This document shows positions 1 through 64,000 of a stretch of 64,000 nt of DNA, in pieces. Positions within the stretch are counted from its first letter, which is position 1, and the number at the start of each line of letters is the position of its first letter. The DNA is from Globisporangium splendens (lineage: Eukaryota; Oomycota; Peronosporomycetes; Pythiales; Pythiaceae): the NCBI GenBank assembly GCA_006386115.1, contig VFIW01000010.1, positions 1 to 64,000 on the forward strand, read 5' to 3'. A program made the translations under genes and the position numbers. The notes under the pieces are model-generated. The model was not told the origin of the DNA, made no database searches, and was given only the letters and a program-made list of their open reading frames with translations.

Positions 1-449
1 GTTCGGTGGCGTGGATATCCACCGAGCTCGGACACTTGGTACCACGGCATACGATGGAGTCTGATTTCCCGACGTGGTCCGCAGCTACGAGAACCGCTTG
101 TAGCGTCGCCAGGAGCGACACTACGACGACCAGAGCTGGGATTCGCTCTGTCGTCAGCAGGAGTTCTTCTTTGGGCACGAGCATTGCCACGGCGAAGAAG
201 ACGCTCCATCTTGTTCTCGTTCTCAAGACGAACGAATGTTCGCCATGAGTCTCTCTGGGCTGCGATGTGTTGGTTCGGATCATCACGATTGTTGATCCGA
301 CGCCAACTGAAGAACCGCTCCTTGTAGAACTCGAGATCCCCCTTCTTCTTCAGAATGGAGGATACGTCGAAGAGTTCTGGAGCTGCCTGCTGTCGCTTGG
401 ACAACGGACGTTCTTCACCTTGGTTCACTTGGTCACTTGGTCGCTTCAT
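1..449 (-). CDS. Antisense ORF of G0 (partial, runs off the window)
   Basis: An open frame of at least 149 codons runs on the minus strand from an ATG at 449-447 to the window edge. Its start (MKRPSDQ, then a KR-rich stretch) and the conserved block SWRTFVRLENEN match the antisense proteins of G2, G3 and G4. A 1-base deletion shared with the opposing pol frame near base 84 puts its distal part out of register with the G2 version. Role unknown. It begins about 75 bp inside the 3' LTR and would need a promoter in or near that LTR. Confidence 0.6.
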   Translation of the reverse strand, partial: MKRPSDQVNQGEERPLSKRQQAAPELFDVSSILKKKGDLEFYKERFFSWRRINNRDDPNQHIAAQRDSWRTFVRLENENKMERLLRRGNARAQRRTPADDRANPSSGRRSVAPGDATSGSRSCGPRREIRLHRMPWYQVSELGGYPRHR

Positions 450-525
450 GGCCGATTGGAAAGTGAACTGCTCCGAAAGGTCTGCAAAAGTACGCAAGGT
501 ACTTGTGACTTTAAGGAGGGGGTGA

Positions 526-1190
526 TGTAATGGGCTGAAACTGTAATGGGCTATACCTAGCCATTACATGAACGTGGATCTGTTTCCAGATCTAGTGTGC
601 CGCACACCACCTTCAGTGTGCATTGTGGAGAGACAAACAACAAAGGGATTACGGTACGACAATCCCCACATGCACATGTGACGTCATCCCATGACGTCAC
701 GAGCGCTCTCTGTGCTGATCAGTGCAGAATGTTGTTCACATGTACTAATCAGTACAGAGTGATGACATCTATGTACTAATCAAGTACTGAGTGATGGTTC
801 CTACTTGGGAAACTGCACTGGTGATGAGACCAACGTGTGTCTGCCACCTAAAGTGAGTGGCTGTAGCCAATCACTTTGCAGGGAATTTTCCACGGGACTT
901 CAAGTTCAAGTTTCTAGGAGATCCCGTAGGTTCAACCTCAGTGTACCCAAGGTTTTATATATCAGATTCATAGGTTTTATTGTGTATGTTTAGGTTTTAG
1001 TTATAAAACCTGTAGGATCCTTGGGGTTCATTTACATGTAGCGACAGGAACCATAAGCATTTTAATTCAGTTGCAATTTTACCACCAAGCCCTCAAGTCT
1101 TCCTTCCTCCCTCCAAGTCGGGAGACGCTTCCTCTGGCACAAGCGTGTGTGCCGTGTTTAAGGGACTGTTTGGAACAGCGCCCTTTTACA
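526..1190 (+). repeat. 3' LTR of G0 (type A, 665 bp)
   Basis: It begins TGTAATGG and ends TTTTACA. It carries a 16-bp tandem duplication at its very start (a second TGTAATGG at 542). Inside are paired TGACGTCA sites (679-686 and 692-699), three imperfect GTACTAATCAGTAC palindromes (about 715-795), a TATA-like TTTTATATATC near 955 and an AGGTTTTA/TAAAACCT hairpin near 992-1011. Confidence 0.93.
679..699 (+). promoter_or_regulatory. Paired CRE-like sites in the LTR U3
   Basis: Two perfect TGACGTCA octamers start 13 bp apart. The same pair with the same spacing is in the type-B LTR of G4 (49517-49524 and 49530-49537). TGACGTCA is the classical CREB/ATF bZIP site, so this is probably part of the LTR enhancer. 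Function is inferred. Confidence 0.55.
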
Positions 1191-2129
1191 GTCTTCGGAT
1201 GCCACGCGTACGTGCACGTGCCAAGCGAGAAGCGGTCGAAGCTCGACGCGCGGTCGGTACTGTGTCGCTTCTTGGGCTACTCGGACCACGAGAAGACATA
1301 TCGGTTCGAGGAGCTGTCGAGCAGCCGGATTGTAGTGAGCCGCGACGCGCAGTTCATGGAAGACACATTCGACAGCGGCAAGCACGGACAAGTCGGCAGC
1401 AAGGCAATCGAGTTTCGTGACACGGATGGAGCGACCGACAGTGAAGACGACGACGACAACGAGGACAGAGACGAAGACATGAACGAGCAACCGGCGGAGC
1501 CAGAATCGACGAACGAACGGCCGCAGTGGCAGCAACGTCAACCTCCGCGTCGGCAGCCACAGCGACCGCAGCAGCCGAATGTCGAGTACCCACCGGGGTC
1601 CAAGCGCCATTCGCGGACGCACTCGCTCGAAGCTTTGTCGGAGCCACCCGTGGAGAAGCGTTACGGACGAGTGGGTCGCACAAGTGGAGCAAGTTCGGCG
1701 CCAGGTCGAAGGTCATCACTCGATGACACGTCGGCGCTGCTCGCATCGATTGACGAAGAAGAATGTGCTCACGTCGTGTATTGAGTGGGAGATTTGCCGA
1801 CGTCGTTCGAGTCGGCGATGGAATCCAGCGACGCAAGCAAGTGGATGGAAGCGTGCGACTCCGAGTTCGAGTCGCTGTGCAAGAACGAGACGTGGGAGCT
1901 CGTGCCTTTGCCACGTGGTCGCAAGGCCATCAGCAGCAAGTTGGTGTTCAAGGTGAAGGAGACCGTCGAGGGTCTCATCGAGCGGTACAAGGCGCGTCTC
2001 GTGGCGAAAGGTTTCCTGCAGAAGTATGGCGTGGACTTCGAAGAGACGTTCGCGCCGGTGGCCAAGTTCGCGTCGATCCGGATCATTTTGAGCATCGCGG
2101 CGCAGTACAAGCTCGTGCTGCACCAGATG
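1191..2129 (+). pseudogene. C1: left fragment of a Copia (alpha) element, integrase end and RT start
   Basis: This fragment is nearly identical to 14346-15292 of the full-length element C5. It encodes the C-terminal end of integrase (FGCHAYVHVP onward), the acidic and Arg/Gln-rich linker, then an in-frame TGA (1782-1784), then the reverse transcriptase N-terminus ([23 protein letters not shown]). It is bounded on the left by the G0 LTR and on the right by the G1 LTR. The right half of the same copy appears to be 34211-34759. The stop at 1782 is identical in C5. Confidence 0.9.
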
Positions 2130-2677
2130 TGTAACCGGACACTTCCGAGTTACGCAGCACGGTACGTGTGTGAGGAAGCGTGTGCACGACTTCTCTCAAG
2201 GACTCTGTTCCAAGAACTGTTGCCTGCTTCCTGCAGTGCAACGATCGGTTACCTATAGATCTGTATAGAGTAACCGTCAATAACTAAAGGCTTAGTCAAA
2301 GGTAAAAATGGAACTGTTTATTTGTTGGGGGTTGCCCTCTGCAGGACACCCTGAGTTATCTTTAGTTCACTATCTAGCATAGTGAACTTCCGCTTATTTC
2401 AATGTGGACATAAGTGAATGGCTCTGAATTGCCGTGTTATTCAATTGGTCTAAAAGCATATAGTTTTAGCCTATGAGAGTCGTGTCTGTGACCGGCCTCT
2501 AATCAGAGTAGCTTGGCTACCTTTGTGGTTCGAGTAAGTGCGGCGAACCTAATGGATCGGCTGCTTTGGTGTTTCTCGTAGCTAAGTACGGAAACTTTAG
2601 TTGCATGCGGACTTAGTCCAATGCCAACAGATTGAGCTAAGTTGCTGCGGTGCAACTTAGCGTGTGACCCCGTTACA
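2130..2677 (-). repeat. 3' LTR of G1 (548 bp)
   Basis: Bounded by TGTAAC at 2130 and GTTACA at 2677, so in the element's orientation it starts TGTAACGG and ends GGTTACA, the usual TG...CA ends. Immediately inward on the minus strand is a polypurine tract (AGGTGGGGGGTGG, 2678-2690). Only this LTR of G1 is present in the window. Confidence 0.85.
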
Positions 2678-2859
2678 CCACCCCCCACCTAAAGTGCGAA
2701 ACACAGGAGTGGTTTCGAAAGAGTGGTGGCCACGCTACGACGCACGAAGTCGCGGTCAGAATTCTTCGGGAGAGGCACTGCGAACACGCGTGCAAATCTC
2801 TCCGAAAAGCATCGCAACATCACAAGTGTGAACTCACACGTGATGACGACGAACAATCA

Positions 2860-4377
2860 ATGCGCGAAAAGATCACCCGAAGCGCGAGCGGTCCTGCAGA
2901 AGGACTCGTCCAAAGACTGCAGAAGCTCGACGCTGAGAAGCGCGAGGCGGCAAGCGCAAAACAACGCGCTGCCGCTGCGGTCACGTCTGCCACGGAAGAC
3001 GTGAGCATGAGCGACGACGAGTCGACTCAATCGAAGACTGCTCCTGACGGTGTCAGTGAGCTGCAGTTTGGTGATCTCCCTGCCATCAAGCCGATGAGCA
3101 GGGCAAGCGACGCCGATGACGACACGGCAGTCGACTACCAAGAGTACTCATCCGAGGAAGGGGAGGAAGAGGAAGGCATCACCGTGAGGCGCGACTCCAT
3201 CGACGAGTGGGTCGAGTATGAGGAGCTGCGTTACGGGAGCGGTAGCCCCGAACTGCACGAGTTGGAGCGAAATCCCTCGGCAGACGTCTCGATTTATCGG
3301 ACGGAGGAAGAGAATGACGTCGCAAAGACTGTCAATGAAAGGGAGAAGGAGGAGGTCATCATTACCAATAATGAGACCGGACTGGAACCACCACCAAAAG
3401 GTTCCGTCCATTTTTCGCTTCCCGTTATGCCGCCGCCAAAGGAATGGCCGACAGCGAAAACCCCGGCAAATTTACTTGCACGGGCGCGGGTTCCACTCGA
3501 GAGGTATGACTCCGAGTTCGCACGATGGCGCGAAGCCGATCTGCGAGGACGTGATGGGGCACTGCGCGTGCACCCGATCCCGGTTATCCTTTACGAAGGT
3601 GAGACCGAGGATCAATATGAAACCGCGTTCTTGGCATCAAGAACCGGTGTAAAACGCTTTGGGGCTGCGCGTACATTGGCCACCGATCCTGGGGCACAAC
3701 GTAGCCAGCGCATGCAATTCGCTGTGCAGCGCGTACAAAAGTACCGCGAAGCAACAAAGAGTGATGACCGTGCTCGCACGAGTCTCGGTATTAACAAGCG
3801 ACAGATGGACGAGTCTCACTCGCCATCAACGCACGCTCAAAAGCGGCGACCATGTCGGGAAAGTCCTCGAGGAGGCCCTCAGCAGACTCCCATGAGCTCT
3901 GCGACAAATCGTATCCACGCCACTTCACAAGGTAGTGGGTGTTCCCCTTGCGCCGCTGCACACGCAGCAGGCGCTCGACATGGTAGTGGCGCTGTCCCTG
4001 CTTATCAATCAGCGGGACCGGTGGCGCCCTACCGCGCTTCAGCATCGGTGGTTGCACCAGATGCGATGGTTCAGATGGTTCACGCGAACGCATCGTCTTT
4101 GGGGGCGCTACAGCAAGACGTCCGTGCCCTTCGCCAGCAATATCTGGACGAGACCTCGCTGTTAAAGCAGAGGGTGACGGCGCTTGAGACGGAGCTGAAG
4201 GAAGCTCGTCAGATGCTGGAGGAGTACCATGTCCGCGGGAAGAACTTCCACGCGAGGTACGCTCCGCGAGTGAAGACGCTTTGGGAGAGGCACAACGCGC
4301 TCGTGTCTCGATGGGCGGCGTCTGAGCCCCCTGATGAGACCGACGTGCTCCCGCACTGGGATAAGAATCCGCAGTAG
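2860..4377 (+). CDS. Antisense ORF of G1, coiled-coil protein (505 aa)
   Basis: Opposite to G1's own coding strand, this frame starts 0.18 kb inside the polypurine tract and overlaps the 3' end of pol by 587 bp (3791-4377). Residues 1-180 are charged, with an acidic stretch (SEEGEEEEG) near 108. The C-terminal 130 residues are a predicted coiled coil, with heptad-like runs such as QQDVRALRQQY and TALETELKEARQ. Its first codon position faces the first codon position of pol, the same phase as the antisense ORFs of G2, G3 and G4. Function unknown. The N-terminal half shows no clear similarity to the 350-aa version. An accessory, antisense-expressed protein of the retrotransposon is the working interpretation. 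Confidence 0.6.
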   Translation: MREKITRSASGPAEGLVQRLQKLDAEKREAASAKQRAAAAVTSATEDVSMSDDESTQSKTAPDGVSELQFGDLPAIKPMSRASDADDDTAVDYQEYSSEEGEEEEGITVRRDSIDEWVEYEELRYGSGSPELHELERNPSADVSIYRTEEENDVAKTVNEREKEEVIITNNETGLEPPPKGSVHFSLPVMPPPKEWPTAKTPANLLARARVPLERYDSEFARWREADLRGRDGALRVHPIPVILYEGETEDQYETAFLASRTGVKRFGAARTLATDPGAQRSQRMQFAVQRVQKYREATKSDDRARTSLGINKRQMDESHSPSTHAQKRRPCRESPRGGPQQTPMSSATNRIHATSQGSGCSPCAAAHAAGARHGSGAVPAYQSAGPVAPYRASASVVAPDAMVQMVHANASSLGALQQDVRALRQQYLDETSLLKQRVTALETELKEARQMLEEYHVRGKNFHARYAPRVKTLWERHNALVSRWAASEPPDETDVLPHWDKNPQ

Positions 4378-6440
4378 CGTCATGGTAGCGTTTCAGCAAA
4401 CCCACGTAGAACACGGGGTGCGTTGCCATTCGCGTTGGGAGATCGAGCTTGTAATTCAAGTCTCCAATCTTCTCCACAACAGTGTACGGCCCGATGAATC
4501 GTGGCAACAACTTACTCCCGCTGGGGAGCGTTGTGACTGCATCGTTTGGTAGGTTTTTAATGCTCAATAGCACTTTATCACCCACACAAAACGTTTGTTT
4601 GTTCTTTCTACCCGATTTATCGGCGTAGAGCTTTTGCTTGTCTTGCGCAGCAGCTAGTTGGTCGCGTACGCGACGCAACAATGCTGCGCGCTCATCGACA
4701 AATTGCCGCGCTGCCGCGACGGCTTTGTCTTGCTTTTTCGTTGCTCTCGCAGCGCGTGCTGCAGAGAGATCTATTTCTGCGCCGGTGGGTGACACCGCGC
4801 GCCCTCCCTTTCGTGGCTGACGCTCGCACGAGCAGTCGCCTGATTCTGTCTGAGACTGGCTATTTTTGGCACGAGTACCGTAACTCGGTACCGTGGGAGA
4901 TCCATCTATAGGGACACGAGTACCGTAACTCAGTACCGTGGGAGATCGATCTATAGGGACACGAGTACCGTAACTCTGTACCGTGTTTTTCTCTCCAAAT
5001 GTGGAACGCGTGCCGTCCGGTAAGACCGTGACAGATTCGAAGTGCGACCGCACAGGCGGCGCATTGCGCGCGTCCACGTGAGCGGTTAACGCCACGTCTG
5101 GTGACGGAGGTCGCGCACTCGCATCGAGCGCAGCGAGTTGCCCTCCCACCGCAGAATATTCGACGCCCTCAAACAGAGTGGCGGGTACGCGCGGGTGCCG
5201 CAGCGAGTTAAAATAGAACGGAGTCACGGCCGTAGAGGCGTGCTCGCTGCTATTTATAGCAAACTCGGCGTACGGCAGCCAGCGGCTCCAGTCGCGGGGA
5301 TGATCGACAGCGATGCTGCGAAGAATATCCTCGACGACACGGTTCACGCGCTCGGTTTGCCCGTCTGTCTCGGGGTGATCGGCAGTGGACATCGCCAGAT
5401 CTGTGCCGAGCAGGCGAAAGAGTTCGCGCCAAAAGGCAGCGGTGAAACGCGGGTCCCGGTCTGATACAATAGACTCGGGCAAGCCGTGATAGCGGAACAC
5501 GTGCTCTAAAAATAGGCACGCCGTCTCTTGGGCAGTGACATGCTTGCGCACAGGTGCAACATGCACCATTTTGCTCAGTCGGTCGACGAACACGACGACG
5601 CCTGTGTTGCGCGCCTTGTCTTCCGGGAAACCGAAGACGAAATCCATGCTGACCGACTTCCAGCAATCTTGCGGAATCGGCAGCGGCGCTTTGTTCTTGC
5701 CCGCAGGCTTCACGCGCTGGCACTGTTCGCATGAACGTACATAATTGGCCACCCATTTGTATTGGTGTGGCCACCAAAACACATTGGACACTTGCAAGAA
5801 GGTCTTTTCACGCCCGAGATGCCCACTCGCTGGCGCATCGTGAAACTCATGAAGGATCGAAAGTTTCAGATCCTGGTCATGCGGTACATACACACGCGGG
5901 TAATCGAAGTTGGACAGTTGATGCCACAATAACCCGTCGTGATAACTAAACCGAGCAAGCTTTGACTCGAGTTTGGCAGGCAATGACTCTTTCGACGAGC
6001 CGTCAAAGTGAGCAATCAACAAGCGACATTCATCGTCCTTTGGATAAAGCGACTGAATATTGTCCTTGAGCTTTGTTTGCACTCGACTGATGCTCAGATG
6101 CATGAGATCAGGAGCGCGCTCCGAACACAGAGCGTCGGCGCTGTTGTCAACGCTCGACTCGTAATCTGGACGGCGCGAAAGCGCGTCCGCCAGAACATTT
6201 TCCTTTTCCGGCTTGTATTCGACCCGAAAGTTGAACTCGGAGAAGAATGCAAGCCATCGCGCCATTCGCTGCGACAGATGGGGAGAATTAATCGCGGTCC
6301 GCAAGGACGCGTGATCCGCGTACACAACAAACGGTGTCGCACCCAAAAGGTGGACCCTGAACTTCAAGAGAGTGTACTTGATCGCAAGCAGCTCCTCGTC
6401 GTGCACAGGATAGTTCTTTTCAGCTGCTTTAAGCAGTCTG
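3791..6440 (-). CDS. G1 pol, 3' part: RNase H, integrase, chromodomain
   Basis: The frame reads from the C2 insertion point (6440) to a stop at 3791. In order it shows the RNase H tail (YPVHDEELLAIKY, YADHASLRT, LADALSRRPDY), an integrase HHCC finger (SGHLGREKTF ... CEQCQRVK), the DDE core (SMDFVFGFP, VSDRDPRF, TERVNRVVED), the GPY/F-like segment (KLLPRFIGPY) and a C-terminal chromodomain (HYLVKWRGYDLSQSSWE). The linker before the chromodomain is low-complexity and contains a 45-bp tandem repeat. Its last 587 bp lie opposite the antisense ORF. The frame is open here but is separated from the RT by C2, so it is not functional as it stands. Confidence 0.92.
4871..4985 (-). repeat. 45-bp in-frame tandem repeat in the G1 integrase-chromodomain linker
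   Basis: ACGAGTACCGTAACTC recurs at 4871, 4916 and 4961, a 45-bp period that encodes a 15-residue unit (SYGTRVPID.SPTV) on the minus strand. There are about 2.5 copies. It keeps the pol frame. Confidence 0.9.
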
Positions 6441-6822
6441 TGATAAAGGTCAAGAGTGCAGAGGAAGGATGATTCGAACTTGAGATGGCAAATTGGAAAG
6501 TAAGATTGTTTAAGGTTGGTCTCCTACCCGTGCGACACTGAGCGTGTCCACTCGGTGTTGGACACAAACGGAGGCTCCTGTGAGCCACAAGATCCTGAGA
6601 TGTACGGAGAGGATCTAACCAATCAAAATGCACTATCCTACGTTGTCACCCTAAAGATTCCCCAACATTCAATGATTATGCTACGAGACATGAACAATGC
6701 TTACGCCCTATGAGAAATTCCAGTGTTTACGCTTGGCGTAAACAAGTGTCCCATACGGGAACGTTCCACGAAAGAGACGTGCGGTTGCATCGTTCGTACC
6801 ACAAACACGGTACATCTCAATA
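6441..6822 (-). repeat. 3' LTR of C2 (382 bp)
   Basis: It matches 10821-11203 apart from a few substitutions. It contains a GTTTACGC/GCGTAAAC hairpin with a 3-nt loop (about 6725-6743). The polypurine tract (GAGAGAGGC on the minus strand) is immediately inward at about 6823-6832. Confidence 0.93.
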
Positions 6823-6835
6823 GCCTCTCTCAAGG

Positions 6836-9800
6836 TTAACAACCTTGGATGCCGAGATCTTCCGTGAGTTCTTGGTGTCTCGGTCCGGGCAATCCCTTCG
6901 TGAGCAAATCGGCCAACATCGTCGAAGTGCTGCAATACTCGACTTCGACTTCACCGGATTTCACTTCATCACGGATGTGATGATACTTGATGTCGATATG
7001 CTTGGCCCGACCATGATTGACTGGGTTCTTCGTCATCTTGATGCACGACTGATTGTCTTCGAAAATCACAAGCTTGGGGGATTCAACACCAGCAGCAACC
7101 AAAATCTCACACAACAGTCGGTGCACCCACTTGCCTTCTTGTATCGCCAAACTGAGTGCAATGTACTCGGCTTCGCTCGTCGAGAGAGACACACTTGACT
7201 GCTTCTTGCTTCCCCAACTGATCGGACCACCGGCCAACTTGAACACATAGCCGGAGGTTGACTTGCGATCAGCAACATCACCAGCCCAGTCGGCGTCCGA
7301 AAAACACTTGAAGTCGAGACCACCACTGGGATCGAAGCGAATGCCATGAGTATTGGTACCTTGCAAGTAGCGAAAGATTCGCTTCACCGCAGTCCAGTGC
7401 ACATCTTGCGGAGACTCCATAAATCGAGCGACCATGCCAACAGCAAAGGCAATATCAGGTCGCGTCGCACACATCAAATGCATGAGTGCACCAACAGCTT
7501 CACGGTAGGGGACATCAACAGCAGGCACTTCGGCATCGCCTTTCATCATTTTTAAACTGATGTCGACGGGACTTGCAACAGCCTTGCTGTCTTCCATGCC
7601 GAAACGCTTGGGGATGTCGCCAATATAGCGCCGTTGGCAAAGAGTCACACTGCCGTCTTCATGCTCGATCAGCTCGATGCCGAGAACAAACTTGCACGCA
7701 CCACTGTCGGTCATCTCAAAGCGTCGCTTGAGTTCATGCTTGACTTCAGCAATCAGTTCCACCGAACTTCCGGTCACAATCACGTCGTCCACATATACAA
7801 GGATCAAAACGCAGTGACCGTCGACACACTTGGTGTAGAGACACGGGTCGAATTTGGACACTTCAAATCCAGTCGAGCGCACATACTCGTCGAAGGTCTC
7901 GTTCCATACGCGAGACGCTTGTTTCAAACCATAAATCGACTTGAGCAGTTCCAGACAGTCGAAATCACCTTCAACTTCCATGCCTTCTGGGATGAGGATG
8001 TACACGACCTCCTTCATCTGACCGTACAAGAAGGCGGTGACCACGTCGAGTTGGTCAACAGGCCATCCGAACAATTTGGCCAAACCAATGACCATTCGGA
8101 GCGTCACGTACTTGACCACTGGTGCGAACGTCTCGGTGTAGTCGATACCGTACTTTTGCTTGAACCCTTTGGCGACGAGGCGAGCCTTGTACTTGTCGAT
8201 CGATCCGTCGGCGTTGCGCTTGATCTTGAACACCCACTTGGTACCAATCGCACGCTGACCGGTCGGAAGCTTGGTAGCTCGGAACACACCACGGAGTCGC
8301 ATCGACTTGAGCTCAGCACGAATCGCGTTTCGCCAGTGAACTTGTTCAGGGCCGCTCACGGCTTCTTGGAATGTAGTTGGTTCGGACAGGTCCATCGCTT
8401 CAACCATATTGGCGCTTGCACGCCACCACTCAACAGGTGACGTGCGTTGGCGGGTCGATCGTCGAGTCTGGCCATTCGCATCATTGTCGTCTTCAGTGGA
8501 CGACGCGTCGGTGGTGCAGTCGCTGTTGGTCGGGAACTCCACGGACTCGGATGCACCAGATCTGCGCTTGCCTGTGTACTTGAATGCTGATAGCGGACGA
8601 CTGCCATCAATATCGATGTCTTCGAGTCGGTTGAGGATGTTGGCCATTTCAGGTGTTTCGCTTGAGATCACACTGCCACCAATGATGGCTTCGTCGAAGT
8701 TGACATCGCGACTGATTATCACCTTGTCCCCCTCGATGTCATACACGCGATAAGCCTTGGACGATTCTTCGTACCCCATGAACAGACCAGGTCGAGACTT
8801 GGGATCCCACTTCAAACGCTTCTCTTTCGGAGTCAAGACGTACGCCAAACACCCGAAAACACGCATGTGCTTCACACTTGGCTTGGACTTGTTGACCATT
8901 TCGAATGGTGTTTTCGTGTCGGACTTGGGAGAAGGAAGACGATTCTTGATGTAAATCGCGGTCATTGCAGCTTCGGCCCAAAACGACTTGTCCAAACGCG
9001 CGTGGTGCAGCATGCTGCGACCGATCGTTACAATGCTTCGAATTGCTCGCTCAGCGGTGCCGTTAGTTTGGTGCGCATACGGCACAGTCACTTGTTGTTC
9101 AATGCCACGGTCGGCATAAAATTGCTGGATGGAGCTGGTTGCAAACTCCTTGGCTCCGTCGTGCCGCACAAACTTGACACGTTTTCCAAATTGGTTGCCG
9201 ACTTGGATGATGAACTTCTTCAGCAAAGCTTCACTGTCGGACTTGTTATGAAGGCAAAATCCCTTCATCGACCCACTGGCCTCATCTATAATCAAAAGTA
9301 GGTATTTGCTGCCACCGATGCTTTCAGCTTCCATCGGGCCACAGATGTCGAAGTGGATTAGCTCAAACACCCCATAGGTGCGCTTTTCCTCGTTCGACTT
9401 GAATGGCTTTTGAACCATTTTTCCTTGTTGGCAACCACGACAGGTCGACAAATCTTGTGCATTCGGAGAGAACACGGCGTCCTTCACCATCGCTTTATCG
9501 ACCAACTGGCGCAGCACATTGGGGATGCATGGCCCATTCGCTCGTGAAAAGTCGACACGGATTTCGATCGCACAGCGACCATCGCAGACTTCGATACTTC
9601 ACTTGGTACCACTCGCAACCAATACAGGCCGTCTGCCAAATCCGCAGTCGCGACCACTTTGCTTGAGTTCTTGCTCAAGACGTTCATACTTGGACCATCG
9701 AACACAACTTGAAACTTGTTCGACTTGTTGATCTGGGGAATCGACAACAAATTCTTTCCCACACTTGGTACGTACAATACATTGACCACCTTCAGATCAC

Positions 9801-10816
9801 GGACTTCGCCAGTCGGTAGAGCTACACGCTCATTCACAGTACCGACGCCTAGGATCTTGGACTTGTTGCCATTCGCGACAACCAAATCACCATGGTCGCC
9901 CTCATCCAATTCACAAAACTTGGACTTGTCGTTGCAGATGTGGTGCGTCGCGCCGCTGTCGATCGCCCACATTCCTCGCATTTCTTCTCTCGTGGCAGAC
10001 ACACCACACTCCATTGACACGACAAACGCAAGCGGCGGTTCATCATAGTCGTAGTCACGCTCGACGTAGTTCGCTCGCTTGCCACCATTGCGAATCGGCT
10101 TGCGGCCACTTTGCTTGTTCTTGGTCCAGCAGCGGTCAACCGAGTGACCAACCTTGCCGCAATACGAGCAGACCCGAGGCTCATTCTCAGCGTTGAACGC
10201 CTTCGCATGGTCTTCAGTCTTCACGGTCTTCTTCTCGCCCTGGCGCTTCACATGCTCATTCGTGAGCACCTTGATCACATCTTGGGTCTTCAAGTCGGCG
10301 TTGCTCATTTCGATGTGAAGAACTACATTCTCGTAGCTCTTCGGCAAACTTCGAAGCAAGCAAATCGCGACGTCTTCGTCCTCCATCTTCGCGCCGATAC
10401 TCACAAGCTTGGCGTGGATGTTGAGAACTTCGTTGCAGTGATGCAACACGTTTTCGCCTTCCTTCATCTCAATGCTGAACAACTGACGCTTGAGATAAAT
10501 TCGTCCGGCCTTCTGGGAACCTTGGTACAACCCAGACGCCATGCCACCCACGCTTCTTCGCAGTCATCCACGACGTGGTGATACTCCGCATCGATATGCA
10601 GGAGCAGCAAACCAAACGCAACGTTGTTGGTACGAATGTACTCATCCTTGATGCGAGCGTCCGTGAACACTGGCGTGTCCTGGCGGTTGACGACGTCCCA
10701 CACAGACTTGGTCAGGAACACACCACGCATGTAGCGTGCCCACGTGGCGTAGTTGTCGCCGTTGAACTTGTCGATGATGGTCTTGGTCTGGACATGTTGC
10801 TTGTAGTTGGGCTCAT
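6836..10816 (-). pseudogene. C2 gag-pol, two frameshifts
   Basis: This is a Copia polyprotein in the order gag, CCHC knuckle ([14 protein letters not shown]), protease ([11 protein letters not shown]), integrase, RT (YVDDVIV) and RNase H. The start ATG (10816-10814) lies inside the primer binding site. Compared with C3 it has lost 7 nt near 10525-10535 and one C in a run of five near 9522. Each shift breaks the frame, giving separate open stretches of 88, 355 and 893 codons. The RT/RNase H part is open to its natural stop at 6836, so the element was active fairly recently, but this copy cannot make a complete polyprotein. Confidence 0.93.
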
Positions 10817-10820
10817 AACC
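10809..10820 (-). other. Primer binding site of C2 (half-tRNA iMet type)
   Basis: On the minus strand GGTTATGAGCCC directly follows the 5' LTR. It is complementary to the anticodon arm of eukaryotic initiator tRNA-Met (GGGCTCATAACC), the half-tRNA priming known from Drosophila copia. The gag ATG is bases 5-7 of the site. Confidence 0.75.
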
Positions 10821-11203
10821 TGATAAAGGTCAAGAGTGCAGAGGAAGGATGATTCGAACTTGAGATGGCAAATTGGAAAGTAAGATTGTTTAAGGTTGGT
10901 CTCCTACCCGTGCGACACTGAGCGTGTCCACTCGGTGTTGGACACAAACGGAGGCTCCTGTGAGCCACAAGATCCTGAGATGTACGGAGAGGATCTAACC
11001 AATCAAAATGCACTATCCTACGCTGTCACCCTAAAGATTCCCCAACATTCAATGATTATGCTACGAGACATGAACAATGCTTACGCTCTATGAGAAATTC
11101 CAGTGTTTACGCTTGGCGTAAACAAGTGTCCCATAGGGGAACGTTCCACGAAAGAGACGTGCGGTTGGCATCGTTCGTACCACAAACACGGTACATCTCA
11201 ATA
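10821..11203 (-). repeat. 5' LTR of C2 (383 bp)
   Basis: It runs from TGATAAAGG (10821) to CTCAATA (11203) in plus-strand reading and is followed by the TSD copy GTCTG. Confidence 0.93.
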
Positions 11204-12027
11204 GTCTGCTTTGGTATGATACGACGCGCTCATGGCCGTCATCATCCTTCCGCATCAGCGCACAGCCGATTGCAAAGTCACTGGCATCGCACACGACACT
11301 AATAGCTTTCGTGTGGTCCGGCAACGCCAGGACAGGAGCGCGAACAAGCGACTCCTTCACGTCAATGAATGCATTCATGACATCGTTGGTCCAGTCCCAT
11401 TCGACATCCTTTTTCAAGAGATGCGTGAGTGGACGGACTCTCGCCGCATAGTTGTGGCTGTACTTGTGCAAATAGTTTGCCAAGCCAAGCCACTTGCGCA
11501 AATCCTTGACGTTCTTTGGGATCGGCCAGTCGGCGATCGCCTTGATCTTCTCTGGGTCCGCGCGGACTCCAGCCTTGCCAACATAGCAGCCCAGGATCGG
11601 AATCTCTGAGGCGCCAAAGATGCACTTCTTCAGGTTGCAATACAGACTGTTGTCTCGTAAGCACTGCAACACTGAGCGCAAATGTCTCTTGTGCACGTCA
11701 ACGGCACTGAGATCTCCTTCGGCACGACTGTGCACGAAGATGTCATCGAAATAGCTCGGTGCGTACGCACGATGAGGACGCAGAAGATGCGTTACCAGAC
11801 GATTGAACGTCGCTGGTGCATTCTTCAGACCTTGCGGTATAACGAGCCACTCCCACAGCATTCGGCTGGGTGTGCTTACTGCCGTCAAGGGAACGTCACT
11901 CTCTCGCATGAGGATCTGATAGAACCCATCCATCAGATCCAATGCTGAGAACACAGTTGAGCCGCCCATTAAGTCGATCAAGACATCCTTTCTTGGGATC
12001 GGCGTTTGTGCCGGAATGGTGGCGGCG
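11204..12027 (-). pseudogene. G1 pol fragment: reverse transcriptase
   Basis: This is the RT core of G1 between the C2 and C5 insertions: STVFSALDLMDGFYQI, LWEWLVIPQGLKNAP, the catalytic SYFDDIFVHS, LGLANYLHKY and the start of RNase H (VVCDASDFAIG). The frame is open across the fragment and joins exactly to the pieces at 6440 and 16826 when C2 and C5 are removed. Confidence 0.93.
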
Positions 12028-12338
12028 TGTTGTGAAGACGCCTCGATCTGCTACTGCCTGATACCGGTATCTACCGGTGATACCGACCTCCACTCATGGC
12101 ATCGCAGTCATTCAGTGTTTACGCTATTGTGTTTACGACAGGTAAGACATGATTGTGGGTGCAGGATCTGATCGCACCCACCAGCTGTTTATGTGTAACG
12201 TTCCCAGTGGATAGTAGAGACAAGAATCCAGTAGGAATCCAGTAGGCTTAGATGTAGCATGTGTGCATGTGAACTAAGGACCTCATTCAATCAACCACTT
12301 TGCATTTTGCATCCCACCACTCAAGCAGCTTTCCAACA
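12028..12338 (+). repeat. 5' LTR of C5 (311 bp)
   Basis: It matches 16514-16825 with only scattered differences. It contains the 12-bp perfect palindrome GATACCGGTATC followed by a second TACCGGTGATACC motif. Confidence 0.95.
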
Positions 12339-12350
12339 GGTTATGAGCCC
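12339..12350 (+). other. Primer binding site of C5 overlapping the gag start codon
   Basis: GGTTATGAGCCC directly follows the LTR, as in C2 and C3, although the LTRs of the two families are unrelated. The gag ATG is 12343-12345, inside the site. The match to the initiator tRNA-Met anticodon arm is established knowledge of copia-type priming; its use here is inferred. Confidence 0.75.
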
Positions 12351-14949
12351 AAGCTCGTACGACTCTGCCTCCGCCGCCTCCACCACCAACGCAACCATGG
12401 ACCACGCCAGCACCGCCCGCATCAACAAGTTCGACGGGAACAACTTCCACGCGTGGAAGTTCAAGATGCAGATGGTGCTCGAAGAACGTGACCTGTGGGA
12501 GGTCGTGAGCGGGGAAGTGAAGCCCGAGCACTGTGTGACCGAACTGGACCAAGCGACGTTCAAGAGGAAGTCTCGCAAGGCGATGGCGATCATCTGCCTC
12601 GCGATGGAAGACTCGCAACTGCCGTTGGTTCGCTCGGCGAGTGGTGCGCATGATGCATGGCCAAGACTGGAAGACCACTTCGAGAAGAAGAGCCTCGCGA
12701 ACAAGCTCTTTCTTCGTCGTCGTTTCTTCACGACCATGATGGAAGAAGGTGATGATGTGCTCGCGCACATCAACAAGGTCAAGACTCTGGCGGAACAGCT
12801 CGACGCGGTCGGCGCTCCGGTCAGCGAGGACGACTTGGTGATCACGCTTCTCGGCAGCCTGAGCGAGTCGTACCAGTTCCTGATCACGGCATTGGAATCG
12901 CGTTCTGACACGTTGACATGGGAGCTCGTGACGTCTCGGCTCCTGCATGAAGACATAAAGCGCAAGGAGCAAGGCGGCGACGGGGTCGCTGCAGGCCAAG
13001 CGTTCATGACGGGAGACAAGAAGCGGAGTACGTGGCCAGGCAAGAAGACTGGCGCGTGCAACTACTGCGGCAAGACGGGTCATTGGATCGCGGAGTGTCC
13101 CTCACGGATCCATGACAACGCGGACCGGCAACGTCCGCAGCGTGCGAATGTGGCACACAACCAAGACGAAGACTCGGGCGATTTCCTGTTTGCGGTCGGC
13201 AAGGGGAGCGGCGACGACGCCAAGAACCCGACATGGCTCATCGACTCGGGTGCGACGCAGCACATGTCGTACTCGAAACGGTTCATGACCAAGTACAAGA
13301 CCATCGATCCAGTCGACGTACACCTCGCAGACGACGGAGTCGTGCAAGCGATCGGCAGCGGCGACATCGTGATGATGATGAAGACTCCAAGTGGCGTCAA
13401 GAAGGGTGTGCTCACGAACGTGTGGCACATCCCCAAACTGACGCGCAACTTGTTCTCGGTCGGCCGATTCACCAAGGATGTCGCGCCAATGACGTTCGAC
13501 ACCAGCGTTTGCTACGTGAACCTCAAGAACCAGAAGTGGAAGATCGGCGAGCGCGCCGGCAAGGGTCTGTTCAAGCTGTGCATGACGCCTGCGCAAGCGG
13601 AGAGTGCGAGCGTCGCGAGTGTGCCCGAAGCGCCGCGGATGAACAAGTCGTACTTGTGGCACCTTCGACTCGGCCACATCGGCCACGGCGGACTCGACGC
13701 GATAGTGAAGCAGAAGCTCGGCGTCGGCATCGACATCGCGTCGGTGAGCAAGTGGGAGCTCTGCAGCGGATGTGCGCTCGGTAAGCAGACGCGAGTGAAT
13801 TTCCAGTCGACTGCTCCCGAGCGCGCCAAGAGCGTGCTCGACGTCGTGCACAGCGATGTGTGCGGTCCAATGCAGACGGCGACGTTCTCCGACAAACGCT
13901 ACTTCGTGACGTTCATCGACGACAAGTCGCGGTTCTGTGTGGTGTTCCTGCTTCGCAGCAAGTCGGAAGTGCTGGACAAGTTCGTGCAGTTCGTCAAGTT
14001 TGCTGAGACCCAGACCGGGAGGCGTGTGAAGGTGCTTCGGAGCGACAACGGCGGCGAGTACGTGTCCAACAAGTTCGCCGCGTTCTGCCGCAACCGAGGC
14101 ATCGTGCAGCAGTTCACGCCGCCGTACACTCCCCAGCTCAACGGAGTGGCCGAGCGCATGATTCGGACGTTGGTCGAGAGTGCGCGGTGCATGATCGAGC
14201 ACGCGGGACTGTCCAAGCGCTACTGGGGTGAAGCAGTGACGACGGCAGCGTTTCTGCGCAATCGGTGTCCGACGCGAGCGACCGGTCACGACAAGTCTCC
14301 ACACGAGGTGTGGACGCAGAAGAAGCCGTTGTTGAAGAATCTGAAGGTCTTCGGGTGTCACGCGTACGTGCACGTGCCAAGCGAGAAGCGGTCGAAGCTC
14401 GACGCGCGGTCGGTATTGTGTCGCTTCTTGGGCTACTCGGACCACGAGAAGACGTATCGGTTCGAGGAGCTGTCGAGCAGCCGGATTGTAGTGAGCCGCG
14501 ACGCGCAGTTCATGGAAGACACGTTCGACAGCGGCAAGCACGGACAAGTCGGCAGCAAGGCAATCGAGTTTCGTGACACGGATGGAGCGACCGACGGTGA
14601 AGACGACGACGACAACGACAACGAGGACAGCGACAAAGACATGAACGAGCAACCGGCGGAGCCAGAATCGACGAACGAACGGCCGCAGTGGCAGCAACGT
14701 CAACCTCCGCGTCGGCAGCCACAGCGACCGCAGCAGCCGAATGTCGAGTACCCACCGGGGTCCAAGCGCCATTCGCGGACGCACTCGCTCGAAGCTTTGT
14801 CGGAGCCACCCGTGGAGAAGCGTTACGGACGAGTGGGTCGCACAAGTGGAGCAAGTTCGACGCCAGGTCCAAGGCCATCACTCGATGACACGTCGGCGCT
14901 ACTCGCATCGATTGAAGAAGAAGAAGAATGTGCTCACGTCGTGTATTGA
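12343..14949 (+). CDS. C5 gag-protease-integrase (868 aa, ends at in-frame TGA)
   Basis: Starts at the ATG in the primer binding site (MSPSSYDSAS), not at an upstream in-frame ATG that lies in the LTR. In order it shows a Copia-type gag (FHAWKFKMQMVLEE), a CCHC knuckle (CNYCGKTGHWIAEC, about residue 238), protease (LIDSGATQHM, about 297), the pre-integrase finger (HLRLGHIGHGG ... CSGCALGK) and the integrase catalytic triad D505, D568 and E604, the last two 36 apart as in D,D(35)E enzymes. An Asp/Glu- then Gln/Arg-rich linker precedes the stop. The TGA at 14947-14949 separates it from RT in the same frame, and C1 has the same TGA. Confidence 0.93.
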   Translation: MSPSSYDSASAASTTNATMDHASTARINKFDGNNFHAWKFKMQMVLEERDLWEVVSGEVKPEHCVTELDQATFKRKSRKAMAIICLAMEDSQLPLVRSASGAHDAWPRLEDHFEKKSLANKLFLRRRFFTTMMEEGDDVLAHINKVKTLAEQLDAVGAPVSEDDLVITLLGSLSESYQFLITALESRSDTLTWELVTSRLLHEDIKRKEQGGDGVAAGQAFMTGDKKRSTWPGKKTGACNYCGKTGHWIAECPSRIHDNADRQRPQRANVAHNQDEDSGDFLFAVGKGSGDDAKNPTWLIDSGATQHMSYSKRFMTKYKTIDPVDVHLADDGVVQAIGSGDIVMMMKTPSGVKKGVLTNVWHIPKLTRNLFSVGRFTKDVAPMTFDTSVCYVNLKNQKWKIGERAGKGLFKLCMTPAQAESASVASVPEAPRMNKSYLWHLRLGHIGHGGLDAIVKQKLGVGIDIASVSKWELCSGCALGKQTRVNFQSTAPERAKSVLDVVHSDVCGPMQTATFSDKRYFVTFIDDKSRFCVVFLLRSKSEVLDKFVQFVKFAETQTGRRVKVLRSDNGGEYVSNKFAAFCRNRGIVQQFTPPYTPQLNGVAERMIRTLVESARCMIEHAGLSKRYWGEAVTTAAFLRNRCPTRATGHDKSPHEVWTQKKPLLKNLKVFGCHAYVHVPSEKRSKLDARSVLCRFLGYSDHEKTYRFEELSSSRIVVSRDAQFMEDTFDSGKHGQVGSKAIEFRDTDGATDGEDDDDNDNEDSDKDMNEQPAEPESTNERPQWQQRQPPRRQPQRPQQPNVEYPPGSKRHSRTHSLEALSEPPVEKRYGRVGRTSGASSTPGPRPSLDDTSALLASIEEEEECAHVVY

Positions 14950-16521
14950 GTGGGAGATTTGCCGACGTCGTTCGAGTCGGCGATGGAATCCAGCGACGCA
15001 AGCAAGTGGATGGAAGCGTGCGACTCCGAGTTCGAGTCGCTGTGCAAGAACAAGACGTGGGAGCTCGTGCCTTTGCCACGTGGTCGCAAGGCCATCAGCA
15101 GCAAGTGGGTGTTCAAGGTGAAGGAGACCGTCGAGGGTCTTGTCGAGCGGTACAAGGCACGTCTCGTGGCGAAGGGTTTCCTGCAGAAGTACGGCGTGGA
15201 CTTCGAAGAGACGTTCGCGCCGGTGGCCAAGTTCGCGTCGATCCGGATCATTTTGAGCATCGCGGCGCAGTACAAGCTCGTGCTGCACCAGATGGACGTC
15301 AAGACGGCGTTCCTCAACGGCCTGCTCGAGGAAGAGATCTACATGAAGCAGCCCGTGGGATTCGTCGACCCCAAGTATCCCGACCATGTGTGCAAGCTCA
15401 AGCGCGCGTTGTACGGTCTCAAGCAGTCGCCTCGCATGTGGAACCACATCATCGACGAGTTCATGCGCAAGATCGGCTTCACCAAGTGCGAGATGGACCA
15501 CTGCGTGTACGTCAAGCGTGACGACAAGGCCACGATGTTCGTGGTGCTCTACGTCGACGACCTCATCCTCGCGTGCAACGACATGGATCTACTCGCGGCG
15601 ACCAAGCGTGCGTTGAGTGAGCGCTTTGAGATGTCCGACCTCGGTGAGCTCAAGTACTGCCTCGGCATGGAAGTCGAGCGTGATGACAAGTCGGGCGACG
15701 TGTCGATGCGGCAGACCAAGTTCGGCATGCAAGACTGCAAGCCCGTGAAGACACCACAAGGCCCCGGACTGAGGTTGACCAAGAGCATGTGCGAAGGTGG
15801 CTGCAAGCACGACGACACCATGAAGGGTGTGCCATACCGCAGTGCCGTCGGTGCTGTGATGTACTTGATGGTTGGTACTCGTCCAGACCTCGCCGCGGCC
15901 GTGGGCACGCTGAGTCAGTTCGCCTCCGACCCGTGTCCGACGCACTGGCAAGCCCTCAAGCGCGTGCTCCGTTACCTGCAAGCGACTCCGACGCACGGCA
16001 TTCGTTTCTCCGGCTCTGGCGATGGCGAGCTGATCGGCTACTCGGACGCGGACTGGGCGGGCGACATCGAGACTCGACGCAGCACCAGCGGCTACGTGTT
16101 CGTGCTCAACGATGGCTGCATCAGCTGGCGCAGCAAGAAGCAGCGCACCGTGGCTCTCTCGTCAACCGAAGCCGAGTACATGGCGCTGTCGGAAGCGACC
16201 CAAGAGGCAGTATGGCTCAAGGCGTTCATGCGTGAGCTCGGCGAAGATGCGGGCGACGGTGCGTTGACGGTGTTCGAAGACAACCAAGGCGCGATCGCGT
16301 TGGCCAAGAACCCGGAGTTCCACAAGCGCACCAAGCACATCGACATCCGCTACCACTTCGTGCGCGAGAAGGTCGAGGACGGTCAAGTGGTGCTGGAGTA
16401 CTGTTCGACGCAGGAGATGCTCGCGGACCTCATGACGAAGCCGATCGCCGCCGCACAGTTCGACGCTCTTCGCACCAAGTTGGGCATCCAAGTCGCTATC
16501 GAGTCGAGTGGGGTGTTGTGA
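14950..16521 (+). CDS. C5 reverse transcriptase-RNase H (in frame with the preceding ORF)
   Basis: It directly continues the gag-PR-IN frame after one TGA. It shows the RT entry ([24 protein letters not shown]), [12 protein letters not shown], the catalytic LYVDDLILA (about 15545-15571), and RNase H ([54 protein letters not shown]). There is no ATG at the start, so expression would need readthrough of the TGA or the copy is dead. A 21-bp in-frame deletion at about 15720 relative to C1 (34243-34263) removes seven residues after the RT core. The stop lies just inside the 3' LTR. Confidence 0.9.
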
Positions 16522-16825
16522 AGACGCCTCGATCTGCTACTGCCTGATACCGGTATCTACCGGTGATACCGACCTCCACTCATGGCATCGCAGTCATTCC
16601 AGTGTTTACGCTATTATGTTTATGACAGGTAAGACATGATTGTGGGTGCAGGATCTGATCGCACCCACCAGCTGTTTATGTGTAACGTTCCTAGTGGATA
16701 GTACAGACAAGAATCCAGTAGGAATCCATTAGGCTTAGATGTAGCATGTGTGCATGTGAACTAAGGACCTCATTCAATCAACTACTTTGCATTTTGCATC
16801 CAACCACTCAAGCAGCTTTCCAACA
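16514..16825 (+). repeat. 3' LTR of C5 (312 bp)
   Basis: TGTTGTG at 16514 to CCAACA at 16825, then the TSD CGGCG. Confidence 0.95.
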
Positions 16826-18404
16826 CGGCGTTCAGCTTGTTGAAAGCGTGAACAATGCGCCAGCCACCAGTCGCTTTCCGCACACAAAACGTGGGTGAGC
16901 TATGTGGAGACTTGCTTTCTCTCACATGACCGGCGAGGGCTCGTTTCGCGAAGAACTCGTCGATAGCCTCAACCTGCTCGCGGGGCAGCGGTCATTGTCT
17001 GGTCACGCAATATTTGCTCCCGGGCTCGAGACCGATCTCGTGCCGTACGCCACGGTCAACGGGCAGGGCACTTGGCACTTTGTCGGGGAACACATCTTTG
17101 AACTCCCACAACAAGTCAAAGTATGGACTGCCTTTCACGGCGTCCCAGTCCTGAGCAGCAAACCGCCTCTGTTTGTCTGACTCCAAAACACTCTCATCCG
17201 CAGTGGACGAGGTGCACAGTTCGCTACGCGTAAACGCGGTAGGAACGACGATCTCGCGGATCTGATCACGCTCTAGATCCGTAAGAAAGAGCTCCAAGCT
17301 CATTTCTTCGAGGGATACGATCGCCTCAACGGTACTCGGCAGCTCATGGAGCGCCGCAAATTCAGCGAAGAACACTTCGTCTGATGCGTTTGCTTCCGGA
17401 CTGCGCTTTGCGCGTCTGAGTGCCACGTCAACGTGAGCGCGATCTATCGACGGATCCGAGATCCTGTCAAAGGCGCGCAGCGAAGCTGCAGCTGCGTTGA
17501 GAGATGGGGCAATCGTGTGCGAGGCGGCCGTTTCCTCAGCAACAGATGCCAATGCACTGTCTCTCTTGCGAGCTGACAACTTGCGTCACCCTCGTCGGTT
17601 GATGCGAACACGCGACCTCGCGGTTCTGAGCTCTAGTACTGCACCGTCAGGGTGGTACGAGCTGGCTGACGCGTGTACGCCTGTACTGTCGCTGTCACTT
17701 GCGGGGGCTGGCTCGGATGCTCTGGAGCCGCACACTTGCGCACCAGTGTCCACGTCTGGACTTTCTGGCGCTTCCGCACAAACTGGGCTCCCTGCCACAG
17801 TGTATCGCTTCGCTGGGCTCTCTGCCGCAGCGTGTGTGTTTGAAGCAGGGCTACCTGCCGCCGCGTGTCTTCCAGCTGGGCTACCTGCCGCCGCGTGTCT
17901 TCCAGCTGGGCTACCTGCCGCAGCGTGTTCAACGCTCACATCCATAGCGTGGAAATATTCCCGCAATCTTCGCTCTTCATCAGAGGAAGGGGTGGAGCTC
18001 CCGATTGTGCGTGCTCGCCAATCGATCCAAGGCTGGTGTTTCGCCAGCCAAGGCATTCCTAGGATGAGGTCGTACTTCGACCCCATCGCTAGTACTACGA
18101 ATGTTTCTTTGCAGACAAAGTCGCAAAACCTGAAAGAGAGTTCAACTCGAACTCCTTCAGTGTGTACTGTCGACCCATCGGCCAGACGTACGATCATCTT
18201 CTCGCGCTTGCCAGTGTGTACAAGTCGCTCATACGCTTGCAGACTCTGTTTCAGAGCTGACTTAGAGACGAAGTTCTGTGACGCACCGCAGTCAACAAGA
18301 ACCGTCATTTTCTTCTCATAGCCCTTCACATCGGCGCTATATACCAACATCTCACTCGGAGCCTTGTTGCCAAGAGCTCCTGGGACTAAGCTTCCCATCT
18401 GCAC
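16826..18404 (-). pseudogene. G1 protease and N-terminal RT region
   Basis: Minus-strand continuation of G1. The protease is at the left of the protein (VLVDCGASQNFVS, then IVRLADGSTV and DLILGMPWLAKHQP). It is followed by a Pro/Ala-rich linker with a short tandem repeat and by the RT entry (VDRGVRHEIGLEPGSKYCVTRQ). An in-frame TGA at 17588-17586 interrupts the linker. The frame lies -1 relative to gag (see the site at 18441-18485). Ends at the C5 insertion. Confidence 0.9.
17844..17930 (-). repeat. 30-bp tandem repeat in the G1 protease-RT linker
   Basis: The plus-strand phrase GGGCTACCTGCCGC recurs with a 30-bp period (three copies, the outer ones diverged). It encodes SPAGRHAAAG units on the minus strand. 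Confidence 0.85.
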
Positions 18405-18440
18405 GACTCTAGTAGTCGGCGATGCCGAAGCTATAGAGTC

Positions 18441-18485
18441 CGTCTCAGTAGAGCGTCCCGCTTCTACTGAGACGTTCCGTTTCCC
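18441..18485 (-). promoter_or_regulatory. Predicted -1 ribosomal frameshift site of G1
   Basis: On the minus strand the heptamer G GGA AAC (18485-18479) lies in the gag frame. After a 4-nt spacer there is a perfect 12-bp hairpin (CGTCTCAGTAGA / TCTACTGAGACG, 18474-18441) with a 10-nt loop. The gag stop TAG is inside the 5' arm. The protease/pol frame is open in the -1 frame across this site. G GGA AAC is an established -1 slippery heptamer. Confidence 0.8.
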
Positions 18486-19271
18486 TTTCTTGCCGCAGCG
18501 GATCTGCCACCTCGATGAGCGTGGTTACCGCGCGGCGGTTGGTAGTCTCTCGCCTGATTTCCAGTGCGAGGAGCGGACTGCCTTGGAGCGGGACACTTCG
18601 ACTGATAGTGTCCTCGCTTGCCACAATTGAAGCAGACCACTTCGGCGCTGCTAAGATCCATTGGCATCGGGCCATGGAAGCGCTGTCCGTTCGTGACTGC
18701 TCGGTGGCTGGTATGCGCACCATTGTGGCGGCCAGCGTTCCAATCAGGTCGACTGACTCTGAATGATTGCTGCTCAACGAGCGCAATGCGGATCGCATCT
18801 TCCATCGTGGCCGGCAAGCGTCGGTACAGCTCCTGACGCGCTGGTCCACTGTTGAGGCCGTTGAGAAACGCAGGCACTTTCACAGACTCAGGCAAAGGGC
18901 TGGTCGTGATCGCCGCGCATAGACTTCTCATCTCCTGGATGTATCGTTCCAGCGAGAGCTTCCCTTGTCTCAAGGAGAAGAAACGACCTTGCAACAGCAC
19001 TTCGTTGTTCGGAGGCTGATACATGGCGGTGATTTTCGCACGGAAAATATCCCACGTGTCGAACGCACACTCATCGGCGAGCAACGTCGAGAATGCCCAT
19101 TCCGACGCTCGACCGCGCAGGTTCGAGATGGCGTAAGACACCATCTGCTCGTTGCTGTCGATGAGCTGAGCCTTGGCGCAACGCTCCACGGCAAGTAGCC
19201 AGTGGATGAGCTTGTCGCCATCCGCACCATCGAATTTCGGAGCGTCAATCTTGACAGCTCTTGGGCGGGGA
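18464..19271 (-). CDS. G1 gag, main part
   Basis: This is the capsid-like region of the Gypsy gag: KIDAPKFDGADGDKLIHWL, the conserved SNLRGRASEWAF, and FRAKITAMYQPPNNE with RFFSLRQGKLSLERYI. It ends in a CCHC knuckle (CFNCGKRGHYQSKC) and a basic tail before the TAG at 18464. The N-terminus is cut at the G2 insertion (19271) and continues at 26897-27047. An apparent ATG at 19294 comes from the G2 LTR and is not the real start. Confidence 0.9.
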
Positions 19272-19928
19272 TGTAATGGGCTATACCTAGCCATTACATG
19301 AAGGTGGATCTGTTCCCAGATCTAGTGTGCCACACACCACCTTCAGTGTGCATTGTGGAGAGACAATTAACAAAGGTATTACGGTACGACAGTCCCCACA
19401 TGCACATGTGACGTCATCCCATGACGTCACGAGCGCTCTCTGTACTGATCAGTGCAGAATGTTGTTCACATGTACTAATCAGTACAGAGTGATGACATCC
19501 ATGTACTAATCAAGTACTGAGTGATGGTTCCTACTTGGGAAACTGCACTGGTGATGAGACCGACGTGTGTCTGCCACCTGAAGCGAGTGGCTGTAGCCAA
19601 TCACTTTGCAGGGAATTTTCCACGGGACTTCAAGTTCAAGCTTCTCGAAGATCTCGTGGGTTCAACCTCAGTGTACCCAAGGTTTTATATATATCATATT
19701 CATAGGTTTTATTGTGTATGTTTAGGTTTTAGTTATAAAACCTCTAGGAGCCCTTGGGGTTCATTTACAAGTAGCGACAGGAACCATAAGCATTTTTAAT
19801 TCTGTTGCAATTTTACCCTCAAGTACTCAAGTCGTCTTCTCTCCCTCCAAGTCGGGAGATCGCTTCCTCAAGTCGCACAAGCGTGTGTGCCGTGTTTCGG
19901 GGACTGTTGTGAACAGCGCCCCATTACA
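19272..19928 (+). repeat. 5' LTR of G2 (type A, 657 bp)
   Basis: Begins with the inverted repeat TGTAATGG...CCATTACA. It carries two TGACGTCA sites, three tandem GTACTAATCAGTAC-like palindromes (19441-19527), a TATA-like TTTTATATATATC (about 19683) and the AGGTTTTA/TAAAACCT hairpin. The candidate tRNA primer site starts TGGTAGCACTTCG two bases after the LTR (19931) and is shared with G3 and G4; the tRNA is not identified. Confidence 0.95.
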
Positions 19929-20034
19929 CCTGGTAGCACTTCGAGCGGTCCTTCCAGCGACCAAGTCAAGAAAGGTTTGACGAAGCGGCTTTGAGCACTT
20001 CGCGCATTCCTGTCCAAGACCTACTTCCGTCTAT

Positions 20035-21089
20035 GTCTGAGAACATGGAAGGAGTAGATGCGCCACTCGGTCCAGCAGTACCGGAAACTGTCGAGTTGAC
20101 GAATGAGTATTTTCCTCATTTGTCTTCTTATGAGTGGTCGGCGCTGGAGCGGATGCGAAACGTCATCGGGGAGGCTGCTGTAATCAGCCTGCTACGATCG
20201 GCGTCTCCTGAAGACCAGAAGAACGCCGCGGTCAGTTTCATGCACCACGAGATTATTGAATCTCGAAAGCAGGTCGCAACCCCTGTTTCGCTCCTTCAGG
20301 ACGGTGCCGCTGAAGCTTGACGTCTCTCCGTATCGTGGCGGAGAGAACGAACCTCTTTCGAGATGGTTCGTCGAGTTGGATGCAGCTATCACTGCAAGAC
20401 AACTGTGAGACCCAATGCAGCGAGTGTTGTTCGCGATGTCCAACCTTGCGGGTCGTGCAAAGAGCTGGGCTTATGGGAAGCGTTTGTCGGATCCAAACTG
20501 CTTCTACAGCTACGAAGACTTCAAGGCGGAGCTCAAGGCAGCGTTTGAACCACCGCAGAGCGAGTTCCGTGCGCGTGCCGAGTTCCTCAAGCTTCGCCAA
20601 GGCCGTTTCGATCTGCATTCGTATGCACAACGAGCGCGCTTCCTGGTCTCAAGCATCGTTGACGAGCCGATTGACGTTCCAACGCAAGTCGTGACGTTCA
20701 TGACGGGTCTGAACGACGGGCCAATCCGGAACCAATTGTTCCGTGAGTATCCCAAGACGCTGGACGAAGCCATCAGCCGTGCGATGCAAGAAGAGTTCAG
20801 CATCAAGCAAGCCAAGTTCCAAGGGTTTGCGTCGAGACCTATGCGGCAATCAAATGTCGCGCACGATGGCCCAGAGCCGATGGACATCTCGTACATTTCC
20901 ACGCCTGGAAATGAACGTCCTCGCAACGATGGAAAATGTTTCCGTTGTGGGAAGTCGGGTCACTTCGCTCGGAACTGCAAAGTGTCTTTGCCTGACCGGC
21001 AAACGACACAGGGTTCGCGCTCGAACAACTACGGTCGCGGCCGTGGGTTCGATCGTTCCCAACGTTCAAAAAACGGGAACGACCAGTAA
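20035..21089 (+). pseudogene. G2 gag, damaged
   Basis: It matches the gag of G3 and G4: ETVELTNEYFPHLSS, GRAKSWAYGKR, FEPPQSEFRARAEFLKLRQG, and the CCHC knuckle CFRCGKSGHFARNC. It is broken by a 1-bp insertion near 20290-20300 and by a CGA-to-TGA stop at 20406-20408, both judged against G3. After that the frame is open to the natural TAA at 21087-21089, which lies in the frameshift hairpin. Confidence 0.92.
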
Positions 21090-21108
21090 GGGCGGGGCCT
21101 CCTACTGG
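21068..21108 (+). promoter_or_regulatory. Predicted -1 ribosomal frameshift site of G2
   Basis: Heptamer A AAA AAC at 21068-21074 in the gag frame, an 8-nt spacer, then a hairpin with arms CCAGTA(A)GG (from 21083) and CCTACTGG (21101-21108). The gag stop TAA is inside the 5' arm. Relative to G4 the stem has one bulged A. Confidence 0.75.
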
Positions 21109-24100
21109 GCTCGAAAAGAGGACTGTGTTTGCGGATACACAGGACTCTGGCCCCAATGTGCATGATTCACATGCAGTTTCCACGAGGGAGAACAGTGTCA
21201 GTCAAACGTCGAGTTTGATCGTTCTCAAAGTTCATGTAGACGGTATTGCAACGCCTCTACGTGCTTTGGTTGACACTGGTGCATCGAACAATTTTGTTCG
21301 AAATGAAGTGATCGTCAGGCATAAAGTACCAATGCCTGATGCGAATGAAGACAAGACGATGGTTATTCGGTTGGCCAACGGGTCAACTGTGAAGATGCCG
21401 AAGCGCGTGGTGCGCTTGGCAATGGAATGTGAAGATTTCCGAGGTGAAGACGAGTTTATTCTACTCGACCTCGATGACAAGTTTGACATCATCCTGGGCA
21501 TGCCGTGGTTGAAGCGTTATCAACCTAGCATTGACTGGATGAAGATGAAGATCTCCGTTGACAAGTCACACTATGCTGACTTGAGCTGTGTGACAACGGA
21601 TGAAGTGGTGTGGGTGTACACATCTGTGGAAGAGATCCCAGATGACCCTCGTGATATTGCGGTGTGCGATGGCCCCCCATGTTCACGAGCGGTACCCATC
21701 TTGAAGAAGACTACTGGAGGTGGAGCAGTCAGGCGCCAACAAAAGACTGTCCCCTTTGCCATCGACCCCATGGATGAGGCGATGTGCGTGGAAGAAACGA
21801 ATGGGAAAAGAGCCGAAGAGCCATCCCGAGACAAGATGACCAAGAAAAAGAAGCAATTATCGTCAATTGTTGCAAGCGCAACGTGTGCCCCTGATCAAGG
21901 TACAAGTCAAGATGACGAAGGAAGTGTCCAAGCAAGAGTCACTTTGAGTGAATACGTGAACGTATTGGTCTACAATGAAGATGGTGACAGCAACGTAATG
22001 CGTCACATTGAAGTCGAAAATCCTCCAAGCTCAGTCGAAGAGTTGATTTCCTTGCCATGGATGAGCAAGAAGACGCTGAAGCGTAGCCTAGCGAAAGGCG
22101 AAATTTCGCAAATTTGTGCGATCGTCGATGAAGTTGCCGACGATGTCATCAACACTGCGGAAGTGTTCGATGAGAAGACACGGAAGGAAAGGTTCGAGGA
22201 GCAGTCATGGGACGCTCTCAAAACGAACCCCGTGTATGAACTTGTCAAGGAATATGAGGACATATTCCCAGACAAGGTGCCGGACGAACTGCCATTCGAT
22301 AGAGGCATTCGTCACGAGATTGACATACTTCCTGGCACGAAGTATTGTATCACACGGCAGTGGCCGTTGCCAAGAGAACAAGTCGTTGCGATCGACGAGT
22401 TCTTTGCGCAACGCGCTAAGGCTGGGCATGTGCGAGAGAGCAAGTCTCCACATTGTAGCCCAACCTTCTGTGTGAAGAAGGCAACTGGTGGTTGGCGCAT
22501 CGTCCACGCTTTCAACAAGCTGAACGACGCTACCATTCCAGCCCAAACTCCGGTTCCACGCAAGGATATGATCCTTGATGGAATGGTTGGCAGCACCGTC
22601 TTCAGTGCTATCGATCTGAAAGATGGGTTCTATCAGATTCGAATGCGCGAAGACGATGTTCCACTAACCGCAGTGAGTACCCCGAGTGGTATGCTGTGGG
22701 AATGGTTAGTGATGCCACAGGGTTTGAAGAACGCTCCTGCGACTTTCAATAGGATGGCCACGAATCTACTTCGTCCATTGAGAGGGTTTGCACCGAGTTA
22801 CTTTGACGATATATTCGTTCATAGTAAAACGACGGGTGAAAAGTCTGACGTTGATGCTCATCTTGACCATCTTCGCCAAGTCTTTCAGGTCATGCGTGAG
22901 AACAAGCTCTACGCTAACTTGAAGAAGTGCATATTCTTTGCACAAGAGATCCCCGTTCTCGGCTGCTTTGTGGGAAAACATGGTGTTCGAGTCGATCCGG
23001 AGAAGGTCAAAGCTATTGACGATTGGCCTGTGCCTCAGAATGTCAAACAGCTGAGACAATGGCTGGGTTTGGCCAATTACTTGCACAAGTACACGCGCAA
23101 TTATGCAGCGTTGGTGCAACCCCTCACACAGCTCCTGAAGAAGGACATTGAGTGGGAGTGGTCCAGTGACCACCAAGCAGCGTTTGCCGAAGTCAAGAGG
23201 AGTCTGCGAGAAGCTCCCGTGCTGGCAATTGCAAACCACGACAAGCCTTTTCATGTGGTTTGCGATGCAAGCGATTATGCCATCGGTTGCGCCTTGATGC
23301 AACACGATGATGAGGGTCATGAGCGAGTTGTGTCGTATCAGTCACGACAACTCCGACCCGCAGAACGGAACTACCCAGTTCACGACAAGGAACTTCTGGC
23401 GATGAAGTATTCTTTGGTCAAGTTCCGTGTGTATCTGCTTGGCGAGGAGCGCTTTGTTATCTACACTGATCACGCATCTCTGCGTACGGCAGTGAAGACT
23501 CCTCATTTGTCGCAAAGAATGGCGAGATGGTTCTCCTTCTTTGCAGAGTACAACTTTGTTGTACACTACAAGCCAGGCAAGACGAACATCTTAGCCGATG
23601 CGCTTTCAAGACGTCCGGACTATGATCCGAAGACCAAGAGTGAAGACACGGACGGAGCGTGTCGACTCTGTGAAGATGTTCAAGCGATCGTGGTGCAAGC
23701 AACGACTACAGTGCGAGAAGACATTATCGAAGGGTACAAGTCTGACGAAACATGTCAGGACTTGTTGAAGTATTTCAAGGACCCTTCGGACAAAGCACTG
23801 CAAGGTCTTCCGTCGCGCACAAGGTCGCGAGTTCACCGCTTCCGAGTACACAATGGATTGTTGTACTATGCGGTTGAACAAGGGGATACAGCAAGGGTTG
23901 TTGTTCCCAACGACGAAGGTCTGCGTCATCGACTCTTGTATGAGTACCATGACAGTCCTTCGGGTGGCCATCTCGGACGTGAGAAGACGTTTCTCAGTCT
24001 TTCCCGGGATTACTACTGGCCACACATGTACAAGTGGGTTCGCAAGTATGTGAGGACTTGCGAGATCTGCCAACGAGTGAAACCTTCTGGTTCCACTCAG

Positions 24101-25843
24101 GCACCACTTCGTTCATTGGCTGTCCCATCAGACAGTTGGAAGTCTGTGAGTATGGATTTCATATTCGGACTTCCGCGTGACAAACACGGACGCAATGGCA
24201 TCCTTGTGTTTGTGGACCGATTCAGCAAGATGGTCCATCTTGCACCTGTTTCGGACAAGATCTCAGCCGAAATGACGGCCAAGGTCTTTGTAGACGTCGT
24301 ATTCCGTCTGCATGGCCTGCCCGTTGAGATCGTGTCTGACCGTGACACTCGGTTTACGTCCAAGTTTTGGCGTGCACTGTTCGGACTTCTGGACACCAAG
24401 TTGTCCATGTCAACAGCGGCACATCCTGAAACGGACGGTCAAACTGAACGAGTGAATCGTGTCCTTGAAGACGTGTTGCGAAGCTACGCAACGTCTTTCA
24501 AAGAGTGGAGTGAGTTTCTCCCTCTTGCCGAGTTTGCGCTGAACAACTCCACGCATGTCTCGACAGGTCACTCTCCATTTTATGTGAACTATGGCATTCA
24601 TCCTCGAATGCCTGCTTCCATAATGGGTGAGGTCTCTACCTTAAGTGGGGGAGGGACTCCGGCTAAAGGCAATAAGCCGCAGTCGTCGTATGACCTGAAT
24701 GCTGTTGCCGAGTTAAAAGCCAACTTTGACTCGATGAAACCCCTCAACGACATCACTAGTCGTGAGGTGCAGCAAGTCGATGACTTTATCGTGAGGAGAC
24801 AAGCCGTTGTGAGGTTTGTTCGAGACGCAATCGCGAAGGCTCATGATCTGCAAAAGGAACAAGCAGACAAGAGCGGAAGGAAGAACAAGCAAGTATATAA
24901 GATCAATGATCTTGTATTACTTAGCACGGCGAACCTGCCTGAACATGCAGTGTCCAACTTGGGAAGCTCGAAGCTTCTGCCAAGGTTCATTGGACCGTTC
25001 AAGGTGGTTAAATGCAATGGGGATGCCTACACGCTAGACATACCTACACGCATGCGTCTACACCCTACATTTTATGTGGGTAGACTAAAGCCTTACCTTC
25101 CAAGCGGATCAGCGGATCCTACGAGATCTTCCGCAAACGATCAAGCTGATCTTGAAGCTTCTCCACTTGATTGCGAAGAGCAAACAGCTCGTCGCTCTGG
25201 AGATTCTTCTCGGCGTACAAGAGTTGCAGGACGTCGAAGGATTGGTCCTTCACCGACTCCAGCGCTTGAAGACGAGAATGGTACTCACCACGAAGTACCT
25301 CAAAAGCCGAACCTGCCTCTTCCACAGAGCGCAAAAGGCGATCGTGAGCCAACTCACGAGACTTCTCGTTCTTCTGGAGTCGGACAAGTTCGCCCTGAAC
25401 TTGCTGGAACCGTTCCTCGAAACGGGACTCCAAAGCCGAACACTGGGCACAACCTTCTGTCGGGACATCGATCTTTGACTCATGATCGGCGACAAGGTTC
25501 TCGAGACTCTCGCAGCGTTCCTCAAGTGTCGAACAACGCTGCTGCAAAGCCTCGATTTGCCCACGATGAGCACTCTTCCACTTCCAGAGTCGCTCAATCG
25601 TTTTCTCGTTCAGCCCCACCCCCGTTGTTAGACTCTCAGGGAGAGCATCGTTGGGTGGTTGAGTCGATTGTTGATCACGAAGATCGACCGACTCATCGTC
25701 GAGGAAAGAAGCAGTTGAACCATCAACGCTTCTACAGAGTTCGGTGGCGTGGATATCCACCGAGCTCGGACACGTGGGAACCACGGCAGACGATGGAGTC
25801 TGATGTTCCCGACGTGGTCCGCAGCTACGAGAACCGCTTGTAG
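21074..25843 (+). CDS. G2 pol: protease, RT, RNase H, integrase, chromodomain
   Basis: An uninterrupted frame of 1589 codons, entered by -1 shift from gag. Domains in order: protease (ALVDTGASNNFV, then IILGMPWLKRYQ), RT (STVFSAIDLKDGFYQI, MPQGLKNAPATFN, SYFDDIFVHS), RNase H (DASDYAIGCAL, YTDHASLRTAV, ILADALSRRPDY), integrase HHCC (GGHLGREKTF ... CEICQRVK), DDE core (SMDFIFGLP, VSDRDTRF, TERVNRVLED), a GPF segment (LLPRFIGPFKVV), a disordered linker, and a chromodomain (FYRVRWRGYPPSSDTWEP) ending at 25843. The linker and chromodomain (25119-25843) lie opposite the antisense ORF. All catalytic residues seen are present. Because gag is broken, this copy could only move with help. Confidence 0.95.
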   Translation, partial: RERPVRAGPPTGLEKRTVFADTQDSGPNVHDSHAVSTRENSVSQTSSLIVLKVHVDGIATPLRALVDTGASNNFVRNEVIVRHKVPMPDANEDKTMVIRLANGSTVKMPKRVVRLAMECEDFRGEDEFILLDLDDKFDIILGMPWLKRYQPSIDWMKMKISVDKSHYADLSCVTTDEVVWVYTSVEEIPDDPRDIAVCDGPPCSRAVPILKKTTGGGAVRRQQKTVPFAIDPMDEAMCVEETNGKRAEEPSRDKMTKKKKQLSSIVASATCAPDQGTSQDDEGSVQARVTLSEYVNVLVYNEDGDSNVMRHIEVENPPSSVEELISLPWMSKKTLKRSLAKGEISQICAIVDEVADDVINTAEVFDEKTRKERFEEQSWDALKTNPVYELVKEYEDIFPDKVPDELPFDRGIRHEIDILPGTKYCITRQWPLPREQVVAIDEFFAQRAKAGHVRESKSPHCSPTFCVKKATGGWRIVHAFNKLNDATIPAQTPVPRKDMILDGMVGSTVFSAIDLKDGFYQIRMREDDVPLTAVSTPSGMLWEWLVMPQGLKNAPATFNRMATNLLRPLRGFAPSYFDDIFVHSKTTGEKSDVDAHLDHLRQVFQVMRENKLYANLKKCIFFAQEIPVLGCFVGKHGVRVDPEKVKAIDDWPVPQNVKQLRQWLGLANYLHKYTRNYAALVQPLTQLLKKDIEWEWSSDHQAAFAEVKRSLREAPVLAIANHDKPFHVVCDASDYAIGCALMQHDDEGHERVVSYQSRQLRPAERNYPVHDKELLAMKYSLVKFRVYLLGEERFVIYTDHASLRTAVKTPHLSQRMARWFSFFAEYNFVVHYKPGKTNILADALSRRPDYDPKTKSEDTDGACRLCEDVQAIVVQATTTVREDIIEGYKSDETCQDLLKYFKDPSDKALQGLPSRTRSRVHRFRVHNGLLYYAVEQGDTARVVVPNDEGLRHRLLYEYHDSPSGGHLGREKTFLSLSRDYYWPHMYKWVRKYVRTCEICQRVKPSGSTQAPLRSLAVPSDSWKSVSMDFIFGLPRDKHGRNGILVFVDRFSKMVHLAPVSDKISAEMTAKVFVDVVFRLHGLPVEIVSDRDTRFTSKFWRALFGLLDTKLSMSTAAHPETDGQTERVNRVLEDVLRSYATSFKEWSEFLPLAEFALNNSTHVSTGHSPFYVNYGIHPRMPASIMGEVSTLSGGGTPAKGNKPQSSYDLNAVAELKANFDSMKPLNDITSREVQQVDDFIVRRQAVVRFVRDAIAKAHDLQKEQADKSGRKNKQVYKINDLVLLSTANLPEHAVSNLGSSKLLPRFIGPFKVVKCNGDAYTLDIPTRMRLHPTFYVGRLKPYLPSGSADPTRSSANDQADLEASPLDCEEQTARRSGDSSRRTRVAGRRRIGPSPTPALEDENGTHHEVPQKPNLPLPQSAKGDREPTHETSRSSGVGQVRPELAGTVPRNGTPKPNTGHNLLSGHRSLTHDRRQGSRDSRSVPQVSNNAAAKPRFAHDEHSSTSRVAQSFSRSAPPPLLDSQGEHRWVVESIVDHEDRPTHRRGKKQLNHQRFYRVRWRGYPPSSDTWEPRQTMESDVPDVVRSYENRL

Positions 25844-26189
25844 CGTCGCCAGGGGCGACACTACGACGACCAGAGCTGGGATTCGCTCTGTCGTCATCGG
25901 GAGTTCTTCTTTCGGCACGAGCATTGCCACGACGAAGAAGACGCTCCATCTTGTTCTCGTTCTCAAGACGAACAAATGTTCGCCATGAGTCTCTCTGAGC
26001 TGCGATGTGTTGGTTCGGATCATCACGATCGTTGATCCGACGCCAACTGAAGAACCGCTCCTTGTAGAACTCGAGATCCCCCTTCTTCTTCAGAATGGAG
26101 GATACGTCGAAGAGTTCTGGAGCTGTCTGCTGTCGCTTGGACAACGGACGTTCTTCACCTTGGTTTACTTGGTCACTTGGTCGCTTCAT
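25119..26189 (-). CDS. Antisense ORF of G2 (356 aa, coiled coil)
   Basis: Starts MKRPSDQVNQ at 26189, 77 bp inside the 3' LTR, and ends at 25119 beneath the pol linker, overlapping pol by 725 bp. The N-terminal 115 residues, mostly outside pol, hold two basic clusters (KRPSDQ, LSKRQQT), an aromatic segment (FYKERFFSWRR) and the block SWRTFVRLENENKMERLL. The middle is Ser/Pro-rich. From residue 205 there is a long predicted coiled coil (IERLWKWKSAHRGQIEALQ, LQDQLDRLRK). An upstream in-frame ATG in the LTR would add 33 residues, but the MKRP start is the one conserved in G0, G3 and G4. No known family was recognised. Confidence 0.65.
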   Translation of the reverse strand: MKRPSDQVNQGEERPLSKRQQTAPELFDVSSILKKKGDLEFYKERFFSWRRINDRDDPNQHIAAQRDSWRTFVRLENENKMERLLRRGNARAERRTPDDDRANPSSGRRSVAPGDATSGSRSCGPRREHQTPSSAVVPTCPSSVDIHATELCRSVDGSTASFLDDESVDLRDQQSTQPPNDALPESLTTGVGLNEKTIERLWKWKSAHRGQIEALQQRCSTLEERCESLENLVADHESKIDVPTEGCAQCSALESRFEERFQQVQGELVRLQKNEKSRELAHDRLLRSVEEAGSAFEVLRGEYHSRLQALESVKDQSFDVLQLLYAEKNLQSDELFALRNQVEKLQDQLDRLRKIS

Positions 26190-26265
26190 GGCCGATTGGA
26201 AAGTGAACTGCTCCGAAAGGTCTGCAAAAGTACGCAAGGTACTTTTGGCTTTAAGGAGGGGATGA

Positions 26266-26896
26266 TGTAATGGGCTATACCTAGCCATTACATGAAGGTG
26301 GATCTGTTCTCAGATTTAGTGTGCATTGTGGAGAGACAAATAACAAAGGGATTACAGTACGACAGTCCCCACATGCACATGTGACGTCATCCCATGACGT
26401 CACTAGCGCTCTCTGTGCTGATCAGTGCAGAATGTTGTTCACATGTACTAATCAGTACAGAGTGATGACATCCATGTACTAATCAAGTACTGAGTGATGG
26501 TTCCTACTTGGGAAACTGCGTTGGTGATGAGACCGACGTGTCTCTGCCACCTAAAGTGAGTGGCTGTAGCCAATCACTTTGCAGGGAATTTTCCACGGGA
26601 CTTCAAGTTCAAGCTTCTCGAAGATCTCGCAGGTTCAACCTCAGTGTACCCAAGGTTTTATATATCAGATTCATAGGTTTTATTGTGTATGTTTAGGTTT
26701 TAGTTATAAAACGTGTAGGAGCCCTTGGGGTTCATTTACATGTAGCGACAGGAACCATAAGCATTTTTAATTCAGTTGCAAATTTTCTCTCAAGCCCTCA
26801 AGTCGTTCTTCTCTCCCTCCAAGTCGGGATTGCTTCCTCGTCGCACAAGCGTGTGTGCCGTGTTTTGGGGACTGTTTGGAACAGCGCCCCATTACA
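26266..26896 (+). repeat. 3' LTR of G2 (type A, 631 bp)
   Basis: Preceded by the polypurine tract AAGGAGGGGATGA. It lacks a stretch of about 20 bp present in the 5' LTR near 19325-19345, apparently lost between AGTGTGC direct repeats. Followed by the TSD GGGGA. Confidence 0.94.
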
Positions 26897-27047
26897 GGGG
26901 AGTTTGGGACGTGGGTGTCTGAGGCGCAGCAGCCGCACTCGACAAAGACGTGGCTGCACCAGCAACCACAGATACCACTCGCTCGAGCGCTTCACGCGAC
27001 TCAGCGGCTGAGCGCAGCATCTCTGCGGCCAATCTTGCGGTGGCTTG
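26897..27047 (-). pseudogene. G1 gag N-terminal fragment
   Basis: The short piece of G1 to the right of G2, in frame with gag at 19271 once G2 and one TSD copy are removed. It encodes an Ala/Ser/Thr-rich stretch. It is cut at 27047 by the C4 LTR; the G1 5' LTR beyond it is missing. Confidence 0.8.
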
Positions 27048-27429
27048 TGATAAAGGTCAAGAGTGCAGAGGAAGGATGATTCGAACTTGAGATGGCAAAT
27101 TGGAAAGTAAGATTGTTTAAGGTTGGTCTCCTACCCGTGTGACACTGAGCGTGTCCACTCGGTGTTGGACACAAACGGAGGCTCCTGTGAGCCACAAGAT
27201 CCACAGATGTACGGAGAGGATCTAACCAATCAAAATGCACTATCCTACGTTGTCACCCTAAAGATTCCCCAACATTCAATGATTATGCTACGAGACACGA
27301 ACGATGCTTACGCCCTATGAGAAATTCCAGTGTTTACGCTTGGCGTAAACAAGTGTCCCATAGGGGAACGTTCCACGAAAGAGACGTGCGGTTGCATCGT
27401 TCGTACCACAAACACGGTACATCTCAATA
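27048..27429 (-). repeat. 3' LTR of C4 (382 bp)
   Basis: TGATAAAGG at 27048 to CTCAATA at 27429, the same edges as C2. Confidence 0.93.
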
Positions 27430-27442
27430 GCCTCCCTCAAGG

Positions 27443-29426
27443 TTAACAACCTTGGATGCCGAGATCTTCCGTGAGTTCTTGGTGTCTCGGTCCGGGCAAT
27501 CCCTTCGTGAGCAAATCGGCCAACATCATCGAAGTGCTGCAATACTCGACTTCGACTTCACCGGATTTCACTTCATCACGGATGTGATGATACTTGATGT
27601 CGATATGCTTGGCCCGACCATGATTGACTGGGTTCTTCGTCATCTTGATGCACGACTGATTGTCTTCGAAAATCACAAGCTTGGGGGATTCAACACCAGC
27701 AGCAACCAAAATCTCACACAACAGTCGGTGCACCCACTTGCCTTCTTGTATCGCCAAACTGAGTGCAATGTACTCGGCTTCGCTCGTCGAGAGAGACACG
27801 CTTGACTGCTTCTTGCTTCCCCAGCTGATCGGACCACCGGCCAACTTGAACACATAGCCGGAGGTTGACTTGCGATCAGCAACATCACCAGCCCAGTCGG
27901 CGTCCGAAAAACACTTGAAGTCGAGTTCACCACTTGACTTGAATCGGATTCCATGCGACTTGGTGCCTTGCAAGTAGCGAAAGATTCGCTTCACCGCAGT
28001 CTAGTGCACATCTTGCGGAGACTCCATAAATCGAGCGACCATGCCAACAGCAAAGGCAATATCAGGTCGCGTCGCACACATCAAATGCATGAGTGCACCA
28101 ACAGCTTCACGGTAGGGGACATCAACAGCAGGCACTTCGGCATCGCCTTTCATCATTTTTAAACTGATGTCGACGGGACTTGCAACAGCCTTGCTGTCTT
28201 CCATGCCGAAACGCTTGAGGATGTCGCCAATATAGCGCCGTTGGCAAAGAGTCGCACTGCCGTCTTCATGCTCGATCAGCTCGATGCCGAGAACAAACTT
28301 GCACGCACCACTGTCGGTCATCTCAAAGCGTCGCTTGAGTTGTGTCTTGACTTCAGCAATCAGTTCCACCGAACTTCCGGTCACAATCACGTCGTCCACA
28401 TATACAAGGATCAAAACGCAGTGACCGTCGACACACTTGGTGTAGAGACACGGGTCGAATTTGGACACTTCAAATCCAGTCGAGCGCACATACTCGTCGA
28501 AGGTCTCGTTCCATACGCGAGACGCTTGTTTCAAACCATAAATCGACTTGAGCAGTTCCAGACAGTCGAAATCACCTTCAACTTCCATGCCTTCTGGGAT
28601 GAGGATGTACACGACCTCCTTCATCTGACCGTACAAGAAGGCGGTGACCACGTCGAGTTGGTCAACAGGCCATCCGAACAATTTGGCCAAACCAATGACC
28701 ATTCGGAGCGTCACGTACTTGACCACTGGTGCGAACGTCTCGGTGTAGTCGATACCGTACTTTTGCTTGAACCCTTTGGCGACGAGGCGAGCCTTGTACT
28801 TGTCGATCGATCCGTCGGCGTTGCGCTTGATCTTGAACACCCACTTGGTACCAATCGCACGCTGACCGGTCGGAAGCTTGGTAGCTCGGAACACACCACG
28901 GAGTCGCATCGACTTGAGCTCAGCACGAATCGCGTTTCGCCAGTGAACTTGTTCAGGGCCGCTCACGGCTTCTTGGAATGTAGTTGGTTCGGACAGGTCC
29001 ATCGCTTCAACCATATTGGCGCTTGCACGCCACCACTCAACAGGTGACGTGCGTTGGCGGGTCGATCGTCGAGTCTGGCTATTCGCATCATTGTCGTCTT
29101 CAGTGGACGACGCGTCGGTGGTGCAGTCGCTGTTGGTCGGGAACTCCACGGACTCGGATGCACCAGATCTGCGCTTGCCTGTGTACTTGAATGCTGATAG
29201 CGGACGACTGCCATCAATATCGATGTCTTCGAGTCGGTTGAGGATGTTGGCCATTTCAGGTGTTTCGCTTGAGATCACACTGCCACCAATGATGGCTTCG
29301 TCGAAGTTGACATCGCGACTGATTATCACCTTGTCCCCCTCGATGTCATACACGCGATAAGCCTTGGACGATTCTTCGTACCCCATGAACAGACCAGGTC
29401 GAGACTTGGGATCCCACTTCAAACGC
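27443..29426 (-). pseudogene. C4 pol remnant: integrase end, RT, RNase H
   Basis: Minus-strand frame from [16 protein letters not shown] through RT ([11 protein letters not shown]) to RNase H ([30 protein letters not shown]). A TAG at 28000-27998 replaces the Trp codon (TGG) seen in C2 and C3 after SPQDVH. Truncated at its 5' end by the C3 junction. Confidence 0.92.
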
Positions 29427-29809
29427 TATTGAGATGTACCGTGTTTGTGGTACAAACGATGCCAACCGCACGTCTCTTTCGTGGAACGTTCCCCTATGGG
29501 ACACTTGTTTACGCCAAGCGTAAACACTGGAATTTCTCATAGGGCGTAAGCATTGTTCATGTCTCGTAGCATAATCATTGAATGTTGGGGAATCTTTAGG
29601 GTGACAGCGTAGGATAGTGCATTTTGATTGGTTAGATCCTCTCCGTACATCTCAGGATCTTGTGGCTCACAGGAGCCTCGGTTTGTGTCCAACACCGAGT
29701 GGACACGCTCAGTGTCGCACGGGTAGGAGACCAGCCTTAAACAATCTTACTTTCCAATTTGCCATCTCAAGTTCGAATCATCCTTCCTCTGCACTCTTGA
29801 CCTTTATCA
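29427..29809 (+). repeat. 5' LTR of C3 (383 bp)
   Basis: TATTGAGATG at 29427 to CTTTATCA at 29809. It contains the GTTTACGC/GCGTAAAC hairpin near 29507-29525. Confidence 0.93.
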
Positions 29810-29821
29810 GGTTATGAGCCC
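29810..29821 (+). other. Primer binding site of C3 overlapping the gag start codon
   Basis: GGTTATGAGCCC directly follows the LTR. The polyprotein ATG is 29814-29816, inside the site. Same arrangement as C2 and C5. Confidence 0.78.
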
Positions 29822-32800
29822 AACTGCAAGCAACATGTCCAGCAAGACCAAGACCATCATCGACAAGTTCAACGGCGACAACTACGCCACGTGGGCACGC
29901 TACATGCGTGGTGTGTTCCTGACCAAGTCTGTGTGGGACGTCGTCAACCGCCAGGACACGCCAGTGTTCACGGACGCTCGCATCAAGGATGAGTACATTC
30001 GTACCAACAACGTTGCGTTTGGTTTGCTGCTCCTGCATATCGATGCGGAGTATCACCACGTCGTTGATGACTGCGAAGAAGCGTGGGTGGCATGGGTTCG
30101 TCTGCGCGGGTTGTACCAAGGTTCCCAGAAGGCCGGCCGAATTTATCTCAAGCGTCAGTTGTTCAGCATTGAGATGAAGGAAGGCGAAAACGTGTTGCAT
30201 CACTGCAACGAAGTTCTCAACATCCACGCCAAGCTTGTGAGTATCGGCGCGAAGATGGAGGACGAAGACGTCGCGATTTGCTTGCTTCGAAGTTTGTCGA
30301 AGAGCTACGAGAATGTAGTTCTTCACATCGAAATGAGCAACGCCGACTTGAAGACCCAAGATGTGATCAAGGTGCTCACGAATGAGCATGTGAAGCGCCA
30401 GGGCGAGAAGAAGACCGTGAAGACTGAAGACCATGCGAAGGCATTCAACGCTGAGAATGAGCCTCGGGTCTGCTCGTATTGCGGCAAGGTTGGTCACTCG
30501 GTTGACCGCTGCTGGACCAAGAACAAGCAAAGTGGCCGCAAGCCAATTCGCAATGGTGGCAAGCGAGCGAACTACGTCGAGCGTGACTACGACTATGATG
30601 AACCGCCGCTTGCGTTTGTCGTGTCAATGGAGTGTGGTGTGTCTGCCACGAGAGAAGAAATGCGAGGAATGTGGGCGATCGACAGCGGCGCGACGCACCA
30701 CATCTGCAACGACAAGTCCAAGTTTTGTGAATTGGATGAGGGCGACCATGGTGATTTGGTTGTCGCGAATGGCAACAAGTCCAAGATCCTAGGCGTCGGT
30801 ACTGTGAATGAGCGTGTAGCTCTACCGACTGGCGAAGTCCGTGATCTGAAGGTGGTCAATGTGTTGTACGTACCAAGTGTGGGAAAGAATTTGTTGTCGA
30901 TTCCCCAGATCAACAAGTCGAACAAGTTTCAAGTTGTGTTCGATGGTCCAAGTATGAACGTCTTGAGCAAGAACTCAAGCAAAGTGGTCGCGACTGCGGA
31001 TTTTGCAGACGGCCTGTATTGGTTGCGAGTGGTACCAAGTGAAGTATCGAAGTCTGCGATGGTCGCTGTGCGATCGAAATCCGTGTCGACTTTTCACGAG
31101 CGAATGGGCCATGCATCCCCCAATGTGCTGCGCCAGTTGGTCGATAAAGCGATGGTGAAGGACGCCGTGTTCTCTCCGAATGCACAAGATTTGTCGACCT
31201 GTCGTGGTTGCCAACAAGGAAAAATGGTTCAAAAGCCATTCAAGTCGAACGAGGAAAAGCGCACCTATGGGGTGTTTGAGCTAATCCACTTCGACATCTG
31301 TGGCCCGATGGAAGCTGAAAGCATCGGTGGCAGCAAATACCTACTTTTGATTGTAGATGAGGCCAGTGGGTCGATGAAGGGATTTTGCCTTCATAACAAG
31401 TCCGACAGTGAAGCTTTGCTGAAGAAGTTCATCATCCAAGTCGGCAACCAATTTGGAAAACGTGTCAAGTTTGTGCGGCACGACGGAGCCAAGGAGTTTG
31501 CAACCAGCTCCATCCAGCAATTTTATGCCGACCGTGGCATTGAACAACAAGTGACTGTGCCGTATGCGCACCAAACTAACGGCACCGCTGAGCGAGCAAT
31601 TCGAAGCATTGTAACGATCGGTCGCAGCATGCTGCACCACGCGCGTTTGGACAAGTCGTTTTGGGCCGAAGCTGCAATGACCGCGATTTACATCAAGAAT
31701 CGTCTTCCTTCTCCCAAGTCCGACACGAAAACACCATTCGAAATGGTCAACAAGTCCAAGCCAAGTGTGAAGCACATGCGTGTTTTCGGGTGTTTGGCGT
31801 ACGTCTTGACTCCGAAAGAGAAGCGTTTGAAGTGGGATCCCAAGTCTCGACCTGGTCTGTTCATGGGGTACGAAGAATCGTCCAAGGCTTATCGCGTGTA
31901 TGACATCGAGGGGGACAAGGTGATAATCAGTCGCGATGTCAACTTCGACGAAGCCATCATTGGTGGCAGTGTGATCTCAAGCGAAACACCTGAAATGGCC
32001 AACATCCTCAACCGACTCGAAGACATCGATATTGATGGCAGTCGTCCGCTATCAGCATTCAAGTACACAGGCAAGCGCAGATCTGGTGCATCCGAGTCCG
32101 TGGAGTTCCCGACCAACAGCGACTGCACCACCGACGCGTCGTCCACTGAAGACGACAATGATGCGAATGGCCAGACTCGACGATCGACCCGCCAACGCAC
32201 GTCACCTGTTGAGTGGTGGCGTGCAAGCGCCAATATGGTTGAAGCGATGGACCTGTCCGAACCAACTACATTCCAAGAAGCCGTGAGCGGCCCTGAACAA
32301 GTTCACTGGCGAAACGCGATTCGTGCTGAGCTCAAGTCGATGCGACTCCGTGGTGTGTTCCGAGCTACCAAGCTTCCGACCGGTCAGCGTGCGATTGGTA
32401 CCAAGTGGGTGTTCAAGATCAAGCGCAACGCCGACGGATCGATCGACAAGTACAAGGCTCGCCTCGTCGCCAAAGGGTTCAAGCAAAAGTACGGTATCGA
32501 CTACACCGAGACGTTCGCACCAGTGGTCAAGTACGTAACGCTCCGAATGGTCATTGGTTTGGCCAAATTGTTCGGATGGCCTGTTGACCAACTCGACGTG
32601 GTCACCGCCTTCTTGTACGGTCAGATGAAGGAGGTCGTGTACATCCTCATCCCAGAAGGCATGGAAGTTGAAGGTGATTTCGACTGTCTGGAACTGCTCA
32701 AGTCGATTTATGGTTTGAAACAAGCGTCTCGCGTATGGAACGAGACCTTCGACGAGTATGTGCGCTCGACTGGATTTGAAGTGTCCAAATTCGACCCGTG

Positions 32801-33806
32801 TCTCTACACCAAGTGTGTCGACGGTCACTGCGTTTTGATCCTTGTATATGTGGACGACGTGATTGTGACCGGAAGTTCGGTGGAACTGATTGCTGAAGTC
32901 AAGACACAACTCAAGCGACGCTTTGAGATGACCGACAGTGGTGCGTGCAAGTTTGTTCTCGGCATCGAGCTGATCGAGCATGAAGACGGCAGTGTGACTC
33001 TTTGCCAACGGCGCTATATTGGCGACATCCTCAAGCGTTTCGGCATGGAAGACAGCAAGGCTGTTGCAAGTCCCGTCGACATCAGTTTAAAAATGATGAA
33101 AGGCGATGCCGAAGTGCCTGCTGTTGATGTCCCCTACCGTGAAGCTGTTGGTGCACTCATGCATTTGATGTGTGCGACGCGACCTGATATTGCCTTTGCT
33201 GTTGGCATGGTCGCTCGATTTATGGAGTCTCCGCAAGATGTGCACTGGACTGCGGTGAAGCGAATCTTTCGCTACTTGCAAGGTACCAAGTCGCATGGCA
33301 TTCGCTTCGAGTCAAGTGGTGGTCTCGACTTCAAGTGTTTTTCGGACGCCGACTGGGCTGGTGATGTTGCTGATCGCAAGTCAACCTCCGGCTATGTGTT
33401 CAAGTTGGCCGGTGGTCCGATCAGTTGGGGAAGCAAGAAGCAGTCAAGCGTGTCTCTCTCGACGAGCGAAGCCGAGTACATTGCACTCAGTTTGGCGATA
33501 CAAGAAGGCAAGTGGGTGCACTGACTGTTGTGTGAGATTTTGGTTGCCGCTGGTGTTGAATCCCCCAAGCTTGTGATTTTCGAAGACAATCAGTCGTGCA
33601 TCAAGATGACGAAGAACCCAGTCAATCATGGTCGGGCCAAGTATATCGACATCAAGTATCATCACATCCGTGATGAAGTGAAATCCGGTGAAGTCGAAGT
33701 CGAGTATTGCAGCACTTCGACGATGTTGGCCGATTTGCTCACGAAGGGATTGCCCGGACCGAGACACCAAGAACTCACGGAAGATCTCGGCATCCAAGGT
33801 TGTTAA
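29814..33806 (+). pseudogene. C3 gag-pol polyprotein, one premature stop
   Basis: One open frame of 1236 codons from the ATG in the primer site to a TGA at 33522-33524; the frame then continues to the natural stop at 33806. C2 has CGA (Arg) at this point, so a single C-to-T change cuts off the last 94 codons of RNase H. Domains: gag ([14 protein letters not shown]), CCHC knuckle ([14 protein letters not shown], about 219), protease ([13 protein letters not shown], about 287), integrase finger and catalytic D494, D557 and E593, RT ([11 protein letters not shown], about 1011), RNase H ([19 protein letters not shown]). The fusion of gag and pol in one frame is usual for Copia. With the RNase H tail lost, the copy is probably inactive by a single mutation. 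Confidence 0.95.
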
Positions 33807-33820
33807 CCTTGAGGGAGGCT

Positions 33821-34210
33821 ATTGAGATGTACCGTGTTTGTGGTACGAACGATGCCAACCGCACGTCTCTTTCGTGGAACGTTCCCGTATGGGACACTTG
33901 TTTACGCCAAGCGTAAACACTGGAATTTCTCATAGGGCGTAAGCATTGTTCATGTCTCGTAGCATAATCATTGAATGTTGGGGAATCTTTAGGGTGACAG
34001 CGTAGGATAGTGCATTTTGATTGGTTAGATCCTCTCCGTACATCTCAGGATCTTGTGGCTCACAGGAGCCTCGGTTTGTGTTCAACACCGAGTGGACATG
34101 CTAGGTGTCGCACGGGTAGGGGACCAACCTAAAACAATCTTACTTTCCAATTTGCCATCTCAAGCTCACTCCGGTTCATCCTTCTTCCTCCGCGCTCTTG
34201 ACCTTTAACA
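33821..34210 (+). repeat. 3' LTR of C3 (390 bp, mosaic)
   Basis: The first 265 bp differ from the 5' LTR at only about two positions. The last 125 bp (from about 34080) carry well over ten substitutions and small indels. Preceded by the polypurine tract TTGAGGGAGGC. Confidence 0.9.
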
Positions 34211-34759
34211 GGGCGATGTGTCGATGCGGCAGACCAAGTTCGTGCAGTCGATCCTGAGCAAGTTCGGCATGCAAGACTGCAAGCCCGTGAAGACACCACA
34301 AGACCCCGGACTGAGGTTGACCAAGAACATGTGCGAAGGTGGCTGCAAGCACGACGACACCATGAAGGATGTGCCGTACCGCAGTGCCGTCGGTGCTGTG
34401 ATGTACTTGATGGTTGGTACTTGTCCAGACCTCGCCGCGGCCGTGGGCACGCTGAGTCAGTTCGCCTCCGACCCGTGTCCGACGCACTGGCAAGCCCTCA
34501 AGCGTGTGCTCCGTTACCTGCAAGCGACTCCGACGCACGGCATTCGTTTCTCCGGCTCTGGCGATGGCGAGCTGATCGGCTACTCGGACGCGGACTGGGC
34601 GGGCGACATCGAGACTCGACGCAGCATCAGCGGCTACGTGTTCGTGCTCAACGATGGCTGCATCAGCTGGCGCAGCAAGAAGCAGCGCACCGTGTCTCTC
34701 TCGTCAACCGAAGCCGAGTACATGGCGCTTTCGGAAGCGACCCAAGATGCAATGTGGCT
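34211..34759 (+). pseudogene. C1: right fragment of Copia (alpha), RT end and RNase H
   Basis: Nearly identical to 15694-16215 of C5: [68 protein letters not shown]. It retains the 21 bp (VQSILSK) that C5 lacks. It is probably the right half of C1, with about 400 bp equivalent to 15294-15692 missing between the two halves. Cut on the right by the G5 LTR. Confidence 0.88.
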
Positions 34760-35410
34760 AGTAATATAGCTTCTCGTCACCACTGACAACGACTCCTCAC
34801 GCGGCACGCTGTGACGATTTGGCACGCTCGCTGGCGAGGGTCCAGGTAGCGCAATTCAGTACCCCGTGAGTGCATTCCAGAAGGAATGGATTGACGACCC
34901 AAGGGGCGCGCCAGAAGGTGAAATAGAGCGCAGCGACCCAAGATCGCGTTGAGGCCAGTTCGGCGCCCATGCGGATGGTGGGAGCTTGGACTTGGTAAAA
35001 GGAGGGATGACTCGTAGGCAGATGACAAGAGGACTCAGCGCAAGCCGAAAGGGGTGGGTGGGCGCGTGGGGCGTTGCCGCGAAGTAGCTTTTACGTTCTC
35101 ACTGCTAAACGAGCGGTAAAGTACTCACATCTGCATCTCACTTGGTGTGTTTTGCTGTGTTGTTGTGGTCTGTTCTTCTCTGTGTCTGCCTGTGCGCCCA
35201 ATTGACTTTCGCGCCGAGAGACGCTGGGATTCCTCTCGGAAGCCAAGACGGAGACGCGGATCCCTCCTGAGGCGGCCATTTGGGACGAGTTTCCCTTATT
35301 GGCTTTACCGTAACGTGCACTAGGGAGGTCCTGGTGACGTAACGGCGTGCGCGAAAGGAAATTGGGACTTAGGAACACGTGACGCACAGTGATATAGACA
35401 CAATATATTA
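34760..35410 (+). repeat. G5 LTR, first copy (about 651 bp)
   Basis: Same sequence as 47145-47795. It has inverted ends (AGTAATAT / ATATTA) rather than the usual TG...CA, so the exact edges are uncertain by a few bases. The junction with C1 shows no recognisable TSD. Confidence 0.75.
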
Positions 35411-35682
35411 CGTGGTGGTCATACTGGGGCTTCGTTAAGGGTCTTCCTACACGATCTTTGAGGAGGTTGCGGAGGGGCCACGGAAAAACGGGACCAGGCG
35501 GACCAAGTTGTAGCGGGAGAAGACTGACCAGCCGAAGAGCGCGCGTTAGTTCGCGAAACAGCTGCGTCGGCACCAAGGACGTGTGGGGCGCGAGTGTTAG
35601 TTCGGGGAACCAGGGCGCCGCTCGTCGAAGAAAATAACAACGCACGTGGGGTTGAAAGCCACAGTGTTAACCGTGCTGTGAG

Positions 35683-36783
35683 GTGCGATCAAGGAAATCT
35701 GCTCCCGCGAAAATGGTGGGCACGAGGAGCTCAACGCCCAACAAGAGGAATGGCGCAGTGGACGCGCGGGACACAACCCCAACACGAAGAAGCAGTACGA
35801 GAACCACAGCGGCAGGGCGAAGCGTCACAGTGGACTTGGCGAGTGGCTCAGGAACCGATAGCGAGGAGTCGCCCCGAAATCGACGAAGCAGAACCGCATC
35901 AAGATCGGCGCAGCAAGTGACACCAGGCTCGACGAGGGGCACGGTGGCTAATGGAAGTACTGGCGGCACCCACTGGAAGATCCAGAGCCCGGCGACTAGC
36001 GACTTTGACGGAAGTTCACGGCCAGTACACGACTGGATCAACCATTTCGAAGCTGCAGTAGAGGCGGACGAGTCCCTTCGCGATGGCGCGAAGTGGTCAG
36101 CTAGGACGCTCTATCACGTCATGGCAACGCATCTCTAGGGCAGAGTGGCAACGTGATATGGGCGAGTGAAGCACAGCATACCAGAAGAAGAGCGTGAGGT
36201 CGAGTTGCTCAAGGCGAAGCTACGGGCACAGTATGGGAGGCGCGAGACGGCGTCTCAGATCTTCAACCAGGTAATGCAGCGACGGAAGAAGCGGGAGGAA
36301 ACCTTTGTGGAGTTCGCGGAAGCGCTGGAGAACCTAGGTCTGGGATCGGAACTGAAAGAGAACCAGTACATTGAGGCGTTCACGAACGGTGTCTCCCCGA
36401 CGATTCGTGCCGTATTGGTCGCTGCTCCACTGTTAACCCTGCTGGAAGCTTGCGATAGAGCGTATTAGGTACTGATGCATGATGGAGCCGAGAGAGAAGC
36501 CAAGAAGTCACACAGGGGTGGCGACTTCTTGAAGACGGCGAAGGTACTTGCAGCTACAAGCGCAGAATCGAAATATGGGCCATCTGACGCAACCAAGGTC
36601 AGCAAGAAACGCGACGTTGGTGGACTTGGACGCCCGACTCAATTTGAGAATGAGCGACGTTCTGGGAAACGGAAACGCGATTGGGGCAATCGGTGTTTTG
36701 TGTGCAATATGGAAGGGCAATTTGCCAGGGAATGTCCAAATCGTGCAACCTACCATCCTAGCGCCAGTGCGGGAAACGCTTAG
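35683..36783 (+). pseudogene. G5 gag, first copy, three in-frame stops
   Basis: One reading frame interrupted by TAG (36136-36138), TGA (36163-36165 region) and TAG (36466-36468). It shows a Ser/Thr/Arg-rich N-terminus, the gag core (RPVHDWINHFEAAVEADE, LKAKLRAQYGRRETA, ENLGLGSELKENQYIEAF) and a degenerate knuckle CFVCNMEGQFAREC, where the zinc-binding His is Gln. The same stops are in the second copy, so they predate the duplication. Confidence 0.85.
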
Positions 36784-36817
36784 GGGGTGCAAACGCGGAG
36801 TGTTTGCATCCCCGCTC

Positions 36818-37461
36818 TGTAATGGGCTATACCTAGCCATTACATGAAGGTGGATCTGTTCTCAGATCTAGTGTGCCACACACCACCTTCAGTGTGCATT
36901 GTGGAGACACAAATAACAAAGGGATTACAGTATGACAGTCCCCACATGCACATGCGACCTCATCCCATGACGTCACGAGCGCTCTCTGTGCTGATCAGTG
37001 CAGAATGTTGTTCACATGTACTAATCAGTACAGAGTGATGACATCCATGTACTAATCAAGTACTGAGTGATGGTTCCTACTTGGGAAACTGCACTGGTGA
37101 TGAGACCGACGTGTGTCTGCCACCTAAAGTGAGTGGCTGTAGCCAATCACTTTGCAGGGAATTTCCACGGGACTTCAAGTTCAAGCTTCCTCGAAGATCG
37201 CGTGGGTTCACCCTCAGTACCCAGGGTTTTATATATCAGATTAGTTTTTTATTGTGTATGTTTTAGTTTTTTATATAAAACGTTAGGAGCCCTTGGGGTT
37301 CATTAACAGTAGCGACAGGAACCATAAGCATTTTAATTCAGTTGCAATTTTACCACCAAGCCCTCAAGTCTTCCTTCCTCCCTCCAAGTCGGGAGACGCT
37401 TCCTCTGGCACAAGCGTGTGTGCCGTGTTTAAGGGACTGTTTGGAACAGCGCCCTTTTACA
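36818..37461 (+). repeat. 5' LTR of G3 (type A, 644 bp)
   Basis: Differs from its own 3' LTR at roughly 30 positions, including a changed first CRE-like site (CGACCTCA) and several small deletions around the TATA region (37210-37310). This is high for an element with an intact ORF. Confidence 0.93.
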
Positions 37462-37587
37462 CCTGGTAGCACTTCGAGCGGTCCTTCCAGCGACCCAGTG
37501 AAGCGAAAAGGTTTGGCGACGCGGCTTTGAGCACGTCGCGCATTCCTGTCCAAGACCGAAGACCCTGCGAGCATCCTTGTCGTGGAC

Positions 37588-40500
37588 ATGGATGCTACAG
37601 GAACCCCACTCGGTCCAGCAGTACCGGAAACTGTCGAGTTGACTATTGAGGGTTTCCCTCATCTGTCTTCTCATGAGTGGATGGCGCTTGAGCGCATGCG
37701 AGATGTCATCGGAGAGGCTGTTGTGGTCAGTCGGCTTCGATCGGCGTCTCCGGAGGACCAGAAGAGCGCGGTGGTCAGCTTCATGCACCACGAGATCATG
37801 TCCTCCCGGAAGCAGGTCGCAACCCCTGTTTCCTCAATCAGGACGGTGCCGTTGAAGCTTGACGTCTCTCCGTATCGCGGCGGAGAGAACGAACCCCTCT
37901 CACGATGGTTCGTCGAGTTGGATGCAGCTATCGCTGCAAGACAACTGCGAGACCCTTCGCAGCAAGTGTTGTTCGCGATGTCCAACCTTGCGGGTCGTGC
38001 GAAGAGCTGGGCGTATGGCAAGCGTTTAGCGGATCTAAACTGCTTCCCCAGCTACGAAGACTTCAAGACTGAACTCAAGAAGGCGTTTGAACCTCCGCAG
38101 AGTGAGTTCCGTGCGCGCGCCGAGTTCCTCAAGCTTCGTCAAGGCCGTTTCGACCTTCACTCGTATGCACAACGTGCTCGCTACTTGGTGTCGAGCATCG
38201 TTGACGAGCCGATTGACGTTTCGACGCAAGTCGTGACGTTCATGGCGGGTCTGAACGATGGTCCGATTCGGAACCAACTGTTCCGCGAGTATCCGAAGAC
38301 GCTGGACGAAGCCATTGAACGTGCCATGCAAGAAGAGTTTAGCATGAAACAAGCGAAGTTCCAAGGGTTTGCGTCGAGACCAATGCGGCAATCGAATGTT
38401 GCGCATGATGGTCCCGAGCCTATGGATATCTCGTACATTTCCACGCCTGGAAATGAATGTCCTCGCAACGATGGGAAGTGTTTCCGTTGCGGGAAGTCAG
38501 GTCACTTCGCTCGGAACTGCAAAGTGTCTTTGCCGGGTCGGCAAACGACACAGGGTGCTCGTTCGAACAACCACGATCGTTCTTACGGTCGTCGGTTCGA
38601 GCGGTCACCTGGGCCAAAAAAACGGGAATGGCCAGTAGGGGCGGGGCCTCCTACTGGCCCGGAAAAGAGGACTGTGGATGTTGTGGATACACAGGACTCT
38701 GGCCCCAATGTGCATGATGCACATGCAGTTTCCACGAGGGAGAACAGTGTCAATCAAACGTCAAGTTTGATCGTTCTCAAAGTTCATGTAGACGGTATTG
38801 CAACGCCTCTACGTGCTTTGGTTGACACTGGTGCATCGAACAATTTTGTTCGAAATGAAGTGATCGTCAGGCATAAAGTACCAATGCCTGATGCGAATGA
38901 AGAAAAGATGATGGTTATCCGGTTGGCCAACGGGTCAACTGTGAAGATGCCAAAGCGCGTGGTGCGCTTGGCAATCAAGTGTGAAGATTTCCGAGGTGAA
39001 GACGAGTTCATTTTACTCGACCTCGATGACAAGTTTGACATCATCCTGGGAATGCCATGGTTGAAGCGTTATCAACCTAGCATTGACTGGATGAAGATCT
39101 CCGTTGACAAGTCACGTGATGTTGACTTGTGCTGCACAACAACGGACGAAGTGGTGTGGGTGTATACATCTGTGGAAGAGATCCCGGATGACCCTCGTGA
39201 TATTGCGGTGTGCGATGGCCCCCCATGTTCACGAGCGGTACCCATCTTGAAGAAGACTACTGGAGGTGGAGCAGTCAGGCGCCAACAAAAGACTGTCTCC
39301 TTTGCCATCGACCCCATGGGTGAGGCGATGTGCGTGGAAGAAACGAATGGGAAAAGAGCCGAAGAGCCATCCCGAGAGAAGAAGAAGAAGACCAGCAAGA
39401 AGAGTGTCCCATGTGCCCCTGATCAAGGTACAAGTTACGGTGACGAAGGAAGTGTCCAAGCACAAGACATTTCAAGCGAGTTTGCGAATATCGCGGTCTA
39501 CAATGAAGATGGTGACGTGGATGTAATCCGTCACGTGAAGATTGAAAATCCTCCAAGCTCAGTCGAAGAGTTGACTTCCTTGCCATGGATGAGCAAGAAG
39601 ACGCTGAAGCGTAGCCTAGCGAAAGGCGAAATTTCGCAGGTCTGCATGATCGTCGATATTGACGATGCAGAAGACATCAACACAGTATCAGCAACGGAGG
39701 CTGAAGTGTTCGATGAGAAGACACGGAAGGAAAGGTTCGAGGAGCAGTCATGGGATGCTCTCAAGAAGAACCCCGTGTATGAACTTGTCAAGGAATATGA
39801 GGACATATTCCCAGACAAGGTGCCGGACGAACTGCCATTCGATAGAGGCGTTCGTCATGAGATTGACATACTTCCTGGCACGAAGTATTGTATCACACGG
39901 CAGTGGCTGTTGCCAAGAGAACAAGTCGTTGCGATCGACGAGTTCTTTGCGCAACGTGCTAAGGCTGGGCATGTGCGAGAGAGCAAGTCTCCACATTGTA
40001 GCCCAACCTTCTGTGTGAAGAAGGCAACTGGTGGTTGGCGCATCGTTCACGCTTTCAACAAGCTGAACGACGCTACCATTCCAGCCCAAACTCCGGTTCC
40101 ACGCAAGGACATGATCCTTGATGGAATGGTCGGCAGCACTGTCTTCAGTGCTATCGATCTGAAAGATGGGTTCTATCAGATTCGAATGCGCGAAGACGAT
40201 GTCCCACTAACCGCAGTGAGTACCCCGAGTGGTATGCTGTGGGAATGGTTAGTGATGCCACAGGGTTTGAAGAACGCTCCTGCGACTTTCAATAGGATGG
40301 TCACGAATTTACTTCGTCCATTGAGAGGGTTTGCACCGAGTTACTTTGACGATATTTTCGTTCATAGTAAAACCACGGGTGAAAAGTCTGACGTTGATGT
40401 TCATCTTGATCATCTCCGTCAAGTCTTTCAGGTCATGCGAGAGAACAAGCTCTACGCTAACCTGAAGAAGTGCATATTCTTTGCACAAGAGATCCCCGTT

Positions 40501-43380
40501 CTCGGCTGCTTTGTGGGAAAGCATGGCGTTCGAGTTGATCCGGAGAAGGTCAAAACTATTGACGATTGGCCTGTGCCTCAGAATGTCAAACAGCTGAGAC
40601 AATGGTTGGGTTTGGCCAACTACTTGCACAAGTACACGCGCAATTATGCAGCGTTGGTGCAACCCCTCACACAGCTCCTGAAGAAGGACATTGAGTGGGA
40701 GTGGTCCAGTGACCACCAAGCAGCGTTTGCCGAAGTCAAGAGGAGTTTGCGAGAAGCTCCTGTGTTGGCAATTGCAAACCACGACAAGCCTTTTCATGTG
40801 GTTTGCGATGCAAGCGATTATGCCATCGGTTGCGCCTTGATGCAACACGATGATGAGGGTCATGAGCGAGTTGTGTCGTATCAGTCACGACAACTCCGAC
40901 CCGCAGAACGGAACTACCCAGTTCATGACAAAGAACTTCTGGCGATGAAGTATTCTTTGGTCAAGTTCCGTGTGTATCTGCTTGGAGAGGAGCGCTTCGC
41001 GATCTACACAGATCATGCGTCGCTGCGTACGGCAGTGAAGACTCCTCATTTGTCGCAAAGAATGGCGAGATGGTTCTCCTTCTTTGCAGAGTACAACTTT
41101 GTTGTACACTACAAGCCAGGCAAGACGAACATCTTAGCTGATGCGCTGTCAAGACGTCCGGATTACGATCCGAAGACCAAGAGTGAAGACACGGACGGAG
41201 CGTGTCGACTCTGTGAAGATGTTCAAGCGATCGTGGTGCAAGCAACGACTACAGTGCGAGAAGACATTATCGAAGGGTACAAGTCTGACGAAACATGTCA
41301 GGACTTGTTGAAGTATTTCAAGGACCCTTCGGACAAAGCACTGCAGAGCTTGCCTGCTCGAACAAGGTCGCGAGTTCACCGCTTCCGAGTACACAATGGG
41401 TTGTTGTACTATGCGGTTGAACAAGGGGATACAGCAAGGGTTGTTGTTCCCAACGACGAAGGTCTGCGTCATCGACTCTTGTATGAGTACCATGACAATC
41501 CTTCGGGTGGCCATCTCGGACGTGAGAAAACGTTTCTCAGTCTTTCCCGGGATTACTACTGGCCACACATGTACAAGTGGGTTCGCAAGTGCGTGAGGAC
41601 TTGCGAGATCTGCCAACGAGTGAAACCTTCTGGTTCCACGCAGGCACCACTTCGTTCATTGGCTGTCCCATCGGACAGTTGGAAGTCTGTGAGTATGGAT
41701 TTCATATTCGGACTTCCACGTGACAAACACGGACGCAATGGCATCCTAGTGTTTGTGGACCGATTCAGCAAGATGGTCCATCTTGCGCCTGTTTCGGACA
41801 AGATCTCAGCCGAAATGACGGCCAAGGTCTTTGTAGACGTCGTATTCCGTCTGCATGGCCTGCCCGTTGAGATCGTGTCTGACCGTGACACTCGGTTTAC
41901 GTCCAAGTTTTGGCGTGCACTGTTCGGACTTCTGGACACCAAGTTGGCCATGTCAACAGCGGCACATCCTGAAACGGATGGTCAAACTGAACGAGTGAAT
42001 CGTGTCCTTGAAGACGTGTTGCGCAGCTACGCAACGTCTTTCAAAGAGTGGAGTGAGTTTCTCCCTCTTGCCGAGTTTGCGTTGAACAACTCCACGCATG
42101 TCTCGACGGGTCACTCTCCATTTTATGTGAACTATGGCATTCATCCCCGAGTGCCTGCTTCCATAATGGGTGAGGTCTCTACCTTAAGTGGGGGAGGGAC
42201 TACGGCTAAAGGCAATAAGCCGAAGTCGTCGTATGACCTGAATGCTGTTGCCGAGTTAAAAGCCAATTTTGACTCGATGAAACCCCTCAACGACCTAACA
42301 AGTCGTGAGGAACAGCAAGTCGATGACTTTATTGTGAGGAGACAAGCCGTTGTGAGGTTTGTTCGAGACGCAATTGCAAAGGCTCAGGATCTGCAAAAGG
42401 AACAAGCAGATAGGAGCGGAAGGAAGAACAAGCAAGTTTATAAGATCAATGATCTTGTATTACTTAGCACGGCGAACCTGCCTGAACATGCAGTGTCCAA
42501 CTTGGGAAGCTCGAAGCTTCTGCCAAGGTTCATTGGACCGTTCAGGGTAGTTAAATGCAATGGTGATGCCTACACGCTAGACATACCTACACGCATGCGT
42601 CTACACCCTACATTTTATGTGGGTAGACTAAAGCCTTACCTTCCAAGCGGATCAGCTGATCCTACGAGATCTTCCGCAAACGATCAAGCTGATCTTGAAG
42701 ACTCTCCACTTGATTGCGAAGAGCAAACAGCTCATCGCTTTGGAGATTCTTCTCGGCGTAAAGGCGCTGAAGCACATCGAAGGACTCCTCCTTCACAGCT
42801 CCCAGCACGAGAAGGCGCGAGTTATACTCCTTGCGGAGTACCTCAAGAGCCGTCCCTGCCTCTTCCACAGAGCGCAGTAGACGTTCGTGATGCATTTCAC
42901 GAGCCTTCTCAGCCTTTTGGAGTCGCTCAAGTTCGCCCTGGACTTGCTCGAACCGTTGCTCGAAACGGGACTCCAAAGCCCGATACTGAGCGGGACCAAA
43001 GGTCAGCGAGTCGATCCGCGGCTCCTGCTCCTTCACTTGGTCCTCGAGGCTCTCGCACCGATCCGAAAGGATCGCATCGCGAACTTCCAGTGTCTCAATC
43101 TGAGCGCGATGAGCACTCTTCCACTTCCAGAGTCGCTCAATCGTTTTGGCGTTCAGCCCCACCCCCATTGATAGACTCTCAGGGAGATCATCGCTGGGTG
43201 GTTGAGTCGATTGTTGATCATGAGGATCGACAGACTCGTGGGAAGAAGCAGTTGAGTCCTCAACGCTTCTACAGAGTTCGGTGGCGTGGATATCCACCGA
43301 GCTCGGACACGTGGGAACCACGTCAGACGATGGAGTCTGATGTTCCCGACGTGGTCCGCAGCTACGAGAACCACTTGTAG
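37588..43380 (+). CDS. G3 gag-pol fusion polyprotein (1930 aa)
   Basis: The ATG at 37588 (MDATGTPLGP) matches the gag starts of G2 and G4; a GTG two codons upstream is also open. Gag capsid-like region 30-250, CCHC knuckle from residue 298 (CFRCGKSGHFARNC), protease Asp413 (ALVDTGASNNF), RT (SYFDDIFVHS, about 919-928), RNase H (DASDYAIGCAL, YTDHASLRT), integrase HHCC and catalytic D1371, D1432 and E1468, GPF motif, linker, chromodomain (FYRVRWRGYPPSSDTWEP). Gag joins pol without a frame change because the slippery A-run has seven rather than six A (38616-38622). All catalytic residues seen are intact. Fusion would alter the normal gag:pol ratio, so this copy may be expressed but poorly assembled. 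Confidence 0.95.
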   Translation: MDATGTPLGPAVPETVELTIEGFPHLSSHEWMALERMRDVIGEAVVVSRLRSASPEDQKSAVVSFMHHEIMSSRKQVATPVSSIRTVPLKLDVSPYRGGENEPLSRWFVELDAAIAARQLRDPSQQVLFAMSNLAGRAKSWAYGKRLADLNCFPSYEDFKTELKKAFEPPQSEFRARAEFLKLRQGRFDLHSYAQRARYLVSSIVDEPIDVSTQVVTFMAGLNDGPIRNQLFREYPKTLDEAIERAMQEEFSMKQAKFQGFASRPMRQSNVAHDGPEPMDISYISTPGNECPRNDGKCFRCGKSGHFARNCKVSLPGRQTTQGARSNNHDRSYGRRFERSPGPKKREWPVGAGPPTGPEKRTVDVVDTQDSGPNVHDAHAVSTRENSVNQTSSLIVLKVHVDGIATPLRALVDTGASNNFVRNEVIVRHKVPMPDANEEKMMVIRLANGSTVKMPKRVVRLAIKCEDFRGEDEFILLDLDDKFDIILGMPWLKRYQPSIDWMKISVDKSRDVDLCCTTTDEVVWVYTSVEEIPDDPRDIAVCDGPPCSRAVPILKKTTGGGAVRRQQKTVSFAIDPMGEAMCVEETNGKRAEEPSREKKKKTSKKSVPCAPDQGTSYGDEGSVQAQDISSEFANIAVYNEDGDVDVIRHVKIENPPSSVEELTSLPWMSKKTLKRSLAKGEISQVCMIVDIDDAEDINTVSATEAEVFDEKTRKERFEEQSWDALKKNPVYELVKEYEDIFPDKVPDELPFDRGVRHEIDILPGTKYCITRQWLLPREQVVAIDEFFAQRAKAGHVRESKSPHCSPTFCVKKATGGWRIVHAFNKLNDATIPAQTPVPRKDMILDGMVGSTVFSAIDLKDGFYQIRMREDDVPLTAVSTPSGMLWEWLVMPQGLKNAPATFNRMVTNLLRPLRGFAPSYFDDIFVHSKTTGEKSDVDVHLDHLRQVFQVMRENKLYANLKKCIFFAQEIPVLGCFVGKHGVRVDPEKVKTIDDWPVPQNVKQLRQWLGLANYLHKYTRNYAALVQPLTQLLKKDIEWEWSSDHQAAFAEVKRSLREAPVLAIANHDKPFHVVCDASDYAIGCALMQHDDEGHERVVSYQSRQLRPAERNYPVHDKELLAMKYSLVKFRVYLLGEERFAIYTDHASLRTAVKTPHLSQRMARWFSFFAEYNFVVHYKPGKTNILADALSRRPDYDPKTKSEDTDGACRLCEDVQAIVVQATTTVREDIIEGYKSDETCQDLLKYFKDPSDKALQSLPARTRSRVHRFRVHNGLLYYAVEQGDTARVVVPNDEGLRHRLLYEYHDNPSGGHLGREKTFLSLSRDYYWPHMYKWVRKCVRTCEICQRVKPSGSTQAPLRSLAVPSDSWKSVSMDFIFGLPRDKHGRNGILVFVDRFSKMVHLAPVSDKISAEMTAKVFVDVVFRLHGLPVEIVSDRDTRFTSKFWRALFGLLDTKLAMSTAAHPETDGQTERVNRVLEDVLRSYATSFKEWSEFLPLAEFALNNSTHVSTGHSPFYVNYGIHPRVPASIMGEVSTLSGGGTTAKGNKPKSSYDLNAVAELKANFDSMKPLNDLTSREEQQVDDFIVRRQAVVRFVRDAIAKAQDLQKEQADRSGRKNKQVYKINDLVLLSTANLPEHAVSNLGSSKLLPRFIGPFRVVKCNGDAYTLDIPTRMRLHPTFYVGRLKPYLPSGSADPTRSSANDQADLEDSPLDCEEQTAHRFGDSSRRKGAEAHRRTPPSQLPAREGASYTPCGVPQEPSLPLPQSAVDVRDAFHEPSQPFGVAQVRPGLARTVARNGTPKPDTERDQRSASRSAAPAPSLGPRGSRTDPKGSHRELPVSQSERDEHSSTSRVAQSFWRSAPPPLIDSQGDHRWVVESIVDHEDRQTRGKKQLSPQRFYRVRWRGYPPSSDTWEPRQTMESDVPDVVRSYENHL
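38616..38659 (+). promoter_or_regulatory. Former -1 frameshift site of G3 with an extra A
   Basis: AAAAAAAC (seven A) at 38616-38623, where G2 and G4 have six, then a perfect 10-bp hairpin GGCCAGTAGG (38630-38639) / CCTACTGGCC (38650-38659). The hairpin persists although the frame is already fused. The stem is longer than in G4 through a paired GG/CC change. Confidence 0.75.
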
Positions 43381-43726
43381 CGTCGCCAGGGGCGACACTA
43401 CGACGACCAGAGCTGGGATTCGCTCTGTCGTCAGCAGGAGTTCTTCTTTGGGCACGAGCGTTGCCGCGACGAAGAAGACGCTCCATTTGGTTCTCGTTCT
43501 CAAGACGAACAAACGTTCGCCATGAGTCTCTCTGGGCTGCGATGGGTTGGTTCGGATCATCACGATTGTTGATCCGACGCCAACTGAAGAACCGCTCCTT
43601 GTAGAACTCGAGATCCCCCTTCTTCTTCAGAATGGAGGATACGTCGAAGAGTTCTGGAGCTGTCTGCTGTCGCTTGGACAACGGACGTTCTTCACCTTGG
43701 TTCACTTGGTCACTTGGTCGCTTCAT
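42662..43726 (-). CDS. Antisense ORF of G3 (354 aa, coiled coil)
   Basis: Starts MKRPSDQVNQ at 43726 and overlaps the end of pol by 719 bp. Same layout as in G2: basic N-terminus, FYKERFFSWRR, SWRTFVRLENENQMERLL, a Ser/Arg-rich middle and a coiled-coil C-terminal half (IERLWKWKSAHRAQIETLE, SLQDQLDRLRK). The coiled-coil part differs from G2 by many substitutions and by in-frame length changes, yet stays open. Phase against pol is first position to first position. Confidence 0.65.
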   Translation of the reverse strand: MKRPSDQVNQGEERPLSKRQQTAPELFDVSSILKKKGDLEFYKERFFSWRRINNRDDPNQPIAAQRDSWRTFVRLENENQMERLLRRGNARAQRRTPADDRANPSSGRRSVAPGDATSGSRSCGPRREHQTPSSDVVPTCPSSVDIHATELCRSVEDSTASSHESVDPHDQQSTQPPSDDLPESLSMGVGLNAKTIERLWKWKSAHRAQIETLEVRDAILSDRCESLEDQVKEQEPRIDSLTFGPAQYRALESRFEQRFEQVQGELERLQKAEKAREMHHERLLRSVEEAGTALEVLRKEYNSRLLVLGAVKEESFDVLQRLYAEKNLQSDELFALRNQVESLQDQLDRLRKIS

Positions 43727-43802
43727 GGCCGATTGGAAAGTGAACTGCTCCGAAAGGTCTGCAAAAGTACGCAAGGTACTTGTGGCTTTAAGGAGGGGAT
43801 GA

Positions 43803-44453
43803 TGTAATGGGCTATACCTAGCCATTACATGAAGGTGGATCTGTTCCCAGATCTAGTGTGCCACACACCACCTTCAGTGTGCATTGTGGAGAGACAAATA
43901 ACAAAGGGATTACGGTACGACAGTCCCCACATGCACATGTGACGTCATCCCATGACGTCACGAGCGCTCTCTGTGCGGATCAGTGCAGAATGTTGTTCAC
44001 ATGTACTAATCAGTACAGAGTGATGACATCCATGTACTAATCAAGTACTGAGTGATGGTTCCTACTTGGGAAACTGCACTGGTGATGAGACCGACGTGTG
44101 TCTGCCATCTGAAGTGAGTGGCTGTAGCCAATCACTTTGCAGGGAATTTTCCACGGAACTTCAAGTTCAAGCTTCTCGAAGATCTCGTGGGTTCAACCTC
44201 AGTGTACCCAAGGTTTTATATATCATATTCATAGGTTTTATTGTGTATGTTTAGGTTTTAGTTATAAAACCTCTAGGAGCCCTTGGGGTTCATTTACATG
44301 TAGCGACAGGAACCATAAGCATTTTTAATTCAGTTGCAATTTTACCACCAAGCCCTCAAGTCTTCCTTCCTCCCTCCAAGTCGGGAGACGCTTCCTCTGG
44401 CACAAGCGTGTGTGCCGTGTTTAAGGGATTGTTTGGAACAGCGCCCTTTTACA
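43803..44453 (+). repeat. 3' LTR of G3 (type A, 651 bp)
   Basis: Preceded by the polypurine tract AAGGAGGGGATGA. It contains both TGACGTCA sites. Followed by CTCTC, the imperfect TSD copy. Confidence 0.93.
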
Positions 44454-44642
44454 CTCTCAGATATATCTCCACCACGAACCACCAATCAAACTGCTCAAGT
44501 AGAGATGCTAAATCAAGTTGCACCAAGACACGAGAATGAACGTGGAGGACAGAACGAGGTGTCGCTAGGAGCTGGAGGCGGGACGACCTCGATTGATGGT
44601 CTCAGTGCGAAGCCCGCGATGCCAACAACCAACGAGAGAGAG

Positions 44643-45282
44643 TGTAATGGGCTAAGGCTGCCATTTCATGCAAGGTGGCTCTTTGTGTGTGTCACACACC
44701 ACCTTGTGGAAGTGCATTGTGGGTGCGAAGATATTGGGTGAAACACATAAAAGTGATCCCCACATGCACAGGTGACGTCATCGTCTGACGTCAGAGCAAT
44801 CCGTGTCTGAGTTGAGTGTTGGTCGCTCGCAATCATTGAGATTCGGCGTGATCACGCACAACAGTACTCTAGACATGTGAATGATGGTGCCTACTTGGGG
44901 AAACAACACTGATGAGAGCGACGTGTCTCTACCGTCTGAAGTGAGTGGCAGAGCCAATCACTTCGCAGAGAATTTTCCGCGGTACTTCAAGTTCAAGTTT
45001 CTCGAAGATCCCGTAGGTTCAACCTCAGTGTACCCAAGGTTTTATATATCAGGTTCATAGGTTTATTTCTGCATGTTTGGGTTTTATGCATAAAACCTCT
45101 AGGAATCCCTAGTGGTGTTTTACATGTAGTGTCAGGAACCATAAGCTCATTTCAATTCAGTTGCAAATTTACCCTCAAGTACTCATGTCGTCTTCTCTCC
45201 CTCCAAGTCGGGAGATCACTTCCTCGTCGCACAAGCGTGTGTGCCGTGTTTTGGGGACTGTTGTGAACAGCACCCCATTACA
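44643..45282 (+). repeat. Isolated type-B LTR between G5 tail and G5 pol
   Basis: TGTAATGGGCTAAGG at 44643 to CCCATTACA at 45282, with no internal region beside it. The left flank (GAGAG) is the same G5 base at which the G4 5' LTR starts in the second copy (49386/49387). The right flank (ATAGT) does not match, so this is not a simple solo LTR with a TSD. Confidence 0.88.
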
Positions 45283-47023
45283 ATAGTGCACTTGGCTGGT
45301 TCATGAAGAACAAGGATATGTCTGGCAGGCTTCACCGTTGGGCATTAGTGTTGCAGGAATATGACTTTGACATTGTCTATCGCCCTGGTCGTGAGAACCA
45401 TGCAGCCGACTGTCTCTCTCGAGCCCCGATGGAAGCATATGAGGAAAAGGACCTGAAGCCAGTGCTGAGCGTAGCAGGAACTATTATCGTGACGGCCAAA
45501 GGATCACCGCCTACAAATGAAGCCATATATTCCGCGAGTAGTGCGGCCGTAATGAGAGTTTATGGAGCGATCCAGATCACCGACGAAAAAATTGCAGAAG
45601 AACAAAGCTCAAGCAACATGTGTTCAGCACTACAGCAGGCGTCAAGTTATCGTGGGTACTTGATCGGACGCGTCAACGGCTTGTTGAGAATCAAGACTCC
45701 TGAGGGTGTGAAAATCGTGTCGCCCACATCACTGTGGCCGTACGCATTCAAAGAAGCGCATAACAGCGTGTGGGCCGGCCATTTGAAGGTACCACAAACG
45801 CAGGCGAGACTACGAACAAGCTATTGGTGGCCCCGGATGCGGAAATCAGTGTCGGCCTGGGTCACAGGATGTCAGGACTGCGGCAGTCGGAAAGCGCGAC
45901 CTGCGCAGATCATTCCGCCACTACGAAGTATAAAAGTTGGCGGCATATGTGATCGTTGGGCGCTGGACCTGGCTAGCCCTTTGCACAGGTCACAGCGTGG
46001 AAACAGCTACGTTGTGGCATGCGTGGAATACGTATCCAAGTTCGTGGTCGCAGTTGCGGTACCTGATCGTACTGGCGAGACTGTCGCTCGAGTGCTTATG
46101 GAGGAGGTCGTACTACGATATGGGCCATTCCGTGAGCTATTGACTGACAATGCTCGAGAACTCGTGGGGAAATCAATGAACGTACTCGTGGATCTACTGC
46201 AAGCTAGACAGACGAATCCGGTACCATATCGTCCAAATCAAATGGGCTCGTAGAAAGGTTCAACAGGACCTTGAAGGACATGGTTAGCCTCTACGTGAAC
46301 GCAGAACAAGATGATTGGGATTTGTGGATTCAAGCCGCAACCTACGCTTACAGCTCTGCTATTCAGACCACTACTGGTTTCACACCAAACCAGCTCATGA
46401 CAGGTCAACAGTTGCGATCTCCAGGGGACCTGCTGAGACCCGAGTTGGTGAATGAAGTCGGCAACCTAACGCAATGGCACCAAAGCCTTATGCGTTCGTT
46501 GCATGTGGCCCAAGCTGCGGCGCGGGAAGCAATAGCGCGTGAGCAAAAACGACAGGCGAAGTTCTACAATCGGAGAGTACGCCATCAATTCAACATGCGC
46601 GTGGGAATGCTTGTCTGGGTGTTCAAGATCCCGCGTGGCAATAAGATCACCAAGTTCCGACACACCTGGCGTGGACCGGCGAAAGTCATGCAAAGCGCTG
46701 GTTACGACAACTACCGTGTTCGACACTTGGACAACGACGAAGAAAGCATCGCGCATGCGTCGATGCTTCTCCCTTACTTTTATTCCGATGAGATCCTGGT
46801 GCAAATGGTGAATGACACGCGACTTCAGATGGTTAGTGAGGATGCTGCAGCTGGACCTCCGTTGGGAACTGATGGAGGACGCACGGCACATGTTCATATG
46901 GTTCAAGCTGCACACGGCGCCGAGCATTTACGACCAACACTGCACATCGCGAATGGGGGTACTTTCTTCAAGGAAGTAGCGCTTAGACTACAGAGGAACC
47001 GGATCGGACGGTACGAAAGGTAA
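45283..47023 (+). pseudogene. G5 pol remnant: RNase H end and integrase, frameshifted
   Basis: Begins in the RNase H tail (DMSGRLHRWALVLQEYDF, ADCLSRAP), then the integrase finger (AHNSVWAGHLKVPQT ... CQDCGSRK) and catalytic core (DRWALDLASPL, ELLTDNAREL). A 1-bp frameshift near 46235-46250, just before the expected catalytic Glu (VERFNRTLKDM in the next frame), splits it into ORFs ending at 46253 and 47023. RT and protease are absent. No chromodomain was seen. It is distinct from G1-G4. Confidence 0.87.
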
Positions 47024-47144
47024 CTCCTCGTGGAAGCACTGAATGGGCAGGCTGCGGGGCAACGCATTTGGATTGACATGGACGACTACGAGAAGCTTTG
47101 GAGAAGAGGTCGAATCGAGGGCGAGTTCGGTAATGGGGAGGACG

Positions 47145-47795
47145 AGTAATATAGCTTCTCGTCACCACTGACGACGACTCCTCACGCGGCACGCTGTGAC
47201 GATTTGGCACGCTCGCTGGCGAGGGTCCAGGTAGCGTAATTCAGTACCCCGTGAGCGCATTCCAGAAGGAATGGATTGACGACCCAAGGGGCGCGCCAGA
47301 AGGTGAAATAGAGCGCAGCGACCCAAGATCGCGTTGAGGCCAGTTCGGCGCCCATGCGGATGGTGGGAGCTTGGACTTGGTAAAAGGAGGGATGACTCGT
47401 AGGCAGATGACAAGAGGACTCAGCGCAAGCCGAAAGGGGTGGGTGGGCGCGTGGGGCGTTGCCGCGAAGTAGCTTTTACGTTCTCACTGCTAAACGAGCG
47501 GTAAAGTACTCACATCTGCATCTCACTTGGTGTGTTTTGCTGTGTTGTTGTGGTCTGTTCTTCTCTGTGTCTGCCTGTGCGCCCAATTGACTTTCGCGCC
47601 GAGAGACGCTGGGATTCCTCTCGGAAGCCAAGACGGAGACGCGGATCCCTCCTGAGGCGGCCATTTGGGACGAGTTTCCCTTATTGGCTTTACCGTAACG
47701 TGCACTAGGGAGGTCCTGGTGACGTAACGGCGTGCGCGAAAGGAAATTGGGACTTAGGAACACGTGACGCACAGTGATATAGACACAATATATTA
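47145..47795 (+). repeat. G5 LTR, second copy (about 651 bp)
   Basis: Preceded by a purine-rich run (AATGGGGAGGACG), as expected for a 3' LTR, but followed directly by another gag, as expected for a 5' LTR. It therefore serves both units of the tandem. Confidence 0.75.
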
Positions 47796-48067
47796 CGTGG
47801 TGGTCATACTGGGGCTTCGTTAAGGGTCTTCCTACACGATCTTTGAGGAGGTTGCGGAGGGGCCACGGAAAAACGGGACCAGGCGGACCAAGTTGTAGCG
47901 GGAGAAGACTGACCAGCCGAAGAGCGCGCGTTAGTTCGCGAAACAGCTGCGTCGGCACCAAGGACGTGTGGGGCGCGAGTGTTAGTTCGGGGAACCAGGG
48001 CGCCGCTCGTCGAAGAAAATAACAACGCACGTGGGGTTGAAAGCCACAGTGTTAACCGTGCTGTGAG

Positions 48068-49168
48068 GTGCGATCAAGGAAATCTGCTCCCGCGAAAATG
48101 GTGGGCACGAGGAGCTCAACGCCCAACAAGAGGAATGGCGCAGTGGACGCGCGGGACACAACCCCAACACGAAGAAGCAGTACGAGAACCACAGCGGCAG
48201 GGCGAAGCGTCACAGTGGACTTGGCGAGTGGCTCAGGAACCGATAGCGAGGAGTCGCCCCGAAATCGACGAAGCAGAACCGCATCAAGATCGGCGCAGCA
48301 AGTGACACCAGGCTCGACGAGGGGCACGGTGGCTAATGGAAGTACTGGCGGCACCCACTGGAAGATCCAGAGCCCGGCGACTAGCGACTTTGACGGAAGT
48401 TCACGGCCAGTACACGACTGGATCAACCATTTCGAAGCTGCAGTAGAGGCGGACGAGTCCCTTCGCGATGGCGCGAAGTGGTCAGCTAGGACGCTCTATC
48501 ACGTCATGGCAACGCATCTCTAGGGCAGAGTGGCAACGTGATATGGGCGAGTGAAGCACAGCATACCAGAAGAAGAGCGTGAGGTCGAGTTGCTCAAGGC
48601 GAAGCTACGGGCACAGTATGGGAGGCGCGAGACGGCGTCTCAGATCTTCAACCAGGTAATGCAGCGACGGAAGAAGCGGGAGGAAACCTTTGTGGAGTTC
48701 GCGGAAGCGCTGGAGAACCTAGGTCTGGGATCGGAACTGAAAGAGAACCAGTACATTGAGGCGTTCACGAACGGTGTCTCCCCGACGATTCGTGCCGTAT
48801 TGGTCGCTGCTCCACTGTTAACCCTGCTGGAAGCTTGCGATAGAGCGTATTAGGTACTGATGCATGATGGAGCCGAGAGAGAAGCCAAGAAGTCACACAG
48901 GGGTGGCGACTTCTTGAAGACGGCGAAGGTACTTGCAGCTACAAGCGCAGAATCGAAATATGGGCCATCTGACGCAACCAAGGTCAGCAAGAAACGCGAC
49001 GTTGGTGGACTTGGACGCCCGACTCAATTTGAGAATGAGCGACGTTCTGGGAAACGGAAACGCGATTGGGGCAATCGGTGTTTTGTGTGCAATATGGAAG
49101 GGCAATTTGCCAGGGAATGTCCAAATCGTGCAACCTACCATCCTAGCGCCAGTGCGGGAAACGCTTAG
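48068..49168 (+). pseudogene. G5 gag, second copy, same three stops
   Basis: Practically identical to 35683-36783, including the TAG, TGA and TAG stops and the His-to-Gln knuckle. It shows the uninterrupted junction (GCATCCCCGCTCAGATATATC) into which G3 inserted in the first copy. Confidence 0.85.
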
Positions 49169-49386
49169 GGGGTGCAAACGCGGAGTGTTTGCATCCCCGC
49201 TCAGATATATCTCCACCACGAACCACCAATCAAACTGCTCAAGTAGAGATGCTAAATCAAGTTGCACCAAGACACGAGAATGAACGTGGAGGACAGAACG
49301 AGGTGTCGCTAGGAGCTGGAGGCGGGACGACCTCGATTGATGGTCTCAGTGCGAAGCCCGCGATGCCAACAACCAACGAGAGAGAG

Positions 49387-49996
49387 TGTAATGGGCTAAG
49401 GCTGCCATTTCATGCAAGGTGGCTCTTTGTGTGTGTCACACACCACCTTGTGGAAGTGCATTGTGGGTGCGAAGATATTGGGTGAAACACATGAAAGTGA
49501 TCCCCACATGCACAGGTGACGTCATCGTCTGACGTCAGAGCAATCTGTGTCTGAGTTGAGTGTTGGTCGCTCGCAATCATTGAGATTCGGCGTGATTACG
49601 CACAACAGTACTCTAGACACGTGAATGATGGTTCCTACTTGGGGAAACTGCACTGGTGATGAGACCGACGTGTCTCTACCGTCTGAAGTGAGTGGCTGTA
49701 GCCAATCACTTCGCAGAGAATCCCCGCGGTACTTCAAGTTCAAGCTTCTCGAAGATCCCCTGGGTTCAACCTCAGTGTACCCAAGTTTTTATGCATCAGG
49801 TTCATAGGTTTTATTTCTGCATGTTTAGGTTTTATGCATAAAACCTCTAGGAGCCCTAGTGGTGTTTTACATGTAGTGTCAGGAACCATAAGCTCATTTC
49901 AATTCAGTTGCATTTTTGCCAAGTTCCCCTCAAGTCTTCCTCTTCAAGCGCAAGCGTGCGTGCCGTGTTTGAGGCTGTCTCGGATAGCCTCTTACA
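49387..49996 (+). repeat. 5' LTR of G4 (type B, 610 bp)
   Basis: Shares with type A the terminal inverted repeat TGTAATGG...CCATT(T/A)CA, the paired TGACGTCA sites (49517, 49530) and the TATA-to-hairpin segment, but the type-A triple palindrome is replaced by unrelated sequence. AGGTTTTATGCATAAAACCT (49827-49846) is a perfect 20-bp palindrome. Confidence 0.94.
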
Positions 49997-50103
49997 CCTG
50001 GTAGCACTTCGTAGTCCTTCCAACGACCAAGTCAAGAGTCTGCATAGGCCGCTTGTGTAGCGTGCGCGGATATTCCAAGACCCCTGTCCGATTGTGAGAA
50101 ACA

Positions 50104-51147
50104 ATGGAAGGGATTGAGACGCCGATGGGCTCGATGCCTGGAGAGACCGTGGAGCTGACGAATGAGCATTTTCCTCATTTGTCGAGCCACGAGTGGGCAG
50201 CCCTCGAGCGTATGCGAGCGGTCATCGGTGAGGCGGCTGTGATCAGTTTGCTGAGATCAGCGTCACCGGATGAGCAGAGGAACGCGGCTACGAGCTTCAT
50301 GCATCACGAGATCATGAACTCTCATCGACAGCCCGCAACTCCTGTCACGACGATGAGAGTGGCACCTCTGAAGCTCGATGTATCTCCGTACCGTGGCGGA
50401 GAGAACGAACCTCTAGCGAGATGGTTCGTTGAGTTGGATGCAGCGATCACTGCAAGACAACTACGGGACCCAATGCAGCAAGTGTTGTTTGCGATGTCAA
50501 ACCTTGCGGGTCGAGCGAAGAGTTGGGCGTATGGGAAGCGATTGGCGGAGCCACATTGCTTCTACGACCTGGACGACTTCAAGCGAGAGCTGAAGAAGGC
50601 TTTTGAACCTCCGCAGAGCGAATTTCGGGCTCGCGCTGAGTTCTTAAAGCTTCGTCAGGGTAAATACGACCTACACTCGTACGCTCAACGAGCACGATAC
50701 CTCGTGTCAAGTATCGTGAATGAGCCGATTGATGCCTCAACGCAAGTTGTGACATTCATGGCAGGGCTCAATGATGATCCAATTCGGAACCAGCTGTTCC
50801 GCGAGTACCCCAAGACGCTGGATGAAGCCATCGAGCGAGCGATGCAAGAAGAATTCAGCATCAAGCAAGCCAAGTTCAACGGTTTCGGCCCTCGCCCTGT
50901 TCGACAACACGCAGTCACACACGACGGTCCAGAACCGATGGACATCTCGTATGCCGATGCGACTACAAGCAGATACCCACGCAATGACGGGAAGTGTTTC
51001 CGTTGTGGCAAGCCCGGTCACATCGCAAGAAATTGCAAGGTGTCCTTGCCAAGCCAGCAAGCGACACACGGTTCGCAATCGAATCGACCAGGCAGAGGCC
51101 GGCGATTCGAGCGTTCCCAACAGCCAAAAAACGGGAACGACCAGTAG
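50104..51147 (+). CDS. G4 gag (347 aa)
   Basis: Starts MEGIETPMGS about 108 bp after the LTR. It has a Gypsy-type capsid region (HLSSHEWAALERMRAVIGEA, LKLDVSPYRGGENEPLARW, GRAKSWAYGKR, FEPPQSEFRARAEFLKLRQG) and a single CCHC knuckle (CFRCGKPGHIARNC, about residue 297), then a basic tail. It ends at TAG 51145-51147, inside the 5' arm of the frameshift hairpin. Expected to form the retrotransposon particle. Intact. Confidence 0.94.
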   Translation: MEGIETPMGSMPGETVELTNEHFPHLSSHEWAALERMRAVIGEAAVISLLRSASPDEQRNAATSFMHHEIMNSHRQPATPVTTMRVAPLKLDVSPYRGGENEPLARWFVELDAAITARQLRDPMQQVLFAMSNLAGRAKSWAYGKRLAEPHCFYDLDDFKRELKKAFEPPQSEFRARAEFLKLRQGKYDLHSYAQRARYLVSSIVNEPIDASTQVVTFMAGLNDDPIRNQLFREYPKTLDEAIERAMQEEFSIKQAKFNGFGPRPVRQHAVTHDGPEPMDISYADATTSRYPRNDGKCFRCGKPGHIARNCKVSLPSQQATHGSQSNRPGRGRRFERSQQPKNGNDQ

Positions 51148-51166
51148 GAGCGGGGCTCCCTACTGG
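51126..51166 (+). promoter_or_regulatory. Predicted -1 ribosomal frameshift site of G4
   Basis: Heptamer A AAA AAC (51126-51132) in the gag frame, an 8-nt spacer, then a hairpin with arms CCAGTAGG (51141-51148) and CCTACTGG (51159-51166) and a G/C-rich 10-nt loop. Spacer and stem fit the established rules for -1 frameshifting. The pol frame is open from before the site, and the gag stop lies in the stem. Confidence 0.82.
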
Positions 51167-54100
51167 GCGAACAAAGAGTTCTGTGAATGTCGTGGAAGCG
51201 CAGAACTCTTGCCCCGGTGTGCGCAATGCACATGAAGTTTCCGCGAACAGATGTGAGCGTGTCGAGCAAGAGCCAGCCTTGATAGTCCACAAGGTTAAGG
51301 TAGATGGTTACTCAGAACCTCTACGGGCTCTTGTAGACACTGGTGCGTCGAACAATTTTGTCCGCACACAAGTGGTGAGAAGGCAAGGTTTGGACCTGCC
51401 TATCTCGAACAAGGAAATGATCGTTCGCTTGGCGAATGGATCGAAAGTGACGATGCCTAAGCGCGTGTTGCGTATGGCAATCGAATGTGATGATTTCCGA
51501 GGCGAAGATGAGTTTATAGCACTCGACCTCGATGACAAGTTTGATCTGATTCTGGGAATGCCCTGGTTGAGAAGGTACCAACCGAGCATTGACTGGAAGA
51601 AGAAGAAGATCAGCGTCGACAAGCAAGTCGACGGAGACCTCAGCTGCCAGGCAGCAAGAGAGGTGATTTGGGCATATACATCTGTTGAAGATGTGTCTAA
51701 TGAGAGTCAGGCGTGCGATGGCCCCTCACACTCAAATGACAAGCCCGTGAAGACCACTGGAGGTGGAGTAGTCAGGCGCCAGAAAAAGACTGCTCCTGTA
51801 GCCAAGAGCGATGAAGAGTTCCGCTCTGGCAGGGTTAAAGAAGACAAGAAGACCGACGAAGAAGAACGAAGATCTGCAAGCGTCCCTGATCAAGACACAA
51901 GAAAGGCAGAAGATGAAGTGAAGAGACAAGAACAAGCCACTTCAAGCGAATATGTGAACGTCGCAGTCTACAATGAAGAAGGTGACAGCCAGATAGTGCG
52001 TCACGTACAAGTGGAAAATCCTCCAAGTGTGGCTCAAGAATTGATTTCCTTGCCGTTGATGAGCAAGAAGACGCTTAAGCGTAGCCTGGCGAAAGGCGAA
52101 ATTTCGCAAATTTGTGCGATCGTCGATGAAGTTGCCGACGATGTCATCAACACTGCGGAAGTGTTAGATGAGAGGACACGGAAGGAGAGGTTTGATGAGC
52201 AGTCGTGGGACGCTCTAAAGACAAACCCCGTGTATGGACTTGTCAAGGAATATGCGGACATATTTCCAGACAAAGTGCCGGACGAATTGCCGCAGGACAG
52301 AGGCATTCGTCACGAGATTGATGTACTTCCGGGAACGAAGTACTGTATCACGAGGCAATGGCCGCTACCGAAGGAACAAGTCGATGCGATCGACGAGTTC
52401 TTCGCGCAGCGACAGAAGGCTGGCCATGTGCGCGAGAGCAAGTCTCCGCACTGCAGTCCCACCTTCTGTGTGAAGAAGGCCACAGGCGGTTGGCGCATTG
52501 TTCACGCATTCAACAAATTGAATGATGCGACCATACCTGCTCAGACCCCAGTTCCACGCAAGGATATGATCCTTGATGGAATGGTTGGCAGCACTGTCTT
52601 TAGCGCGATCGATCTGAAAGACGGGTTCTATCAGATTCGAATGCGTGAGAGCGATGTACCATTTACAGCAGTAAGCACCCCTAGTGGTATGCTGTGGGAA
52701 TGGATGGTGATGCCACAAGGTCTGAAGAACGCACCAGCAACTTTCAACAGAATGGTCACGAATGTACTTCGTCCATTGAGAGAGTTTGCACCGAGCTACT
52801 TTGACGACATATTCGTTCATAGTAAGGCCTCGGAAGGGAAGAAAGATGTCGATGTTCATCTTGAACATCTTCGTCAAGTCTTTCAAGTTATGCGTGAGAA
52901 CAAACTGTACGCTAACTTGAAGAAATGCATCTTCTTCGCCCCCGAGATCCCTATACTCGGTTGCTTTGTTGGCAAGAATGGCGTTCGGGTCGATCCTGAG
53001 AAGGTCAAGTCTATCGACGATTGGCCTATTCCTCAGAACGTCAAACAGCTACGTCAGTGGCTGGGTTTGGCTAACTATTTGCACAAATACACGCGCAACT
53101 ATGCAGCGTTAGTGCAACCCCTCACGAGTCTTTTGAAGAAAGATAATGAGTGGGAATGGCCAGAGGAACATCAGGCAGCGTTTGCCGAAGTAAAGAAGAG
53201 CTTAAGAGAAGCTCCTGTCCTAGCTCTCGCAGACCATGAGAAGCCGTTCCATGCAGTCTGCGATGCGAGCGACTATGCCATCGGGTGTGCACTGATGCAA
53301 CACGATGATGAGGGCAAAGAAAGAGTTGTGTCGTATCAGTCACGACAACTCAGGCCCGCAGAACGGAACTATCCGGTCCATGACAAGGAACTATTGGCCA
53401 TGAAGTATGCATTGGCAAAGTTCCGAGTCTATTTGCTTGGTGAAAAGCAGTTCGCTATTTACACTGATCACGCATCACTGCGGACAGCTGTAAAGACGCC
53501 TCACCTATCGCAAAGAATGGCAAGATGGTTTTCCTTCTTCGCTGAGTACAACTTTGTTGTACATTACAAGCCCGGCAAGTCAAACATTCTTGCCGATGCG
53601 CTGTCAAGACGTCCGGATTATGATCCGAAGAACAAGAGTGACGACACGAACGGAGCGTGCCGACTCTGTGAAGACGTCAACGCGATTGCTGCGGGAGTGA
53701 CAAGCACAATCCAAGAAGAAATCACTGAGGGCTACAAGCAAGACGAAGCATGTCGAGAACTGATCAAGTATTTCAAAAATCCCTCAGATAAGGCACTCCA
53801 AAACCTCCCATCAAGAGCAAGATCGCGTGTTCACCGTTACAGCATGCACAATGAGCTGTTGTGTTATGCGGTTGACGAAGGGGACCCAGCGAGGATCGTT
53901 GTCCCCAACAACGAAGGTCTGCGTCATCGACTCTTGTACGAGTATCATGACGGTCCTTCGAGTGGCCATCTCGGACGTGAGAAAACGTTTCTCAACTTGT
54001 CTCGAGATTACTACTGGCCTCACATGTACAAGTGGGTTCGCAAGTATGTGCGTACTTGCGAAGTGTGCCAAAGAGTTAAGCCATCCGGCTCTACTCGGGC

Positions 54101-55829
54101 CCCACTTCGTTCATTGGCTGTCCCTCAGGACAGTTGGAAGTCTGTGAGTATGGATTTCATATTCGGACTTCCAAGAGACAAACACGGACGCAATGGCATC
54201 CTTGTGTTTGTGGACCGATTCAGCAAGATGGTGCATCTTGCGCCGGTCTCGGATAAGATCTCGGCAGAGATGACTGCGAAAGTCTTTGTAGACGTGGTGT
54301 TCCGTCTACATGGTCTGCCCTCGGAGATCGTATCAGACCGTGACACTCGGTTTACGTCTAGGTTTTGGCGAACTCTGTTTGGCATTTTGGATACAAAACT
54401 ATCCATGTCAACAGCAGCACACCCAGAGACAGACGGTCAAACTGAACGAGTGAATCGTGTCCTTGAAGACGTGTTGCGCAGTTATGCGACGTCTTTCAAA
54501 GAGTGGAGTGAGTTTCTCCCTCTTGCCGAGTTTGCGTTGAACAACTCCACGCATGTCTCGACAGGTCATACCCCGTTCTATGTGAACTACGGACTCCACC
54601 CGAGAGTGCCAGCGTCACTAGTGGGAGAGGTTTCTACCTTAAGTGGGGGAGAGACTATGGCTAAGGAGCCACAGTCGGATCTGAATGCTGTCACAGAGTT
54701 AAAAGCGAATTTTGACTCGATGAAACCTCTAGACGACATGACAAGTCGTGAGGAACAGCAAGTCGATGACTTTATTGTGAGGAGACAAGCCGTTGTGAGG
54801 TTTGTTCGAGACGCAATTGCAAAGGCTCAGGATCTGCAAAAGGAACAAGCAGATAGGAGCGGAAGGAAGAACAAGCAAGTATATAAGATCAATGATCTTG
54901 TATTACTTAGCACGGCTAATCTACCTGAACACGCAGTGTCTAACTTGGGGAGTTCGAAACTTCTGCCAAGATATATTGGACCGTTCAGGGTAGTTAAATG
55001 CAATGGTGATGCCTACACACTAGACATTCCTAAACGCATGCGACTACACCCTACGTTCTACGTAGGTAGACTAAAGCCTTACCTTCCAAGTGGGTCAGCG
55101 AACCCTACAGAGCCTTTGGCAGACGATCAAGTCGATCCTGAAGTCGCTCCACCAGCTCGCGAAGAGTCTGTAACTCATCGTCATGGAGCTTCTTCTCGGC
55201 ATAAAGGCGCTGAAGCACATCAAAGGACTCGTCCTTTATTGTCTCCAACGCGAGAAGGCGACCATGATACTCCTTCCGAAGTATCTCAAGAGAAGTCCCT
55301 GCCTCTTCCACAGAGCGCAGTAGACGTTCGTGATACGCATCACGAGCTTTCTCAGCCTTCTGGAGTCGTTCAAGCTCGGCTTGAATCTTCTCGAACCTCT
55401 GTTCGAAATGTGACTCCATTGCCGAACGCTGGGCAAGACCATCGAAGAGCAAGTCGATCTTCGACTCCTGCTCCTTCAACCGGTCTTCGAGGCTTTCGCA
55501 CCGGTCTTCGAGTACCGCGTTGCGAACTTCAAGAGCCTCGATCTGAGCGCGGTGAGCACTCTCCCACTTCCAGAGTCGCTCAATCGTTTTCGCGTTCAGC
55601 CCCACCTCCTCTGATCGATCATCAGGGAGAGCGTCGTTGGATCGTTGAGTCGATAGTCGATCACGAGGATCGATCGACTCGTCGTCGAGGAGAGAAGTCG
55701 TTGAACCGTCAACGCTTCTACAGAGTACGGTGGCTTGGCTATCCGCCGGACTCGGACACGTGGGAACCTCGAGAGACTCTTCAGTCTGATGTTCCCGACG
55801 TGGTTCACAGTTACGAACAGAGCTTGTAG
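51132..55829 (+). CDS. G4 pol: protease, RT, RNase H, integrase, chromodomain
   Basis: A 1565-aa frame entered by the -1 shift; the same frame is open back to 50994. Protease Asp69 (LVDTGASNNFV), RT with SYFDDIFVHS (Asp558-559), RNase H (DASDYAIGCALM, YTDHASLRTAV, ILADALSRRPDY), integrase finger (SGHLGREKTF ... CEVCQRVK), catalytic D1008, D1069 and E1105 with the D,D(35)E spacing, the GPF segment (LLPRYIGPFRVV), a disordered linker and a chromodomain (FYRVRWLGYPPDSDTWEP). Chromodomain Gypsy integrases usually steer insertion to marked chromatin. No disabling change was seen. The last 725 bp lie opposite the antisense ORF. Confidence 0.95.
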   Translation, partial: RERPVGAGLPTGRTKSSVNVVEAQNSCPGVRNAHEVSANRCERVEQEPALIVHKVKVDGYSEPLRALVDTGASNNFVRTQVVRRQGLDLPISNKEMIVRLANGSKVTMPKRVLRMAIECDDFRGEDEFIALDLDDKFDLILGMPWLRRYQPSIDWKKKKISVDKQVDGDLSCQAAREVIWAYTSVEDVSNESQACDGPSHSNDKPVKTTGGGVVRRQKKTAPVAKSDEEFRSGRVKEDKKTDEEERRSASVPDQDTRKAEDEVKRQEQATSSEYVNVAVYNEEGDSQIVRHVQVENPPSVAQELISLPLMSKKTLKRSLAKGEISQICAIVDEVADDVINTAEVLDERTRKERFDEQSWDALKTNPVYGLVKEYADIFPDKVPDELPQDRGIRHEIDVLPGTKYCITRQWPLPKEQVDAIDEFFAQRQKAGHVRESKSPHCSPTFCVKKATGGWRIVHAFNKLNDATIPAQTPVPRKDMILDGMVGSTVFSAIDLKDGFYQIRMRESDVPFTAVSTPSGMLWEWMVMPQGLKNAPATFNRMVTNVLRPLREFAPSYFDDIFVHSKASEGKKDVDVHLEHLRQVFQVMRENKLYANLKKCIFFAPEIPILGCFVGKNGVRVDPEKVKSIDDWPIPQNVKQLRQWLGLANYLHKYTRNYAALVQPLTSLLKKDNEWEWPEEHQAAFAEVKKSLREAPVLALADHEKPFHAVCDASDYAIGCALMQHDDEGKERVVSYQSRQLRPAERNYPVHDKELLAMKYALAKFRVYLLGEKQFAIYTDHASLRTAVKTPHLSQRMARWFSFFAEYNFVVHYKPGKSNILADALSRRPDYDPKNKSDDTNGACRLCEDVNAIAAGVTSTIQEEITEGYKQDEACRELIKYFKNPSDKALQNLPSRARSRVHRYSMHNELLCYAVDEGDPARIVVPNNEGLRHRLLYEYHDGPSSGHLGREKTFLNLSRDYYWPHMYKWVRKYVRTCEVCQRVKPSGSTRAPLRSLAVPQDSWKSVSMDFIFGLPRDKHGRNGILVFVDRFSKMVHLAPVSDKISAEMTAKVFVDVVFRLHGLPSEIVSDRDTRFTSRFWRTLFGILDTKLSMSTAAHPETDGQTERVNRVLEDVLRSYATSFKEWSEFLPLAEFALNNSTHVSTGHTPFYVNYGLHPRVPASLVGEVSTLSGGETMAKEPQSDLNAVTELKANFDSMKPLDDMTSREEQQVDDFIVRRQAVVRFVRDAIAKAQDLQKEQADRSGRKNKQVYKINDLVLLSTANLPEHAVSNLGSSKLLPRYIGPFRVVKCNGDAYTLDIPKRMRLHPTFYVGRLKPYLPSGSANPTEPLADDQVDPEVAPPAREESVTHRHGASSRHKGAEAHQRTRPLLSPTREGDHDTPSEVSQEKSLPLPQSAVDVRDTHHELSQPSGVVQARLESSRTSVRNVTPLPNAGQDHRRASRSSTPAPSTGLRGFRTGLRVPRCELQEPRSERGEHSPTSRVAQSFSRSAPPPLIDHQGERRWIVESIVDHEDRSTRRRGEKSLNRQRFYRVRWLGYPPDSDTWEPRETLQSDVPDVVHSYEQSL

Positions 55830-56154
55830 TGCTCTCGCGAGCACTAGAACGACGAGAGCCAAGCTCTTTATGGTCGTTCTCGAGCGTGCCTCCTAGGTTC
55901 CCTAGCAAACGCTCGACAAGATTCTCGTTCTCGAGTCGGACAAACGTCTTCCACGACTCGAGCTTCGCTGTGCTGGACTGGCCAGGATCGTCGCTGCCGG
56001 ACATCTTGCGCCAGAGGAAGAACAACTCCTTGTAGAACCGACGTCCTCCACGCTTCTTGCGAATAGCGGAGATGTCGTACAAGCCGGGAGTCGTCCGCTG
56101 CCGCTTCGGCTCGGGCCGTTCTTCGCGCTTCACTTGGTCGCTTGATCGCTTCAT
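55105..56154 (-). CDS. Antisense ORF of G4 (349 aa, coiled coil)
   Basis: Starts MKRSSDQVKREE at 56154, 77 bp inside the 3' LTR. It keeps the plan of G2 and G3 at much lower identity: an NLS-like EPKRQRTTP, FYKELFFLWRK, SWKTFVRLENENLVERLL, a Ser-rich middle, then a coiled coil (IERLWKWESAHRAQIEALE, LQDRLDRLPK). Length differences from G2 are whole codons. It overlaps pol by 725 bp in the same phase. Conservation in the 325 bp beyond pol, where pol imposes no constraint, argues that the protein is made. Function unknown. Confidence 0.68.
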   Translation of the reverse strand: MKRSSDQVKREERPEPKRQRTTPGLYDISAIRKKRGGRRFYKELFFLWRKMSGSDDPGQSSTAKLESWKTFVRLENENLVERLLGNLGGTLENDHKELGSRRSSARESTTSSVRNCEPRREHQTEESLEVPTCPSPADSQATVLCRSVDGSTTSLLDDESIDPRDRLSTQRSNDALPDDRSEEVGLNAKTIERLWKWESAHRAQIEALEVRNAVLEDRCESLEDRLKEQESKIDLLFDGLAQRSAMESHFEQRFEKIQAELERLQKAEKARDAYHERLLRSVEEAGTSLEILRKEYHGRLLALETIKDESFDVLQRLYAEKKLHDDELQTLRELVERLQDRLDRLPKAL

Positions 56155-56230
56155 GGTCAATTGGAAAGTGAGAGCGGGTGCCTCTTCCGAAAGAAGTAAA
56201 GTCCGTGATGGAACTTTAAGGGAGGGATGA

Positions 56231-56839
56231 TGTAATGGGCTAAGGCTGCCATTACATGCAAGGTGGCTCTTTGTGTGTGTCACACACCACCTTGTGGAAG
56301 TGCATTGTGGGTGCGAAGATATTGGGTGAAACACATAAAAGTGATCCCCACATGCACAGGTGACGTCATCGTCTGACGTCGGAGCAATCTGTGTCTGAGT
56401 TGAGTGTTGGTCCCTCGCAATCATTGAGATTCGGCGTGATTACGCACAACAGTACTCTAGACACGTGAGTGATGGTTCCTACTTGGGAAACTGCACTGGT
56501 GATGAGACCGACGTGTGTCTGCCACCTAAAGTGAGTGGCTGTAGCCAATCACTTTGCAGGGAACTTTCCACGGGACTTCAAGTTCAAGTTTCTCGAAGAT
56601 CCCCTGGGTTCAACCTCAGTGTACCCAAGGTTTCATATATCAGATTCATAGGTTTATTTCTGCATGTTTAGGTTTTATGCATAAAACCTCTAGGAGCCCT
56701 AGTGGTGTTTTACATGTAGTGTCAGGAACCATAAGCTCATTTCAATTCAGTTGCATTTTTGCCAAGTTCCTCTCAAGTCTTCCTCTTCAAGCGCAAGCGT
56801 GCGTGCCGTGTTTGAGGCTGTCTCGGATAGCCTCTTACA
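56231..56839 (+). repeat. 3' LTR of G4 (type B, 609 bp)
   Basis: Preceded by AAGGGAGGGATGA. It differs from the 5' LTR at about 20 or more positions. Its middle (about 56465-56600) reads like type A (GCCACCTAAAGTGAGTGG, CTTTGCAGGGAA) and its ends like type B, so it looks mosaic. Its last base adjoins the CRN gene. Confidence 0.93.
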
Positions 56840-57522
56840 GACGAGGATGCTCCTCATATCGCGATACTCAGAAGATTCGCTGAGCCATCCATCCAGCAGC
56901 ACTGACGCGACCTGCTTGTCTTCGAGCTGCCAAAAGATCTTCCCCGTCTTGTTTCATCCGCCCAGCGTTTTCACGAACTCCCAGATACGCGGAATTTCGT
57001 GCATAATCCCAGTTTCCCTCCACCAACGAAGTGCATTCGTCGGTGAACGGTTGTGGATCAGGTAGCGCAGTTGTCGGTGGCATGAATGATCACTCGTCAA
57101 CGAAAGAGGTCCGACACAGCTTGACCGGCTGTACGAGGTGGCGGAAGCTTCACCAAGATGTGTATTTTCCCTGGCGCTAGCGACTTGAGGTCGTCTTCAC
57201 CGAGCGAATCTTTGATCGTCCACGTTGCGTCCATCTGCTCAGCGATGATCTTCGCTTCGATGGAAGCATCCACATGTCCATTTCTCAGTTGTACGACAGC
57301 CTCGTCGCCACTTCTCAGCCACGCGTTGTCCTTCCTCGCGAGATAGAGCTCTATTTCACGGACAACAGACCTCTCCGCTTCCACAATCTTTAAGTCATGA
57401 ACCAAGTCATTCTCGTCAACTTGAACGGAGAACGCGACAGCTTTCATTCCTACTAAAGCGTAAGCAGATTCACCATGTTGCAGCTTGTCCGAAAGCTGGA
57501 GAATGAGAGAACGAGCATTCAT
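56840..57522 (-). pseudogene. Crinkler (CRN) effector gene, truncated by the G4 LTR
   Basis: An open frame of 141 aa (57522-57097) has the CRN N-terminal header: AFSVQVDEN (residues 30-38), ELYLARKDNAWL (58-69, the LYLAR variant of LxLFLAK with its WL) and HILVKLP (121-127), the usual end of the header. CRN proteins are oomycete effectors that enter the host cell and often act in its nucleus; many cause cell death. After the header the frame stops at 57097. Further CRN-like coding sequence continues in another frame with an internal TGA near 56957 and is cut by the retrotransposon LTR at 56839. I found no signal peptide; CRN headers often lack a clear one. The gene is broken by at least a frameshift, a stop and the truncation. 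Confidence 0.85.
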
Positions 57523-57796
57523 TTCGCATTGGCCATTTCGTTCAGGTCTGTTGCTCTCAATCGAAACACATCAATCAAGTCAGAGGGACTTGAAATGTTC
57601 CTCTCCCAATAATATGAAATGGCACAATATATTGTACAGCAATTGGTGGATTCTATTACGTACCATCAGCATTCTTTTCAAAATACTCAAATTGGTCCTA
57701 ATTTATCGTGGCACTAAGTGGCACACAGCACAAGAGTGATGGTCAAATCTAAAGTAGTTGCAGTTGTTGAAGGACGCTTCAGGAAAAGGACCAAAA
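57523..57796. promoter_or_regulatory. Divergent intergenic region between the CRN gene and the BROMI-like gene
   Basis: These 274 bp separate two start codons on opposite strands. The sequence is A/T-richer than the flanking genes. No clear TATA box or motif could be assigned. It must hold the promoter of the BROMI-like gene and once held that of the CRN gene. Confidence 0.5.
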
Positions 57797-60700
57797 ATGG
57801 CGCCGAACGCGGACGTGCGCGGCGCTGTGGCGGAGCTGCTGTTGGTGCATCGGGCACTCGTCGAGAACGCGCTCTACTCGCTGCAGGAGGACGTGCAGGT
57901 GCGGTTGGTGCATTAGTTTCGTTTAATTTCGTGACGGCGTGACGTTGAGGCTGTGCGCAAACTGATCCCAAGAGGTCTTCTTGTGTTGGACGTGCGTGTA
58001 TACAGTTGGACGTGGTTCTGGAATGCTTTCGTCACTGCATCCTGGGACTGCAGCAGCATGAGCCAGAGTTTTGGCAGCTCCGTGTTGTGGAATACATTTA
58101 TGAGGTGCTGCGTTGCCAAGTTAGGCGTGAGGTGCTGCTAGAAGGATCGGAGATCGAAAGCAGGGAAGACAAAGGAAGTGATGGCGATCAGTCAAATGCA
58201 GAGGCGACTGGCGCATCCGAGCCCATAGAAGATCTACAGCAGCGGCAAAGTAAATTAGCAAACGCGATTGTGGAGACGCGAGCAAGCGCCGCGTACACGA
58301 GGGCTATTGAGCACATCTTTCGTGCGATCAGCGACGAAATGCTCCGTTTGACTGCACTTCTGGACGAGATCTCGAGTGATTCGAACCAACCCGTGGCAGT
58401 GTCGGATTCGCATTTTCTCCAACGCCTTTGGAACCAGTTGAATCAATCGTTCCATCACAGCACGGTGTCGAGGTCACATCACAGCGAAAGTGACATGCAC
58501 GATGATATCATGAGCTATTCGTACGAAGCGATCAATCTTGACGAGCTCTGCGGAGAATGCGGCTCAACAAGCAGGTGGGGTCTTGCAAAAACACTGACTA
58601 TTTGCTGTTTTAGTTCGCGCTGGAATAAAATGTGTGGTGTTCATTCTAGTGGCCCCTCGTACGAAGATATCCCGACCATTACAATGAGGTTGCAGCATGT
58701 CGACGTCAGAGAGCGAAAAGCGGCTCTTGTGGACCTTCTAAGGGTATGCGGTTCCTGAATGGAGCTGGATTTCGCTGAATGAAGCTTACTGACGTGAAAA
58801 CACGTGGCTTCTTTCTATTGTGCACACTAACGTTGTAGATCCCGACGTTGGAGATCGTGCATTGTGGTGAGAATTTCCCAGCGCTTTGCTCAGCTGTCAT
58901 CGGCTTATTTCTACTGGTGGACGAAACGAATACCGATCTGAAAGCAAAGCGGTTAATCTACGAATTGCTGAGCCATCTGGACGACGCGCTTCGATTCCGT
59001 GATGTCTATTGGGTTATCCTGGACTTTGTCGGCCAGCACATCGTTTCAGGGCACCTAAATTTCGACAAAACGAACGCATTTGACGTCTCCGACAAGCAAG
59101 CCATCTGCTCGATGGACATCTATCGATTGTTGCTACTTATGCTCACGAGAGCACCCCATCACTGGATTCACCTATCACAAGAAGAACTTGCACGGTTGCT
59201 CTTTTCAACGTTCCAGCTGCTAGCACTGACTCCAATCGGAAGTGAAAATGCGGAGACGAAATTGATTCGACCTGTCAATGCCTTAGCGCTCTTGGACAAG
59301 AACGCAAGCTGGTTCAAAACGTGGCTGCTGAAGGTTCCAAGTCGCAGTCAGCTATTTATCTCACTTCAAGAAAGTGGGTTTGTTCCTGACGTGCTCCAGT
59401 CTCTATCACGCCTCAGCCCTGTGAGACGACTCAAAAGTACTAAACAAGCCGCCGATATCGTTGAATTGCACACAACGCAGCATGTAAGTTTCACGTGCGT
59501 TTTGCTTTGCCCCTCGTCGATGTCTGCTAATGATTTTTGTCGGCTTTACAGGCGTTACGTTTGGTATCACATTTATCCGAATTTCAGGATGGTCGGCAGC
59601 TTTTATATACGTGGAAAAGGATCCCAGCTCACTTGCAGCCAAAGTACCGACAAACAAATTGGGTACACCCTGATCGTGTTGGGCTTCGATGCAGTTCTGA
59701 GGAAAATGATCGAGTGTATCATCTTGTGAACCCTCTAACTTTACAAATGGTACAGTGACTAACTCATTTTCATATCTCAGCAAGCCTCACCAGCATCTCG
59801 AGGAAGCATAACTCGTGGTTTCTGTGCACAAATTCAGGAAGATGGAGCTGGTGACTCCGAAGGCACTGAGCGACTTGGTGAAAAAATGCTTAGTGCGATC
59901 GTATTCTCCGTCGTTGCGGTAAGTCAAGTCTGTGAGCTGAAATGTCGGGCATCCTCTACTCATTTTCGTTGCGTGGATCTAGGTTATTCTGACCAGTCCT
60001 GATGGCCAAAACGCGAAGTGCAGTGAAAATGGAAACTCAGGATGGCCGGAAGCTATTGTGTCCAGTATTTCAAAATACCTGTTCCAACTAGCGCCTCTGG
60101 AGCCCTGTCTATCTTGTCTTTTGAATGTAAGGCAGCTTGGTAAACTTGACATTCTCATTGTTTGAACTCACATTGCTGCTATGTGTGCTTGTATCCAGCT
60201 GACAGAAGCCGCTTTAAAAGCACATTCCGAGAGTTCTGTTTTTCAGTCAAAAGTGCGAGTCGACATAGAGCTCGTGAATTCATGGTTCCCGTTTCGCAGA
60301 TCAATCGACTTGGAAAGTGTCCAAGGTGTAATCGTCGGCAGTGTTCGGGCTCGTCTACAACTCGGAGAGCTGAACTTGATGCACGTGCGACGATGTGGTC
60401 TCTTACTTCTCACCGCGATTTTGCGGTCCTCCTCACTTCCTCGTGTATTGCCAGACGTGCTCGTTGATGATATCTTTCGATTATCGAGGCAGGTGGTTCA
60501 AGAAATGGTTACCGATTGCAGTGTAAAAGGAGGCAATAAGTTCGTTGAAAAAGCGGAGAAACAATTCCTTGTGGCTTTGGGTCAGGCGATGAAGGGTCAA
60601 GGCGGGTACAGGGCTTCTCAGCAACACAGTCTCGTTCCAGACATTGCTGCGCTGCACAAGATCGCTTCCTCACACAGTCTTGGCGACTTTTGCTGCATCG

Positions 60701-62638
60701 CAGTGGAGATCCTGGTGTCAATTTCGCACTCGACCCCTGTGCTCAAAGACATTTGCTCGTGCGATATGAGCGAATCATGCATTCGATATCTGCTGAAGAA
60801 GTGGCGTGACAGCGACAGCCCAGAACGCACAAAGACAGATATACTCCGATTCCTCGCTGTGCCCAAGATATCCCGCTCCTTCTTTGCCAGTGATACTCTG
60901 CAATCGACTATTGGCGCAATAACTTCGAAGCTGCTAGCGAGCTCGTCGTTTACGTTGGCGATCAACAGTTTTCCGGACGAGTACCCCAGCGAACTGAGTG
61001 AAGCGATGAATGACTTTATGTTTCTGCGGTGTTGCCTGAGCACGCAGTATGCGTCAGCGTCATTCTTATCGTGCGAGACGGCGGGAAATCTGCTGCTAAC
61101 CTTCACCAAGGGTACTTTGAGCCACCATGGTGAGGTGTGCATGTCGACATGCGATGCTGAAGATTTATGCACGCTTGCCTTCCAGTTGGCTACGGCGCTA
61201 TCGGCAAGCGTCCCGGCAGCTTTGCAGTGTGCGAATCTCTTTGTGGAAGCGAATGTCGTATCGCTTCCCGGTGATCCAAACCAAGGAGAAGAAGATCCGG
61301 TCTATTCGCCATGCCTACTCCTCGCTATGCAGCTCCAGAATATGTACGAACAGATTGGCGGTCCCAACGAAAAAGTGCAGCATTTGTCGCTTCCTGAGTT
61401 TGATGATTCTGCAACCAAGCGGAGCAACAGTTCCAAAAACGCATTGACGGAAACGCTAGACAGATTGGACAGAACGACGCTGTTTGTGCAAGCCCTGCTT
61501 GAGAAAATGCTGATGTCGATCCAAGACAGCTGCAACCGATCTGCGTCCCTGGACTTTGTGATGCTCTCTCAGTCAACTTGGGAGCTCATCCACGAAGTCG
61601 AAGGGAGCGAAAGGCAATCATCCTCGCTGCCGCCTCTTGAATTCACAGGCATATTTGGGAAACTCATGTATCAACTCGTCACAAGCAAGCGAAGTCGACT
61701 AGATGATCCAGAACCTGGCGCCGTTGATGCCGCATCTCCCACTGCTGCCTTGGACAAATCATTTCCGTCCGACGCACAGCGAAAGCTGATGAACCAATTC
61801 TACAAGAAGTACTGTGCTCGCCTTGGACTGAAGGCATCTCCGACAACTTTGCACCGAATCATGAAACATTTTGGGCAATCTGCGATAGACACCTTCCCAG
61901 TGACCATGCTGATGATTCTGAGCGAGTTTTGCACTGAGAAAGAGACAGTTACCTTTCTTTCGAGCATCTGGACGAGTCGTAGCGCGTCGTTCCTATGGCC
62001 AGCCGCGGTGTCTTCTACAAGTAGCAACCATGGTGAAGGCAAAGCATCGTCTGTGTTTTTCGACATTGCTGTCGCTGTCGAGTATATCCTGGGCTGTGAA
62101 TATCCTCAGGTAACGAACTATCCGTTGCTTTCAAAAGGTCAATGTTCATTCTGACGAAACTAACCTGAGGTGGTAAACTCTGTTTACCAGATGCTTCAGT
62201 GCATTGAGCAGTGCCACTGCAGCGTGCTCACACTGACTTTGCGCTGGCTCAGTCAGTGCTTTTGGAACTATTTCGACTGGAACAATATCGTCCTGTACTT
62301 GTACTTGACAATTCTCCACGGAAGAGAGTTCCAGGTATGATCCAGAATCCTGGGTTTGAATTTGATAATCGCTCAACTTACGGTGATAAGTTTTTTCTCC
62401 TTTGCAGGTTTACATTATCACTGCTGTGATCAAACACCTGGAGGCGCCAATGAAGGAGCTCAGCATGAAGCACAGTACGCAAAGTCTGGCCGCATTTCTT
62501 GGTTTGGTAGAGCGCCCCATTTCAGGATTCCGCTTCGGCGAGTGGCAACCCCTGTTTCTCCGCCTTCGAAACAAGTATCATGCGACGGCGATGCAAATTC
62601 TGAACTCGAGTGGAACAAAGCATTCTGCCGGTGAATGA
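57797..62638 (+). CDS. BROMI/TBC1D32-like protein gene, nine exons
   Basis: Proposed exons: 57797-57898, 58006-58743, 58839-59483, 59552-59725, 59781-59918, 59983-60126, 60199-62109, 62191-62334 and 62408-62638, about 1408 aa. All introns are GT-AG, phase 0 and 55-107 nt. Family signals: VRERKAALVDLL, ALLDKNASWFKTWLL (about residue 425) and HLSEFQDGRQLLY resemble the N-terminal ARM-like part of vertebrate BROMI. The C-terminus (CFWNYFDWNNIVLYLYL, VYIITAVIKHLE, FLGLVERPISGFRF) resembles its TBC-like end. BROMI works with the kinase CCRK/CDK20 in assembling cilia. In an oomycete it would serve zoospore flagella. Uncertain points: a possible 39-nt intron at 58575-58613, and the donor near 59726 or 59750. 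Identification is from remembered family patterns, not a search. Confidence 0.75.
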
Positions 62639-62674
62639 ATGAAAACGGTGATGGACCACCGATTCGTGTTCTTC

Positions 62675-63887
62675 TTACACCCAACGCCGTCCTCGGCGTC
62701 CAAAAGTCAAATTCTTTGGAATCCGAAGGTTCTTCATACTCTCAGCGAGTTCGTCCACCATCTCAACATCTTTTGTCTCGACACCACCGTCATGCGTACC
62801 ACTTTCCGAATGCGCATGTTGCGCGTCCGTTTTCTTTGGTGGGTTAGCAAACTCAGGCGCAGCAGCTTCGTCAATCTCCATCTGGTTTGAAGCTGGCTTT
62901 GCCTCCATCTGAACTCGATCTTTTTTCTTTCTCGGTCGCTTCTTCTTCTTCTTCTTCTTCTTCTTCTCGCCTTCCTGCTGCTTGTGCGCTGGGTTTTCGC
63001 CATGCTGTTTTCTGTTGGCACGTCGAGGTCGATGAAAAGAAAAACTCGGAGGATACTTGTGCACCTAAAGAGGGTTTGCATCAACACAGCGGGATGCTTC
63101 CTAAGCAAATCGGATGGGGAAATGGAGAGAGAGCGCCGTCACAAACCTACCTGCACGAGATGTCGAGTGCGCTTGTCATCGTGCGTGAACACCTCCTCGC
63201 AGCCATCCACGAGGCACACATACATGGGCTTCTTCTTCGACAACACTTTGAAAAAGGCGTCATGCCGTTCACTTGTTTACATATAACGGAAGAAGCGATG
63301 CACTCATAAAAGTCAGCAGCTGATGCATTGTTGCCTCTAAACCGCACACACAGCACACCTGATGTGAATATCCAGCAGCCGCAGACTCATGAATGACTGG
63401 TAGCACTCCAAGCAGACGTTTCGGTGCACGCTGCAATCCACCCACTCATCCATATCGTCAGCCAAAAGCACGCAAACCACAACTCACATAAGCGTCCACA
63501 TATGAGAGACACAAATTGCTACGATGCACCGTACAGATCGTAGTGCTCTTCGAAGGCCGCGACAGAGCGAAAGCCGACGTTGCACGTCAGCAGACGGCAC
63601 TGGAACGTATTCGCGACGTCCGCATCGCACTCTTCTTCCTTGTCTTCGAGAAAATGAGAGGACCTGTTGCATGTCGATGCGACAACGATGAGAGGCAAGC
63701 AGCCACAACTGCAGGATCGCAAGACATTCAAACGTCAAGAGAGGATGCGATCTGCTCCGCACGCTGCGTACCCGCCTTCCTGGTAGTACTTGAGAGCGCG
63801 CAACGCATTCCCTGCCGCGAAAAGCGCGTGCTCGGGCGAGTACCGACGGCGGCACTTGCCGTTCGCGAGCACTGCGAGTTGCTCCAT
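62675..63887 (-). CDS. ZNF511-like C2H2 zinc-finger protein gene, five exons
   Basis: Exons on the minus strand: 63887-63772, 63663-63535, 63430-63359, 63271-63151 and 63064-62675 (828 nt, 275 aa), with GT-AG introns of 86-108 nt whose phases join. Three C2H2 fingers follow in order: CRLLTC...H-x4-H, CLEC...HISERH and CLVDGCEEVF...H-x4-H, the spacing of ZNF511. The motif VHKYPPSFSFHRPRRANRK right after the third finger matches the family. A poly-Lys tract and an acidic tail ending in NLTFGRRGRRWV follow; the FGRG-like end is also typical. A nuclear protein of poorly known function. The start at 63887 (MEQLAVLANG) gives RYSPEHALFAAGN, which fits the family N-terminus. It converges on the BROMI-like gene, with stops 36 bp apart. 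An ATTGG box lies about 60 bp upstream. Confidence 0.82.
62939..62966. repeat. TTC trinucleotide microsatellite
   Basis: About nine TTC units, read as AAG/GAA on the minus strand, where they encode the poly-Lys tract of the ZNF511-like protein. Confidence 0.95.
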
Positions 63888-64000
63888 TTCCTTCTTTTTC
63901 CTTGTTGCAGTGAGCAATTTTGCTCATGCATGGAATTGTCTTTGGCCAATCACCCTGCATAATTACGAAACATTTTACCCAATCATGGTGTTACGATTTG
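63888..64000. other. Upstream flank of the ZNF511-like gene
   Basis: A short A/T-rich stretch at the window edge with a CCAAT (ATTGG on the gene's strand) at about 63946-63950. No other gene was seen. It probably holds the proximal promoter of the minus-strand gene. Confidence 0.35.

Follow-up and report, generated by a model that had tools for sequence, protein, structure and literature searches.

A probable antisense gene with a predicted coiled-coil product beneath the 3' end of pol in a chromodomain Ty3/Gypsy clade of the oomycete Globisporangium splendens

Antisense open reading frames (ORFs) close to the 3' long terminal repeat (LTR) are known from the plant LTR retrotransposons Grande (gene23), RIRE2, Retand (TRP28) and PvRetro13, where they are termed aORF-3R and, in the sections of the literature available to us, are described as conserved across copies and species (PMC7264820, PMC11963269). 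According to the same sections, these ORFs lie between pol and the 3' LTR; the Grande product is nuclear and its gene has an upstream promoter, and the antisense product of PvRetro13 carries an SMC domain (PMC7264820, PMC11963269). The available part of a review calls the functions of antisense ORFs in LTR retrotransposons unknown (PMC7264820). Retroviruses provide further precedents. HBZ of HTLV-1, like APH-2, APH-3 and APH-4, lies in antisense at the 3' end of an LTR element; as far as the available text describes it, HBZ encodes a bZIP protein, has a spliced form and is transcribed from starts within the 3' LTR (PMC10186651). ASP of HIV-1 is an antisense gene placed atop a structural gene, env, that has been judged by codon tests and, in the portion of the source used here, is argued to be of very recent origin (PMC8781085).

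Among oomycete elements, the Ty3/Gypsy retrotransposon Chronos carries a chromodomain at the C-terminus of pol as well as a second, archaeal-type RNase H, and the word antisense does not occur in the main text of the paper describing it (PMC5348765). No antisense ORF was found in the available text of that paper or of PMC12477816, and a search of the open-access literature by title and start of abstract, with subscription papers outside its scope, returned none for oomycete or chromodomain elements. The statement of an initial annotation of the locus presented here, that no such protein is described for oomycete Gypsy elements, agrees with the outcome of this search, but it left unmentioned the plant antisense ORFs near the 3' LTR, which are well known (PMC7264820, PMC11963269, in the sections available). 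Antisense ORFs of this kind are already known in plant elements and antisense genes in retroviruses; the oomycete case appears to be new.

Globisporangium splendens is an oomycete and a plant pathogen. The window analysed, 64,000 nucleotides of its contig VFIW01000010.1, contains the elements G0, G2, G3 and G4, of which G4 serves as reference. On the forward strand, G4 comprises a 5' LTR (49387..49996) and a 3' LTR (56231..56839), a gag ORF (50104..51147; Pfam Retrotrans_gag and zf-CCHC), a pol ORF (50994..55829; protease, RT, RNase H, integrase, SH3-like domain and chromodomain in Pfam) and a purine-rich tract (56217..56230) directly 5' of the 3' LTR. The chromodomain (PF00385; 55638..55820, pol aa 1549-1609) forms the C-terminus of pol, as in Chronos, and a linker (55083..55637) joins it to the SH3-like domain, which ends at aa 1363. 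For G4 pol, Pfam lists a single RNase H region at E<=0.001 and no second, archaeal-type one such as Chronos carries. Over about 4 kb of pol, G4 is 82.9% identical to G2 and 83.0% to G3, and G2 and G3 share 91.8% identity over 7.7 kb; the 3' LTR starts with TGTAATGGGC at 56231 (G4), 26266 (G2) and 43803 (G3).

On the reverse strand, translation yields an antisense ORF of 349 aa in G4 (55105..56154), which is kept in genome copies, of 356 aa in G2 (25119..26189) and of 354 aa in G3 (42662..43726), each beginning with an ATG, and the 5' part of a further one in G0 (3..449), which starts at an ATG at 449 and is cut by the left edge of the window. Leftwards from 56154, the G4 ORF crosses 325 bp of non-pol sequence and then runs under the last 725 bp of pol; the layout is repeated in G2 and G3, where, from the coordinates, 346 bp lie beyond the pol stop. 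The ORF lengths of 349-356 aa, the open 5' part in G0 and the roughly 325-345 bp beyond pol are as the initial annotation had given them. If, on the other hand, it meant that the ORF starts about 77 bp inside the 3' LTR, this needs correction, since the ORF is wholly internal and its ATG stands 76 bp outside the LTR edge, on the internal side, in G4, G2 and G3 alike; and its attribution to all chromodomain Gypsy elements is too wide, one clade having been examined. Like the plant aORF-3R, the ORF runs opposite to gag-pol where pol gives way to the 3' LTR and is present in many copies, whereas about two thirds of it lies under the end of pol. It differs from that of Retand in addition by the lack of TRP28 among the Pfam families listed, and Retand belongs to a non-chromovirus lineage and another host group.

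The predicted G4 product falls into three parts. The N-terminal part outside pol (codons 1-107; 55834..56154, reverse strand) contains a basic stretch, judged by eye to be the nuclear localisation signal (NLS)-like cluster of the initial annotation, and helices predicted at 38-51, 61-76 and 80-86. Codons 110-171 (55642..55827, reverse strand), opposite the pol chromodomain, are modelled with low confidence and are weakly constrained in the antisense protein; AlphaFold assigns a pLDDT below 50 to residues 92-176, which we read as disorder. Codons 182-344 (55123..55611, reverse strand), opposite the pol linker, are predicted in the same model to form a single long helix with pLDDT mostly above 90, in agreement with the coiled-coil C-terminus noted earlier, and here the antisense frame is more constrained. 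The protein is very likely a coiled-coil oligomer, and it is probably nuclear. Neither fold nor Pfam comparisons gave a match that would assign a function: no Pfam family was found in the G4 and G2 proteins at E<=0.001, TRP28 (PF04195) is absent at that threshold and among the 17 families listed for the antisense protein P0001 at E<=10, and bZIP is absent among the same 17. The folds compared with the N-terminal domain included the KIX-like, three-helix fold of RECQL5, which may be a hint.

The resemblance that had been pointed out to HTLV-1 HBZ, a nuclear protein that represses the 5' LTR promoter, holds for the layout. Helices predicted at the C-terminus and a location that may be nuclear can be added; the resemblance does not extend to bZIP, which is not listed for P0001, and the G. 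splendens gene further differs from HBZ in its coiled coil of about 160 residues, in needing no splicing and in overlapping pol. A long coiled coil and a basic N-terminus could also belong to a structural protein, that is, an oligomeric nucleic-acid-binding or assembly factor of the particle or nucleoprotein rather than a transcription regulator, which we regard as somewhat unlikely. L1 ORF1p is a coiled-coil trimer, and L1 ORF1p chains are included among 38 weak sequence matches to the antisense protein (E 0.034-0.078), along with many unrelated coiled coils that score better E-values. No RNA-binding family is among the Pfam families listed. An antisense gene with its own transcript and timing would, moreover, suit regulation better than particle assembly.

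In order to extend the comparison beyond the window, the G. splendens assembly (53,310,241 bases, 195 contigs) was searched, and at least 116 places match the antisense ORF, with an in-frame stop in 17 of the 116 matches scored. From the matches, 132 nearly full-length copies were picked by hand and 92 obtained (80 of 82 on the lists for subfamilies A and B, 12 of 50 on the C list), which with the three in the window make a set of 95 (A, n=50; B, n=32; C, n=13). The full antisense frame from the ATG is present in 83 of the 95, a share that is biased upwards because the hand-picked sample favours long copies and takes in few of those listed for C. The intact ORFs encode 349 aa in 36 copies and 352-356 aa in 43, the others being 342 or 374 aa long. 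Pairwise dN/dS, an analysis of the overlap and the clustering of coiled coils use the 83 intact copies, the 12 broken ones being omitted, and the pairs compared are not independent. Distinct variants were counted in aligned copies without L058; this count replaced an ungapped one that lost 19 of 32 B and 7 of 13 C copies, and its single-copy counts upstream in pol may be inflated if some flanks are non-homologous.

The phase of the two frames, taken from the coordinates, is identical in G4, G2 and G3: pol position 1 faces antisense position 1, pol 3 faces antisense 2 and pol 2 faces antisense 3. A third-position change that is silent in pol consequently alters an antisense amino acid. Upstream of the overlap, G4 and G3 show the usual pattern, with 21 changes at pol first, 97 at third and 9 at second positions. 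Under the coiled coil, changes at pol third versus pol second positions number 21 versus 48 between G4 and G3 (p 0.0016), 27 versus 68 between G4 and G2 (p 3e-5) and 25 versus 54 between G2 and G3 (p 0.0015), so that the antisense second positions are the least changed in all three pairs. Opposite the chromodomain the order reverts, with corresponding counts of 17/8, 15/6 and 5/5, none of the pairs being significant by itself (p 0.11, 0.078 and 1). Protein identities for coiled coil and pol linker are 0.73 and 0.57 (G4-G3), 0.65 and 0.41 (G4-G2) and 0.74 and 0.57 (G2-G3).

Variants shared by at least two copies divide in the same manner. Over the coiled coil, antisense omega is 0.58, 0.39 and 0.28 in A, B and C, and pol omega 1.96, 1.59 and 1.30; opposite the chromodomain, antisense omega is 1.0, 0.89 and 0.97, and pol omega 0.24, 0.62 and 0.49. 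Single-copy variants in the coiled coil also give an antisense omega below 1 (A 0.42, B 0.71, C 0.50), which is not what plain decay would lead one to expect. As far as sequence comparison goes, these counts show a constraint shared between the strands, with pol kept opposite the chromodomain and the antisense protein kept opposite the linker. The structured part encoded by each strand thus seems to be retained where the opposite strand tolerates change.

Long antisense ORFs do arise by composition, and both frames are open in 80 of the 95 copies (pol across the overlap in 90), as they might be if the antisense frame were a by-product of pol amino acids and codon usage with no product of its own. 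We consider this hardly credible. When synonymous pol codons were shuffled within the overlap, an equally open antisense frame arose in 0 (G4), 2 (G3) and 0 (G2) of 5000 trials, and when codons were drawn from whole-pol usage, in 0, 32 and 0 of 5000; the low rate of change at antisense second positions over the coiled coil and the 325-346 bp outside pol speak against it as well.

In this non-overlapping part, the 107 codons before pol in G4 numbering, antisense dN/dS between subfamilies is 0.259 for A-B (1230 pairs), 0.247 for A-C (492) and 0.253 for B-C (360), and pairwise values within subfamilies are 0.376 (A), 0.271 (B) and 0.256 (C). The antisense frame stands out from the other five: between G4 and G3 it gives 0.26 with no stops, against 0.52-1.35 with 2-8 stops, and between G4 and G2 0.23 with no stops, against 0.49-1.36 with 3-8 stops. 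The contrast is weaker between G4 and L056 (0.39, with the two nearest frames at 0.43 and 0.48) and between G2 and G3 (0.20 versus 0.34). Shared variants give an antisense omega of 0.97 in A, 0.39 in B and 0.20 in C, and single-copy variants 1.15, 0.93 and 0.56; from these sequences, B and C look like lineages in which the gene was kept during replication and then decayed.

Subfamily A, the least varied group beyond pol (median distance 0.016), shows no purifying selection there in its shared variants, with 17 missense and 8 silent changes and 2 stops among 27, and this counts against each copy needing the antisense gene. One of its shared stops, at codon 73, occurs in five copies; a single lineage would be expected for it, but the smallest FastTree clade with all five carriers holds 32 copies, and the stop may be a recurrent change or may have spread by recombination. 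The initial annotation had proposed dN/dS beyond pol as one check on a coding gene, to be doubted at values near 1 with frequent stops. The 0.25-0.26 between subfamilies and the pairwise 0.376 of A favour coding, and the shared variants of A come near the outcome that it had named as contrary. The behaviour of A would also suit a by-product of pol, a reading that is hard to hold for B, C and the deep comparisons. Taken together, dN/dS, codon positions, shared variants and shuffles strongly support the original claim of a conserved coding gene that pol cannot explain, and the antisense ORF is almost certainly a real one.

What is conserved might instead be an antisense non-coding RNA or regulatory DNA; pairing with pol mRNA would then damp the element, and the frame would be open incidentally. 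Retroelements are known to have antisense non-coding transcripts (PMC7264820, available part), and in Phytophthora infestans small RNAs that match transposable elements have been reported (PMC3522703, available part). The codon-position pattern and the frame-specific dN/dS are nevertheless those of a protein and render this explanation highly improbable, although a double-stranded RNA role may exist besides the protein.

Protein searches place the ORF in a larger family. Of 80 matches, 62 are annotated in G. splendens and 18 lie on short contigs from the sources jgi, ena and lgn, which we take for metagenome or similar assemblies; members extend down to about 40% identity, and no relative was found in another named organism by these word-based searches, which could miss one. 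In contrast to the very recent origin argued for HIV-1 ASP, the gene has distant relatives and a conserved domain outside the overlap. In a set of nine divergent members that includes two window copies, mean pairwise identity is 0.54 at positions 21-60 and 0.61 at 61-88, both outside pol, 0.26 at 89-107, 0.46 at 108-171, and 0.59, 0.38 and 0.56 along the coiled coil.

The coiled coils of the family are mosaic. For G2 and G3, 200-bp windows between 39730 and 42530 (G3 coordinates) show 94-99% identity, and those over the remaining ORF and most of the 3' LTR 93-98%, with two windows under the coiled coil at 77% and 72%. When the 83 intact copies are clustered at 8%, their N-terminal parts fall into two types (41 A; 42 B and C together), and their coiled coils group differently, into clusters of 36 A, of 30 B and of 14 that unite all 12 C with two A copies (L056 and L057), besides three single A copies. 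The coiled-coil segment has passed from one lineage to another, the simplest route being recombination. The antisense frame survived the exchange among these intact copies, and the pol frame in the overlap has one stop in L056 and none in L057.

An accessory gene whose coiled-coil segment is exchanged between subfamilies could be a defence-evading or host-derived factor, carried to counter host silencing; yet none of 84 matched proteins is recognisable as a cellular relative and nothing links the protein to silencing, and we find such a role or origin quite unlikely. We also speculate, on an idea that is itself unlikely, that the pol linker is mainly a read-through complement of the coiled coil, which would serve as a specificity module open to exchange: lineages would swap its alleles with both frames kept, and its oligomers would recognise their own lineage. 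If true, this would amount to a retrotransposon self-recognition system on the antisense strand, with the antisense gene as master of the stretch.

As to expression, a 15-nt initiator-like motif, CTCACTTTCCAATTG (56158..56172, reverse strand), lies 4-18 nt before the ATG and recurs at the same place in G0, G2 and G3; subfamilies A, B and C share it. G4 and G3 agree at 15 of 21 bases around the motif and at 16 of 35 above it; nearer to the purine tract and the LTR edge, agreement rises again to 15 of 20 and 20 of 24. A pattern fitted to the four copies after their sequences had been seen occurs 4 times versus 0.13 expected; an initiator consensus, with up to two mismatches, occurs 18 times versus 9.6 expected and matches G4 alone among the four. 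In Phytophthora, an initiator and elements flanking it have been described, and they were also detected in Pythium ultimum; leaders in a high-confidence P. infestans set measure 32-144 nt (PMC3599244, available part); a start at the motif would leave a leader of about 15 nt. Because the motif was chosen post hoc, matches the consensus weakly and implies a leader shorter than in that set, this rival to a 3' LTR promoter is a guess. A promoter within the LTR is itself conjectural, given the distance of the ATG from the LTR. The CRE sites invoked for it do exist, as 14 TGACGTCA boxes in the window versus 2.35 expected, but they are palindromic and occur in 5' and 3' LTRs alike, and so give no direction. 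Gene models for the antisense ORF in the G. splendens annotation, which was made by AUGUSTUS with transcriptome hints (PMC7163027), are a weak sign of transcription.

We put the probability at about 0.5 that the ORF is an accessory gene of this chromodomain Ty3/Gypsy clade, with its own antisense transcript and an oligomeric nuclear product acting on the element. Transcription would start at the initiator-like promoter, which lies between the ATG and the 3' LTR, or within that LTR, and would give a product of about 350 residues. Its N-terminus would be basic and NLS-like, followed by a conserved helical domain of small size, a stretch for which no structure is predicted and a coiled coil of about 160 residues. 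This protein would oligomerise through the coiled coil and enter the nucleus, where its target would be the DNA or transcript of the element itself. Its most likely role would be to regulate the expression or the nuclear complex of the element, as has been proposed for plant antisense ORFs and reported for HBZ; that what it regulates is expression or integration of its own element, and not something else, we suggest only tentatively.

Altogether, the locus extends the phenomenon of antisense ORFs to oomycetes, and many 'hypothetical proteins' of G. splendens, the 62 matches above, belong to a transposon. With many copies in three subfamilies, a domain outside the overlap and a phase that does not let pol mask the antisense frame, the claim of coding can be tested unusually well. 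The two opposed genes look like a clear example of shared constraint, each with its structured part opposite the part that the other can spare.

G3 is a chromodomain Ty3/Gypsy element at 36818-44454. A stretch of about 2.7 kb occurs twice in the window, each copy in two parts: 34760-36817 and 47145-49202 share 99.9% identity, 44456-45165 and 49200-49912 share 96.4%. Because G3 separates the two parts in the first copy, the second looks like its empty site.

Besides the coiled-coil segment of the antisense ORF, which was swapped between subfamilies, a second stretch of mosaic appearance lies in early pol (39330-39729). Across its two 200-bp windows the related elements G2 and G3 are 80% and 85% identical, while G2-G4 identity reaches 90% in the second, compared with 65% in the preceding and 84% in the following window. 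In the antisense ORF itself, an identical in-frame stop at codon 73 recurs in five G000 copies (L015, L019, L028, L029 and L035), which form no separate clade of their own.

The LTRs carry palindromic TGACGTCA boxes (for example at 43940, 43953 and 56361), paired at a spacing of 13 bp at six of eight LTR places and single at the remaining two; the window holds 14, against 2.35 expected. A sequence closely resembling the initiator-like motif upstream of the antisense ATG, TTACTTTCCAATTT, is found at 6490, 10870, 27097 (-), 29747 and 34140 (+), within the repeated ends of a different repeat family (6441-6824, 10821-11204 and their copies). It lies on the strand of that family's long ORFs and is perhaps the family's own promoter.

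Gag and pol form a single frame of 1932 aa in G3 (37582-43380), whereas G4 has two overlapping frames (50104-51147 and 50994-55829); judged from these frames, the mode of pol expression would thus differ within this Gypsy clade.
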